From: Sipunculus nudus
Lineage: Eukaryota; Annelida; Sipuncula; Golfingiida; Sipunculidae
DNA length: 64,000 nt
Direction of reading: 5' to 3'
Assembly (NCBI GenBank): GCA_026874595.1
Contig: CM049308.1
Coordinates: 53,145,624-53,209,623, forward strand
The number at the start of each line of letters is the position of its first letter. Position 1 is the stretch's first letter. Both the position numbers and the translations under genes were made by a program. Shown one piece after another: positions 1 to 64,000 of the stretch. The notes beneath the pieces were generated by a model that was not told where the DNA came from, did no database searches, and worked only from the letters and a program-made list of their open reading frames with translations.

Positions 1-360
1 TGAGTAAAGCTCTTTAAAAGTTTCATATAATACACAAACTAGTGGCGCAACTATTTTTGCATGGTGCCCAAATGTTTGTCTGTCCTGCGTAAAAATCACT
101 CATATCTCTACAGTTGTTTGACTTATCTGCCTGAAATTTTGCATGTGTATACATAATTGATAAGTCTGCCGTTTTTATGACAGATGGCACCACCTATAAT
201 TACGTTTATGCTGCAGACATCCATGTTTATATCTCAGGATTGACATATCGGCCTGATACGGTGCATGTGTATAGATCTTCCATAAATTTTTATCATACAC
301 AAAACTGGTGGCGCCACCTGCAACTATTTTGCATGGTGTCCATCTGTATACTAAGTAACC
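1..360 (-). repeat. Satellite fragment (GGTGGCGCCACC family), reverse orientation
   Basis: This stretch, read on the minus strand, matches the tandem array at 54.77-56.08 kb: the same order of a palindromic box, a stretch ending in GATCTATACACATGCA, a stretch GATATGTCAA, then GATGTCTGCAGCATAAA and the next box. Boxes lie at 41-52 (degenerate), 183-194 (degenerate) and 307-318 (perfect GGTGGCGCCACC), spaced 142 and 124. It runs off the left edge of the window, so its full extent is unknown. I see no gene in it. Confidence 0.8.
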
Positions 361-1163
361 CCCGCCCCCCTGTTTTAACGAAACTGTTTTCTTCCATAAG
401 CATGGAATTTCTCACTACTGTAATGATTTCAAACCTATAAACGTAACTTTAAAGTTGATCTACCTCCAGAATGGTTCCGTGAATTTTAGAGAATAAGTTT
501 TCTTTGAAATCACTTAATCATTAAGCCCTTATTTTACCATCGGTGAACGAGAAATGTACCATTGTTTCTATTTTATTGTTTTTTGTCACCATTCAAACAA
601 GGCTTTAAAACTGCAATTTGTTTTGTCTCCAATAGAATATTTGTATTTATTTTAAGTCTTGAATCATTGAATTATAATTGAAATAATATCCAGAAAATGT
701 GATTAGTATAAATGATATACATTTAATTTGATGTAAATGTTTCCAAAAGGTATGAATGTGTATTGTATTACCTTCGTAATAATAATAATAATCATACCTA
801 TAAAATTTATATAGCTATATATATTATAATATTAAAATTATTCATATTATATAATACTTAATATATATAGTATATATATAAGAATAATGTATATATATAA
901 TATATATTAAATTTATAATATATATTTCGTATATATTACATATATATAATGTTAAAAAACTTCAAAATTGCAAGAGATCAGAGCACAATGGTGAAACACG
1001 GAGACAGGTATATTTTGGCAAACACTTTGTCTGATTTATCTGTTTACGATATTGTAACCGGTGTTTTTTTTAGTATAAAACAACCACATTCCTATATTTA
1101 TATTTCATATATTGGCTAATAAATATAATTTTGTCTTGATATGTTTGATAAAACAGGGAATAC

Positions 1164-1220
<57 letters not shown>

Positions 1221-3780
1221 TGGTGGCATCTGGATAAAGAATCAGTGATTCTAAAGGTCATGTGCCATTTAACGCGAAAGCTTTCAGCAACAATAAAGCA
1301 GTTCCATGAACCTGTTATACCAGTTGCTCCCTTTCCACCTCGCGGTAACGTTATTTTCTCGTAAATCATATTTATGAAATCATTTTCTTTCCGACATGTG
1401 GTTTAGATGTCGTATTATCTATTGAAACCTTTCAGAAAGTGTTCGGATATGTTTCCTATGACGACAGTCAGCAGGTATTCAAAGCAATTAGGAGTAATGA
1501 CGCAGGGATATCACGCCGGTACAAAATTACTTGTGGGTCTTGTGAGAGACAATATGTCTGAAAACGGAAGTTATCGGATTATTGCGTCTGCGTGATTAGG
1601 GCATCTTCCAAGATACTTAAATGAGGAAGCCGAACTCTCTGTACTGTGCTGTAAATGGACAGAAGGGAATTTCATTATTATAAAATGACATTTCTTTAAG
1701 TGAACCTCGCGAACCGCTAAAGTGAAAGTAACGGGAGGCACGAGGCTTAATGCTTAGTTCATAATTTTGCCAGCTGAAGGTAATGTCTTATTATTTTTCT
1801 TTCATCTTTTTTCCAACAGTCATGTTGTTAATAACTCTTCTTTCTATGTGTCTGTGCATTGGTCTTAAGCTTCCAGCTTGTTTCAGGATCAGTTACAACC
1901 AGTTAAGTCCAGCCTATCCAGTGCATCCATTGCAAACGACACTACATTTAATACGCCAACGTATACTTTTGATTTAATTAACTTTGTCGTATTTACAATT
2001 CTGTTTATCTGTTTTTATTTGAGCATTTTGATCCTTTCGTTTAAAAATGATATTGAACAAACTACTAAAAAGATTTTTAATTACAGCGATTATATCAAAT
2101 GTTTCTTCGACTGGTTGTGTTGTCGCAAAATTGCATGGAATACCATGTACCAAACGTTACTCAACATCATATCGTGACTTATTTGCTGGTTGTTACTTTT
2201 ATCAATCTAAAAATATAGGAATATCATAGACAATAAACACATATTCCTATCCTGATCTGGTGTTTCAATCCTATCTTTCCAATGTCCATATCAGTTATTC
2301 CACTGCATTTTCAAAGGGTATAAATTAGGATGAAGAAAAAACTTGGATAGGTTTTGTTTTTGTTTTGTCAAAAGAAGTAACACCTAATGCAGGAGAATGT
2401 TTTTATCAGATGCCAAACTTTGCCTTCCCGATGGACTAACGGGTCACGCTATACATCGAAATAAAATACAGGAATTGACAGAAGTCACGTTTCTGTCCCA
2501 TTTTCCGGTTAAGGAGTACAAATGATTCCTCCCTGGTATCTCAAGACACGGTAGACCAAACTCTTCCCGTAATGTGACTGTTGTAATGAAGCTAATTTAG
2601 CTACATGACTGTTTCTACAATTATGTACGTTCTAGTTTTCTTTTCTTGCAATATATTGTCTCTGTCTGACCAAAAGAGATCTATGCATAGCTTCACCGAT
2701 ATCGACGTGAAAACATATCCTATCTTGTGGATTAAATCTGTTTTATTGAATAATTCATGCGGTTTCTAGGTTCATACTGAATTAACGTCTTGTTTTTGCT
2801 TCCTGAGACTTCATTAATATTCCTTTTTTATATGTGTGTGGAGATGAGTTTAGGACAACGTGACATGCCGGTAGCACACGCTGTCTTTCATTGTGTTAAC
2901 CGGGTCCGGTGACTTCAGCTTCTGCTGGTCTTCGGTGTGTAATCAGCCCCTTTCCTGAGTCATATCACCGGAAACCCCCCTAAACGTGCACTCGTTTGTG
3001 AGTGACCCACGACTTCCTGGCATAGCCATTTCATAATGCTTGCATGAAGCTCATACTAGGTTCGTGAAACATATGCTATCACCACTCCCATGCAGAAAGT
3101 CGAAATTACCACCCCCGGCTTTGACCTTTGTTCTGCTTCTGGACTACAGATGCCGGTTTAGACAGATTAATCGTTCAACATTTAGATAAATAAATAAGGA
3201 GCATATTTAACATGTATTTTCACTTTATTTTTATTGAAAGAGAGAATTTATTTTTAAACTGTACATATTTTGTGGATACAGCTTCTCAATATTATAGAAG
3301 TTATAATATAGAGGAAACCTCACAAAAAGGGAGGGGGATATTAAATATAAAAAAACATATCAAGGATATAAAAATACTCATTACCAGATTATCAGTGTAT
3401 TGATAACTTCTTAAATTGTACAAAATACAGGAACAAAAGACAGTGTGGTCCATTGTTAACATCAAAGATGACCAAGCCAACAAAGCCGGGTATAAATATA
3501 CCCTTTGTCATTGGGCAGACTTGGGCCATTCTGTATTTTGCTTTGAACTGCTATGATCAAGCATGCCTGTTGATTGCATGGGTTCATTGCGTGCCATCGG
3601 TCTCCCAGGCCTGTATTTCAGGAGACGTCTAATGTAGGCTTTGCTTCTCGGGAATGTTTGGAAGTTCTTTTTGTTAAAGAACAACGTGATCAATCATCAG
3701 TTGTTCGGTTTGTTTACAGGCGACACACAGTCCAGATTATTAGCAGTATCAGGGACATTTTTGTACAAATTGCTCCTTTC
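361..3780. other. Non-coding stretch, AT-rich
   Basis: No exon with a convincing splice context or recognisable protein was found. It holds AT-rich low-complexity sequence at about 780-950 and a TA microsatellite at 1168-1219. The upstream exon of the globin gene could lie here or beyond the window edge, but I could not identify it. Confidence 0.5.
1168..1219. repeat. (TA)n microsatellite
   Basis: Uninterrupted TA dinucleotide run of about 52 bases. Confidence 0.95.
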
Positions 3781-4313
3781 CGGTGTAAAGATATCAAACT
3801 ACCCCCATTAGGTTACCCCTCCTTATTATATGAACACGAGTTGAGATTACCCCCTGGTTTACCTTAAAATTTATTTCAGGTTAACGCCGTTCTGTTTATA
3901 TTACCCCTATTCTAAATGATACATTCTTATATGTTAATTGAAAAAAATGTGAAAGATACAAGATTAAAAAAATAGAACCAATATACATTCTGTCAATGTA
4001 AAGTCCCAAATTGGAAAATGTATGATTAAATCATATATTTATATTGACTCACACTTACACCTCACCAAAGAGTATTACCGACAACATATCAATATAAAAT
4101 ATACGAAGGTTGGACTTGATTTGAGATATGCAAAGAAAGAAATAAAAAAATTATTATATGCAAATAATAACATGTTTGGCTGAAATCGTAGCGTTAGGAT
4201 GAAATCAAAGGTTACCCCCGGGGGTAATCTGGTAAAGATTTCACGTTACCGGGGTAACTGGGTTCGGATTACCCCCGGTTATTCTAACGGGTCAATTTGA
4301 AATCGCTACACCG
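3781..4313 (+). mobile_element. Terminal-inverted-repeat element, family A copy 1 (MITE-like)
   Basis: About 533 bases with an AT-rich core and ends that are inverted copies: the left end starts CGGTGTAAAGATATCAAA and the right end, reverse complemented, starts CGGTGTAGCGATTTCAAA. Inside each end are nested palindromes made of GGGGGTAAT and ATTACCCCC blocks. No coding capacity is visible, so it would be non-autonomous. A second copy of similar size and layout lies at about 20205-20751. I could not see a clear target-site duplication. Family-level naming would need a repeat library. Confidence 0.65.
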
Positions 4314-5576
4314 ATTCTCATTATAACTTGGAAACATTTGTGACAATACCCTTCCTAGGTAATTGACATTTCGCAAAGCGGTCCTGTGGTCCGACGTGCA
4401 TTGAATGTCTTTTCAGTCAATTTAACTTTGATACAATATAATAATAGGTATCTTTGTTCGCTTTGTATTCATCTGTTCTTCCTATAAATAGGCATTCCCA
4501 TTTGGGCCTACCTTATTGATTCATATATGTGAGAGAGTTGAATGTGATAGAGTGAGTGACATTTTAAATCGCTCTGTATGTTTACAAAAGTTATGCCCTT
4601 GGGGTAACAGGGGCCTGTTTGAACCTGATTGTTCCCATGGTATAAAGGTCCTTTTGATTACTTATAAATAATGCTGTGTAATGCTCTGAATAAAACAAAT
4701 ACAGAGGCGGGATTTTAGTCATTCTACAGCATTTAAAGTATTACATATGTTACTTTTAAACTGGCGGCAGGCCAGATGCTTGTCAACTTGATTGGCTGAA
4801 CTCTGAGCAGGGTACCACCAGTCTTGTGCCAGCCACATGATCAAACTTACAGCAAAGCCTCGCTTAACCCTAGAACATCTGAACTTTTGAACATATAAAC
4901 CAAAGACCTACGTTGATAAATCTTCAATTTAGAAGTGGTTTAACGATATCAAACTGCAGCGTTTTATGCCAGTGGGATATTTTTTGATTTAGGAACACAC
5001 CTTTTTTGCAATACTGATGCATGTGCCTTTGTTAAATGTTAAATGAGATTATGGTATAACCTGATCTGATACAGTCATGCATAAATGTGGATTTCGTTCT
5101 CATGTCATTCCAAAATCACATTATAACATGTTTCCTTCATCCGAATGATTGCATCCAACTCGTTTTGTCAATTCTCCTGAAATGTACTAAATCTTTACTT
5201 GACATACCTCAGCTTGCAACCTTTTACACTGTGATGCCCAGAGCACTTTTTGGGTCAAAACTTACTGCATTTTAAAGGGACCTTTTCAATTGGATGTTAA
5301 ATCTACGTTGTGATTTATACCTAAATTATTAATTATAGGTAACTACCAATGTTTCGTTCTGACCTGTTTGCTTACTCCTATATGCAAGTGGAAATAAATT
5401 TCACTGCCGCGATCAGTTGCACAAGGCAAACATTGTGGTCGTATCGCGCAGCTTCACAGTCATTGTTTTTGAAAGTTTCCAAGAGTTGTTTTGAAGACAC
5501 ACACACACATACATATATGTCTTTAAGCGTCTGTATGACACATTTCAAACACGTACGCATTGGTTTTTAAAAAAAT
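4314..5576. other. Non-coding stretch
   Basis: No gene, RNA or structured repeat that I can support. Confidence 0.4.
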
Positions 5577-5814
5577 AAGGTATTATGTTTCCAGTAGAGG
5601 TTAATTCTAAAACAGGTTTAGATATACATAATATTTCATAGTAAACTCATAAATGGAAACTCATAAAGTTATGATTCTACTTATTAATATATTTAATTTC
5701 AAATACATAGATATAATTATCTGAAGAGCAGGCGTGATGATAACCATCCCCCCCCTCACCATTCAAAAAAGTTGGGGGGATATAAACCCCTATCCCCCTA
5801 TATTGACGCCCCTG
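5577..5814 (-). mobile_element. Dispersed element family B, copy 1
   Basis: Read on the minus strand this begins CAGGGGCGTCAATA and G-rich sequence, passes through an AT-rich middle with TATTTGAAATTAAATATAT, and ends in a block containing GGAAACATAATACCTT. The same order of landmarks is found on the plus strand at 14774-15039. It has no coding capacity and its class is unknown. Confidence 0.6.
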
Positions 5815-7852
5815 AGAGGGGTAGGGGCGACTCAATTAATTTTATTGTACAAAGGCAATCAGGCTGCATATGAATATTCTATTTATTATACAACACAATC
5901 ATAAAGTAAAGTAAGAAAATAAATAGATGCCCGGTGGCCCCTGTCGGGAGGTCATCATAGCAAGAGGTTCAACTACAGGTTTAGATGATTACAAATGTAA
6001 TCACAGTGTATCGGACGTCTGAACGGTAGCAATCAATCGTCCTTGCGTGGTTGATGGCACTCCAAAGTAAACGCCCGGAAGTGCGCCTACATGGCCGGAA
6101 GCAAAGAACGAATATTAATTGATTCTCGGCAGATACTTTTATACGTACAGCAGGACGGGGCGTTCCTTCGGGCTCCGATATAAAATACAGGGGCGTATTC
6201 CAGCAAAGGGGCGGAAGGGGGCCCTTCCACTCCCCCGGATTTGTATCAATAAGGATTACGTTTTCTAAAACAAAGTCACGGTACTCCGACACTTGATACC
6301 CCCAGTTGCGGGGACTAGTTTTCTTCTGATCACGAAATGTTACCCCTTTTTTTTAAATCCGGTTTTATCACTTTATTTTAATCATATTGTATTACACTCA
6401 ATCTTTAACAGCATGAAGCGCGGAGGCCGTGAAATTTGAGGAAATGCTAATATTAGATACTACCACCGCTACACTGGAAACCGTGGGCAAGACCCTGAAT
6501 CCAATGAAGGACTACGTTCTATATACGATTGAATGCAACATATGAAGAGTATTTTCAAATAACAATTAATAAGTTATAATTAATAAATTATATATATATG
6601 TAAATATAAATTTATATATATTCTTATATATGTCATAATCATTGGGTCACAAATTAGGACTATAATAGACTATTAATAAGCGGGAAACTATTCTGAATAT
6701 TTATACAACAGAAAGGGACACACGCTGAGCACCTTCTTTAAAAGTATTTTCACCCAGATTCCAGGGATAACGAGTACACCCTTATGGTGTTCCAATGTTA
6801 AATGTATAGGCAATCTATTACACACCCAGCAGGTCTTGTTACTGTAACAGTATGTCTTCCCCGGAATCCAGGTTCGATTTTTTCCGTCTGTGTTATAATT
6901 TAGCTAGATGATTTCTGAATCCCAACATTCCTTTCCGAATCCCTGAGACATTGTTATGGAAACTAGTCCAGTCAACGCCCGCAATAATCAAAATCAACGG
7001 CGGATACCGCACCGACGATGATCAAAGATGTTATTCATGAGGGGTGGTCTTAATATAGTATTTTTTCTGAGTAGTTTTATAATTGCTCCGGCGAGTTTAT
7101 ATTTTTGCATGTCTATTTTGCGTGTTAACGACCCATATATTGCAACTTACTGGGAATGTGGGTAATTGTGTTAGATGCAGACTGGATACTAAACTGCGAT
7201 CTATCTTAGTTTGGAATTTTGCAGGTGATTTAAAGTCTTAGTGGTGGCAGTTGATACAAATTGAATAGTAAGATAAATTTAAAATTGACATTATTAACTT
7301 TGGAATTGAAACTGAAAGTAAGAAATGAATGATGAATGCACGCGGTATAAATGATGACATATTTGGTAGCATTGATAAAATAAGAACTATATAATAACAC
7401 AAATGGTAATACTTGCTGAAACATTAAATATGTCTCTGCGTTAATATTGTATGAAAGATTTATTAGAAATTAATCTTAACCACCTGGTTTAGGTCCCGTG
7501 ATGAATAAATGGCTGCATGGGTTAAGGCAGACGGCTGTACCCATCTTTTCCTTCAATTTCCACCTGCTCTTCAGATACTTTAAATCTGAGGTAAAGGTAT
7601 ATGTATCGTTAATCAAATATCAGCTTACCTGAATTTATGTGAACAAACAGAAAAAAGTACAATTAACGTAACTCACTCTGACGGGAGCGACAGCAGGGAG
7701 ACAAGACTTGAGTTAAAATCAATGCTTACGTCACAAACCTTTTTAAATGCAGGTGACATCCGATGGTTTATGCCTACAGTCTATTTTTTTTCTCTCGCTC
7801 CTTCGGCAATAATGTCATTTATCTTGTTTTGTGGTGTTCGCTGGTCTGTTTG

Positions 7853-7855
<3 letters not shown>
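5815..7855. other. Non-coding stretch upstream of the globin exon
   Basis: I looked here for the missing A-B helix exon of the globin and did not find a convincing one. A G/C-run cluster at about 6190-6240 includes a GGAAGGGGGCCCTTCC palindrome. Otherwise nothing stands out. Confidence 0.4.

Positions 7856-7909
<54 letters not shown>
7856..7909. repeat. (CT)n microsatellite
   Basis: Run of CT dinucleotides about 50 bases upstream of the acceptor of the globin exon. It would add a very long pyrimidine tract to that intron's 3' end. Confidence 0.95.
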
Positions 7910-7911
<2 letters not shown>

Positions 7912-7958
7912 TAGATATTTTGTAATGTTTATTACAATTCCTGCTATTATTATTACAG

Positions 7959-8184
7959 ATTATTTGAGACCCATCCAGATGTTAAAGATGCCTTCATGCC
8001 TTTCCGAGGACTCACCAACGACGGCCTTCGTGACAGTAAATGGCTCAGGGCGCATGCGCTGAGGGTGATGGGTATTGTGGAGAAAGTCCTTGCCAGAATC
8101 CATGATGAGGAGAAACTTGTAAAACTCCTACATGAGCTAGGACGTAAACATGTGAGCTTCAACGCAAAAACAGACTACATTGAC
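7959..8184 (+). CDS. Globin (neuroglobin-like), middle coding exon
   Basis: This exon carries the heme pocket of a single-domain globin, which binds a heme iron and usually O2. After the acceptor TATTACAG it encodes 75 residues starting LFETHPDVKD. The Phe of MPF is probably CD1; His in LRAHAL is the distal E7; His in LGRKHV is the proximal F8. The two histidines are 32 residues apart, as in vertebrate neuroglobin, and LGRKH itself is neuroglobin-like. The exon opens with one base of a split codon just before LF, which is the ancestral B12.2 globin intron. It ends at GAC followed by GTGAGT, the G7.0 position. The upstream exon (helices A and B) was not found. Globin assignment is firm; the subtype (neuroglobin-like, globin X-like or nerve globin) is inference. 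Confidence 0.93.
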
Positions 8185-8850
8185 GTGAGTATTTTAGGAA
8201 TATATCCTGTTTATTCGCGATATTGCAAATAGTACATACTTTTAACAAGCCTCTTAAAGTGGCGTTTTCATACGTATGGTTCAGACAAAACTAGATGTCC
8301 AAATCATTGGTAATGCTTACAAGGATTCTGTGGATGTAAGTTTTAAGAATTGAGTGCTTGCCCCAACATTGAGCATTTTTAAGCTCCAATAGTTAATGCT
8401 TCCATTTATAAAGGTGGTTGTGAAATATTTCGGATCATATACATCTGTCACAATCCGAGACTTATTAACTGAACTTAATAAAATTCATTATGATGTAATT
8501 ATTTAGAATTATGCATTACTGTATATATGTGGGCGTGATAATGCACGGGTATGTCAGCTTGGAAGAACACGGTGATATTAGATTCTAGGGACTTATCAGG
8601 TGCTTGTTGCCAAGAGATATAGGTGTTTGACCCGTTGACTCCCAGAGACCTTGTGTACAAACATGATCCGGGGATATTGACTTTACCTTGGAATACCGGC
8701 AGATTAATTACACAGCGAGAAATCGTTCAGTTATGCGATAAATGAAATCTGGATGTACACAAATTTCAGTGTGGATAACCTGAAGTCCAATCAGACCTGG
8801 TCACAATGCAATTTATGCTCAGAATTTAAATATGTCGTGTGACATACGCA

Positions 8851-9066
8851 GAAGCGGATTCAGTGGGGGGGGGGGGGGGGGTGTTCAGGAGATCCGGACC
8901 CCCCTTTTTCATCAGAAACAACGTTTTTTAAGGGCTACAGACAAAATTTTGCGGCCTGGACTCCCCTTTTCCAGACCTTGGGACCTTTTTTTTAAGGTTT
9001 CATTAGTCCTCCTGGGTTGGACCCCCCCCCCCCCCACCCTTTTCCCAAATCCTGGATCCGCCCCTG
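8851..9066. mobile_element. G/C-run inverted-repeat element
   Basis: The left end GCGGATTCAGTGGGG and the right end CCTGGATCCGCCCCTG are imperfect inverted copies (GCGGATCCAGG type) around about 170 bases of pyrimidine- and purine-run sequence. It resembles a short foldback or MITE-like element and has no coding capacity. Confidence 0.45.
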
Positions 9067-9082
9067 ATATGGAGGTTGGACG

Positions 9083-9136
9083 TAGCCTAGTGGTTGATAG
9101 CGGAAGGTAACTGTAACTCCAAGGGAAGGATCAAAT
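9083..9136 (+). repeat. Possible tRNA-like (SINE) head
   Basis: TAGCCTAGTGG fits a Pol III A box, and GGATCAAAT 34 bases further on is a weak B-box match. I see no intact tRNA fold. At most this is a decayed SINE head. Confidence 0.25.
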
Positions 9137-10373
9137 AGTTGTTGTGTGGTAGTACTTTACATCAGAGGCTTGTATGGTCGTGTTTTATATTTGATAAATG
9201 ATGAAGAGAGAATGTTTCTACACAAAATTTGTGGTGGTTATCCTGGCGGCGAGAACTAAAGTTTGAAGCAGCTTCGGCTACCGTAGTTTCCGCTGGAAAG
9301 CCATCATTACGGTCGGAGAGATAAACTTTCTGAGTAAAACCAGTATCGTTATTAATAACTACTGCATTAATACACCTTAGTCAACCGTGAATGTAATATT
9401 TATTAACTTTCCCAACAGAAGAACGTCACTTTTTGTCATACCTCGGGAAAATGACAGTTCGACAAGCAGACGAAAATGGAAAAGTACTGTTAAAATTTGC
9501 TTGTACAACTACCCATACTAGAATTGATCCGAACCCTACAGTTTGTACTGCCATATCAACGTCTTCAGTTTATTAAAAAATGACGTTTTGGTGGCAGGCT
9601 GCTGCATACTAAACCTGTAACACAAAAGAAAAGGAACAATATCCCATTCTTGTCGTGTGGTTATCTTCATCCTTCAGCGCACCAACAGATCTCTCCTTCG
9701 ATTTGAATAAAAATGTGTCCTATCACGGATGACCCTGTCGTTTGAAAAACTAATTTTGTAACCTTACTTCTGAAAGGAAAACTGAAAGCAAAATACAAAA
9801 TATGTCTTTTTATTCCGGGTCCACGTTTCTAATGTCTTTCACTTTCCGCGAAACTTGACACAAGCGTCGCGTAAATGAAATAAACTCTCAAATGTGCTCA
9901 TTTATCATTTATCTATGTGGGCATCTACAAAAAGTCCTGGATCTTATGATAATTAATGATGCAGCGAGATGGTGTCGGTCTGGCACCTAATGGCACAATG
10001 ACAACACGTCTTGTTAAACAATTCCTGGCAAGAATATGCAAAGTCATTGTGGGTTCACAAAGTTGGAACAGTGCTCCCAGCCTTATTTGTAGCTTATCTC
10101 TGTTATTTATACCATTGGAGTTATAACGAAAACCGTCCTACATATATTGATTGTTATTATCCAGTGCGTATCATGGTGGAATTCCAATGGCGGGCCAGAG
10201 GGGGGGGGGGGGGGGGTCACTTCCTGTTTAAAATTATTAAATAACCACATAAATTCTATGGATTCTGTCTTGACGGTCATTTTATATACAATTCAACTCG
10301 AGCCCTTAGAGTTTGAAATTAAATCTCATTTTATATTTAATAAAACACACAAACAAAATTGTTTAATTTGATT

Positions 10374-10445
10374 ATAAATATTCAAAATCTGAAAGCATTC
10401 AATAATATCAGCCTTGTATTGACGTCCACATTGAACATTTAACAA
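10374..10445 (+). repeat. 72-base direct repeat, copy 1
   Basis: Identical to 10664-10735 except for one base (T at 10398, C at 10688). The copies are 290 bases apart start to start, inside the globin intron. Confidence 0.95.
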
Positions 10446-10663
10446 GGGAAGAGATGCAAAGTCCCGCACGAGGCGCAGGCCATAAACCAACTGACCCTCT
10501 GTTATTGAAATGCACACGGCTCAGGTTCACAAGTGACGCAAGCTAATATGTACCCAAGCGTTAAATTACCAGAGTTCACGTGTACCTATGCGTCCTATGC
10601 AACTTACGTTTCTAGTATATTAAATCATTATAAAGATGACATGTTCCTACTTTATTGCTTTAC

Positions 10664-10735
10664 ATAAATATTCAAAATCTGAAAGCACTCAATAATATCA
10701 GCCTTGTATTGACGTCCACATTGAACATTTAACAA
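10664..10735 (+). repeat. 72-base direct repeat, copy 2
   Basis: Second copy of the repeat at 10374-10445, with one mismatch. The sequence between the copies shows no internal similarity to either. Confidence 0.95.
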
Positions 10736-11447
10736 TGCTTGTATTGCAATATTAGAATCAAATATAGGATTCGATCAAATATTCCCGAGATCCCAAGTTT
10801 AATCGGATTACCTATCTGCGGCGCACTCCATTAATAGCCTTTGTTTTCCGAAATGGTTTTTCATTTCCCGAACAATTGGTGGGGCTTAGCCCTATAGCTT
10901 CCGTGCTGTCCCCCTTCGCTCCGTTGACCTCCTCTGCGAGAAACTGGATACCTACGCCGCATAATTTGCAGTAAGGTGGGGCCCTGCCCTCTGCCCCCGC
11001 TCTCCCCTAACTTTCTTGTGTTGTTGCAGGGTTACCTTGTAAAATTCATACGGTGTATATCGGATCTAAGTACAAGATCAGCTCCACCCACCAAAGATGT
11101 ATCACTTTCTTAAGAATCGATAATCTTGCACTGACCATTCGGCCATACAATTAAAATTGTTCTCCCGCATTTCGTAGATTTATTTTTTTTTTCAACAAAG
11201 ACATCTGTAATGTTGCTAATATGTTTCATGGCACTTATTCGTAAGATGAACTTTTAAAAAAGGAATGAAAAATGGGCTAAATACTGCGTATATATATGTT
11301 CACCATTTAAGTATTTGAATAATTTTTTTTAGTTAAGCTGGCATATTCTAACTTACTGTGAATCGATTGGTAAAAATAAAAAAAGAGGAAAGCTCTTCGC
11401 CCGGTCGCATCATATACTTTTGTCCCCCACAATCCGTAGAACAACTC

Positions 11448-11473
11448 TGTGTGTGTGTGTGTGTGTGTGTGTG
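11448..11473. repeat. (GT)n microsatellite
   Basis: Uninterrupted GT run. Confidence 0.9.
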
Positions 11474-11806
11474 GCCTTATGGAAAACTGTTAATAAAAAT
11501 ACAAGGACATCCTTACATTTGCTGAAAATATAGAATATAACAGACATCGCTGGGAAGGGTACCAGAAATACCGCGCATTGTTGTAGCCAATTCCCTATAT
11601 AAACTACACTCTACGTAACTCATTACTGCGATGAAGGCAGCATTGACGAGTACCCTTTTGATCCATTTAATAAATCCGTGTACCAAGCAAAAATACACCA
11701 AGATACAAACATCTCTTTGAAAAAGCATTGAGTCTCCTGGGTTTTCACAATTTTGAGATTAAATGGAAAGCTGCAACTAAACATAAAAAAAGGAACATTT
11801 CTGTTT

Positions 11807-11808
<2 letters not shown>

Positions 11809-11851
<43 letters not shown>
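11809..11851. repeat. (GA)n microsatellite
   Basis: Uninterrupted AG run within the globin intron. Confidence 0.9.
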
Positions 11852-11853
<2 letters not shown>

Positions 11854-12564
11854 CATGGTGACAATGACCCCTGTCCTGAATTTAGTTTACCTGAACAATA
11901 AGATGGACTGTAAAGTTTCATTTTTATTGATGAGGGAGATCAATAAAAAATTCAGATGTTCGTCCGGTAACCTTCGTCTTTATAATGGATGAGGCGGGAT
12001 GCGGAGAGAGTGAGCGCGTCTTTGTGTCTGGTTAAAGGCAATCCATCTTCAGCCCGGGGCCGTAAGAATGCCATCGAATGCTGTACTCTCACATGATGCT
12101 TGTTTTGCCGTTATTCATGCCGCCCGGCTCGCCTACTCCCCGCCGCTACCATCTCTGGTTTATTACCGTGACACTCGAAGCTTATATAATCAACACTATG
12201 GGGCTGTGTTTTCAAGATACATCACGATATTATCAACAAGCTTGACATTCAGCATAAATGATGTATAATTTCTTATAATGGAAAATGAACCGGGCCAATA
12301 TATTACTGCTTTTAACCGGACCACGGCTTCAGAACGTCTTGTTTATACACACCTAAACAATGTTTACGTGAATGGACAAATATAAAAGAAACATGTACTT
12401 TCTTTTAGAAAATAATTTTTTTTAAAAACAGGATGTTTTTCTCCTTTCATATTGCCTTTGCCAAATATTTCGCGCCCCCCCCCCTCTGTTTTGTAACTTT
12501 AATTATAAACAATGCATTAATGTCTTATAACTGTAGTTAATTTTTGTTCTTTTTCAAATTACAG

Positions 12565-12696
12565 CTCATCGGACCACAGTTCATCCATGCGATTCAGCCT
12601 GCGCTCAAAGATCACTGGACGCCCGAGGTAGAGGAGGCGTGGTCGGACCTGTTTAAACTAATTGGACACTTAATGAAAGAAGCAATGACATTATGA
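12565..12696 (+). CDS. Globin (neuroglobin-like), last coding exon
   Basis: After the acceptor TTACAG this exon reads in phase 0 as 43 residues and a TGA stop. It starts LIGPQFIHAIQPAL, the middle of helix G, and continues through helix H (EAWSDLFKLIGHLM) to the C terminus. It joins in frame to the exon ending at 8184. The junction at the Leu after the Asp corresponds to the universally conserved G7.0 globin intron, for example the second intron of vertebrate beta-globin. The C terminus stops soon after helix H with no long tail. With the other exon, 118 residues of a normal-length globin are present; roughly the first 30 to 50 are missing. Confidence 0.93.
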   Translation, partial: LIGPQFIHAIQPALKDHWTPEVEEAWSDLFKLIGHLMKEAMTL

Positions 12697-13830
12697 TCTA
12701 GATTTGAACCCAGCACCTCGAGGCTAAGCCACTTCGGGATATCGTGGACGGAAGCATGTGGCCTATCCTCCTATTGTTTTGTGATGCAAATCGTTTCCGG
12801 CTCAGGATATATAAGTAAATGTACACGGGTGCATCTGCAAAGTGCAAAGACATAGCATCTGTAACATGACTGCAGGAATACTAGACATTACACGTGCACG
12901 CTGCGACGGGACAGTACGAAAACACTACCGTGCAAATGAAACAGTCCTCTCTCTGTATGCAATCGTATTCGCCTTACTGACATTAGTGTTCATTTTTGAA
13001 TGAGAATACGCACGTACAGTCCTTACGGTAAGGGGTACCTGAAGACCAGAGAAGAACAAGAGGTGTTGTGGAGACTGAAGAATGTGCAAGAATAGGTTTT
13101 TATATTAGAGCAATTTGAAACGGGCTTGAAAAGGCAGAGAGTCCTTGGATAAATACATTTTGACCAATTCCAAATTTAATCACTTACGATAGAAAACCAA
13201 ATTTATATGACACCCATCTTGTGACGATTTATCGATAACTTTGGAATTTAGATGCACAAACAGGTGATTGTTTAGTGTGGTGTACAGTTTCAGTTGGTAT
13301 TATATTTTATTTATTTTTTGGTACCAGGAAACCCTATTATTTAAATGAAGATTTACCATCAAGTTAGTTTCTATGTTAAATTCATTGTGACGTCATAAAT
13401 TCCTACTTGAACATTGCAGAAAAATTGACATATAAAAGAACATCTGGAGCAATAATATTATACTGGACTTAACCCAGTAGCAGGCCTAAATACCATTGTT
13501 ACAAATGTGACGTCATCGTGGTTACTATAGTGACGCACAGTTGCCAAAGGGCTTATGTCACCAACATGACTGAAGTAAACTTTTTGCGAAAAAAAACCTG
13601 ATGCCCGCTGCACAAGAATAGGACCATACTACAAAGCTCTTCAGTCCTGCATTCGGTTCGCCATCACTATTATCGTTTGATAATGGTGATTATAACGCTA
13701 CAGAGAAGTTAGAGAGCTGAATGAACTGACTGTTGACATTCAGTGCCTAGATTAACCAAGTCGTTATACTATTGACCCATGACTGATTTGTATATTCACC
13801 AAGACTTGTATAAATAAAGCATATCGCTCA
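12697..13830 (+). other. Probable globin 3' untranslated region and downstream sequence
   Basis: No further coding sequence. The first good AATAAA on the plus strand that I noted is at 13813-13818, about 1.1 kb after the stop. Two perfect CRE-like TGACGTCA octamers lie at 13388-13395 and 13508-13515. Confidence 0.4.
13813..13818 (+). promoter_or_regulatory. Possible polyadenylation signal for the globin
   Basis: AATAAA in the sense strand of the globin gene. It is assigned only by position; such hexamers are common in AT-rich DNA. Confidence 0.3.
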
Positions 13831-14136
13831 AACACTTTTTTTCATGTATTTTACTAATAATTACTAATAACTACGTGTCAACGTATTGAAACCTCCGATT
13901 CTCCAGCTAGCAAGCCCTGCTAGAGAGGCACTCGGTAAAGCGTAAACCCTCGCCAAGGCAGAACAATGCTGGTTCACCTTTCCCCTTTGCTGTCACTTGG
14001 TAGCAGGGGCGTAGCCCCCCCCCCCTCCGGTAACATCCAGTCCTCCCGGAATAGGTCTAACTACAGAACTTGTACAACTGATATTTTTATTGGAATTAAA
14101 CATTAGTATGTTTTATGAAATTATTGTGAGATGTTT

Positions 14137-14190
<54 letters not shown>

Positions 14191-14773
14191 TCAGTTGCCT
14201 TTGCCAAATATTCCCCCCCCAGTCATTATTGGGGGGGGGGGGTAATTCGGTGTGTGCTTCTTTCCCGATCCCAGATTTATTTATCTATTAAGGAATCTTT
14301 ATTAATGGTTTTTTGTTTTAGAGTGGTCCTGGTATTAAGAAAAACAAATAGTGAACTGCTTAAATCAAATGAAATACTGAAATAAAACATTCAACATTAT
14401 ACTTGTTTTAATTCAGGCTCATATTCTACATTTACTTTGTGATACTCATTTATGATAACCGTAGAGTTGATACGCATTTCAAACTGTGAAGTCATTTTTT
14501 ATTCATTCTATTCATCCTACTCTCATCGGGTATTAGAAACCCATGATGCTCTGCACTTCAATAACACCACAACGTCTATACTCGCTTGCTCGAGTCCGGA
14601 GTCAACATCTGCCATTTTCGTAAATTTTACTCAGAATGACAGCTAGTGCGCGTTAATCCTTTTAGTCCCCGATCTGAGGGCTCAAGCGGTGCCCCTGCTG
14701 CACTGAGATCTTTAACAATATTACTTGATGAAATTTATTGGCTCTATCTGTAAAGATCTGGTAACGCTGTTCC
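13831..14773. other. Non-coding stretch
   Basis: Contains a TA microsatellite (14139-14187) followed by C-run and G-run blocks at about 14213-14242 that could pair with each other. No gene seen. Confidence 0.4.
14139..14187. repeat. (TA)n microsatellite
   Basis: Uninterrupted TA run. Confidence 0.95.
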
Positions 14774-15039
14774 CAGGGGCGTCAATACAGGGGGGGGGGG
14801 TTACATATCCCCCCTCCTGTTTTCAGCAAGGGTGGATGGGTGGGTGGGGGGGGGGGGGAGGTTGGGGGTGGACAATGTAATCATCCCCTTCTGATATGGA
14901 ATAGTATTTATATATTTGAAATGAAATATATCAGTAATTAGAATTATAAAATTTTGTTTCATTTCTGTGTTTAAAATGAAATATTATCTATCTGAACCTG
15001 GTTTACAAAAGATAAACTGGAAACATGCATGATACCTTT
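14774..15039 (+). mobile_element. Dispersed element family B, copy 2
   Basis: Starts CAGGGGCGTCAATACAGG with G-runs, has TATTTGAAATGAAATATAT in the middle, and ends with a block containing GGAAACATGCATGATACC. The landmarks are in the same order as in the minus-strand copy at 5577-5814. The copies differ most in the lengths of their G-runs. Confidence 0.6.
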
Positions 15040-15396
15040 TTAAAAACCTTATACTTAATTGTAATGTATTTTAAATGTGTCACACATATGAATACTGTGG
15101 ACTCGACTACATAACTGCTGAGTTTTATTATTCACCAGTGGTATTTCTAGAGCAAAGTCAGTATACAATTTAAATAATCCGATTTCTACGATCTTAAGTC
15201 ACTGAGTAGAAATTATTATACAGGACAAGGAAGAACGCTTCTGTTCGGATATTAGCATTTCATATTAAGCCATTACCTGGATAACAACATGTCTCGTACA
15301 TAATGTAAAGCTTATGGAGAAAACGTGAATGACTGTATAATCCCAATTTTTGGTAATAAAGATAAATAAGATACGCTCCTTCCGATTATATCCGTA

Positions 15397-15450
<54 letters not shown>

Positions 15451-16389
15451 AGAACAGGCATGAGATGATTATCTGCAAACTGACGCTGTCCTAAAACGGG
15501 ATACTCTGCTTAGCATTCAAACGAAAAAGGCTAATTTATTTCATATATTCTAGGTAAAGATATGCATTTTTCTTGCCTGAAATACTTCAATTTCCGTTTA
15601 TTTCCTAAGGAACCAAACGGACCTTTGTTTTTATGCACATCTCTTACGGCTCCATTTCTGCGCTTGCTGGTTCACCGACCTAATGTTGTCATGGGAACCT
15701 TGGCCAGCGATCTTGATAACATATGTGCAATCTGGCCGAAGCCTATAAAACCTTGTGTAATTCCTAGACCGGATTTCATCGGCAAAATGACATCCGGCTA
15801 TTGGTCTGAGATGGATGTGTCTGTCATTTAAACCCCCATTGCATTACACTAATCAGGGGGCAACATTTCATCGGGAACATCCTCTAACGGTCTCCGAGGA
15901 CGACGAGGCAATCCACACACACGATTAAGTTGCGGGATTGAAGGATTGGTCGTTAGTCCGTGAAAAGAAACCTGTCTCAGGGTTATCCGTTTCGAATGTT
16001 CATTTCCATATCGGTCCCCGACATAAGGAAACTGAGAGAAATGGAACATTCGTCTCCCAATCCGTTTGGACTGCTTTCTCACAAGAACGGCTGTTTATCT
16101 GATCAGGGACTAATTGCAAGATGATTTTTTTTCTGACAAAATAGTGCAATTTTTGCTAAAATAGCCGAAGGGCTATTAGAAAGCTAAAAAAACAGCAATA
16201 CATATAAAGTATTAATACTAATAAGAGCAAATTATAACGAGTGGGTGCACCTTTATGCATGGCAATGAATAGCCAGTAATTAGTTTCATCATTGAACTTG
16301 AAGAATAAACATACCACCAATCAATACAATCATATGATACGGGTTTTCGTGTACACGATAGATGCCGAGTATCAGCTACCAATGGTTTG
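15040..16389. other. Non-coding stretch with unassigned open frames
   Basis: A TA microsatellite lies at 15400-15448. Open frames at 15562-15831 (plus) and 15849-16082 (minus) show no recognisable domain or splice pattern and I do not call them genes. Confidence 0.35.
15400..15448. repeat. (TA)n microsatellite
   Basis: Uninterrupted TA run. Confidence 0.95.
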
Positions 16390-16510
16390 TAGAATTAAAG
16401 CAAGACTCGATTACGGACTTGAACCCAGGCCCGGACTCGAGTCCACCATTTTAGGGACTCGGTCTTGGATTCGAGGATCCTTGACTCGGTTTTGCACTCG
16501 GAGGTAAGGA
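16390..16510 (+). repeat. GACTCG-motif repeat, copy 1
   Basis: Dense GACTCG/GGACTTG motifs at roughly 12- to 20-base spacing, including GACTCGGTTTTGCACTCGG. Related text occurs at about 17790-17940 and 37345-37450. Confidence 0.6.
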
Positions 16511-17789
16511 CTCTAAAAATCAGACCGTATCCATCTCGACTCTTATAGAAAAAAAACCTGTCACATATATTAAGATTACGCTCCATAAGTAGCGGCTATA
16601 AGCTACTCTCAATTAATCGCTACACTAACCGCTGCATTAAATCGCGGTTACCGGTCAGGCTTGGCCACTAGGCGGTGCTGTCTCTGTGAAATTCCCCCTG
16701 CGTTATATTTAACCTTGCCTTAGTGCAAGGCTGAGAATTACACACCAGGTGACCCGGGCTCCATACTCAGCCTTGAATATGTTCTTACGAAATATTGTAG
16801 CGGTCCTTCTGATTTATCAGAAGAAAGAATAAAAGAGTAATTAAGAATAAGATGCAGCTTAAACTATGTTCACTCTACCTATATATCCTTTATATATCAG
16901 TTTCCATACATGTGGAGTCTCCTGTTTATGTTATATATGATATAACAGCATTTTTTCATGAAGAGAAGAGCAGAAGACCATCACTGACACAGCCATGTTG
17001 CAGAGGCATGAACTCTGGTCACCCATGACCTGACCTGTGACCTGAAATCTGGTGTACCAGAGTAATTTATTGCTAATAAATCTATTTAAATATATATGTT
17101 TATAAATCTCATTTCAGTTATGAACCCATAACAATATTTAACCAAACACATTGCAGGTATCACCAGCACAAACGGATGGTCTTCGAGGTATGGTCACTTT
17201 ACACTGCTGTGGAAAGCGCTTGGTAACACAGACTTTTTTTCACCCCTTATGGAATACACACGATGCAATCGTCAGCTTTCAACACAGTCTGTATACTGAC
17301 TTGCCTGAGGTCAGTTATCCCCGACTGCCTGCTGTTTCCTGTATAATGCGTGTTCACGAGCTTGCCCCGCATAACAATGTTTGTTTACAAACTAATTGGC
17401 TAAGCCAATCAGATTTCATCTACCAGTTCTGCAAATGTTTTTAAACGCAGAGCCAATCAGATTTTACTTTATCCAGCGCAAACTGACTTGGTATTGCCAA
17501 ACCTTAAAAATCCTGCTATTTCCCACAGCGTGTGTGAGTGGAAGGTCACTGGGCCGGGAGGTCACGCGCTGTGTTCTGAGCGTACATAAAGATGTACATA
17601 AATGTACATGTTCGAACTACCAACCGAATATTACAAAATAAAACACTATATACCAAGCTTAGCTTAGCATCGGGAGCTATCAATATAATTTACCATTTGA
17701 GTAAAAGCATGTGTGAGCTCACTTAAAAATAAACATGACAATCTGAAATTTCGATTTTAAATTAATTTTTACGGATATTTGTATTGGGC

Positions 17790-17940
17790 TCGCACTTGAA
17801 GTCGGGTTCTCAATGACACGGACTCAAATAAGGTAGATTTGCATGCCAACCTCAAGGACTGTACTTTCACTCGAGTGGCCTTAACTCGGTCTTGCACTCG
17901 GACTTAGATGACGTGGACTCGACTGGACTGGTCTGTAGAA
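17790..17940 (+). repeat. GACTCG-motif repeat, copy 2
   Basis: Contains AACTCGGTCTTGCACTCGG, closely matching a block of copy 1, plus several further GGACTCG and GGACTT motifs. Confidence 0.6.
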
Positions 17941-20204
17941 AAAAAACTAACTAGTCTTACAAATGAAAAGAAACGCACTTCTGTAAAGAGCCTAACACGA
18001 GGGGACAGGTCGCATGAACAGAAAATTGTAAAGTGTTTAAACGCCGAATGCATCAACACCTTTAATTTATCATATGACTAAAATATACACAGACGTCCTT
18101 CACTTAATTTCCATTTCCCACAACACAAATGTACCTTGACAGATGTAATATATCTGCCTGTAAATTTAGTATCGCCGAGAAGCTTGTATAGTTTCGTTAT
18201 ACTCACCAACTTTAAGACCCTAAAACCAAAAGAAATATTTCTAGGTGTGAAGGTTATGGAGTCAACAGAAGCTAACTTTGGAAAGAGGATGCATAAAGAA
18301 TGACCTTTCTACTGCATTTTTCCATATCTTACACAAAATAACAAAATACCAGTGTACTTTGCGCTAAATGTCTCCCAAAATGATACAAATGTCGATGCAG
18401 ACTTTCAGACGTTTATGGTTAATCAGAAAAAAAGTGTTATATAGCCTTTCATTGTCTGTTATTGCCAAGCAGCTGTTTGTCAACCTTCTATGTCAAACTG
18501 GGCCATGCAACAGAAATTACTGTCAATTTTTGTAAAGGTCACACCCATCGGAATTCGGTACTTCATTCATTGTCGCCTGAACATTTTGGTAATTAATAAA
18601 AATACCCAAAGGTGAAACAGACATTCATTCAGAACACCTATAAGCCTTAAGACACGGCTAATATGTGTAGGACTGCAAAGTATTCTTGTTAATTTATTCT
18701 TTTCTCTTTTTATTTCAGAGGGTTACATAAGCTTAAATTTGGTGCTATAGAATGGCAGAAATTACGCATTTAGAAATAAGGCGCAGAATACACATCCTTA
18801 CTGTCTTTAATGTCTCAAAGTTTGGGAAAAGTCAAACTTCAAATGTAATTTGTAAATAATCTGTAGGAATGGTGGACCCCCGACGAATTCGAAATGATGC
18901 ACCCAGCACACGCTATTGATGTAATTAAAACATCTCATCTTTTGTGAAATAGTAATGGTATATTTTGTATCTGACTTTAAGTTGTAAACATTCATTAGTA
19001 CTGGCAAAACAGGAAAACGTTAGTTTAAAAGACTGCCTGAGAAACACATCTGAATATAGTTCACCAATGACGTCATGTGACGGAAAATTAATGCATGGAT
19101 TATGATGTATTTGCCGTTTTTTTCGATAAAGTGTTAAATCACGATACTTGTTTCAATATTTTAAAGTTAATGGCACTGTAGGTAACGTTGATTGAAAAAA
19201 TCTGTACAAAATATATATGATTTACTGTGGATTGCTTCTTTATCGTAATGTTTATTAGGGACATTTCAGGGGAAATTATTAAAGTGATGGGTGGAGGATT
19301 AAAGGATCTAATTTTCAACACGATAAATACCTATATTACACCTAATTTAAGGAACACAAGTATTTAAACATTTTTTAAATCAGTCTATATTTTATAACAT
19401 ATGAGACCCACTTCTGGCGGTCAAGGCAATAGGTCACATGCAAAAACACCCTCAGTTGACAGCTGTTGATTGGATTATATCATGTAAACACTCGACAAAA
19501 ATATATATCCAGCTTAAACAAAGATGGCTACTCATGCAGGGACACATCATATCTGCAAGATCATTGTGAAAAGATAAAAAGGTGTAAAACATAAACTGGG
19601 GATTTATTGTAAAAGTCTTAATTGTCTTAGTTTTCTAGGAAATAGTTGAACAATATAAACTTTTCAGAAAATTTTCTACAAAAAAAGGTGGACAGCAGAT
19701 GGTAAAATAGCTAGGCTATAAATATGCGCGATGTATTGCGTATACAGTAATTTTCACACTGCTTCATTACCATTATAATAATAATTACCTAGTATTTGCA
19801 CACGTAAAAAATATCAGTGGTCTGAGGAACAAAGGGAACATCGAACACCTTGACCTTATTCGTTCATTAGTTCAATAAAAAGAATTGTTATCGTTCAAAT
19901 GATCACTTTTTGAATTATGGATAACATAAGTGTATGTTAAATGCTACTGGCACTATTAATATACGTGAGGTGTCATTGAGGTGCCATAGAGATTTATTTA
20001 CTGTTCACTTGTGCAGATGTGGCGTCCTATTCACGAAGGATTTGTTTTTGCGATAATTTCCTCTTTGTGAATATCTGAATTTTAAATCCTCGCGAAAAAA
20101 GACAGTAATTCAAAGTAACTTTTTAGCAGGAAATTCGCGCTGATTATTATAAGAAAGCCGTTGCGTACATAACATGTATGCATGTGGAAATACATGTGTT
20201 AATG
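17941..20204. other. Non-coding stretch
   Basis: No gene or structured repeat supported. One CRE-like TGACGTCA at 19068-19075. Confidence 0.4.
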
Positions 20205-20751
20205 ACAGGTGAAAAGAATTCAGGTTTCCCCCATTTCAATTAAACCCCCCCCCCCCCCGACAATCTGAAATCGATTTCAGATATATCCCGGCGGTTGTCT
20301 GAACCTCATTTCGCATAAACCCTTTCTAATTAAAATAAATGAGAAATTGTTCTGCTTTTAATAATGATATATTATTCCCAGAAGCATGTGAACATACGAG
20401 ATAAAAAGGTTGGAATCAATAAAAAATAAAATGGGGCAGTATGTTGACTATATTATTAATTATATTTATATTGACACATTATACATGCAACAAGCATAAG
20501 ATATACAAAGATCCAACATATTTGGGGAATTAAGAAGAAAGAAATTATATGAATTTTAAGTAAGCAAACATAAAGTAACAATTTTTAAGAAGCTTAATTT
20601 AATAGGGGTAATCTGAAATCGATGTCAGGTTACCCCTAGGGGGTAATATGAAATTGATTTCAAATAACCGAGGTGTATCTGCAATCGTTTTCTTTATTAA
20701 CCCCCTCCCCCTTCAAATGAAGCGGGGGATAATTTGAAATTGCTACACACG
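20205..20751 (+). mobile_element. Terminal-inverted-repeat element, family A copy 2 (MITE-like)
   Basis: Same layout as 3781-4313: a left end with AGGTGAAAAGAATTCAGG and CCCCC blocks, an AT-rich core sharing ATATTTATATTGAC and GAAAGAAAT with copy 1, then nested GGGGTAAT/ATTACCCC palindromes, and a right end TTTGAAATTGCTACACACGG. The left end has diverged more than the right. No coding capacity. Confidence 0.6.
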
Positions 20752-20974
20752 GGCTATCAGCTAGTTTTTTTTCTGACCCAGAGAACTCTGATAGCTTTCC
20801 ATTTAGTCAGAATATTGATAGATCGGGTGGGGCGGCTCGAGGCGTGGGGCAGAATAATAATAATGTGGCCTCCTTTTCAGACTTTTAACTTATTTCACGG
20901 CTGTGCCAAGGTCGACGCCCTCATTGTAACATGATTCATGTTGAAACAGCCAATACTGAAAGGGGTCGTGGACA

Positions 20975-20977
<3 letters not shown>

Positions 20978-21031
<54 letters not shown>
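20978..21031. repeat. (TA)n microsatellite
   Basis: Uninterrupted TA run. Confidence 0.95.
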
Positions 21032-21035
<4 letters not shown>

Positions 21036-22302
21036 TATATTAGTTGCCTGATAGCGCGGATACTTTGAGTCCCTTTAACCACCGCAAACTGACCCTGAAT
21101 TAAATCATTTGTGGGAAAAAGGTTCCTGCGGTCAAAGCTTTAAGATTAATCTTAAAGAGATAGGCTGTTAAATTTATTAAATCTATTTTTTAACCGTGTT
21201 TTTACAATGACAGTACTGATAGGATGTGCAATGTCCCCCTTTGCTTGCATCCTGGGATAATTTTTTTTACATTCCGCATTCAAAGTGTATAAGAAACAAT
21301 CTTAAGTATTTATTTTCTATAACAATATAGATTATATAATAGTTGGCAAACCATTCACAGTAAGATTTTACAAGCTGTCAGTGAACACTTATAATAATAA
21401 AATATACCAAAATTTATAATAATATAAAACACCCAAAAAAAAATGGACAGATTATTTGAAACTTGATATTATCTGTTTAAAGAATAATAAATGATGACCT
21501 GAAATGAGAATCGGGTCACCAGTTGTTTCATTTGAACAATCTTTGTGTAATGCAGGTATCGTGACAACATCTTTCTAAATCAGAACTATATATAAACTAT
21601 CAGCATAACTATTCGCACCCATGGGATTTAAATTCTGTGTTTTATCGTTCCTGCTGAACATATTGTAACATTCACCAGGAAATTCACATAAGAAAAAAAA
21701 AAGGCTCATAAATAACATACTGGTTAATATTTTAAACCGTAATATCGGCTGAACATTTTAGCATAATGAATTATCAGTCGACTTGGATGTGTAGGCAGCT
21801 TTACGCAACTCAGATGTTTTTTTCTCAAAACTATATTACTCATATTTTCTTTGTTCTGTCTGGAAAATGAGGGATCAATGATTGGTCCCTGAGTGGACAA
21901 TTCCTGCAGGTTACGTAGATTGCTTTATTAATATCATGCCGATGAACTGGGTCAGGTTCAAACAGAACAGTTAAATTGCCAATATCAAAACTTTTAAAAT
22001 TAAATTAGTCAACCGTCATTTGAAATGTATGGACATACAATGAATAAAATATTAGAAAGACAGTAACATAAATGTGAACAATAATCTTTTTTTTACATAT
22101 ATATTATATTTGAATAATAATCCTTGTTTATTTTTTAACATAAATTTGAATAATAATCCTGGATACATACATTTCCGTGTCCTCTAGCCAATATTCATGT
22201 ATAAATCTCAGTCACCAGCCACCTTTCAGTCACCTTACCTCAGTCACCTTTCTAAGGGACCAGTCATGCTGTTTGTGTTATTTATGATGCCGTCATTTCT
22301 GG

Positions 22303-22371
22303 TAGCTGTTTAAGAGGGTCTTATAATATCATACAGTAGCTGTTTAACAGGGTTGTAAAGTCTCATACAAT
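22303..22371 (+). repeat. Two-unit tandem repeat (about 36 bases)
   Basis: GTAGCTGTTTAAGAGGG and GTAGCTGTTTAACAGGG are each followed by a similar stretch ending in CATACA. The second unit has small changes. Confidence 0.6.
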
Positions 22372-23333
22372 TTTTATCTTCTTTAGATGTATGAAAGTTT
22401 CAAAAGTGACAACTATTATAACCATGTCATCAAAGGCAGTTTCTAAATTAATGACAAACAAAGTGATAAGCAGAGAGAACATTCTTATACTAACTTAGTG
22501 ATATAGACAAATATTTACTTCACATAAGCCACGCCTCTCATAACCAAAAAACAAGCAGGTTCATAAATCGCTATGTTAACCCTCTTTCTGTGGTTCAAAA
22601 TATAAAAAACTTAACAAGTTATCCAGAGAGAGTACCATGAACGTTCTTGTTGACATTAACCGGTACTTTAAATGATTTTACCAGGTGTCCGAAAATAAAT
22701 AGACTACATGAAAAACTGTTAAAATAATAGGGAGAGAATGATAAAGGCGTGAGGATCTACAGTGAGATGGTAATAGATAAAAAGGTTGACCCAAGGACAA
22801 TGGAATAACGCAATATATTTCTAACCGGTCAATGGTCAGCGAATTACTTATAATTTAATAAACTTAAACATATATTTCAAGTATAGACAATTATAATATT
22901 TACCTCTAGAATGCAGGCAAGAAATACCTTGGTAAAATGTTCGGTTTAAGTGAAGTTACTGTTAAAAATATATATCCGAGATTACACACAAATATAATCA
23001 CTCGGTAACATCTGGTTCTATAGTGACCCTCAAATCAATGTACCAGGCAATAAATTTTCACGATTGACACCAAAATATGTAAAATTAATCGCACGCCAAG
23101 CATGTTATATATTTTTTTGTTAATGGTACCTAAACAGACATTTTTTTCTCGCCTGGTTGCAGTCCAGTTGTAATAGATTTTATTTACTTACTTATTTTAC
23201 ATGCATTGTACAACTAGTAATAATATCAGTCAAGTAACTCTCCCTGGCTCAGATAGTGACATTCGGTATTCTGTAGGGAGGGAGGAAACTTGAGGACCCG
23301 GTCATTGAAACCCAACTTTCATAACCACGCCGA

Positions 23334-23385
23334 GGAACGAAACCGCAAGCCAGCCAAGACAGTTGCGCGTTTTACCACTCGACTG
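23334..23385 (-). repeat. Possible tRNA-derived SINE head
   Basis: On the minus strand CAGTCGAGTGGTA (23385-23373) resembles a tRNA D-arm/A box and GGTTTCGTTCC (23344-23334) a B box, with spacing near that of a tRNA. No complete cloverleaf was seen, so a SINE or tRNA pseudogene is more likely than a working tRNA. Confidence 0.35.
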
Positions 23386-24799
23386 TCCAGGTCTCCATTA
23401 GTTCCAGCACAGACCGTTCATCGCCTGTGGCCATTAAATTCCAACCAAAGAATGTTATGTGTAAAAACTACCAGAACTAATAATTCAGACCTGTTGGTGG
23501 AAAAAAAATCATCTGGTAATAAAATCTACGTAGCAGTTTTTACTTGAATGGATGGGTATCCATTTTTTAAAAATGACAATAAAATTGTAAAGTTTGTTTG
23601 AAAATCGTAACATTTGAAAGAGGTTTATATTCAAAACGTGCGAATAACATTTTTCAAATAATCATGTCACCTGTAAAGGTGATTGCAGTAACGAATGTGA
23701 ATCATTTTAAATTCAATTGTTTATTTTGCCACCTGGTAACAAGTAATTCTTTATATTTTACCACCCATAAATTTCGTTAATAGTAGTCTCCTTGAAAAAA
23801 GTAAATTGCCATTAACAAACACATGCATCTTCATTTCTTTTACTGCTTTTTTTGCTATTAAAAATCCCCCACATACGTGAAATTGGCTGGACTAAGCCGT
23901 TCGGATAGATGACTTGGTGTTATTCCAGATAATCGTCGAAATTGATCGACCACAGACACGTGGTCAAGAATAACCCTCATTTACAAATCGTTTAGCGTGT
24001 ATTTTACAACATGTGATATAAACTGAAGCGACATCTCGTGACGTTGCGTTATTTGTCGAGTTTTTGCGTGATTATACTGAAGGTTACTGACAGGTCCTGG
24101 AATTATCGAATGCCAAAGTGTGCCTGTGTTTTCAGATTGGATTCAGCGTCGGAAGTGTTACAGCTAAATAAAAAAATGCAGGACAAAATTATATAATAAT
24201 CAATCAGCGATGACTTTTTCAATCATTTATCAAACATAATTTTACAACCTGTTCATAACACCTTTGTATGCTGGAATGAAAGGTTATATTCCTAATTAAA
24301 CTGGCCCCGTGTACCACATAGTGATCTGACCAGTTTTATTGCTTGCTTTCCGAATGGCAGTGAGATTCATAATAATATTGTAAAAATACCTATATCCTAC
24401 TGTAACGTCAGGATGCGGGCGTGGTCAAAGTAAACCGTTATACCACCATCTACTTTGGGGATACTTTCTCCGCAGATACATCCCTGCCTCAAATGTGTTC
24501 TCGGAGAAATTTCGTATCTCATCCCCCGCGCGCTCTCGTCGAACCATGACAGGTTTCTCGAAACCGCTCTTGCCATTTTGCGTACACACTAAAACCCTGA
24601 TGCCACTGGTCGCATGTCGCAACTATGGGTATAACGCTAGTTTAATTAATTTTCCATTGATTACAGGTTTACTTGTTGAACACTGTGTGTTTAAGAAATA
24701 TCAAAATATATCACACTTGGGCTGTATGCCAGAATGATACGTACTAAAGTACGGATTAAAGTCCCGACTTCGACACTCGATTGTTTTGTCAATGGTAAA

Positions 24800-25065
24800 C
24801 TAAGACCGAGGGTTCTTCAGAGTGGATTGACTCGGGAACCTTTTAAGGTTCAAGCTTTAACCTTAAAGACATGGTTCCTTTAGGAACCTCACGAGGGTTC
24901 TTTTATTGAGCCTCTAAGGTTCCAGCTGGAACCTCTTCAATGATTATTCGTTAAACCCTTCACGATGAAGTTCTTCACGATGGACTGATTGGGCAACCGC
25001 GGAAGGTTCTTGGTTGAACCCTTGGGGTAGGGTTCCTTATAGAACCTTCAATGAAGGTTTTGTTT
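24800..25065. repeat. Cluster of GGTTC/GAACC palindromes
   Basis: More than a dozen GGTTC or GAACC blocks occur in about 260 bases, many as close inverted pairs (for example AAGGTTCCAGCTGGAACCT, and AGGGTTCCTTATAGAACC). This gives the region strong potential to fold into several stems. It reads like a decayed palindromic MITE. Confidence 0.6.
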
Positions 25066-25176
25066 AGAAAAAAGTCTGAGATATCATATCACACATTAAT
25101 GATAAATAAGGTCTAAAACGGGATGCCCCCTCCCCAAAGCCGCCGCCTGGGGACGTTGCATGAAGATACCCCGAAG

Positions 25177-25313
25177 CCAAGCAGAGAAGAAGGACGTTCC
25201 AGCCACCAGTGTGTCCCAGAGATTTCGAAGAGTCGGTCGCCTGGACTCCTCAAAAGACTCTTCGAAATCTCTGGGACGCGCTGGTGGCTTGAACGGCTCC
25301 TCTCTCTGCTTGG
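25177..25313. repeat. Long hairpin: 58-base arms, 21-base loop
   Basis: The left arm 25177-25234 and right arm 25256-25313 are inverted copies. The 22 loop-proximal bases are perfect (from GTCCCAGAGATTT inward to GAAGAGTC), as are 11 bases at the base of the stem; most differences lie in the outer third. Several differences would still pair as G-U in RNA. Size and shape recall a long pre-miRNA or a small foldback element. Confidence 0.85.
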
Positions 25314-26884
25314 TTTGGTGGCAACTTAGTCAAAAATGGCTCAATCAAAAATCACGCCTAAGGAGCGCCCAGGGAACGGGTCCAAGACCGTTATAACTGG
25401 AGTGCTCGGAGGGCTTAAAACATCTTCAGTCATGCAGTCAAGACGTTGCACTGTTTATTGTCGAAACGGGCTGTTTATAATTCAATCAATAAGAGCGGGA
25501 CCACAAAGATTAAAAGCATTCCTGACTTCCCGAACAGAGCTGGGCGTGTAATTAGATCTTGCAATTCCACACGGCAAACATGACCTTTTGAAAGTGTTGA
25601 CCCCTCACCTTCCCAACACGTGTTATTCATCTTGTATTCTAAGCTTGCTACCAAAGTGACGAGCCCCCTGACAATTAAGTATTCTTGGCCTCATTGGCGT
25701 GCAGGCTACACGTGATGCTTCTTTGTCTCCGTTTCAAAATTAACATTGCTCTTGTAAACTGAACTAACTAAATAAATATAGATGAGCATCTTAAGCGAGA
25801 ATCTATTTTTTATGACGATTTCTCCCGCGGCTTGTTGTTGGCATTATAAATACTGATTGAGGCTGATGAGTTATATGTTGTTCTCACGACAGCTCTTTTC
25901 GATGTTTCATTCCCTCCTGTTGCATTAACGGCCCTCAATGCTGTCGCTCCAGAGCTCAGTTTGTTTACGCTGCGTTTTAATCAGCGACACCCGCTCTCGT
26001 TGGTCTTGTATGGTCATCAATATAGTGACGTCACCTTGGATACACTCGAGAACGTTAGACTACGAACTACATGCACATGGTCATACTTTCGAATCAAGAA
26101 AATACCCCCCCCCCCCCCCAAAAAAAAAAAAAGAATTTCAAATCGAGACTTAAATTGACAATGTTTTTGTCTTTTTTCAGGTTCCCAGGATGTTTATGCA
26201 CTGGGCCGAATTCATCTAAACTACAGCATGCATCAATATTATGTTATATTGCATTGTAGAAATATAAGCGTTCAGCATGCTAAATCTGTTAGCTCCGAAA
26301 ATAAGACAGCATAAAAAAGTCGAGGCTTATAAAATAGGATTCAAGAAAAAAATCACTTCATCAATATGAAAATAGACGAAATCAGTCCCACTTTGCAGGT
26401 ACAAGACAATTTATATATTTTATAAATAATTGCAATAATAATAATGATAGTAATAGTTATAATATATATATATATATAATTATCATATCATATGTATACT
26501 ACTGATATGTTCACTGCTTCCAAGGCCCTATTAGAAATCATTTCAATATGCTGATTGAGCATCCTGGTTATATCTTTGTATTATATTTACTATTTACTAC
26601 ATTATATAACCTCTTTGCCCTGCCCTGTTATGTTCCAGTATCGCACGTGTACCCCGACCATTCCTATTGTGCACCCGAGAACAATAGGATCAGTGTCAGT
26701 CTTTCACATGCCCCCCCCCCCCCCCCCCGACCCGAATCGCACAAAGCATAATCTCGTAATCTCGTAAAGTCTCGGCTTTTCAAACCACGACGTTAGCTTC
26801 ATTCTAACCACATTCACCTGATGATCGGGTCGCATCCCGTGAAACAGTCTGTTGTGAATTAACAGTGTTGTTTTTCTTCAGAGT

Positions 26885-27060
<176 letters not shown>

Positions 27061-27200
27061 ACATTGATAAAGGGAAGGGTAATGTCAATTGGCGGTGCGC
27101 TTTGAAAGTTTGTTTAATAATAAATAATTTTGTTTTTATCTAAAATCATCACTCTTCTTCTTAACCTTCACATTAGCAAAAAACTAACACGGCCATATAC

Positions 27201-27203
<3 letters not shown>

Positions 27204-27293
<90 letters not shown>
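27204..27293. repeat. (AAT)n microsatellite
   Basis: About 30 AAT units with one slipped unit near 27260, followed by AATCAT degeneration. Confidence 0.95.
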
Positions 27294-28117
27294 CATAATC
27301 ATATAATCATAATAAAATATACTATATATATATATATATATACTGTTTTATTATATCAAGTAAGCCACTGTACCTTCCTAATCTGAACCATTAATATCGA
27401 GCGCGCTCGTTCTTAAAATACCCAGGAAATGGCGCAAATATACTTGTAGTATCACTGAATTTACATTATAAATGTCCGTTCTTGGAGTCATACAGAATCG
27501 ATGTGATAAACTTCTGCCTGAGTTCAGTCACCAGTAGAACAGACCTGAACCACGGCAGCTGTCACCTTCAGCCTTGACATGATGAAAAAGTGAACTCCAG
27601 CAATGTTCTGATTAATCATGGGCCCTGGGGAACGCAGAATTGGAGCGTAATTCACTTGGACTTGTCAAGGGTGTCGGAGATATCTAAATATGGAGAGCAT
27701 TTTTGTCTCGGCCCAGGAACCATGGATAACCTGTAGGTCCCAAGAAGCGGCAACTCAAGTTTTATTTATCTTTGCTTTATCTGACGTTTTTTCATCACTT
27801 TCGTCTTGCATATAATATTTGTAATATTATTATTGTAAACATAAGTTTTATTTTGCATATCGGAAATATTTCGAAATTGTCTTTATTTTCAAAGTTTTAA
27901 ATCGTTTAAGAATTACATTTAGAAATTACATAATGCCCAGGATTAAAATGTCACCATAAATGTCACTTCATATGGAAATTGTCTGAATATTTTTGAGCAG
28001 GGTTAAAGATTGACTGGTATGACTGAAACTTCAGAAAACACACCTATCTTGCTGTTTCCAATATGACATAACGTTTTGCTCCAACGTCCGATCCCAGCGG
28101 CGTGAAAATTGCTCACC

Positions 28118-28445
28118 TTTTTGCCTATGCTAGAAGGGTATGCGTTCTTCCCGTTCGTGTACGTGGTAATATGTGTATTTTTGTGTGTGTTTTGTTCACA
28201 AGATAACTCTCATGAAATTCGCAAGGTATTTCGGGAACGGGCCAAGGAAGAATCGGTAGATTCTGGTCTGAATCCAACACCTTCTCCGGATTCTAGAGCC
28301 TCATCAGGAATATTACCAAATGTACGGTTTTTTATGCAAGAATGAACCGGGCCAAAAAATAATTGAATATACAGAGGGCCTCGCATCATCAGTGTGGCCC
28401 GGCCACCTGTTTAGCTCACGGTCCAGCGCCCAGCACCTCGGAGTG
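28118..28445 (+). mobile_element. GGGCCAAGGAAG dispersed repeat, copy 1
   Basis: Contains AGGGTATGCGTTCTTCCCGT, then GTTTTGTTCACAAGATAA, then TTTCGGGAACGGGCCAAGGA, then GAACCGGGCC and a G/C-rich tail with GGTCCAGCGCCCAGCACC. The same blocks occur in order at 43382-43690 (plus) and inverted at 35864-36121. I remember this text as widespread in marine invertebrate genomes; its transposon class is not known to me. Confidence 0.7.
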
Positions 28446-29105
28446 TTTTCGAACAGTGTGTTCGCAAAGCGTTTTTGAAACTTTTATCCAACGGCTAAGG
28501 CATGCATTCATTTGGATGCACATTTCTAGTTACAGTATAAACCGATGCTTTTAAGTATCATCTTCCTGGGATCCAAGTCTCAAGCGTGCCTGAGGAGACA
28601 TTTCAGGGGCGCATGTGATGGGGCCAACATCATAATATCATATTAGTCCCTTGGTTACACTGGTAAACTGTGCACAGAAATCAAAACTATTCACACGCCT
28701 TATTAACAAGAACACGCGCGCCGGAACCTCAACAGGTTACAAGCTTTTATTTGACTGGTCAGATTTCCCATAAGGTTTCCCATCACCAGACTTCTTATCT
28801 AACACAAGATTTCCCAGCGTGTAGACAAGCCGTACGCATGCCACCTGACTGATTCAGTTCATGATTCATGAAGTAACACGCCCAGGGATTCTAGAAAGTA
28901 AGTTCTCTGTAATGGAAGATTGTCAGTATATCATTTAAGATAAAGAGTCATTTTTCAGTCTATTGAGCAGTTTACAGACATTTCCAAACTACCTACTAAA
29001 ATGAACGAAAAAAAAGGGAAGTGTCAGTGGACAAAATTTGTTACGTCTACACATTTCAGGCAGAAAATATTAGTGGTGTGCCGATTAATCGATTAATTCG
29101 TTGAT

Positions 29106-29116
29106 AGGTCGTTTTC
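29106..29116. repeat. LINE target-site duplication, left
   Basis: AGGTCGTTTTC, repeated exactly right after the A-rich tail. Confidence 0.85.
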
Positions 29117-29581
29117 GTTGAAGGAGAGCCCTGGTGCATGAAAGAGCACACAGGCACACTGAAGTTGCTCTTCAATTGAAGTAAATTTTGATGAAGTTTT
29201 TCTTTGTTTAGAAGTTACATTTTTGGCCACGATATAAACTTACTACCAGTCTATTGGAATATTTGGAAATTGAAGCCGGAAGGGAAGTACTTTTTCCATA
29301 TTTTTAATATTTTACTTTCTTTATATTAAGGTCTACCCCTTCGTATTGTTAACACAGGCAAGGGGTATTGCATAACGCTTTTACCTGTGGTCAGCGGACC
29401 ATGCACAAAGCACCAGGTCTTTCGGTCAGATTAAAGTGAGCCATTCAAGTGTTTGATAACAATGTGCTATTGAACTCCAGTCCATGCCTGGCAGTATTGA
29501 CAATGTTATATTGATGGGTTAATTTTCACTTGTGCTAAACATTTCTCTGAATGAAAGTAAGATTATGATATAAATGGTAAA

Positions 29582-30596
29582 TTAAAAAGACAAAGATCAT
29601 ATATATCTAGTTCATCCTCGACATCTCCAAACAGTCCACAAAGAGTTAAAAAGTTAATTTCATCTGACAAACAAGATAAACCCCATTGTATAAAAATGGA
29701 AGGTGTGTCAAAGGAAACCTTAAAGAAAATGCTTACAGAGCTTGAAGTGAAAATAGTCAGACAAGTAACTAAGAAATATGAAAAAAACTGTTGAATGTTT
29801 AGAGCCTAGAGTACTTACTCTTGAAAATGAAAATAAAGAAATCAAATCTGATATGGCAAAGCTGTCAGACAGAATTGGTACTCTAGAGGAGCAGTGTAAT
29901 AAGTCAGTCACTGAAGCTACAGATGCCAAGAGAAGGGCGATTGAATTAGAGCAATATTAAAAAAAATCGAGTGTCAGGATATTTGGTGTACTGTAAGTCA
30001 CAGTAACACAGATGGGTCAGAAAATTGTGTAGAATTGGTTAAAAAAACTTTGCAGAGAGAAGCTGAGGTTTGATGTGGATGTGACAGAAGTTGATGTTGC
30101 CCATCCAGTTGGCAGACATCCCAGAGACCCTGACAGTAAGCCAAGGGCCATATTAGTTAAATTTGTAAGGAGGGATGTCAAAAGATCAGTCATGAGAGAA
30201 AGGAGGAAGTTGAAGGGTACAGGTATTGTCATGGCTGATGACCTGTGTAAGGAGTTACATCAACTCCTTAATAGGGCAAGAAAACATCAAATGGTTAAAG
30301 ACTCTTGGTCATTGGATGGTAAAGTTTTCTTAAAAGATTTAAAAGGAGACATCAGAGAAATAAAATATGGTGAATCATTCCAGCAGTTACCTGCATCTAT
30401 CTGGCATTTAAATAACCTGACAATAATGTTTAATTTTGTATGTGTTGAATTTTTTTTTTCATGTCTATTTACTGTTAAGAAGGTCTTCTTTTGTAATCAG
30501 CTGAGCGATACTGGAGAAAGCAAACTTCTTTTTCATAACATTAAATACCCCATACTTATGAGAAAAGTAATTCTATACAAGCAACATGGCAGATAA
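29582..30596 (+). pseudogene. LINE ORF1 (RNA-binding protein), broken
   Basis: The N-terminal part has a Ser-rich stretch, then a helical region and a coiled coil with heptads (LEPRVLTLENENKEIK, around 29800-29850). This is followed by an RRM-like stretch (SSVRIFGV) and a C-terminal part with VDVAHPVGRH and RAILVKFVRR, typical of L1-type ORF1 proteins that coat the element RNA. Lesions include a one-base shift in the A7 run at 29781-29787, a stop at 29958-29960 followed by another about 30 bases on, and a shift near 30055. No intact Met start is visible at the 5' end. The last open segment (30075-30596) ends inside the first codons of ORF2. Confidence 0.85.
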
Positions 30597-33500
30597 TATA
30601 CAATTTCAGGTCCTTTCTTTGAATGTGAGAGGGATAAAAAATTATGTTAAAAGACGACAGATATTTAATTGGTTGGTGAAACACAAAGCACACAATGGGA
30701 TCAGTCTCTTGCAAGAATGTCATTGCATTAAACAAGATGAAACCAAATGGTCTAAACAGTGGCGTAGAAAAATTTATATGTCTCATGGGAGCACCAATTC
30801 ATGTGGAGTATCTATACTTGTCGGTAAAAATGTTGAATTCAAGGAAATTAATAAGAATATTGATAATAATGGAAGATATATTCTAATTGAATGTGAAATT
30901 GAAGGTCTACACTGTATGATTGTTAATACTTATGCACCAAATTATGAATCACAGCAAGTTGTCTTTTTTCAAAATGTTTTTGAGGAAATATTGAACATGT
31001 CTAATGATTTAAATATTGATCTTATCTGGGGAGGAGATTTTAATGTACATCTTACTAAGCATGATGATGATGGAGGCAGAACAAATGTGAAACAGGCTTC
31101 AGTCAATAATCTATGTTCTATGATGGAACTATTAGATATATGTGATATATGGCGTGTAAAACATGAAAATGCAAAATCCTTTACTTGGCGATCCTCAACT
31201 CCTTTAATTCAAAGGCGTCTGGATTATTTTTTTATATCAAAAACTGTTCAGTCACTTGTTGAATATTGTGATATCATTCCTGCCGTACGCACTGATCACT
31301 CAGCAGTTTTGTTAAAAGTAAACAAATCAAAAGATGTCAGCAGAGGACCGTCGCACTGGTGTTTCAATAATGATTTAATTAATGATAAAGAATTTATAAG
31401 TGCTATCAAATATTAAATTACTGTATGGAAAAACGAAGTGAAAGGTGACACAGCAAGATTTACATGGGAGTACTTAAGGTACAAGATTAGAGAGTATACT
31501 ATTAAATATAGTAAATATAAAGCCAGAAAGTTTAAGGAAAAGGGTAAACTATTGGAAGAAGAGATCTCCAAACTAGAACATAACATAAAAAGCACAGATT
31601 CAATAGAGTCTCAACAAGCATATTACAGTATGAAACATAAGTTACAGGATCATTATGATAAGATTACTAAAGGTATAATAGTGAGATCAAGGGCACAGTG
31701 GTTACAACAAGGTGAGAGAAACAAAAAATACTTTCTGAACCTCGAAAAACAAAATCATCAGAATGGTGTGATAAGGACTCTTACAAAAGACGGAAAAGAT
31801 ATTGTGTGTCATGCAGAAATCATGTCATTTATCAAAAATTCTTTTATGGATAAATACCAGAAAAAAGCTATTTATACTGAACAAGAGTCACACAGTTATT
31901 TTGAAGGTCTCCCTCTACATGAGAATACATTATGTGAGTCTGAAGTGAAAGCATGTGGGGGTAAGATTACAATAAATGAGGTACATTCTAGTTTGAAATT
32001 AATGAAGAACAATAAAACACCAGGTAATGATGGATTGACAAAAGAATTCTATTTAGCTTTATTTAGTGAACTTGGTAATTGCTTAACAAATTGCTTAAAT
32101 GGAAATTATGAACATGCATCTTTGACAACTTCTCAAAAGCAAGCCCTTGTCAAGTTAATTCCTAAACCAGGAAAGGATCTTAAACATTTAAATGGATGGA
32201 GACCTATAAGTTTGCTAAATGTTCAACTAAAAATATTGAGTAAAATTTTAGTAAAAAGAATAGAAAAATTTCTTCCAAAACTAATAAAAATTGACCAGTT
32301 TGCTTTCATACAAGGAAGATATATTGGAGAACCAATCAGATTAATATGGGATGTGTTGCATTATACTCAAGTAGAAAACAAGCCTGGAATAATGTTTGCA
32401 GCTGATCTAGAGGCTGCTTTTGATAGTGTCGATCATGGTTTTATGTATGAAACATTGAGGTATTTCGGTTTTTATGATGATTTCATTAAGTGGATTAAAA
32501 TGTTACATAATGATGGACAAAGTTCAGTTTTGAACAATTATTTTCCAGGGGTTATTTTCAGTTAAAAGAGGGACACGGCAAGGTTATCCAATGGCTGCAT
32601 ATATATTTATCTTAATTATTGAAATATTTGCAATCAAAATAAGGAATAATTATAATATAAAAGGAATAGATATTGGAAGTACACATATCAAACTATGCAT
32701 GTTTGCTGATGATACTACAATATTTGTTGAAAATGTTGAATCACTTGGGCATGTACTTACTGTAATTGAAAGATTTGAATATTTTTCTTCACTTAAGATA
32801 AACCGTAGTAAATCAGAGGTTGCGTACATAGGATCTATGAAACATGTTGCAAGACAACTGTATAATCTGAAATGGATAGATTTGACACAGGCATCTATAA
32901 AATTGCTTGGAATATACTTTTCTTATAATAAGGATTTGATTTAATAAAGATAATTTTACACGTGTTGAGAATAACCTGGCAACAACTCTGTCAATTTGGA
33001 AAAGCCGGAACCTATCAATATATGGTAGGGCAGAAGTTGCACGTACGTTAGCAATATCAAAGGTTTACTATGTGACAAATATGTTGATACCACCAAAACA
33101 TACACTGAAAAATCTAAAAAGACTTCTCTGTGACTTTATATGGAGGGGTAAAAGACCAAAGGTCAAATATAGTACTATCATCGGGAAATATGAAGATGGA
33201 GGAATTAATGTCCCAGACATTGAAAGTAAGATACAGACACAGAGAATTATGTGGGTCAAGCGACTTTTTAGTAATCCTTTGTCTATAATAACTGATATAA
33301 TAAATCACAAGTTAAGGAGAATTGGTGGATTAAGGTGTGTCAGAAGTAACTTCAATTTTCATATTTTACCTAAGATTTTACCCAAATTTTATATCAGGTG
33401 ATTTGAAGACTGGGCAATTTATGTGTCATTGAAACCAAAAACACATGAAGATGTTATTTATCAATTTGTGTGGAATAACAAATATGAATGAATGAAATGT

Positions 33501-33660
33501 CTATTTACAATAAGATATTGCACAGTGTGGGCATTTGTTATGTTAAAGATTTAGTGGATGAGAATGGAACATGGAAAACACATGATATATTAAAAAAAAA
33601 TGGTCTTGATTATATGTATTTGGTTTAGAAAGATTTTAACACAAACAGAAGTTACAGAAA
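30586..33660 (+). pseudogene. LINE ORF2 (endonuclease and reverse transcriptase), broken
   Basis: The segment 30586-31413 is a complete APE-like endonuclease: LNVRG, LQECH with the catalytic Glu, NTYAPN, GGDFN and the final RTDHS with Asp-His. The reverse transcriptase follows: PGNDGLTKEFY, LIPKPGKD, AADLEAAFDS (motif A), RGTRQG and the catalytic FADD at 32702-32713. A thumb and C-terminal region continue to about 33650. Lesions: TAA at 31414-31416 between the two domains; a one-base gain at the GGGG run 32548-32551; a stop and frameshift at about 32938-32945; TGA at 33399-33401; further stops downstream. The catalytic residues themselves are preserved, suggesting fairly recent decay. Confidence 0.9.
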
Positions 33661-33908
33661 GGTACACAGCAAATGATAAAGGTGGTATATCTAAACATAT
33701 TATGAAATGGGGTAAACTTAAAGGTACATATGATGAAGACCATGAACTATGAATGTTTGTAAAGACCGACTTCATTATCTTGTGGCGTCCTGTACAATCA
33801 TGTGAACTGTCTTTATTGTTTTTAAATAGATAAATTGTAAAGATTAAGTTAATAAATAAATTTGCCAATGATGAAGCATGAATATAGAATTAATCTATAT
33901 AATCTGAG

Positions 33909-33963
33909 GCAAAAAAAAAAAAAAGAGAGAGGAGGAAAAGAAAAAGAAAGAAAGGAAAAAAAA
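33909..33963 (+). repeat. LINE A-rich 3' tail
   Basis: A runs mixed with G (A14, GAGAGAGG, AAAGAAAGG, A8), ending directly at the right target-site duplication. Confidence 0.85.
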
Positions 33964-33974
33964 AGGTCGTTTTC
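33964..33974. repeat. LINE target-site duplication, right
   Basis: AGGTCGTTTTC, identical to 29106-29116; followed by ATAATCGATTAATACG, which resembles the sequence left of the element. Confidence 0.85.
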
Positions 33975-35863
33975 TTTCATAATCGATTAATACGTTTATC
34001 TATGCACAATCAAAGAATCTTATCCTGTCAGAGACATACGAACACAAAGTAACGAAAAGCATCAAAACTGAACCTTGCGCAGCCAACAATCGTCCGACGG
34101 CAAGTCGACCAGGTGAATTGTCACACTATTTACTGGGGTAAATATATTAGGTACTAATATACATTAAGGTTATATAGAAAGTACATAAAATAAACGATTC
34201 ATTTTCAATCATTGGCAGTTTTTATTTTCAATCATCAAATATACTTTTAAAAGTAATTCCTACCACTAAAAAATATTCATTTGCTGAAATAGCATAAAAG
34301 GTGGGTCTTGATATAAGGTATTTATTATGTCATACGTGAATAAAGAGACTATCAAAACATTAACACAGATAAAGTTTATAAACGTAAAAAACATACGTTG
34401 CTGGAATAATAACCTTGATAAAGTACTTGTATGCATACGGTCATCTAAGCCTGCCGTTCTGTTAATATAGAGCAAAGTACTAATAAATAACACACCAGGC
34501 TATAGTTCTTATTACTGTGTGTACGTTTGTTTAATCAACACTTTACTTGTACATGACGGTATTCGAATGCAAAGTTTATACAAGCTTATCCCTTCTGTGC
34601 TTGTTTCCACATGTCTGATAAAATCTTGATGAATCAAATTTTTATACCCATGGCCTCTTCGCTAATTTTACCATTAATCGATTTAAAACATATTGAATTC
34701 ATCAGTAAACATATCGGAAATGCGGCTTGTGTCTTATGTCAGGCATGAGCCAATGTATCCGCATAGATACTGAATTAGCTAGCAAAATGTATTTAAATCC
34801 TATTTACATCTACATATAATTGTTAGAAAATATACTTTCGAGTAAATGCGTCCAAGATTTTTGTAACATATGTATAAATAGGATGTAATAAGGTGGGGGT
34901 CTATATGGTTCCCTTGTATCATTGTCAAACATTAAGAATGGTTGCCAGACTGTATCATACCACTGCAAGATTATTGCCTGAAAAAGTCAGCCACTTACCG
35001 CGAAGAAACATTTACAGTGACAGTTTAGCGACAAATATTATCTGGGGACTCTTTTAAGCGTAAACAGACCCTAACTCAGATCTGTTTGAATGATGATAGA
35101 ATCTTCAGGCACACGCAATTCGGGACTTGGTGTCCCCAGAGTAATATGATATCGACAATAAACTCCCTATTGTCTGAGGATAATAGTCTGCCTCCCCAGG
35201 CCCTCTGATCTGCAAAAGTGAACACCTGTATTACCGCTCTCACTCCGTATTTTCTCCAGCCGTGTTCCGTTTATTATCCTAGACAGGGTGAGCAAATTAC
35301 ATACCGACGGACCAATTTATCATGTGTGATCATATCTCTTTCTGTTCCGAGAGTAAAATGTTTTTCCTTTTTTTCTTTTTCCACATGTAATTTCACTTTT
35401 GTATCTCAGCCCATGTATATATCCATTATATTTCTTAAACAAAAGTATGGTTAAAATAATGATCATACCTTTAATGTATTTTACGTTCTGCCAAAACAAA
35501 CAAACTACATGCACATTTCATATATTATTATTTTTTTCAGAGGTATAAATATAGAGCCCTTCCTGCAAACGTTACACCTGACTTTTTAAATACTAAAATA
35601 AGGAGCAGTGTAAGTATACTATAAAGAGCCAGGACGTGTAGTGTCGTTCTTTTATCAAATGACGATGGCGATTGTCGTTCAAGGGAATTTGTGAATATTA
35701 GTTTTTCAAATCTAATACACGGTTTATTTATAATACTGATTTATTTTCTCAAGAGAAAATCTTGTTGTAGTATGGCTTAAAAAAATATTGTTCTGTGGAT
35801 TTGCCATTCTCATTTCTCTTGGATCAATTTTTTTTTTTTTTTGTAAATGAATAATGCAAACTG

Positions 35864-36121
35864 TCACTCCGAAGTGCTGGGCGCTGGACCGTGATTTGAA
35901 CAGGTGTCCGGGCCACACTGACGAAACGGAACCTTCTGTGCATTCACTCATTTTGGTGCCCATATTTCCAGGTTAATTCGTGCAGAAATAACAATACATT
36001 TGTGAATATTCCTGGAAGTACTTACTCTACCCGAAAATCAGATGCACACCAAAATCTAATCGTTTCATTCTTGACCTATTCCCGAAAATTCCTGAAAATT
36101 TCATGAGATTCCGTTCATGAT
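35864..36121 (-). mobile_element. GGGCCAAGGAAG dispersed repeat, copy 2
   Basis: Read on the plus strand it starts with GTGCTGGGCGCTGGACCGTG and CCGGGCCACACTGA, then the repeat body inverted, including CACACCAAAATCTAAT and TTCATGAGATTCCG. Read on the minus strand the blocks are in the same order as at 28118-28445. Confidence 0.65.
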
Positions 36122-36431
36122 AGTGTGAATAGCCGTCGTTTTTAGTACACGAGTCCGCTTATCTCGACGTGTTGTTCGATCGTCATTCTTGTAAATATAT
36201 GCTGTATGAGCTCGCAGAAAAGGCTGCAAAACATTTTACTGCTAACTTTGGACACCGTGTTGCGTCATGTACCATTGGAAGCTTTTTCTTTTTACTTTTT
36301 GCCCCATCAAAACAACATTTATATATAGGATTAATCTAATACAAGTGTTTTATCCTGTCCATAAACATACTTATCTCCAGATATTTCCAACAGGACTGCC
36401 ATATTATTATCACCTTTTTGTATTTTGCTGG

Positions 36432-36433
<2 letters not shown>

Positions 36434-36485
<52 letters not shown>
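36434..36485. repeat. (TA)n microsatellite
   Basis: Uninterrupted AT run. Confidence 0.95.
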
Positions 36486-36487
<2 letters not shown>

Positions 36488-36798
36488 CATATAAATAGAG
36501 ACGAGTCTGGCGGTTTGAAAACAAACGGAGGCGAGGAAATCTTAGTCAATACAGGCTGAGAACGGCCGGCTCCGTGTCAATGCAAGTCATAATTCGTTTT
36601 TCATGTCCGAACGTTTACTTGTGCTGGCTGTAAAGGACTTTCACTTAAATGTGTAATGAATATTTATTCACCTTGAGTACTTAATACGGGAAATGTGTCT
36701 TTACTTTATTCCGTGCGAATTGACCTGTTTAAAAACGGTAGAAAATGTATAAAAGATATAGTCAGCGGAAGTTATATTCATGTCACACCGCAAAAGAC

Positions 36799-36870
36799 CT
36801 TATATATATATATATATAAATATTTATATATAAAGAGAGAGAGAGAGAGCTAGAGAGTAAGAGAGAGAAA
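36799..36870. repeat. Compound TA/GA microsatellite
   Basis: TATATA run with an AAATATT interruption, passing into GAGAGA with interruptions. Confidence 0.85.
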
Positions 36871-37294
36871 GAGGCTGGCTTGAGATATTCCTCTGCTCAT
36901 GTCCTGTGTATGGTAGACTAATGTTTTGATAACAATATCCTTCACAATGAAATCCCTGCCTTGTTCATTTATACAGAGGGCTTCATGAATCAATGTAACA
37001 CATTAACCTTATTATTCCTACAGTAAAAGGTATAACGATTTATTAAAGCTGTTAAAATTCAAAAGGACAGGGGCACATTGCAAGTGTCGTAACACTTCAG
37101 TAATTAAACAGATTAAGTTTGCGTCTTTAAAATTATATTAACGGCAAAGATTTACTGTGTCCTAAAAAAAATACTTAACTTTTTTACATTAATAAGTCTT
37201 GCATATTAATATAATATGCACATTCTGGCGAAATATATATTTTTTTCCATACATTCAAAACAAAAACAATTTGGCAATGCAATAATCTCTTCAT

Positions 37295-37344
37295 TCATAT
37301 ATATGCAAATAAATCAAATTCATATATATGCAAATAAATCAAAT
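37295..37344 (+). repeat. Perfect 25-base tandem duplication with octamer motifs
   Basis: Two identical, directly adjacent units, each containing ATGCAAAT, the classical POU-factor octamer. Confidence 0.9.
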
Positions 37345-37450
37345 GACTCGGACTTGAAGAAAGTGGACTTTGACTCTATAGGTTCAATGACTCGGACTTG
37401 GACTAGAGTGCCTTGGACTCATGAAGACCAGCAGTCAGACTCGGGTGGTG
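37345..37450 (+). repeat. GACTCG-motif repeat, copy 3
   Basis: GACTCGGACTTGAAG, then ATGACTCGGACTTGGACT and similar motifs, as at 16390 and 17790. Confidence 0.55.
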
Positions 37451-38325
37451 TAGAATCGACAACATCACTGGCTTACAACATGGATACTAATGCCTGGTTG
37501 ATTACAAGAACTAACAAGTCTGATACTCCATCATAACATTCGACAATATCAAATGAATCCCGATATGAATACCAAAATAATCTGCACTAAATTATATTTT
37601 AGCTATAGATACAATCTGTCACTGTTCAAGGAAGCTGTGAATCCTAACCACAACGTCACAAAAACAATATGCTTCAGATTACAGATATTATAACATTAGT
37701 TTGATCTCACAATTTTAGAGGCTTTTAGTGAAATATAGTATTACTGCTCATAAGTAAAATGTATACACTGTTTGGCTAATTGAGCGTACTTTCATAGCGC
37801 TTGGGTCAAAAGTACCGAAAAAAAGCGTCATAAAACATTATAAATAAGTGATGAGAGTGTTCCTTTTTGCTATTTTTCCTCAATTATTTAAATTCAGTTA
37901 CCTTGTTCCTTCGACCCATATTCAATACTATTTGTATAAAATAATATACTTTTTTGTTTATATATTACGGTAGCTGATTTACGACACAGAGTAAAATGTG
38001 GAGATCGAGATCTTGAGAATGAATTTCGCAAAAAAATAGGACATAGGAATTCAAACACACACACACACTTACATATATATATATATACTTATATGATAAT
38101 ATTGGTGACTAACTTAATACACACACAATTTATGTCGATATTGTGAAACGTTGTGTATCTTAAACAAAAATGGTGGATATTCTAACCAAGATCTCGAATT
38201 ATTATGTCGAGATATCGTTATATATAACGTGGTCTCGAGATTTTATGTCGAGAACCTCGAAAGCGTCTCCTTTACACTTTAAAAAGAAAATTGTTTTCAA
38301 ATGTTCAGTCTTCCAGATATTATCA

Positions 38326-38523
38326 TCACACTGTGTCTGTCGTTCCTCCAGTACGTCCAATTTCCTCCCTTGGTGAGAGTGAGATAAGAAACCGGCGTCT
38401 CCATTCATCAGCAGACGTCTCATTCTGTGAGACCCGTTTTATGGACAGGACGCCATCAATGGTATCATCCATTAGTTTGGCGCGAGCTGGTCCGGCCAAG
38501 GTAAACGACGCTGTCGGTGACGC
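38326..38523 (-). CDS. Receptor last coding exon (candidate)
   Basis: Joins in phase 0 after an acceptor GTGAGTCAG and gives 65 residues with a TGA stop, including ADEWRRRFLISL and ending TTDTV. The pyrimidine tract is weak and the composition is less typical than in the other exons, so the true last exon could differ. If the exon at 39181-39020 were terminal, translation would run into its intron. Confidence 0.5.
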   Translation of the reverse strand, partial: ASPTASFTLAGPARAKLMDDTIDGVLSIKRVSQNETSADEWRRRFLISLSPREEIGRTGGTTDTV

Positions 38524-39411
38524 CTGACTCACAAGAACAGGCTGGAGCAGATTTTTAACAAGTCTCTACAAAACAAACAGAACAACCGGTCTGTCATCAA
38601 TGGGAAGTTCTTACTGTTCATTATTATCTAAATCTTATCTCAACAAAGCAATCAATGCAGCCATGGGTAAACTTCCAAATCGTTCAAAATTAGCCGCCAT
38701 GTCAAATTTGCTCGGTGTTCAATATTGTAGGAAATATACACTGGAAACTGATAAGTGAATTCTCTATGTTTCAACTGACATGCATTATTGTTTTTTTCTG
38801 TATGAAATATGATAATTCTTGCCCTTAAGGAGCTTTGGACCTTTGGCTCCATGTTATATTGTTTGTATTTTGCGAAGGACTCGGAACGGATTTTTAAAAC
38901 ATTTTTTTCCCATTAATTTGGAACACATTTTATGGTCTCTGCGGGTACGCCTGAATCAACAGCAATGACCAGGTGTTGACAAGTGACACGTCCCTGTGTA
39001 CATAACATGTTTTTATTACCTTTTTCTTTTGCTTTTCTGTCTCTGCTTCATCAACTGTCCATTCTTCAGTTGCTTGAACGTGGATTACCAGAGACGTGTC
39101 TTGCTGCCAAGGATTTTTTCCTGGAATTCTCATCACAATAGAATACGGGAGGAGTTGGCAGTTCTCTTTCTCAGACAATCGCTAAAAAATGGCGCAGTAA
39201 TTAACATATTGCAACAGCAAAAAAGCTTATACGTGTTAAAAATGATCTGGTTTAATCTCATGAGAAACATAGAGCTTCGCAAAATGAATCGGCAATGTAT
39301 ACAAGCATACTATGTTCATAAAACTTTTTTTTCGATAAACAATACGAATGAAAGTTTTCCTCGTTTATCATAGAATAAATGAAGATTTTTTATTGTTGCT
39401 TAAGACCATTC

Positions 39412-39466
<55 letters not shown>

Positions 39467-42400
39467 TATATATATATATATATATATCTGTGTGTGCGTC
39501 TCTTTGTATGTGTGTCCGTGAATTCATTTGATGAATATGATCTAATTATTCTTAATTATGGATATCCTTCCCGATATGCATTAGTCCTAGATTCAAAATT
39601 TACATATCAAATACGCCAGTTTCACCCATAAACACTCACATCTACAAAGTCTGATGATACTGTATGTTTACAGTACACGTACAGGTTCAATCTGATACGT
39701 GTCAGACCGTCGCTTATTCCGTCTTCTGTTAACCCCGTTTCGAGAATGCGTTTTGCAAATAATACAGTCTGAAGTATAGGTTCTTCAACTTTGGTGATGC
39801 TGAAAATAATTCCTGACTTTTTCATGCTGATTTTGATGCCGTCTTGAGAAGCCCGCCAGCTGGTCTCGCCCACATCTGACTTCTGCTCTCCATTATGTGT
39901 GATATCTTTATCCGAATCAATTCTCTTTCTTACCTTTTCTTCCATTTCTACACTCATTAAGTGAGACACCAGAGATTTATTCTTCTCCACAGTGCCCTGT
40001 TTTATAACCAAAGATTCTTTGCCTAAAGTGTTAGATAATTTCATGTTGAATACAGGTACAGTAATCTTTAAAACTTTCTTCAAAATAACTGGAAAAGACG
40101 TTTGCACTATCGGAGCAACAAAGACTTGGCCAAGCTCTAGAAGGTCTGTGAATGCTTCAAAGTCTGTTATCGACTGACACTTGAAGCTGATCATCTTGTT
40201 ATCATCAATGGCCGATTTAGGGATGTTAAAAACTACTTTAGAATCCGCATGGGAAATGGTAACCCCGGCCTTGCCGACATAGCAAGCTCTCTCCCAAGGT
40301 ATCTCGTCTGACGCTGGCTCTTTAGGATTGCTCAATTCAGGAGAGGCCATCACATTCAGTGAGTTACTTAAAATAGACTGCAAGAGATTAATACAGGCTT
40401 GTTGTTCAGGTTGTAATAATTTTTGTATAACTCGAATAAATCACGGTTACACAAATGATCGTTTCAAAATATCATTTTTTACCCATTTGGGAAAGGTTAA
40501 CGTTATTATCTTTTTTAATATCAAGTTTTGAACATTTATATCGATATTTAACAGGATACCCACGGTGATAGGATATATTTAACCAGCTCTTAGTCGTTAC
40601 GCCTGCAGACAAATTTGATTCCAGATTTATTTTTATAGAGAACGTTCTCATTATCTAGTAACGACTTCGTACTCATGCTCAGATGTTCCGGGTAGAAATG
40701 AGCGAAAAAAAGACAAACAAACAAAAATCTTCAGTAAAGTGATACCTTCTCGTGGTAAAGTGTAAATGAGAGTGTAGTCTTTCGATTCTTCCCGAGAAGT
40801 GGATCATACTCTTGTGTAGACGTGTTTGGTGTGATTGTCAGTATACAACTGACAGTCTCACCGGATGAACCGCCCTCGACGTAAAATTCCGCGGCGTCTC
40901 TCTGAACAGGCAGCCGAGTCAGGCTCTCAAGGATGGCAAACACAGGCCTAGAAATCTTAACCTGTTTGGATCAAATTTCAAATGCATAAAAAAAATTTTT
41001 CTTCATCGCCTACGGATGCTGCTATTTTTTTATTACTAGGTAAAACAGGGATGTAAATAAATGGTGTTCTGTATGCCAAAGATGAGGTGATCCAGAAAAT
41101 GTAATTTTATTAAGTAGATTTATTATTGAACTGAAACGGTGTCAATGATTTGGGTCAAGTCAGATAAAGAACAAATGGAATGTATATATCCGAGGTCGCG
41201 TTCGCCCGATTGACGGATAAAATGATCAAATGTGTTGACCACTATACGATAAATCTGTTGAATGAACAGCATGCAGAAAAACATGTGCATGTTGTTACAC
41301 GTTGCTCATGTGCATTATTAATTATAGAGATAAAACATTTTTAGGAAAGCAGGCCTCCGCCATGTGGGCGGTCCATAATGTGGGGTACTACGCAACCCAG
41401 AATTTTATTAACTTATCGGCCCATATTCCCAAGTTAACTGGTGCATATGTTCCCTAAAAAGTTGCGTTCACTTATTCGGCCTATATTCCTATGTGCACAC
41501 GAACAAGAATGAACACATATCCTCCTGATTGAAGCAATAATGACTTCGGTACTCACAGTTTGGATGTCTGCGGATGTGGAAGGCACAATTGGATATTGTA
41601 GCTCCATCTCAATCTCGCTGATTTCGTCAACTGTTTCAGGGTTTTCGATGTTAATAGTGCCTGTGCCAAGTGGGGTTGTCTTTTCTTTATTTATAAGTTC
41701 CTGAAGTAAAATAACACCTTGACGGTCTTTTACGGTGTTGTATAAATCACATTTGAAAGACCAGCAGTTGCTACATTTTATACACAATAAACAGAGATTT
41801 GGAGTTATAAGCAACAATATTGTGACTTTTTTTAAATTTATACACAGATTAGAACGTGGTATTATTTGTTGCCGAATCTTTCAAAATGTTGAGCTTGAAG
41901 AATCGTTTGCGCAGATTCTTAGTTTGTAAGAAAAACACGTGCCAGTAAGCTTATGTATGGTCAACAAAGCAAGTAGCAGCTTCTTCTTGAAATATCCTTG
42001 TAATCAATTGAAACCTTACACCCTGAAAAAACAAGTAGATTATGTAAACTATTTTATATAACCTGCAGATGGGACCCTTTAGTATCATCTTCGCTCAGAA
42101 AATAAACCTTGACCAAAAAGGACGACGTGGCTTCGTGATCCGGTTTCTTCTGGGCTTCAGAAAATATAATCACTTGTAAGTTGGTCCCTGTGAATCCTTC
42201 ATTCTGACATTTATTCCGAGGTTTCACCAGTGTGCACTGGATCTCCTTGAAAATGAACACAGTTATATTTTTTTACCTTCGACGTATGAAGATATTCATA
42301 TAACATCACAGAGCGAAATGTGTTGTTAAACCTTCAAAGAACATTTTTTTTAAATTTAATGTTTCATTTTATGGTTCCAGTTCATCTCTTGGCTTTCATT

Positions 42401-45400
42401 ATTTCATAAAGTTTTCACAATTTGATTCATGTTAAGCTGTCAACAGAGAAAATGTGTCTTTATTCAAACATTGAGGGATGTGTTACCTCTTTTCAATGAG
42501 GCTTCTAGATCTATATAAACATTTGCACGCCTTAAACATTAGAGGATGTCGAAAGGTACACGTGTATCTCTGAATTTAAATTTGAATTTAACAGTACAAT
42601 AAACAAAAATACATTTACAAGTATTATGATGGCCAGTGCTGTATTTATATAAGGACTAGGCGGACTGCAGCCTCATTATTTCATGATAGCCCTCTGCTAA
42701 TGAATAACTCTTTGGGATTATATTTATTGTGGCGCCTGTTAAGGGCATAATTTACATGTTCCAAAAAATTGCTCTACTTGTTTTATATAACATATTATTT
42801 GAATATTATTTAAATAATAGTAACGGCAGTGACTGTTCTGTGCATGTTAACCTCTTCATCAGTTCCATACTATTTTTAACTTGTTTAAGGTAATAAATTT
42901 TTAAACAATCTTTTTATCATATCGTTATACTGTTGACGGCTTCATATATGCGGGCTTTTCCGTGTTTCGTGAGGATTCCATTTCCGCTTTCTCACAATAC
43001 AAAAAAAACCTTATACATAGAGTATAACCGCTATTTTCTTATTTAAATATATCAAATATTATGTGCACAAAATCTTAATAAAAAATATTTTTTTTTACTG
43101 GTACACAATTGGTAAGATCTTATATTATTTAAAATATCAGTCTCTGAACATGCGCAACCTATTACTATTCATAATTTCAGCCTTTTATTTTCAACTTTGC
43201 CGTCAGGGAATGGCAGTCCTAATGGTGGAAAGATAATTACCTTGCTGTGGTGGACTATGACAGCTCCCACTAGAAGGATCAGCAAAAGGACCCCGATGAA
43301 GCCTACGACCATAGGAATAAAATGCCATGTGTCCCAGAGTCGGTCTTTTCCTAAAATGTACAGATGGATATTACCTTTGCCTCCGCCAGGAGGGTATGCG
43401 TTCATCCCCGTTCGTGCGCGTGTGTGTGTTTGTTCACAACATAATTCATGCAATCATGAACGGAAATTTTCAACGCATTTCGGGAATGGGCCAATGAAGA
43501 TCGTTTAGATTTTGGTGTGGATCCGCCACATAATTCGGAACCAGGAATGTCATAAAGGAATATTCACAAATGCAGAGTAATTTTTTTACAAACGAACCAG
43601 GGAATCTGGCCGAATAGGTGAATGTAATTGGGGTAACTTCTGCACAAATGAACCTTGGAATATTGGAAGAATAAGAGACATTAAACACGTTTTGCGGAGC
43701 ATCCTACATTAAGGACGTACCACGAACATGGTGGAGGCTTGCATACGAAACCTCAAGCCTTCTTCCGTATTTAAGCGTCATCTTCAAACATGATATTCAA
43801 ATACATATCAAATAAGTATGTTTATATAATTGTAAAAAAAGATTTGTTTACTCACCGTCGAGACTAAGATTATTATCTCCAGAATGCAGAGCGCCCGTAA
43901 GGCTACTATACTGGCTTTCATCTGTAGGAAAAGATGTAGTATCAAGACAGAGCTTTATTATTTGGGTCATCTTTTAAGTGACCAAAGGCCTGTAGCACCT
44001 CGGAAATCTTAAAACAATTTAGAAAACTATTTCGAATTTAGAATTAAAAAGTAAACACTCGAATATTAATTTGATACGGTGGCTTGTCAATAATACTGAA
44101 GTATAAATTATTGAACTTGCTTTTATAACACAGAAAGTGGTGGCGCTTATGGCAGGCAGCCGATCGCAACTTGACAGTAGCGCTCTCTCTCTTTAGCACG
44201 TGACACTGATCGATTTCCTTTCCATCGCTCGGTAACCCTGAGAAGGAATGATATATTTATTCCATTTCTGCAGTTTCTTTTTTTTTAAATTGAAACAATA
44301 TATTACACTGTCATCATGTTTTACAGTAACAATACTTTCTATACCAATGGAACATTTTAAAACTTTGATGTTAAAGAAAATCCAGGGCGATTTCAAAGCA
44401 AAAGTTTTACTGCTATTATAGTGCTAATGTTAGAAACCTGTTGAAATATGCTCTAAAATATATAGTACCTTGTCTTCAAGAGTATCTATTAAAATATATT
44501 AAAAATGTCGTTACACAAAATAGAATTCCCATGAATGCTTCGCTTGCATGAATATCAACAGTGTCCCAGTAGAGATCCTTTATATCTTCCTAGATTTGAA
44601 GATGGTGTATAAACTGTTTAACGGGCGATGATGATGACTAATGTACCGTTAATTTACAGCTTTTTTACGGAACTGTTCTGTCACCATTATAAACCATGCA
44701 ATATAATGCAACATAAGAGATTTGAGATTTGACAGATATCTGTGACAGATATCTGTGAAACATTCACGAAACATGTCTTTTTAATGATTGATGTCATGTA
44801 ATACACCATTATTGCTGCCAATGAAACTGGAATGTTATATACCGAATTTATTCTTAGGCGTTATAACCAAGGATTATAAGGCCAAAATAAAAAAAAAGGT
44901 ATGGTTCTCAGGCACTTTTTTTTCAGAAATCAATGCGGGCGGGAGCTTTTTTTAATTTAAATTTTTTTGGTATGTTTCGATAAAAATGTCAAAAAATAAG
45001 GAAAAAACATGAAAATAACAGTTTTATTTTGCTTAATAAGTAAAAGCACTACAAAACAAAGGAAATTGTATGGTTTTATCTTCTTGAAAGAAAAGTCGGA
45101 GCGGGAGCAGCTCAAAATTGGAAATTTTGTATTGAAAATCAAAATAAAAAGTTTTGATGCGGGGGTTTAAAATTGATGCGAGCGGTTCCTGAGAACCATA
45201 CCTTTAATTTTTTTGACCTAATGGAAGATTTAAATTTTTTCGGCTTACCTGGTGTTCTACTCCTCAAAGAGGTGTCGCCACCGGCCGACGATATGTTCCC
45301 CGCCACCCAGACAGTGGTCCATCTCCTGCGCGTCATCTCAGCTGATAAATTTCCCAAACGCCCAAGCTGCTGATAGAGCAGTACAGAGGCGCCCTCTTTT

Positions 45401-45467
45401 GTCTGACAATAGCGTAAAGCTTCTCGCATGTCTGCCCTTATGTTAGCAGTGAAGAAAATTTCAACCT
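38326..45467 (-). CDS. Single-pass membrane receptor with ZU5-like and UPA-like cytoplasmic region (nine exons, 5' end incomplete)
   Basis: Exons, 5' to 3' on the minus strand: 45467-45249, 43921-43856, 43350-43241, 42245-42063, 41700-41557, 40961-40746, 40377-39640, 39181-39020, 38523-38326. Every junction is GT-AG and all phases agree, giving about 678 residues ending in TGA. The first exon is extracellular and includes ALRYCQTKEG and TTVWVAGNIS, faintly C-type-lectin-like. Exon 3 holds a membrane helix (FIPMVVGFIGVLLLILLV, about residues 107-128). Exons 4-6 are cytoplasmic with no domain I recognise. Exon 7 has a ZU5-like pattern: GKAGVTI, FNIPKSAIDD, VAPIVQTSFP, LKITVP. Exons 7-8 (RIRLNLYVY, YSIVMRIPGK) look UPA-like. 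ZU5-UPA pairs occur in UNC5 receptors, PIDD and ankyrins. A death domain, usual after UPA in UNC5 and PIDD, is not apparent. Ligand and role are unknown. Confidence 0.75.
39020..39181 (-). CDS. Receptor exon 8 (UPA-like)
   Basis: Acceptor ATTTTTTAG, 54 codons in phase 0, donor GTAATA. It continues the beta-rich stretch of exon 7 with LLPYSIVMRI and SLVIHVQATEEW, and ends in a charged Lys-rich segment. Its in-frame fit supports the GTGAGT donor at 39639 rather than the TGA 16 bases into that intron. Confidence 0.7.
39414..39488. repeat. (TA)n microsatellite in receptor intron
   Basis: TA run interrupted once by CAG at about 39463. Confidence 0.9.
39640..40377 (-). CDS. Receptor exon 7 (ZU5-like)
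   Basis: 246 codons, phase 0 at both ends (acceptor CTCTTGCAG, donor GTGAGT). Roughly residues 35-115 of the exon match the ZU5 pattern; an acidic and basic linker (SDKDITHNGEQKSD) follows, then a second beta-rich half with SWRASQDGIKISM. It would be intracellular. Confidence 0.8.
40746..40961 (-). CDS. Receptor exon 6
   Basis: 72 codons in phase 0 between CAAACAG and GTATCA; beta-rich (EFYVEGGSSGETVSCILTI). No domain recognised. Confidence 0.8.
41405..41530 (-). mobile_element. Possible degenerate copy of the GGGCCAAGGAAG repeat
   Basis: On the minus strand GGAGGATATGTGTTCATTC and AGGAATATAGGCCGAATAAG resemble blocks of the copy at 43382. Shorter and more diverged than the others; lies in the intron between receptor exons 5 and 6. 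Confidence 0.4.
41557..41700 (-). CDS. Receptor exon 5
   Basis: 48 codons in phase 0, acceptor TTTTACTTCAG, donor GTGAGT. Acidic linker-like sequence (PETVDEISEIEMEL). Confidence 0.8.
42063..42245 (-). CDS. Receptor exon 4
   Basis: 61 codons in phase 0, acceptor TTTTCAAG, donor GTTATA (a weaker donor). Contains EIQCTLVKPRNKCQNEG and FLVKVYFLSEDDTKG. Confidence 0.75.
43241..43350 (-). CDS. Receptor exon 3 (transmembrane helix)
   Basis: Phase 1 in, phase 0 out. Encodes about 22 hydrophobic residues preceded by DTWHF and followed by HHSK, which fits a type I orientation. Confidence 0.85.
43382..43690 (+). mobile_element. GGGCCAAGGAAG dispersed repeat, copy 3
   Basis: CCGCCAGGAGGGTATGCGTT, TTGTTCACAACATAATTCAT, CATTTCGGGAATGGGCCAAT and TTTTGGTGTGGATCCGCC follow in the same order as in copy 1. 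It sits in the receptor intron between exons 2 and 3. Confidence 0.7.
43856..43921 (-). CDS. Receptor exon 2 (juxtamembrane)
   Basis: 66 bases, phase 1 at both ends, acceptor TTCCTACAG, donor GTGAGT. Ser- and Asn-rich stalk sequence (ESQYSSLTGALHSGDNN). Confidence 0.75.
44895..45205. mobile_element. 311-base terminal-inverted-repeat element (MITE-like)
   Basis: The ends AAAGGTATGGTTCTCAGG (44895-44912) and CCTGAGAACCATACCTTT (45188-45205) are perfect 18-base inverted repeats. The interior is T- and A-rich with GCGGGCGGGAGC and GAGCGGGAGCAGCTC. It lies in the receptor intron with its right end 43 bases from the donor of exon 1. No coding capacity. Confidence 0.8.
45249..45467 (-). CDS. Receptor first supported exon (extracellular)
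   Basis: Phase 1 at both ends, acceptor TTATTTACAG, donor GTAAGC. 72 codons, including one Cys in ALRYCQ and aromatic TTVWVAG. The spacing recalls the first half of a C-type lectin-like domain, but the second half is not seen downstream, so this is only a suggestion. Confidence 0.7.
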
Positions 45468-45529
45468 CTGTAAATAATGCAAAAGCATGTTTTGTTGCTT
45501 TTCAGGCATTTTTCGGTCATGCACTATGC

Positions 45530-46095
45530 GAAATCACAAGATGGTTAAGAAATAACAAACACAAGATGATTAGCAACTAAAAATACACAAGATTGATAAC
45601 ACATTAGAAAAATAAGATGATTAACAAGTAACAAACACAAGATGGTTACCAAATAAAAATTCAAAATTTTGTTATCAAATTAGAAAAAACAGATGATTAA
45701 CAAGTCATAAACACAAGATGGTTACCAAATTACAAAAATAAGATGATTAACAGGTAACAAACACAAAATTATTACCAAATAGCAAACACAAGATGATCAA
45801 CAAATAACAATCAAGATGATCTACAGATAACAAACACAAGATACGATTAACAAATTACAAACACAAGATGATTAACAAAAAAGAAAATCAGCACAAGATG
45901 ATTAACAGATAAAAAAGACAAGATGACTTACAAATGACAAACATATGATGATTAACAATCAACAAACACAAGCTGGCTTACAAATAACAAACACCAGGAT
46001 GATCAACAAAAATCAAACAGAAGATGATTTACAAATCACAAACACACGATGATTAACAAATAACAAACACCAGATGATTAACAAATTACAAACAT
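45530..46095 (+). repeat. Minisatellite, about 20- to 28-base unit
   Basis: About 20 imperfect units of ACAAGATGATTAACAAATAA plus a short AACAAACAC spacer, drifting in length and with scattered substitutions. Lies upstream of the first supported receptor exon. Confidence 0.9.
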
Positions 46096-47207
46096 ATACA
46101 TATCATCATCTGAATCTCTTTTTATGACTTAAACGTTATTGAATGCAATGTAACAGGGGTTTAAAATGTTTCATTTCAATATCACTATCTAGAACCCTTT
46201 CACAATTTTTCCTCTGTTATCGGGCAGCCGTCTACGTCTGTCTTTGTGTGTGTTTAAGTTTATCAAGCGTCTCTGTCCATATATATGTTCGGTATCCCCT
46301 CAGGTTCCGTCAAATTATTTTAGTTCGTTGGGAGTGTCTGATTATCTGGGTGTTTCTCTGTGTGTTTATCTGTATATTACGTGTCATGTGTATTTTTCTT
46401 CGTGACGACTGGTTTTAGTCTGCTACTCATGTAGATGCTTCATGCAACGGCCCATGTTGCTGAGAAAATGGTAGGGGGACAGTCCAGAAGAGTAGTGTCG
46501 GGGGCCCTGGCAAAGGCCCAAAACCCTCCCCGAAACATTGTTTCCCGCTTAAATCTCCGGACATCCCCAAGATTCTCCAATTCAAGATGATAATATTTTT
46601 CTTCAGTTCCATTCCAACTACATATTATGGAACATGTATTTTCATTATACGAAGGTTGGTTTTGTTCACTTTTCCAAACTTTGTTTATGATCATTTTGAT
46701 TTAAATCATCGGCATTACAGATATTATACAACATGTTATAAGTAACCACTAATGACAACTCAATGAATTCCTTTACTAATACCAAACCCTAAACTTCAAG
46801 GTGCATAACTGTATGATTATTAAGAAAATACATTAAATAACCTGTGATCTAGATGACAGAATTATCTCGAAATGGCCATGTTAAAAAATGCGTTTTATTC
46901 CTCTTAAAGTGAAGGGGACTAAAGGTACTTTGTCCAAACAACTACAAGAAAAAAAAGGGGAGGGGAAGTTTTATGCAGACACGCCGAGTGAGATATTTTT
47001 GTACGTGTATATACGTTTATGTTCACCATTACTCACTCATGAAGGGGATTTAATGATAAACGGGATCGCATAAGTAGTAAGCCCGTCGGCCGTATACGCT
47101 GCCCTTATCCGTGTTAACCTTATTTATCGTCAACCGACAAGAGCCATTGACAGTATAGCACACTTGCACATACTTTGATTGTTAAGCACCAGGGAATATA
47201 AAAGGAA
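46096..47207. other. Stretch with no supported gene
   Basis: An open frame on the minus strand at about 46440-46630 (with WNGTEEKYYHLELENL) has an acceptor-like TATGTAG but no good donor and no phase that clearly fits the neighbouring exons. It could be an unassigned exon. Confidence 0.3.
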
Positions 47208-48570
47208 CCTATTCACATACCAGGTATATTAAGTTTAAGTGATGTATGACGTTTTCTCCTTTATCAAATTTTTTAATTATTGGATTAATCACTCATGTTC
47301 ATGTCGAAAAACCACCTCCCGACTCGTAAATACTTGAAACTTTTCAACTGGAATAATTATACATGTACTTATGTGTACTTATTCATTTCGTAAGATTGTG
47401 CGGTATCTTGTCCACAATGATACTGATGGACCCAAATAGAAATGGTAACCTATCTGCGAAAGAGCGAAGTCATATGGCCCCATCTGAAATGGGATAATCT
47501 TGATATATTTCATACATAGTAACTAACCCTCTAACATAGTTTCCTTGGCCTGACTATAACACGTGGTTTTGTTGGGTCGAATGGCACTTGGTGGCGTGTA
47601 TACCTCCGCAAAGGCAAAATAAGAACAACAATGCGACTGGAACAGTTCCTTATCTGGCTTCGCATTGAAATGTATTGAACTAAATTTTCTTTGACCAGTG
47701 TCCAAACCCTTCACACAGATTTGTAAAAACGGTTGAATGTTTTTTGCATAATATTGCTAACAGACCTCTTTACTCTGTCATATAATTCCAGTTTGTTTCC
47801 CGATGTTACTATATGGATATAAATAATACTAAGTGAACAAGTAATCTTTCATGGTACGATACCTATCGCGATACTTCATTCATACTAGGATGCAGGGCAG
47901 GATACATAGTAATGTACGTGTACCACAGCTGCATTCTGGTGCACTAGAAATAAAGCTTATTACAGAATAGGTCGTTGAGAAGTTGCCGTTAAACTTATTT
48001 TTCATTTTCCATTGACGTTTCATGTGGCCAAGATATGACACATAGAAACTATTTATTTATATATCGTACAACACTTTCAGTCATATGATAAAGACGTGCA
48101 AATATATTTAAAGTGACATAATCATTTGCGAAAATATGTGTATAACATCATGCTTTTAGTTAATTTTGACTAGGTACAAACTATGCCGGAAAATGGGCAT
48201 ACTGTTACCTGTATTATAATAGTTTTAAATACTTTTTTCTGTGTTTAGTAAACACAGTCCATGCACGTGTGTGTCTACCACGACATGGTCCAATATTAAG
48301 CACGAGCAACTACCCAAAAGGAGATCAAACATGAAGAAAAAACACGAAAGACACAGGTTTGATGGTTGATAAAATCTAGATTTGTTATGATGCGCGGTGC
48401 GGCCACCAGGTGGTGTGCGTGCTCTATTTATGTTTTGCGCCACTAATCGCGCCCGATACAAGCTTATTCGTACTTGTATACAGGAGTAACCAAACGCTTT
48501 TAGAACGAACTATTTACAAATAACAATATGTTGTAATCAGAACACATTATATACCTGGTATGTGAATAGG
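47208..48570. mobile_element. Segment bounded by a perfect 22-base inverted repeat
   Basis: 47208-47229 and 48549-48570 are exact reverse complements (cores CCTATTCACATACCAGG and CCTGGTATGTGAATAGG), with partial matches extending about 10 bases outward. A 1.36 kb transposon-like unit is the simplest reading, but no transposase or duplication of the target was seen. Confidence 0.5.
47528..47708 (-). CDS. Candidate upstream exon of the receptor
   Basis: Open 60-codon frame with a Cys pair (SHCCSYFAFAE) and a further Cys (NKTTCYSQAK). It ends GAG G before GTTAGT, a phase 1 donor that would join in frame to the exon at 45467. Its acceptor (GTGTGAAG) is poor and in phase 0, which does not fit the signal-peptide exon at 49324. 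It also lies inside the inverted-repeat unit 47208-48570, which weakens the call. Confidence 0.3.
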
Positions 48571-49266
48571 CCCCTTTAATATATCGATACACGGTCTTGA
48601 TACGATATCTGACTACGTGTCGAGTAACTTACAACCCCAGTTACCGCCCTATAATCAAGGGTCTTGCAACAACCCTAACATATCTTGAAAATATTATTTT
48701 ACTACAACACAGTAAATTATTTCAATTTCCATATATTATAAAATTAATCACTTAAAGTGAATTATCTATAATGCAATTGAATGTTATCGTTATGATGTTT
48801 TCAAAAGTTTTCTTTTTAAAACATGTTTTTGGTATTATTATGGAAGAGCCTTCAGCAACCCCATCCTCGCTTTGAGAAATCCTTGATCCAGCACTGGATT
48901 ATGTATATCCCACCGCGGTCACCCGCCTTAAATGAATTAAGTTGAGTAGGATATCTTTAATACACATACACTGTATCTTGATACCGAGTGTGAATGGTGG
49001 ACATAATCCTTGGGTGTCCAGTCTTCACGTTAAAGTATTCCAGCATTCATCCTTTGTTTAGAAAATCATGACAGGATAATTTTTTCTAGTTATTTTTAAA
49101 TAACTATTGCGCTATGGACTACAGTCACGAAAGTCATATCATCGTAAGTTAAATTATGCGCTATATTACCTCTAAGGTTAAATGAACACATATACACATA
49201 CCTTAATCATTCTATAATTCATATATATAATTTTATTTTTATAATGTAATATAATATGTAACTGAC

Positions 49267-49324
49267 CAGTTTTTGCATCCTGACCCAGAGCAAGCAACAA
49301 CAGAAGAAACACCATAGGACCCAT
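49267..49324 (-). CDS. Candidate signal-peptide exon
   Basis: ATG at 49324-49322 encodes MGPMVFLLLLLALGQDAKT followed by a split Gly codon and GTCAGT donor (phase 1). The short hydrophobic core followed by small and polar residues is a textbook signal peptide. It lies on the receptor's strand, 3.9 kb upstream of its first firm exon. A linking exon was not identified, so ownership is inference. Confidence 0.45.
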
Positions 49325-50070
49325 ATCCAGATTTGTCAGTCCGTCGACTCCGCCATCAATAATATAGGGTATCACTTTTTTTAAGATGTATAAGTGAGGC
49401 ACCGTTTATTGTCTGCTAAATGCTTATTTATCGTTTTAACGTGGGGACACTCGTTAAGATCTTTGCCCTTAACCTGACATGGGTTTGTAGTCTTGTAGTA
49501 AGGCCAAAGGCTAAGACTTTGTGGTATGAAGAAGGAGTTTAGTACTTTGAGAGTGTGTGTATATCATTCACTCGTACGGCCACTCAAGCCCCTGAGTGTG
49601 ACCTGAATGTCAAGATCTTTTTACCTAGGGTCATCGTTTGAGTGATTTATATCACATATACCTACGCACGCAGGTTTCTTTCGGTCAACAGGTAAGCTCT
49701 TGAGTTCAACTCTACCATGAATACTCGACTCAGTAAGCATTTATATTGGGCTGGCAAGCCTAATTTAGATCGTAATACAAGCCATGCGGGGGAACGTACT
49801 GTAACGATCATGCATCTTTTTACATTGATATTGTGGTAAACAGCCGTTGATCTTTACATAAAGCAAGGATAGATGAACTAACACATAAGAATTCATGTGA
49901 ACTCACAATACAAAAGTGTAAGCGTAAAAATGTCATATGTATTATAATTATTATTAATTCTAATTCCAAATGTAAAATATGCACTAAAATACTTGTAACA
50001 CTAACATATTTGTTACAGGGTTCTCAAGGCTGTAAACATGTTTCCTAGGCTGTTAACATGTTTGGCAAAC

Positions 50071-50112
<42 letters not shown>

Positions 50113-51438
50113 CGTCTTGAAATTTATATAAAACTTTTGCCGCAAACACACATAAAGTGTACTGTAAACACTAACAAAGGCCCAGATGGGACCGGGATAT
50201 ATAAACAGAACAGAAGTTTCAAAATGAGGGGTCTTATCTAGCGTAACATACTTATCTGAAATGAACAGGGACATTCCAGTGTCAGGTGCATTCCAGGGTC
50301 CTTATCTAAACTTGACACTTGTCACTATCTCCTGGTCAATATCTCCACTTGTTCATTGCATACATGACATCAGTGTCGGAAACTAGGCAAGAAATATAAA
50401 CCTCGTTATGAACACGTGTGTCCCTTTATTACATTTAATCATGAAAATCAGTTACATCCAGCATATATTAAAATAATACTCACTGAATACACATCGCTTT
50501 ATTTTATTTTTATATTATCATATAATTATGATTAATTATTATATTTTATTATGTACAAGATATGCAGATCTACAATCGTTTACATAAGTATGCAAAATAA
50601 TCAAATGTCAACGATGATTTTTTGTTTAATAATGTCAGGTTTTCTACCACATAAATGAGAGATGTAATCAATGCTGATATCACCAACTGGCTATTTACCC
50701 ATTGCTTTTTGTTTTACTTCATACTATGGTTATCATGCCCTAAAGATGACACAATTTATCGGTCAATTGGCGCTGAATATTTTAACAGTATATTAAATAA
50801 TTTAACAAATATTAAATAATTTAAGACATTTTTATTCATTAACATGTGAAGTAAAATATCCAGGTCTGACAGACAGTAACTGGGACATATTATTTTTAAC
50901 AGGTGTCCGATTTTGAGCTCAACTTCTACACAAATCATGATTCTAGGGTCATTGCCTGCGAGTAATGCGTATATGGCTTCATGCATAGTGGTTAGCTGTT
51001 GTTTGATTTGAATCGCCATGCTGGTCTGTATTAATGAGTGGCTTTAACAGACGTTTGTTTAGACTGATCGCTGGTCATGTTCAACAGAAAAGCTTTTGGG
51101 TGGTCATCTTTCTTCCTTTTCCGAGCTAAGCACTGCAGGATCTTGTAGTTAGAACATCATTGCCAGCTAGTCTAAAGTATCAAACTTCTATAAACTTACT
51201 AAGTGGCACGCTGTTTATAATTGGGGCAGGCAATAATCAATGACTGGATCAATATTGATATTGCGTCAGAATATTAATATGTTCCCAGTTTAATGGAAAT
51301 CTAACAACTAGCTTTTCTATAATTAAATCCATCACAACCTGGTAAAATTAAACTTGTTTGATCTACATTTTTGATCGAATGCTTAGTATTTATATCTTTC
51401 AAGTCAATTCCTGAATATATGTATGATTGTTAAGGTGA
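49325..51438. other. Non-coding stretch
   Basis: No gene supported. A GA microsatellite lies at 50073-50108. Confidence 0.45.
50073..50108. repeat. (GA)n microsatellite
   Basis: Uninterrupted AG run. Confidence 0.95.
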
Positions 51439-52774
51439 TCAGTTTATTTCATTATAGAAGTTGAAACCTGTTTCCTGGTACAGGACTTCCAACAAATCAT
51501 TAGCTCGCTTACTCTGTTCTTCTGTGAATAGGCTCACCCAGTCCCCTATTATACCTTTCCTCATGAAGTTAGCCCCTTCAACCAGATTGGGATAAATGTC
51601 CAAAGAAAGACTTGGATGTTTCTTAAGGTTGTCAAACCTCATGAAATAGGAAATGCGGTCTAATGCATTTGCTTGAAGAGGTTTCCCAAGGAAATTTGCG
51701 ATTCTCTGGATCCACTCTCTCTGTTGAAGTTTAAGGTCTTCATACTTTACAAAAAGTATGTTGATGTCATCTCGTTGATTCCAGAATGACTTGACATGAT
51801 CATACCAACTTCCATACATGACCTTTCCTGCCAAAAATGCTTCTATAAATACCTCCCATTCTCCATTCCATGGCCCGAGCAATTTATAGACTTTATGAAA
51901 ATGATAAAACGATACAGCAACATCTTTTGGGTTTCTCACTATGTAAATAACTTTTCCTTTCTGTTTTGACAGGCCTCCAGGTAAAAAGTTGTATGAGATA
52001 TGACTGTACAACACGGTAGGGTGTGATATAGTTTTCACATGAGGGAAGTTCATATCAAGGTGATTAGCCAGTTTAGGTGAAGAGTTTTCAAATCCATTGA
52101 GGTCTTCTTGACTAAATATTGCCCCTACAATTCTTCTGAGCCAGTTGTTTCCTGAAAAATATTGGATATTTAGATATAACAGGTCTTCTTCCTACATGTT
52201 TTGCTTCTAACAGATCAGACACTGGTGAAACATCGGGGAAAACTTCACAGGTAACTTCTGTTTTAAAATATTCTGATTACTAAATGTTTATTTCATGATT
52301 ACCATTTATATGTCTTTAGGATACTGGCGCAGGTCTTTGTCGATATTTGGATCTTTGGAATTAATACTTTTAATAGAACTATCCCCAGTATATATGTGAT
52401 CAGATGTGTGTGTGTAAAAGAGCGAGAGAGAGAGATACAGAGAGACACAGAAATAGATACAGAGATACACAGACAGAAATATAGATAGATAGATAGCTAG
52501 ATAGATAGATGCATGATAATACGCTATATCTGGTTTATGCATCAAAAGTGAGATGCACAAGAAAACCGTATGTCTGTTTTATGCAGCGTCAATCAAAGGT
52601 AAGAGCCAATTTACCAGATTTGCAATAGCCACACAGGAAAACATCATCTTCGTGGAGCTCAAGTTGCCTTATTTCATCCAGGTATTCCCTTTTTGTGTTA
52701 AAGTGAAACGTTACCCCATTAACCACATGGCTTCCCTCTATGTGGTAGGGGAGTTTAGTTAACTGTTTCGCCAT
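51439..52774 (-). CDS. Cytosolic-type sulfotransferase A (two coding exons)
   Basis: Predicted to transfer sulfate from PAPS to a hydroxyl or amine of a small molecule. Exons 52774-52615 and 52151-51439 join in phase 1 to give 290 residues, the usual SULT length. The PAPS 5'-phosphate loop is CKSGNNWLRRI, split by the intron within its Gly codon (donor GTAAAT, acceptor TTTTTCAG). The likely catalytic His is in YSHISYNFLP. The 3'-phosphate site is RNPKDVAVSFYHF, and the C-terminal PAPS loop and dimer region is FMRKGIIGDW. The chosen start is MAKQLTKLPY, aligned with the paralogue. An in-frame ATG 81 bases upstream would add a hydrophobic N terminus. Substrate cannot be told from sequence. The paralogue at 61481-62995 has the same exon plan and orientation, so this is a tandem duplication. 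Confidence 0.93.
52405..52512. repeat. GA/GATA microsatellite in sulfotransferase A intron
   Basis: GTGTGTGT, then GAGAGAGAGA, then ATAG tetranucleotides. The intron of the paralogue also carries a GA run. Confidence 0.9.
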
Positions 52775-54060
52775 AACTTCAGATTTATATCTGAAAGTTT
52801 GTGACCAGCAAATCAAAAGTGCAACAATGAGAATGAGATACAATAAAACAGACAAATCCTACTTCCGTTTCAATCTGTATACCTTTGATACTTATTTTGG
52901 CTATTTGCCTGAGTATGTGTTTGAATATGGATTGTGTTTCATTGTGATATATCAATTACGTATGTCTGTCTGTCAGTTCGAGATATACTGGGTGGTCTCT
53001 GAAGGAAGCCTCTTGAACCCGTACTGTGATATAATGGTGTTGTTACCATGAAACAAGTTAGAGGTTACAACCTAAAGACAAACAGACAAAGGCTTTGAGA
53101 GCTAAACAGATGCACGTATGGTTATTTATTTGTGAACTCGGTCATAATAAGTTCGTTGTCCTATATACTATTATGCATATGAGCGGTTAACTATGCATGC
53201 AAGTCAAATTGTTTATTGCCCCTCAGGCTTACATAAAAGTATTGCATGAACAAAATAATGTTTACAACCAACACAAGATTTCTGTAGTTATATAAAATCC
53301 TGGTATTTATTCTGTTTGTGTAAGCGTTTTACAAAGGCCAAGGATGTTCTTTTGATACAACTACAAACTGCACAGTAGCTTTATGCAATAAATGGTAATT
53401 TTGTTGCATTTATTCGAAATTTGACAAAAGTATGCCCGCTTCTCATGCAAACATATACTCCTGTGAGTATATATATGTATATTTACTTATTTAAGTAAAC
53501 TGTGTCATGTGAAAATGTTGCATATATATTATTTATATATATATTTATATATAAATTGACATAAGTAAAAGGATATTTTCGCACGACCTAAGGAGGTTAT
53601 ACAAAAAGTATATTTGCAAGCATGTTCCTTTGCTTGTTGAGTAAATTGTGTGTTGTGATTTGAATTTTTTTATTTGCAAATATAAGTAAACTGTAGTAGT
53701 TTGTTGAAAAAGGATTATGACTAGAGTTATAATAATTTAAACAAGAAATTCAGTCTTTGTACTAAGCATTATCTGCATTTAAGACAATAAAGGAGTGATT
53801 TTTTGGGGGGTTAAGCAATTCATGTTAATACTTATTGAAAGTGTATGAAAGCCTTCTTCACAGGCATCTCTAATTACTTGATTAAAATATAAAAGTCATT
53901 TACACCACCGCATATATTCCTGCAAAGTCATATCAAAAATACAATTAACCGGTTCAGCTTCATCATACACAGCTCAAATTGTTTAATTCTCCCTCATTAT
54001 ATTTATCAGGTTCTTAGAATTCTGTCTAGAATGTTCACAGGTTGTTACCGCTTTAAGCTC
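52775..54060. other. Sequence upstream of sulfotransferase A
   Basis: Presumed promoter and 5' region of the minus-strand gene, followed by AT-rich non-coding DNA. No defined promoter element could be assigned. Confidence 0.35.
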
Positions 54061-54600
54061 AGCTGACTGTTAGTCATCTGAGCTTTAGCAATCACTCTTT
54101 GTCCGTCGTCCGTCCAGGGCACAAATTGTATTCGCTGGACCTGAAATCTTCTTACTTGACACCAATAGTGGTCCATCAAAAATCTCCTTGGAAACCTAAA
54201 ATTAGGTCTCTGTTACCCATATTTTTTTAGCTACGGGGCACCGTAGTACCCCCAAGAAAAATGGAAAATGTGATACAAAAGCTCAAGTATCTAAAAAGAT
54301 AATGCATTGTTTACCATGATTCTTTGCATGGATATTGATCATGGAGTGTTTCATCAGTTTCTTCAGACTTGTGGCACAACCTGTATTTTTCAATACCAGT
54401 CTGTTAACAGGGCACAAATCATAACCACTGGACCTAGAATCTTAAACAAGGCCTACAGGCCTAATGCGAACCTGAGCAATGAGATTACACCAGGTATAAT
54501 GCTTCAATGCTGGACCATTACTCTCAAGAACATGTGTAACATGTACATGAACAATGCAAGTACTAAACAATTAAACAAACATCACTGCTGAAGTTCTGGC
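54060..54600 (+). repeat. Dispersed repeat C, isolated unit
   Basis: Begins near GTTAGTCATCTGAGCTTTAG and TTTGTCCGTCGTCCGTCC, followed by AAATTAGGTCTCTGTTACCC and GCATGGATATTGATCATGG. The same text recurs in the array at 58090-59560. I associate the GTCCGTCGTCCGTC text with a repeat common in bivalve genomes (memory, not searched). Confidence 0.75.
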
Positions 54601-54770
54601 ATGGGTGCACACAACACAAAAACTAGAATACGGGTAGTCAACAAGCGACAACGTGTATCCGCCATATTCCGAGTGGGACGGGTGAAGTGAGGCATGGAAT
54701 GTGGCAAGGGGAAATAGAGTGAGGTGTGTTGCATAATAGCTTGGACGTCTGCAGCCTAAATGTGTATGAA

Positions 54771-56079
54771 GGTTGCGCCACCTACCACAAAATCCAGAAA
54801 GCTGTCCAAGTTGTATACATATGCGAAATTTTTGGCAGATAAGTCAAACCACTACTTGTATATGAGTGATTTTATCCCACAGCAGACAAACAGAAGGACG
54901 CTGTGCAAAAATGGTGACAGGTTGCGCCACCAAATTTTTGTATGATTAAGAGCTATGTGAGATCTATACACATGCAAATATCAGAGGGATATGTCAAACC
55001 AGTCCTGAAATATAAGCCTGAATGTCTGCAGCGTATACATAAATGTAGACGGCGTCACCAGGCACAAATCCAGAAAGCTATCCAAGATGTATATATCTGC
55101 AAAATTTTAGGCAGATATGTCAAACCACTGCTGAGATATGAGTGATTTTATCCCACGGCAAACAAACAGTGGGACACTGGGCAAAAAGGGTTGCAGGTGG
55201 CGCCACCAGTTTTGCGTATGATAAAGAGCTATATGAGATCTATAAACATGCAAAATTTTTGCCCAATCGGTCATATGGTTTCCGAGATATAAGCTAGGAT
55301 GTCTGCAGCGTAAATATAAATGTAGGTGGCGCCACCTGTCATAAAATCAAGAAAGCTGTCTAGGATGTATACACATGCAAAATTTCAGGTGGATTAGTCC
55401 AACCAATGCAGAGATATGAGTGATTTTATTCCAAGAAAGATGAACAGACGGACGCTGTTCAAAAATGGTTGCAAGTGGCGCCACCATTTTTAGTGTATTT
55501 TATAAAGCTATCCAAGGGCTACATTTGTGCAAAATTTTTAGCCTGATCAGTCAAATGGTTCCCGAGATATGTGGGTTTATGTGTGGAAACAGACGTACAA
55601 ATAGACGCATGGCAGAGAGGAAAAGTCAGAGGTCATCCAAAATTGAGGACGCAGCAGTTTACATGTGACCCGACTATAATTCTGAATTTCAAGAAATTCT
55701 GCAAAGTGGTTACGGAGGAGTTCTCCAGAAACCTATGCGGCGGTGGCAGTTGCGGCGGCGGCGGCGTCCGACTGAAAACATAGTATCCGCTAAACTCTGT
55801 ATTGGCAGATACAATGATTGTAGCTGGCACCACCAGTCTTGTAAACAAAGAAGAGATATATACATATGCCCAATGTCAGACTGATATGTCAAACCCCTCC
55901 CGTGAAATAAGCAGGGACATACACTGTGCAAAAATTATTGTAGGTGGCGCTACTAGTCTTGTACACTATAAAGCTACCCGATATGTATAAACATGCCCAA
56001 TTTTAGGATTATGTATCAAATTCCTCTGTAGAAATAAGCAGGCGCATACACTGCAAAAGTGAATGTAGGTGGCACCACC
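54771..56079 (+). repeat. Satellite array with palindromic GGTGGCGCCACC box
   Basis: Boxes (perfect or near-perfect) lie at 54771, 54920, 55048, 55196, 55325, 55474, then 55823, 55943 and 56068. The first six are spaced 149, 128, 148, 129 and 149, so the repeating unit is a dimer of about 277 bases made of two related monomers. Between boxes recur GAGATCTATACACATGCAAA, GATATGTCAAACCA, GAGATATGAGTGATTTTAT and ACAAACAGACGGACGCTG. Perfect boxes: 55196-55207 and 55325-55336. The part between 55486 and 55822 has diverged. Confidence 0.9.
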
Positions 56080-56149
56080 TGTCTTGTAAATGAGAATACC
56101 ATCAAAGACGCACAGACAGGTCAAAATATCAGGCAAATACATCATAATT

Positions 56150-56620
56150 CCCTAGAGTTTGATGCACTGGGCTGGCGAGGCTTAGTTGAGTAAGGCAGTT
56201 GCCCTCGAGTGAAATGTGACAAAATGCTGCCTCAAGCTACTGCACTGAGTGAACTCTTGACCTGCACCTGGCAAGACTGAGTGAACTTTTCACCTGTACT
56301 TGGCTGCACTGAGTGAAATCTTGCCCATGTGCATAATCTGACACAGTTGGCAGTCTGCCAAAGCTATACATAGATCCAGGCTGAACTTTGGTGCCAAATC
56401 TGATGCAGTAAGCAGTCTGCTATAAATATAGCTATAAATATAATGCAGCTAATGCACTGAGTGAACTTTTGATCTATACCTGCCTGCACTTCTTCCAATC
56501 CTGGCACTGTGCCAAAACTATTTATAGAGCTGACATCATTTTGGCTAATTGCCAACATCGAGGCACTGGCAATCTGCCAATGGTAAACCAAGTGGTGCCA
56601 TCTGTACACAAAAGTGGTCC
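56150..56620 (+). repeat. Short tandem motif region GCACTGAGTGAAC
   Basis: GCACTGAGTGAACTCTTGAC, GACTGAGTGAACTTTTCACC, GCACTGAGTGAAATCTTGCC and GCACTGAGTGAACTTTTGAT recur, with GGCAGTCTGCCAA- and GGCAATCTGCCAA-type palindromes between. Units of about 32 bases near 56240-56330. Confidence 0.7.
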
Positions 56621-57170
56621 CTACTTGAAATAAATTTGAAATTAATTTTCCCAATACATAATGCTTTTCAGCTGACTTTTTATAAAAAAGGAAACTAGGA
56701 ATAGATGTAAAATTATTACGGATGCATATTGAATGCAAAATTTAAATACAGATATATCTCTTTGATGGCAAATTCTTGAATTAAGTTGAGTAGGAATACC
56801 AATAATTTATAATCCATGTACAGCTATCTTTATATAGCCACAGAGACCTGAACATCCATGATTGTAACATTCCATGGTATTATGAATAACTTAAATCATA
56901 AATCTAATTTTTTAAAAGCTGTTAAAAAACATTGTCAATATTAACCAAAGATATCCTGGAATCTAAATGTCTAGTGGCATGATGTAATAGATGCTGATAA
57001 ACTAGAGCCAGGCTAGATGTAACAGCATCACACCGCTAACATATATGGTTAAATGACTCAATTCAATCTCCATAATTCAGACAAAAATCATTCATGTGGA
57101 ACCATTAATGACAATTATTATAAGAATTATTGTAGGGATTATTCTTGTAAAATATTTTAAAAAGTGGCTT
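56621..57170. other. Non-coding stretch between repeat blocks
   Basis: No gene or clear repeat unit seen. Confidence 0.4.
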
Positions 57171-58090
57171 CAGTGGCATCAGTCGAAAAACGTTTCGCAG
57201 GTTTATAACTCATATAGGAAGATACAGCAAACTGGGTAAGTTCAGCTTCTCGTAATTCAGCCAAAAAGCACTGAAATAAAACCATTTGAACAAACTTAAC
57301 TTGAATTATCAACATCTCAGGATAATTAATTTGTGAAATTTAAGAATTTGGCCCAGTGGTTTTTGAGAAGAAGATCTTTGTAGCCACTGAGCTTAAATTG
57401 GCTGTTATGGCATATTACTAAATTCAGCTTCCCATAACTTAGCCAAAAGTCCCTGAACAGAGACCATTTGAACGAACTTCAGAAAGCACTACCCTAGGAT
57501 CATTTCTGTGCGATATTAAACATTTTGGCAATATGGTTACAGAGAAGAAGTGTTTTGTAGCCCTCAGTGTGATACAGGCACTGATGACCCCATACGAAAA
57601 AGGCCGATGCAGGTGGCGCCACCAATACCTCAATTTCAGATATGACCTATGTGACCAACATTGGCATAAAATTTGGTGACGATAGCTCCAGCCGTTTCTG
57701 TGACTGAAATTTTAATATGCTTTTTTGGATAGATGACAAAGTTCAACCTCCTGTTCCTCGGCCAAAAATATCTGAACTGGAACCATTTGAACAAACTTGA
57801 GAGAGATTGTTCCAGAGATCATTTCTTTGAAATACTGGAAATGGGCTGGACATTTTCGGAGAATAAGATTATTAAAGCTTTTTGAGCTTTTTCCCTTTCT
57901 AAGAAAATGCAGTTAGAAAAAAATGAACAAAATCCGATAGAGTTTATCAGATGACTGATTATTTGCAAAAAAATTGGTGATGCTAGCTCCTGCCTTTTTT
58001 GAGATGGCTATGGTTAACGTACAGGCGACGCACGACGTACGACGGACGACTCCGCAGCATCGCATAAGCTCACAGGTTCGCTAAAAATGA
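57171..58090 (+). repeat. Dispersed repeat D (internally tandem, about 200-300 bases per unit)
   Basis: Three related units carry GACCATTTGAACGAACTT-like text, GATCATTTCTGTGCGATATT-like text and GAGAAGAAG- or GAGAATAAG-like text. The last ends in TTTTTGAGATGGCTATGG and ACGACGTACGACGGACGAC before a CATAAGCTCAC tail. One perfect GGTGGCGCCACC box lies at 57612-57623. Confidence 0.75.
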
Positions 58091-59560
58091 CATCAAGGGA
58101 GGTCCATGAAACCTTAATAAGGTCTCTGTTACCCATATCATCCGAGCTATGGGGCTCAGATGTACCCCTAGAATAATTAATAGTTTGATAAAAAAGCTCC
58201 AGAAACTGAGCAACCAATGCATTGATCACCATGATTTTTGTATGCTTATTGATCATGAAGTGTTTCATCAGTTCCTGCAGACTGGTGGCACCACTTGGAT
58301 TATTTGCCGAATTTTTAAGCCTGGTTTTCTTAATTTTTGAGACCTTTAAAGATGCCGTTCTCTGTTAACAGGGCACAAATCGTAACCACTGAACCTAGAT
58401 TCTTCTAACTTGATATCAAGGGGGGTCCATGAAATTCTCCTTTGAAAACTTAAATTAGGTCTCTGTTACCCAAATTCTCTAAGCTATGGGGCTTATAAGT
58501 ACCCCCTAGAATAATTGAAAGTTTGATACCAAAGCAGGGCACAAATCATAACCATTGGACCTAGAATCTTTTGCCCAAAAAGTTCTCTACAGAAACCTGA
58601 AAATAGGTCTCTGTTTTCCATATCTTCCGATCTATGGGGCTCAGAAGTACCCCTAGAATAAGTGAAAGCTTGATACAAAAGCACCAGTATCTGACAAACT
58701 AATAAATTGATAATCATGATTCTTTGCATGCATAAAGATCAAGTAGTGTTTCATCAGTTCCTGCACACTGGTGGTGCCACCACAATTTTTTTTAAATTTC
58801 TTAACACATTTATTTTATCTCTACTGAGAACTTTTATGATGCGGTCATCTGTAAACAGTGCACAAATCTTAACCATTGGTCCTAGACATTGGTTCGTACT
58901 TGACATCCAGAGAGGTTCATAAAAAGTCTTCTTGGAACCTGAAATTAGGTCTCTGTTATCCACATTTTTCAAGCTATGGGGCTTTCAAGTACCCCCCCCC
59001 CCCCCCCCCTTCCCAGAATAATGGGAAATATGATCCCAAAGCACGGCACAAATCATAACCATTGGACCTAGAATCATCTCTTTTGACATCTAGGGAAGTC
59101 CCTGAAAAGTCTTCTTGGAAACCTGAAGTCCCCGTTACCCATATTCATCAAGCTATTTGGCTTATAAGCACCCCTTAGAATAATTGAAAATTTGATACCA
59201 AAGCAGGGCACAAATCATAACCATTGGACCTACAGTCTTCTTACTTGACTGCCTGAGAGTTCCTCAAAGGTTTTCCCCAGAAACCTAACATTAGGTCACT
59301 GTGACCTATATTATTTCAGTTACAGGCCATGTTTGAGCACCCCAGAAATAATGCAAAATACACAAATTGTCAGATTCCTCAGAAACGGCTGGATGGATTG
59401 TCATCAAATTTGGTGTGCTAATGGGTCTTGATGAACTTCAGCTAATATTTATGAACTGTGATCCCACCTAAATTATCTTAATTAGTTGCCTGTGCAAGGA
59501 CACATTGTCAACAACCCAGTCGGTTGAGCGGTATGACCCATGGGTCACTTGTTGCTTAAT
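58091..59560 (+). repeat. Dispersed repeat C, tandem array
   Basis: The block AGGTCTCTGTTACCCATAT (or a close variant) recurs at about 58118, 58458, 58604, 58945, 59130 and 59294; the earlier spacings alternate near 340 and 146. The long unit contains an extra module with GATCATGAAGTGTTTCATCA and a GGTGG-CCACC box. The array ends with GAAACGGCTGGATGGATTGT and GACCCATGGGTCACTTGTT. Confidence 0.85.
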
Positions 59561-60424
59561 ATTATCCATTGTTGCCTAGTTAAGACTAGTTAAGGTCTTG
59601 GGGGTCCAAACATTAAAACATCTTAATTTGTAAATGCAAAAGTGCGCATATTACAAAACCTATTACTTTAAATGTAATATTCAAAAGTTTTTAATAGGCA
59701 AACATTAAATTTGATAAAAAAGACTAATATTATTCAAAATCAGTGACAAAAATGATGGCAATAATAAGCCGTGTTTTATAACAAACATTCGTATCGTAAT
59801 GTTTAAAGACGATATTTACAAGACGAAGTATCTAAGCACTCACGACTTAGATGTGACTAAAAAGACTCGAAAATCAGCTACTGTCTCAAAATGCAATATT
59901 ACATTAGTACAAGGAACATCCTCTCTTTAGAAAGAAGTAACACAATGTGGGACAGAAATTCGTGGTATCTTCATTTATTTATGAAGAGAGATAGCCTTTA
60001 TACCAGTAGTTGATTTTATATATTGCAGAATCATGCCAATGGCCAAGAAGTCTAGAATGACAGAAAAGGATAACCGGATGGTCTGAAAGAATTAGAATTT
60101 AAGAACTATCAAACACACCCGTCAGTGAACAAGTATGGGTCCAATATTGTTAGGTTTTCCGGAATTATTTCATGTGCAGGAATTTCATATTTTTTCAATA
60201 TTATTAAAAAAGTCCAAGCATATTTACCACGGACAACCGTAAATTAATTTGTATTCGTCATGGATAGGTCAAATATAGGAATGAATCATGAAATTGTGGA
60301 TTGTAATCAGAATAGATTCGGACCAATCACCAACCTGGGTCTTGATGCAGCGCCACATGCCGGCGGTTATTATACCATGACGAAAGTGACCTTATAATAG
60401 TAATATTATGGGCGTATAGAAACT
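59561..60424. other. Non-coding stretch
   Basis: Nothing supported. Confidence 0.4.
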
Positions 60425-60469
60425 TTGGGTTACTTACTTCTATGCATAAATATATTGGTAGGTCTCCAG

Positions 60470-60617
60470 TTTGTTAAGATGGATGTAGCCCTAATCATAC
60501 GACCTCCGCGACCTAACCCAGGGTTCTACAGGTCCAGCATGGACACATACCTCAACCTAAACGGAAGGAATCCTTATTCAAATTCAAAAGACATTTCATG
60601 CAAATTAACCATCGCAG
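60470..60617 (+). CDS. Candidate internal exon, unassigned
   Basis: Flanked by AGGTCTCCAG and GTAACG, it reads 49 codons without a stop, starting FVKMDVALIIRPPRPNPGF. No domain is recognised and no partner exon was found, so it may be chance. Confidence 0.25.
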
Positions 60618-60661
60618 GTAACGGAATTTACCATCCTTTCGTTTGCATAGTTGATCTGTAA

Positions 60662-61480
60662 TCCCATCAATGCGGGTTTTTTTTGTAAACTGGCATTCAC
60701 CAAAAACAACGGAAACTCTTAATAAGAAACCCGGAGTCGACAAGATTTGGTCATCTCGACGATTGCCAGGGGTATTGTAACTGTACCACGTTATATACAT
60801 CTGTATGTAAGAGATTTATGCGACACAGGCCATTTCAAGTGTGTTATCTTATCAGGAACTGGGAAGAAATAATTGTAATGATCGTATTCACTGACATTGC
60901 ATAAAACAAACAATGCCTTGGTGGGCCCTAAAATGCAATTACATGGACCAAAGATTCACATGTTTTTATTGCCAATTGTTATAAAGTAATTTTGTATTTG
61001 TATATTTTTAAGCTTTTGTTTTAAGGAAACCGCACATTAGGGGATGTGAAATTAATGGATATGGTTAAAATAGAGGTATTTCATATTCTAGAAATTAACG
61101 TGCACGATGAGAAGTACCAAATAATATATAATAACAGCAGCCAAAGCACCCCTTAGGGTGACTATTATATTTGATGCCAAACATTCGTGAATTTGAAATA
61201 AAAAAAAATAGCAGTAATGTGAATATTATTCTTGACAATCAGGGTAGGTAGTTTTTGTTAATTTTGGTGTCAACAGTAGTTTATTGAATCATAAATAAGG
61301 ATCGGATACCAGGACATAGCCCTATATTAATTCCTCTCTTATAAATTTTTAATTCTGAATGTACATGTTCCTTATAAAATATATTCTCATATACGACTAA
61401 ATGTTACATCTTTATCTCTATTAACGATGTTTAATCTGCATTGGTAATCTATTGATTTTCCAGATGATAGTTCAGCTTGA
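60662..61480. other. Non-coding stretch downstream of sulfotransferase B
   Basis: Holds the presumed 3' end of the minus-strand sulfotransferase B. I could not pick a clear polyadenylation signal. Confidence 0.35.
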
Positions 61481-62693
61481 TTAATTATAAAAGTTGAACC
61501 CTGTTTCCTTATAGAGGACCTCTAACAAATCATCAGTCCGCTTACTCTGTTCGTCTGTAAATAGACTAACCCAGTCACCTACGATACCTTTCCTCATAAA
61601 GCTAAACCCTTCAAGCATATAGGAATTATTCTCAAGTGAAAGTTTTGGGTGTTTCTTCATCTGGTCAAACTCCATTAAATATGATATGCGGTCTAATATG
61701 TTTGGCTGCAGAGATCTTCCAAGGAAATATGCGATTCGCTGGATCCACTCTTTCTGTTGAACTTTAAGGTCTTCATACTTTACGAAAAGTATGTTAAGGT
61801 CATCTCGATGATTCCAGAATGATTTGACATTTTCATACCAACTTCCATATATGACCTTTCCTGCCCAAAATGCTTCAATAAATACCTCCCATTCTCCATT
61901 CCATGGCCCTGACAGCTCATTGGCTTTATGAAAGTGATAATAAGAAACAGCAACATCCTTTGGATTCCTCACCATATAGATAACTTTTCCTTTGGAAAGG
62001 GACTTGGGCAAGTAATTAAAAGCCAGATGACTGTAAAGCACCCGAGGTGGCGAAAGTGATATTACATGAGGGAAATTTAAATCGAGATGATTTGCAAGTT
62101 TCGGTGGAGATCTTTCAAATGTGTCGAGGTCGTCTTGATTGTAAATCGCTCCTACAATTCTTCTTAGCCAATTATTTCCTGAAAGAAAAAAAAATCTATA
62201 TACTTTATTCATAGTAAATGATTAATTAATAAGGATACCACTTTAAAGTATAAAGATTGTGTCAGTCTGAACACTTGTTATTTCAATACTATAATGTCCA
62301 GTGTGAAATGTGTGTGTCGGTTTGACGATTTTCTTAAATTACATATTTTAAATTTGATGACCACTGCGATCTCCGGTGTATTACGCCTGGTAACACAAAT
62401 TGAGATTTTAAAAGTGAGAATGAGAAAATGAGAGACAGAGGAGGGGTTGTGGTCAGAGAAAAGAGGGGTCACACCGTTTCACCACTCTGGAGGGTAGGTC
62501 GGCACAAACAGCGCTGGCTAAAATACCAACCGCAAAGTTTAATAATAAATCATCCTGTGGAACACGGGCTTCATTGATTTATGAGACTAAGAAAATCGTC
62601 GCGACACGTTGTAACGTTGTACATGATAACTAGCTGTTATTTGTTGTTGACAAACATGTGAGTGTCCAACTTTGCCGCAGCAACGAGCCACAC

Positions 62694-62740
<47 letters not shown>

Positions 62741-62995
62741 AGACAGACAGACGAAGACAGAAAGAGATAAAACTGATAATTTTGCAAGACATTTATTATG
62801 CACGATTATATACAGTGAATCCACTTTACCTGATTTGCAATATCCGCATAAGAAAACATCATCTGCGTGGATATCAAGTTTTCTTATTTCTTCCAGATGT
62901 TCCTTCTTCGTGTCATAAAGAAAAGGTACACCATTTACTACATGACTTTCCTTTATGTGGTACGGGAGCTTTGAAAAAGGTTCGTCGTTCGCCAT
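61481..62995 (-). CDS. Cytosolic-type sulfotransferase B (two coding exons)
   Basis: Paralogue of the gene at 51439-52774, same strand, about 9 kb further upstream. Exons 62995-62830 and 62178-61481 join in phase 1 to give 287 residues starting MANDEPFSKL and ending FNFYN. Functional sites match: CKSGNNWLRRI (intron inside the Gly codon; GTAAAG donor, CTTTCAG acceptor), YSHLAFNYLP with the presumed catalytic His, RNPKDVAVSYYHF, and FMRKGIVGDW. Compared with A, it lacks two residues before GKVIY and three at the C terminus, and gains two near the start. Typical SULTs have a TTW or TNW version of the loop (YPKSGTTW); here both paralogues have Cys for Pro and NNW. The frame stays open for about 77 codons upstream of the chosen Met, but that part does not resemble gene A and is probably 5' untranslated or promoter sequence. 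Confidence 0.93.
62696..62740. repeat. (GA)n then G run in sulfotransferase B intron
   Basis: AG run of about 36 bases followed by nine G. Confidence 0.95.
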
Positions 62996-64000
62996 AACTG
63001 AGGGCTTACCGACGTGCTTTTTTTTGGTTAGAGAAAAGTGACTGTGCAAAAATGAGAAAGGAATATACTTTAAACCGAGCGGCTCCCTTTGTGTGCTAAT
63101 CGTTTTCAGTTTATGAGCTTTCAACAGACCGATTAATTCTTTGAGCATGCGTTTGAATAAGCGTAATGTTTCATGATGTGATTTCAGTGGACTGTCAAGA
63201 CTTGACAACCGTTTACTCTGTAACAAGTAGATTTGATGAAAGTCAGAATAACCTTAAGCTGCCATAACTTTTATGAGCATGTTGCCCGTGCCACGCTCGG
63301 GCGCTGTATTATAAATATGTTGGCTTAGGTGTAACAGGTCCCTCTAACCCTAATCAACATATGATCAAACATGAACCTGAATAAGTAAGTGCATGTTTTC
63401 ATTCAGTAACATAGGACACAAGTCGTGACTTATCTCTATGTGGTGACTCGACGTTCCTGGACTCAGACGTGTACTATGACTCAAAGTGTTGGTACTTGAT
63501 AATGGATTTAACAGGTTTTGCTGTTTTCCACGGTCAACGGTTGATGCATTTGTATTTACGCACACCATGAATATGAATGAAACAAGGAATTGTGTTTGTG
63601 GGATGAGGGGTTAGGTACACATCCCTGTGCTTCTATAGTTAATTTTTTATAACACAGAATATTAATCTACATTCATTGAAGTCTTCCCATAAACTCAAGA
63701 TGTCTGGTTTTTATATAACTTTACTCTTTAGGTACTAGTGGAAGGGGGACGCTGGGAGATGTTTTGAAAGTTACACTATGGACGTTTTAAGGCATGATTA
63801 TAACGAAATATTTTGGGTAAATAGGCATTCAAAACAGAAACAGTCTGACTTATGATATGCAACGAAGTTTACGGGATTAATGTAAAAAGTAAACCAATAT
63901 TTTATATAATTCTAATCATATCAAGACCAGATATGGACAAACAAGACATTTTGATACTAGGGTTTCAACGGATATTCAGGTTCTCAACAATTACAGTTTG
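62996..64000. other. Sequence upstream of sulfotransferase B
   Basis: Presumed 5' region and promoter of the minus-strand gene; no defined element assigned and no other gene seen to the window edge. Confidence 0.35.

Follow-up and report, generated by a model that had tools for sequence, protein, structure and literature searches.

What kind of receptor is encoded on the minus strand of this stretch of Sipunculus nudus DNA, and how might it signal? The window, meaning the whole stretch analysed (64,000 nucleotides, C3:53145624-53209623), contains a gene that an earlier note had described as an orphan membrane receptor with a ZU5-UPA-like tail and no visible death domain. The joined gene quite probably encodes a signal peptide, one C-type-lectin-like domain and a membrane helix, followed by a cytoplasmic UPA-ZU5-UPA region without a death domain, and belongs to a lectin-ZU5-UPA receptor family as a divergent member outside the family's main cluster. 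Its product is predicted to be a single-pass type I receptor.

Gene structure

Eleven exons on the minus strand (49324..38326) were joined in phase to give 750 codons with zero internal stops. The receptor gene is probably intact, with an exon count of 11. The exons are listed below; for those assigned to UPA, the number of shuffled sequences doing as well is given for pairwise comparison (of 2000) and for profile comparison (of 400).

Exon 1, 49267..49324, minus: putative exon with start codon and signal peptide MGPMVFLLLLLALGQDAKT; ends in phase 1
Exon 2, 45249..45467, minus: C-type-lectin-like domain, first part (Cys 40, WVAG)
Exon 3, 44121..44237, minus: C-type-lectin-like domain, second part (Cys 104, 121, 129)
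Exon 4, 43856..43921, minus: stalk with N-glycosylation sequons
Exon 5, 43241..43350, minus: transmembrane helix; ends in phase 0
Exon 6, 42063..42245, minus: putative UPA-1, first part; shuffles 0/2000 pairwise, 0/400 profile
Exon 7, 41557..41700, minus: putative UPA-1, middle part, assigned by position and phase only; alone not significant (1635/2000 pairwise, 74/400 profile)
Exon 8, 40746..40961, minus: putative UPA-1, last part; shuffles 53/2000 pairwise, 1/400 profile
Exon 9, 39640..40377, minus: ZU5 (core about 40293-40030) and putative UPA-2, first part; UPA-2 part 626/2000 pairwise, 6/400 profile
Exon 10, 39020..39181, minus: putative UPA-2, middle part; shuffles 6/2000 pairwise, 0/400 profile
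Exon 11, 38326..38565, minus: putative UPA-2, last part, short tail and stop, without a death domain; shuffles 2/2000 pairwise, 232/400 profile

The earlier note had joined nine exons with GT-AG borders within 38326-45467. The minus strand and the in-phase joining were confirmed, but ten exons were found in that interval, with an eleventh upstream (49324-49267). Acceptor and donor borders are present as described, except that exon 3 possibly ends at a GC donor (44121); a GT donor (44097) lies 24 nt further on, and the frame is kept with either. Since an acceptor in phase 1 precedes the exon at 45467, the gene must have a further exon upstream. Exon 1 was the best of four candidate rows from an upstream scan of 45.6-52.5 kb. 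It encodes an evident signal peptide and fits in phase, with a moderate donor (6.4, versus 3.2-11.0 at eight other donors).

The first four exons end in phase 1 and the next six in phase 0. GC content is 45% in the exons of the receptor gene versus 33.5% in its introns. Random intron pieces of 738 nt were open in some frame in 0/2000 draws; for short pieces, an open frame is common by chance (65% at 58 nt). The membrane helix is single and strong, with a mean hydropathy of 3.2 across 19 residues, and is followed by a cytoplasmic part of ~560 residues. Both agree with the earlier reading of one helix and about 550 cytoplasmic residues, and the short tail after UPA that it described is likewise seen in the joined protein. 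No paralog of the receptor gene was found within the window, where off-gene matches occurred only at E 1.3 or worse.

Could these exons instead be split between two neighbouring genes, one for a lectin receptor and one for a ZU5-UPA protein of the cytoplasm, or be a silent relic? Such a division would suit the 3.8 kb intron 1, which holds a 25-bp minisatellite (~22 copies, window 45535-46094), the predicted status of exon 1, and the gap of ~1 kb between the membrane exon and exon 6, in a gene model drawn from sequence alone. Phase is nevertheless continuous over ten junctions with no stop, and the same order of lectin, membrane and ZU5 exons is seen at other loci. We consider both forms of this explanation improbable.

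C-type-lectin-like ectodomain

The Pfam Lectin_C model matches the ectodomain over its whole profile (5-107 of 107) at 18.6 bits and E 0.0034, with a cut-off of 22.6. C-type-lectin-like domains have four conserved cysteines, four being the number of the short form, and the ectodomain contains exactly four. It appears to be lectin-like, which the earlier reader had missed. The observation that it does not resemble the Ig and thrombospondin layout of UNC5 was nonetheless sound, as no Ig or thrombospondin match was obtained in the ectodomain with Pfam, which returned only Lectin_C and one sub-threshold unrelated family. The usual calcium/sugar motifs of C-type lectins are EPN/QPD and WND; neither was seen when the joined protein was read by eye. 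Signal peptide, lectin-like domain and membrane helix are shared with invertebrate transmembrane C-type lectins, to which the window gene adds a large ZU5/UPA tail.

A genome search with this ectodomain gave no significant relative (best E 0.47). Searches of PDB sequences by phmmer, with the whole protein and with the ectodomain, returned unrelated matches only (E 0.4 or more).

ZU5 domain in exon 9

ZU5 was not detected by Pfam scans of the whole protein or of whole exon 9. A comparison with PF00791 and PF17217 was proposed in the earlier note. With the 86-residue ZU5 core alone, ZU5 (PF00791) was the sole Pfam family, at 13.8 bits and E 0.07 and below the cut-off of 21; PF17217 gave no match. 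Against solved domains, pairwise shuffling yielded z 4.7 for the UNC5B ZU5 (0/300) and z 3.9 for the ZO-1 ZU5 (1/300). Ankyrin ZU5 domains scored z 2.5 and 1.8, and the off-target pairing of the core with the UNC5B UPA z 2.7. Negatives say little in this comparison: as controls, the UNC5B ZU5 reached z 5.3-5.5 against ankyrin ZU5 domains, but one ankyrin ZU5 went undetected against another (z -0.5), and the UPA of UNC5B was likewise missed against that of ankyrin (z 0.5).

Single-sequence AlphaFold2 models were of low confidence, with a mean pLDDT of 34.1 for exon 9 and 46.8 for the ZU5 core. A fold search with this low-confidence core model gave no match at E <= 0.001 and no ZU5 entry in the best 50 of 185 rows. 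An hhalign comparison of the ZU5 part of exon 9 with an ankyrin ZU5 covered 11 columns, out of register, at a non-significant probability of 2.2.

We also searched the organism's own genome (1.43 Gb, 153 contigs) with the 560-residue cytoplasmic part. At E <= 10 this gave six own places and one off-locus match, C12:19291092-19291331 (E 0.945), which falls in an exon whose ZU5 is scored by Pfam at 49.1 bits. The ZU5 core of the window gene aligns to the ZU5 of this C12 relative with z 12.4 (0/1000 shuffles). With a profile built from 29 relatives in the same genome, exon 9 scored 41.4 bits, against a maximum of 6.3 among 500 shuffled sequences. We regard the prediction of a ZU5 in the 738-nt exon 9 as firm despite the sub-cut-off Pfam score, because the sole off-locus match is a true ZU5 exon and the own-genome profile scores 41.4 bits. 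The earlier placement of ZU5 in the large exon is upheld by the same two results. A search of viral contigs for relatives found none.

Probable UPA stretches before and after ZU5

The earlier note had proposed a UPA-like part after ZU5. Exons 6-8 contain a further UPA-like stretch (UPA-1) that its reader had not recognized. For comparison, the UPA of the C12 relative was assigned by its position after ZU5, as the end of the ZU5 exon plus two exons joined in phase 0; its score against the UNC5B UPA is only z 1.4. UPA-1 aligns to the relative's UPA with z 5.7, and the stretch after ZU5 (UPA-2, the end of exon 9 plus exons 10-11) with z 5.3, each with 0/2000 shuffles, so that the proposed UPA after ZU5 is supported, if unevenly. 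In both alignments the first exon border coincides with that of the relative and the second lies within a few residues.

UPA profiles were built from family exons, with 27 members for the first part, 15 for the middle part and 9 for the last; in the middle and last sets, some members had been chosen on weak scores. With these, four of the six window exons were equalled in 0, 0, 1 and 6 of 400 shuffles (exons 6, 10, 8 and the end of 9, respectively), and the twelve other exon-profile pairings gave 95/400 or worse. Exon 7 failed in both tests, exon 11 with the profile and the end of exon 9 in the pairwise comparison. UPA-1 and UPA-2 compared directly show no similarity (z 0.1-0.4). The Pfam UPA model (PF17217) matched neither window stretch nor the relative's UPA, and is hence a weak test. 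The domain order UPA-ZU5-UPA is supported but not proven, on weaker and uneven evidence.

That ZU5 and UPA are both chance resemblances is scarcely credible. Sub-threshold Pfam scoring and low-confidence single-sequence fold models are what such resemblances would give. The UPA stretches were equalled in 0/2000 shuffles twice, with exons uneven, and for ZU5 the shuffle tests (0/1000; 6.3 versus 41.4 bits) refute chance.

Several ZU5/UPA modules in a row are also found in the ankyrin ZU5-ZU5-UPA arrangement; the window gene differs in its order, UPA-ZU5-UPA, and in having no ankyrin repeats and no death domain. Passages of PMC8195603 describe invertebrate TRADD-N proteins fused to a FIIND or a UPA-ZU5 module. 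These resemble the window gene in carrying ZU5-UPA outside vertebrate proteins, and differ by their TRADD-N adaptor domain and by not being lectin receptors.

Relatives in the same genome

The C12 relative has Lectin_C exons of 24.0 (over the cut-off), 21.2 and 18.6 bits, then a membrane helix, ZU5 and UPA. When its ZU5-UPA exon was searched against the genome at E <= 1, 45 matches were obtained, 41 of them on C12 and one being the window gene (E 0.26). Pfam ZU5 gave 29 matches at E <= 0.01, 22 of them on C12, and the window gene was not among them. Combining both sets of matches, and excluding the window gene itself plus ten entries that were second halves or broken or short pieces, gave 35 ZU5-like family loci (33 on C12 and 2 on C3). 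Four of the loci kept have an E above 0.01 in the relative-exon search, two of these being over the Pfam ZU5 cut-off. With these loci in its own genome, the receptor is no orphan.

Lectin exons like those of the C12 relative occur within 15 kb upstream, in the same orientation, at no fewer than 14 of the 35 loci, or at least 13/34 without the query's own gene. In other orientations within 15 kb, the matches listed place lectin exons downstream on the same strand at 0/35 loci and, on the other strand, upstream at 0 and downstream at 1. Control loci, shifted randomly by up to 400 kb and given random strands, averaged 1.2, the highest of 2000 draws being 5. Among the matches listed, 21/35 family loci have no lectin exon within 15 kb. 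These counts use 72 of 150 lectin rows, those taken for a dispersed repeat (open frames of ~329-445 aa) having been dropped by eye. Nine upstream flanks were read (L010, L041-L048). A membrane helix near the ZU5 exon was seen by eye in five (L010, L041, L042, L044, L048) and lectin exons in three (L010, L041, L042); local lectin seeds revealed no lectin exons in the six flanks L043-L048.

The window gene follows the family plan, with lectin exons, membrane helix, ZU5 and UPA in order and a ZU5 exon ending in phase 0. The earlier suggestion of a lineage-specific receptor gains from this likeness to a receptor family that is expanded in the organism's genome. Its lectin part is presumably that of the family. 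Membership rests on the tail and the plan, because its own ectodomain has no significant genomic relative; for the same reason, its combination of lectin and ZU5 parts could have arisen separately from that in the C12 genes.

These comparisons suggest that lectin-ZU5-UPA genes form an undescribed family of possible immune receptors. The ~33 ZU5-like loci on C12, part of them with lectin ectodomains, constitute a candidate recognition repertoire. Domain surveys can miss such a repertoire because divergent members like the window gene fall below Pfam cut-offs, and the architecture may stand unremarked in annotated animal protein databases. No description of a fusion of ZU5 with a C-type lectin was found in the available passages of open papers, where those holding both ZU5 and CTLD were PRR or NLR surveys.

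Absence of a death domain

A death-fold domain follows the ZU5-UPA switch in UNC5, PIDD, NLRP1 and CARD8. Pfam gave no Death match in the joined protein and none near the gene, consistent with the earlier statement that no death domain is visible. Death matches occur at 31 places in the genome at E <= 0.01. The sole one on C3 lies at 69.75 Mb, with none near the window gene or the C3 loci, and none of the 33 C12 loci has one closer than 323 kb. No CARD was found near the family or the window gene among the matches listed (best 150 of 650 candidates scored). On C2, by contrast, two ZU5 genes are each followed by a Death match in the same orientation, at distances of 8.9 and 14.5 kb. Near another ZU5 gene, which lies on C4 and which we guess is perhaps of the ZO-1 type, there is no Death match.

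The UNC5 netrin receptors are also type I receptors with a cytoplasmic ZU5-UPA, and in UNC5CL / ZUD a membrane helix is likewise followed by ZU5-UPA. In contrast to UNC5, with its Ig and thrombospondin repeats, the window gene has a C-type-lectin-like ectodomain, an extra UPA before ZU5 and no death domain; from UNC5CL / ZUD it differs by the lectin ectodomain and the lack of a death domain. A worn UNC5 or UNC5CL copy that had lost its ectodomain and death domain would account for ZU5-UPA in a membrane receptor and for the z of 4.7 to the UNC5B ZU5. It is very unlikely given the intact 750-codon frame, the lectin-like ectodomain, a lectin-ZU5 gene as the sole off-locus genomic match and the separate existence on C2 of ZU5 genes with a downstream Death match.

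Possible self-cleavage in relatives and proposed mechanism

The end of ZU5 reads T-x-HFT-QF in 9/29 relatives (C12: L011-L014, L017, L020-L023), in a part where the alignment is loose. CARD8 and NLRP1 self-cleave at SF/S and PIDD at HF/S, according to passages of PMC3210808, and the HFT of the nine relatives sits at about this place. The window gene reads IIFSIT at the end of ZU5, without the histidine and with neither HF/S nor SF/S. The family resembles the FIIND of NLRP1/CARD8 and the ZU5-UPA of PIDD in its ZU5-UPA and in the HFT of these relatives. The window gene differs from all three proteins in encoding a membrane receptor, in having no CARD (among the matches listed) or Death match near, and in lacking the histidine.

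By analogy, we tentatively propose, with somewhat less than even confidence, a lectin receptor that signals by ligand-driven UPA clustering under ZU5 restraint. The lectin-like domain would bind a protein or other non-classical ligand, and ZU5 would hold a UPA in check, as happens in NLRP1/CARD8 between the fragment bearing ZU5 and the UPA-CARD fragment. Ligand-driven clustering would then free UPA surfaces, which may self-associate and recruit an effector in trans. Passages of PMC7794386 report that the N-terminal fragment of NLRP1 and CARD8 represses the UPA-bearing fragment. The same source states that UPA lowers the assembly threshold of both CARD8 and NLRP1, the concentration for CARD8 filaments falling from 15 to 0.25 uM. 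For the window gene itself, we infer expression, ligand, restraint, clustering, effector and immune role.

Alternatively, the same anatomy may serve adhesion or scaffolding, the UPA-ZU5-UPA tail anchoring the receptor to cytoskeleton or junctions with no switching. Ankyrin (ZU5-UPA) and ZO-1 (ZU5) employ these domains as binding modules, the alignment of the ZU5 core with the ZO-1 ZU5 reaches z 3.9, and there is no Death match in the window gene or near the family. The T-x-HFT-QF at about the self-cleavage place in 9/29 relatives points instead to a switch in those relatives; the window member lacks the histidine. We hold such an anchoring role to be possible but rather unlikely.

The clustering mechanism can be extended, more speculatively and in a form that we consider doubtful, to the whole family. 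The C12 genes might be a chromosome-clustered lectin-receptor repertoire with inflammasome-type ZU5-UPA tails lacking a death-fold, some of them self-cleaving at HF/T. The window gene would then be a doubled-UPA form whose assembly relies solely on contact between UPAs, a membrane-bound equivalent of the NLRP1/CARD8 scheme. If true, a lectin-receptor family with the switch but without a death-fold domain would uncouple the assembly of UPA from signalling through death folds, and one could then test whether contact between UPAs suffices for a signal.

Other features of the window and genome

Upstream of the receptor gene, tandem sulfotransferase-like genes lie on the minus strand (window 51442-52858 and 61484-63253; Sulfotransfer_1, ~188 bits each), and a 276-bp tandem repeat in three copies spans window 54738-55570. 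On the plus strand are a globin exon (window 7915-8229, 53.4 bits) and a LINE-type retrotransposon with endonuclease and reverse transcriptase frames (window 30033-33398).

Elsewhere in the genome, C12:20913631-21125072 is densely packed with lectin exons resembling those found in the ZU5 receptors, although no ZU5 match is listed for ~90 kb around. Most numbered contigs also carry dispersed, near-identical single open frames with a C-type-lectin domain, dozens in all and mostly of ~360-380 aa, plus lectin-like frames of 441 aa. Single CARD open frames (230, 275 aa) lie ~13-25 kb from such copies, as compared by eye (for example at C5:166389-184826, C11:145330-170273 and C7:29985586-30010029). 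Drawn from the best 150 of 2756 Lectin_C and 150 of 650 CARD candidates, the dispersed copies look like a large multi-copy element carrying lectin and CARD genes.
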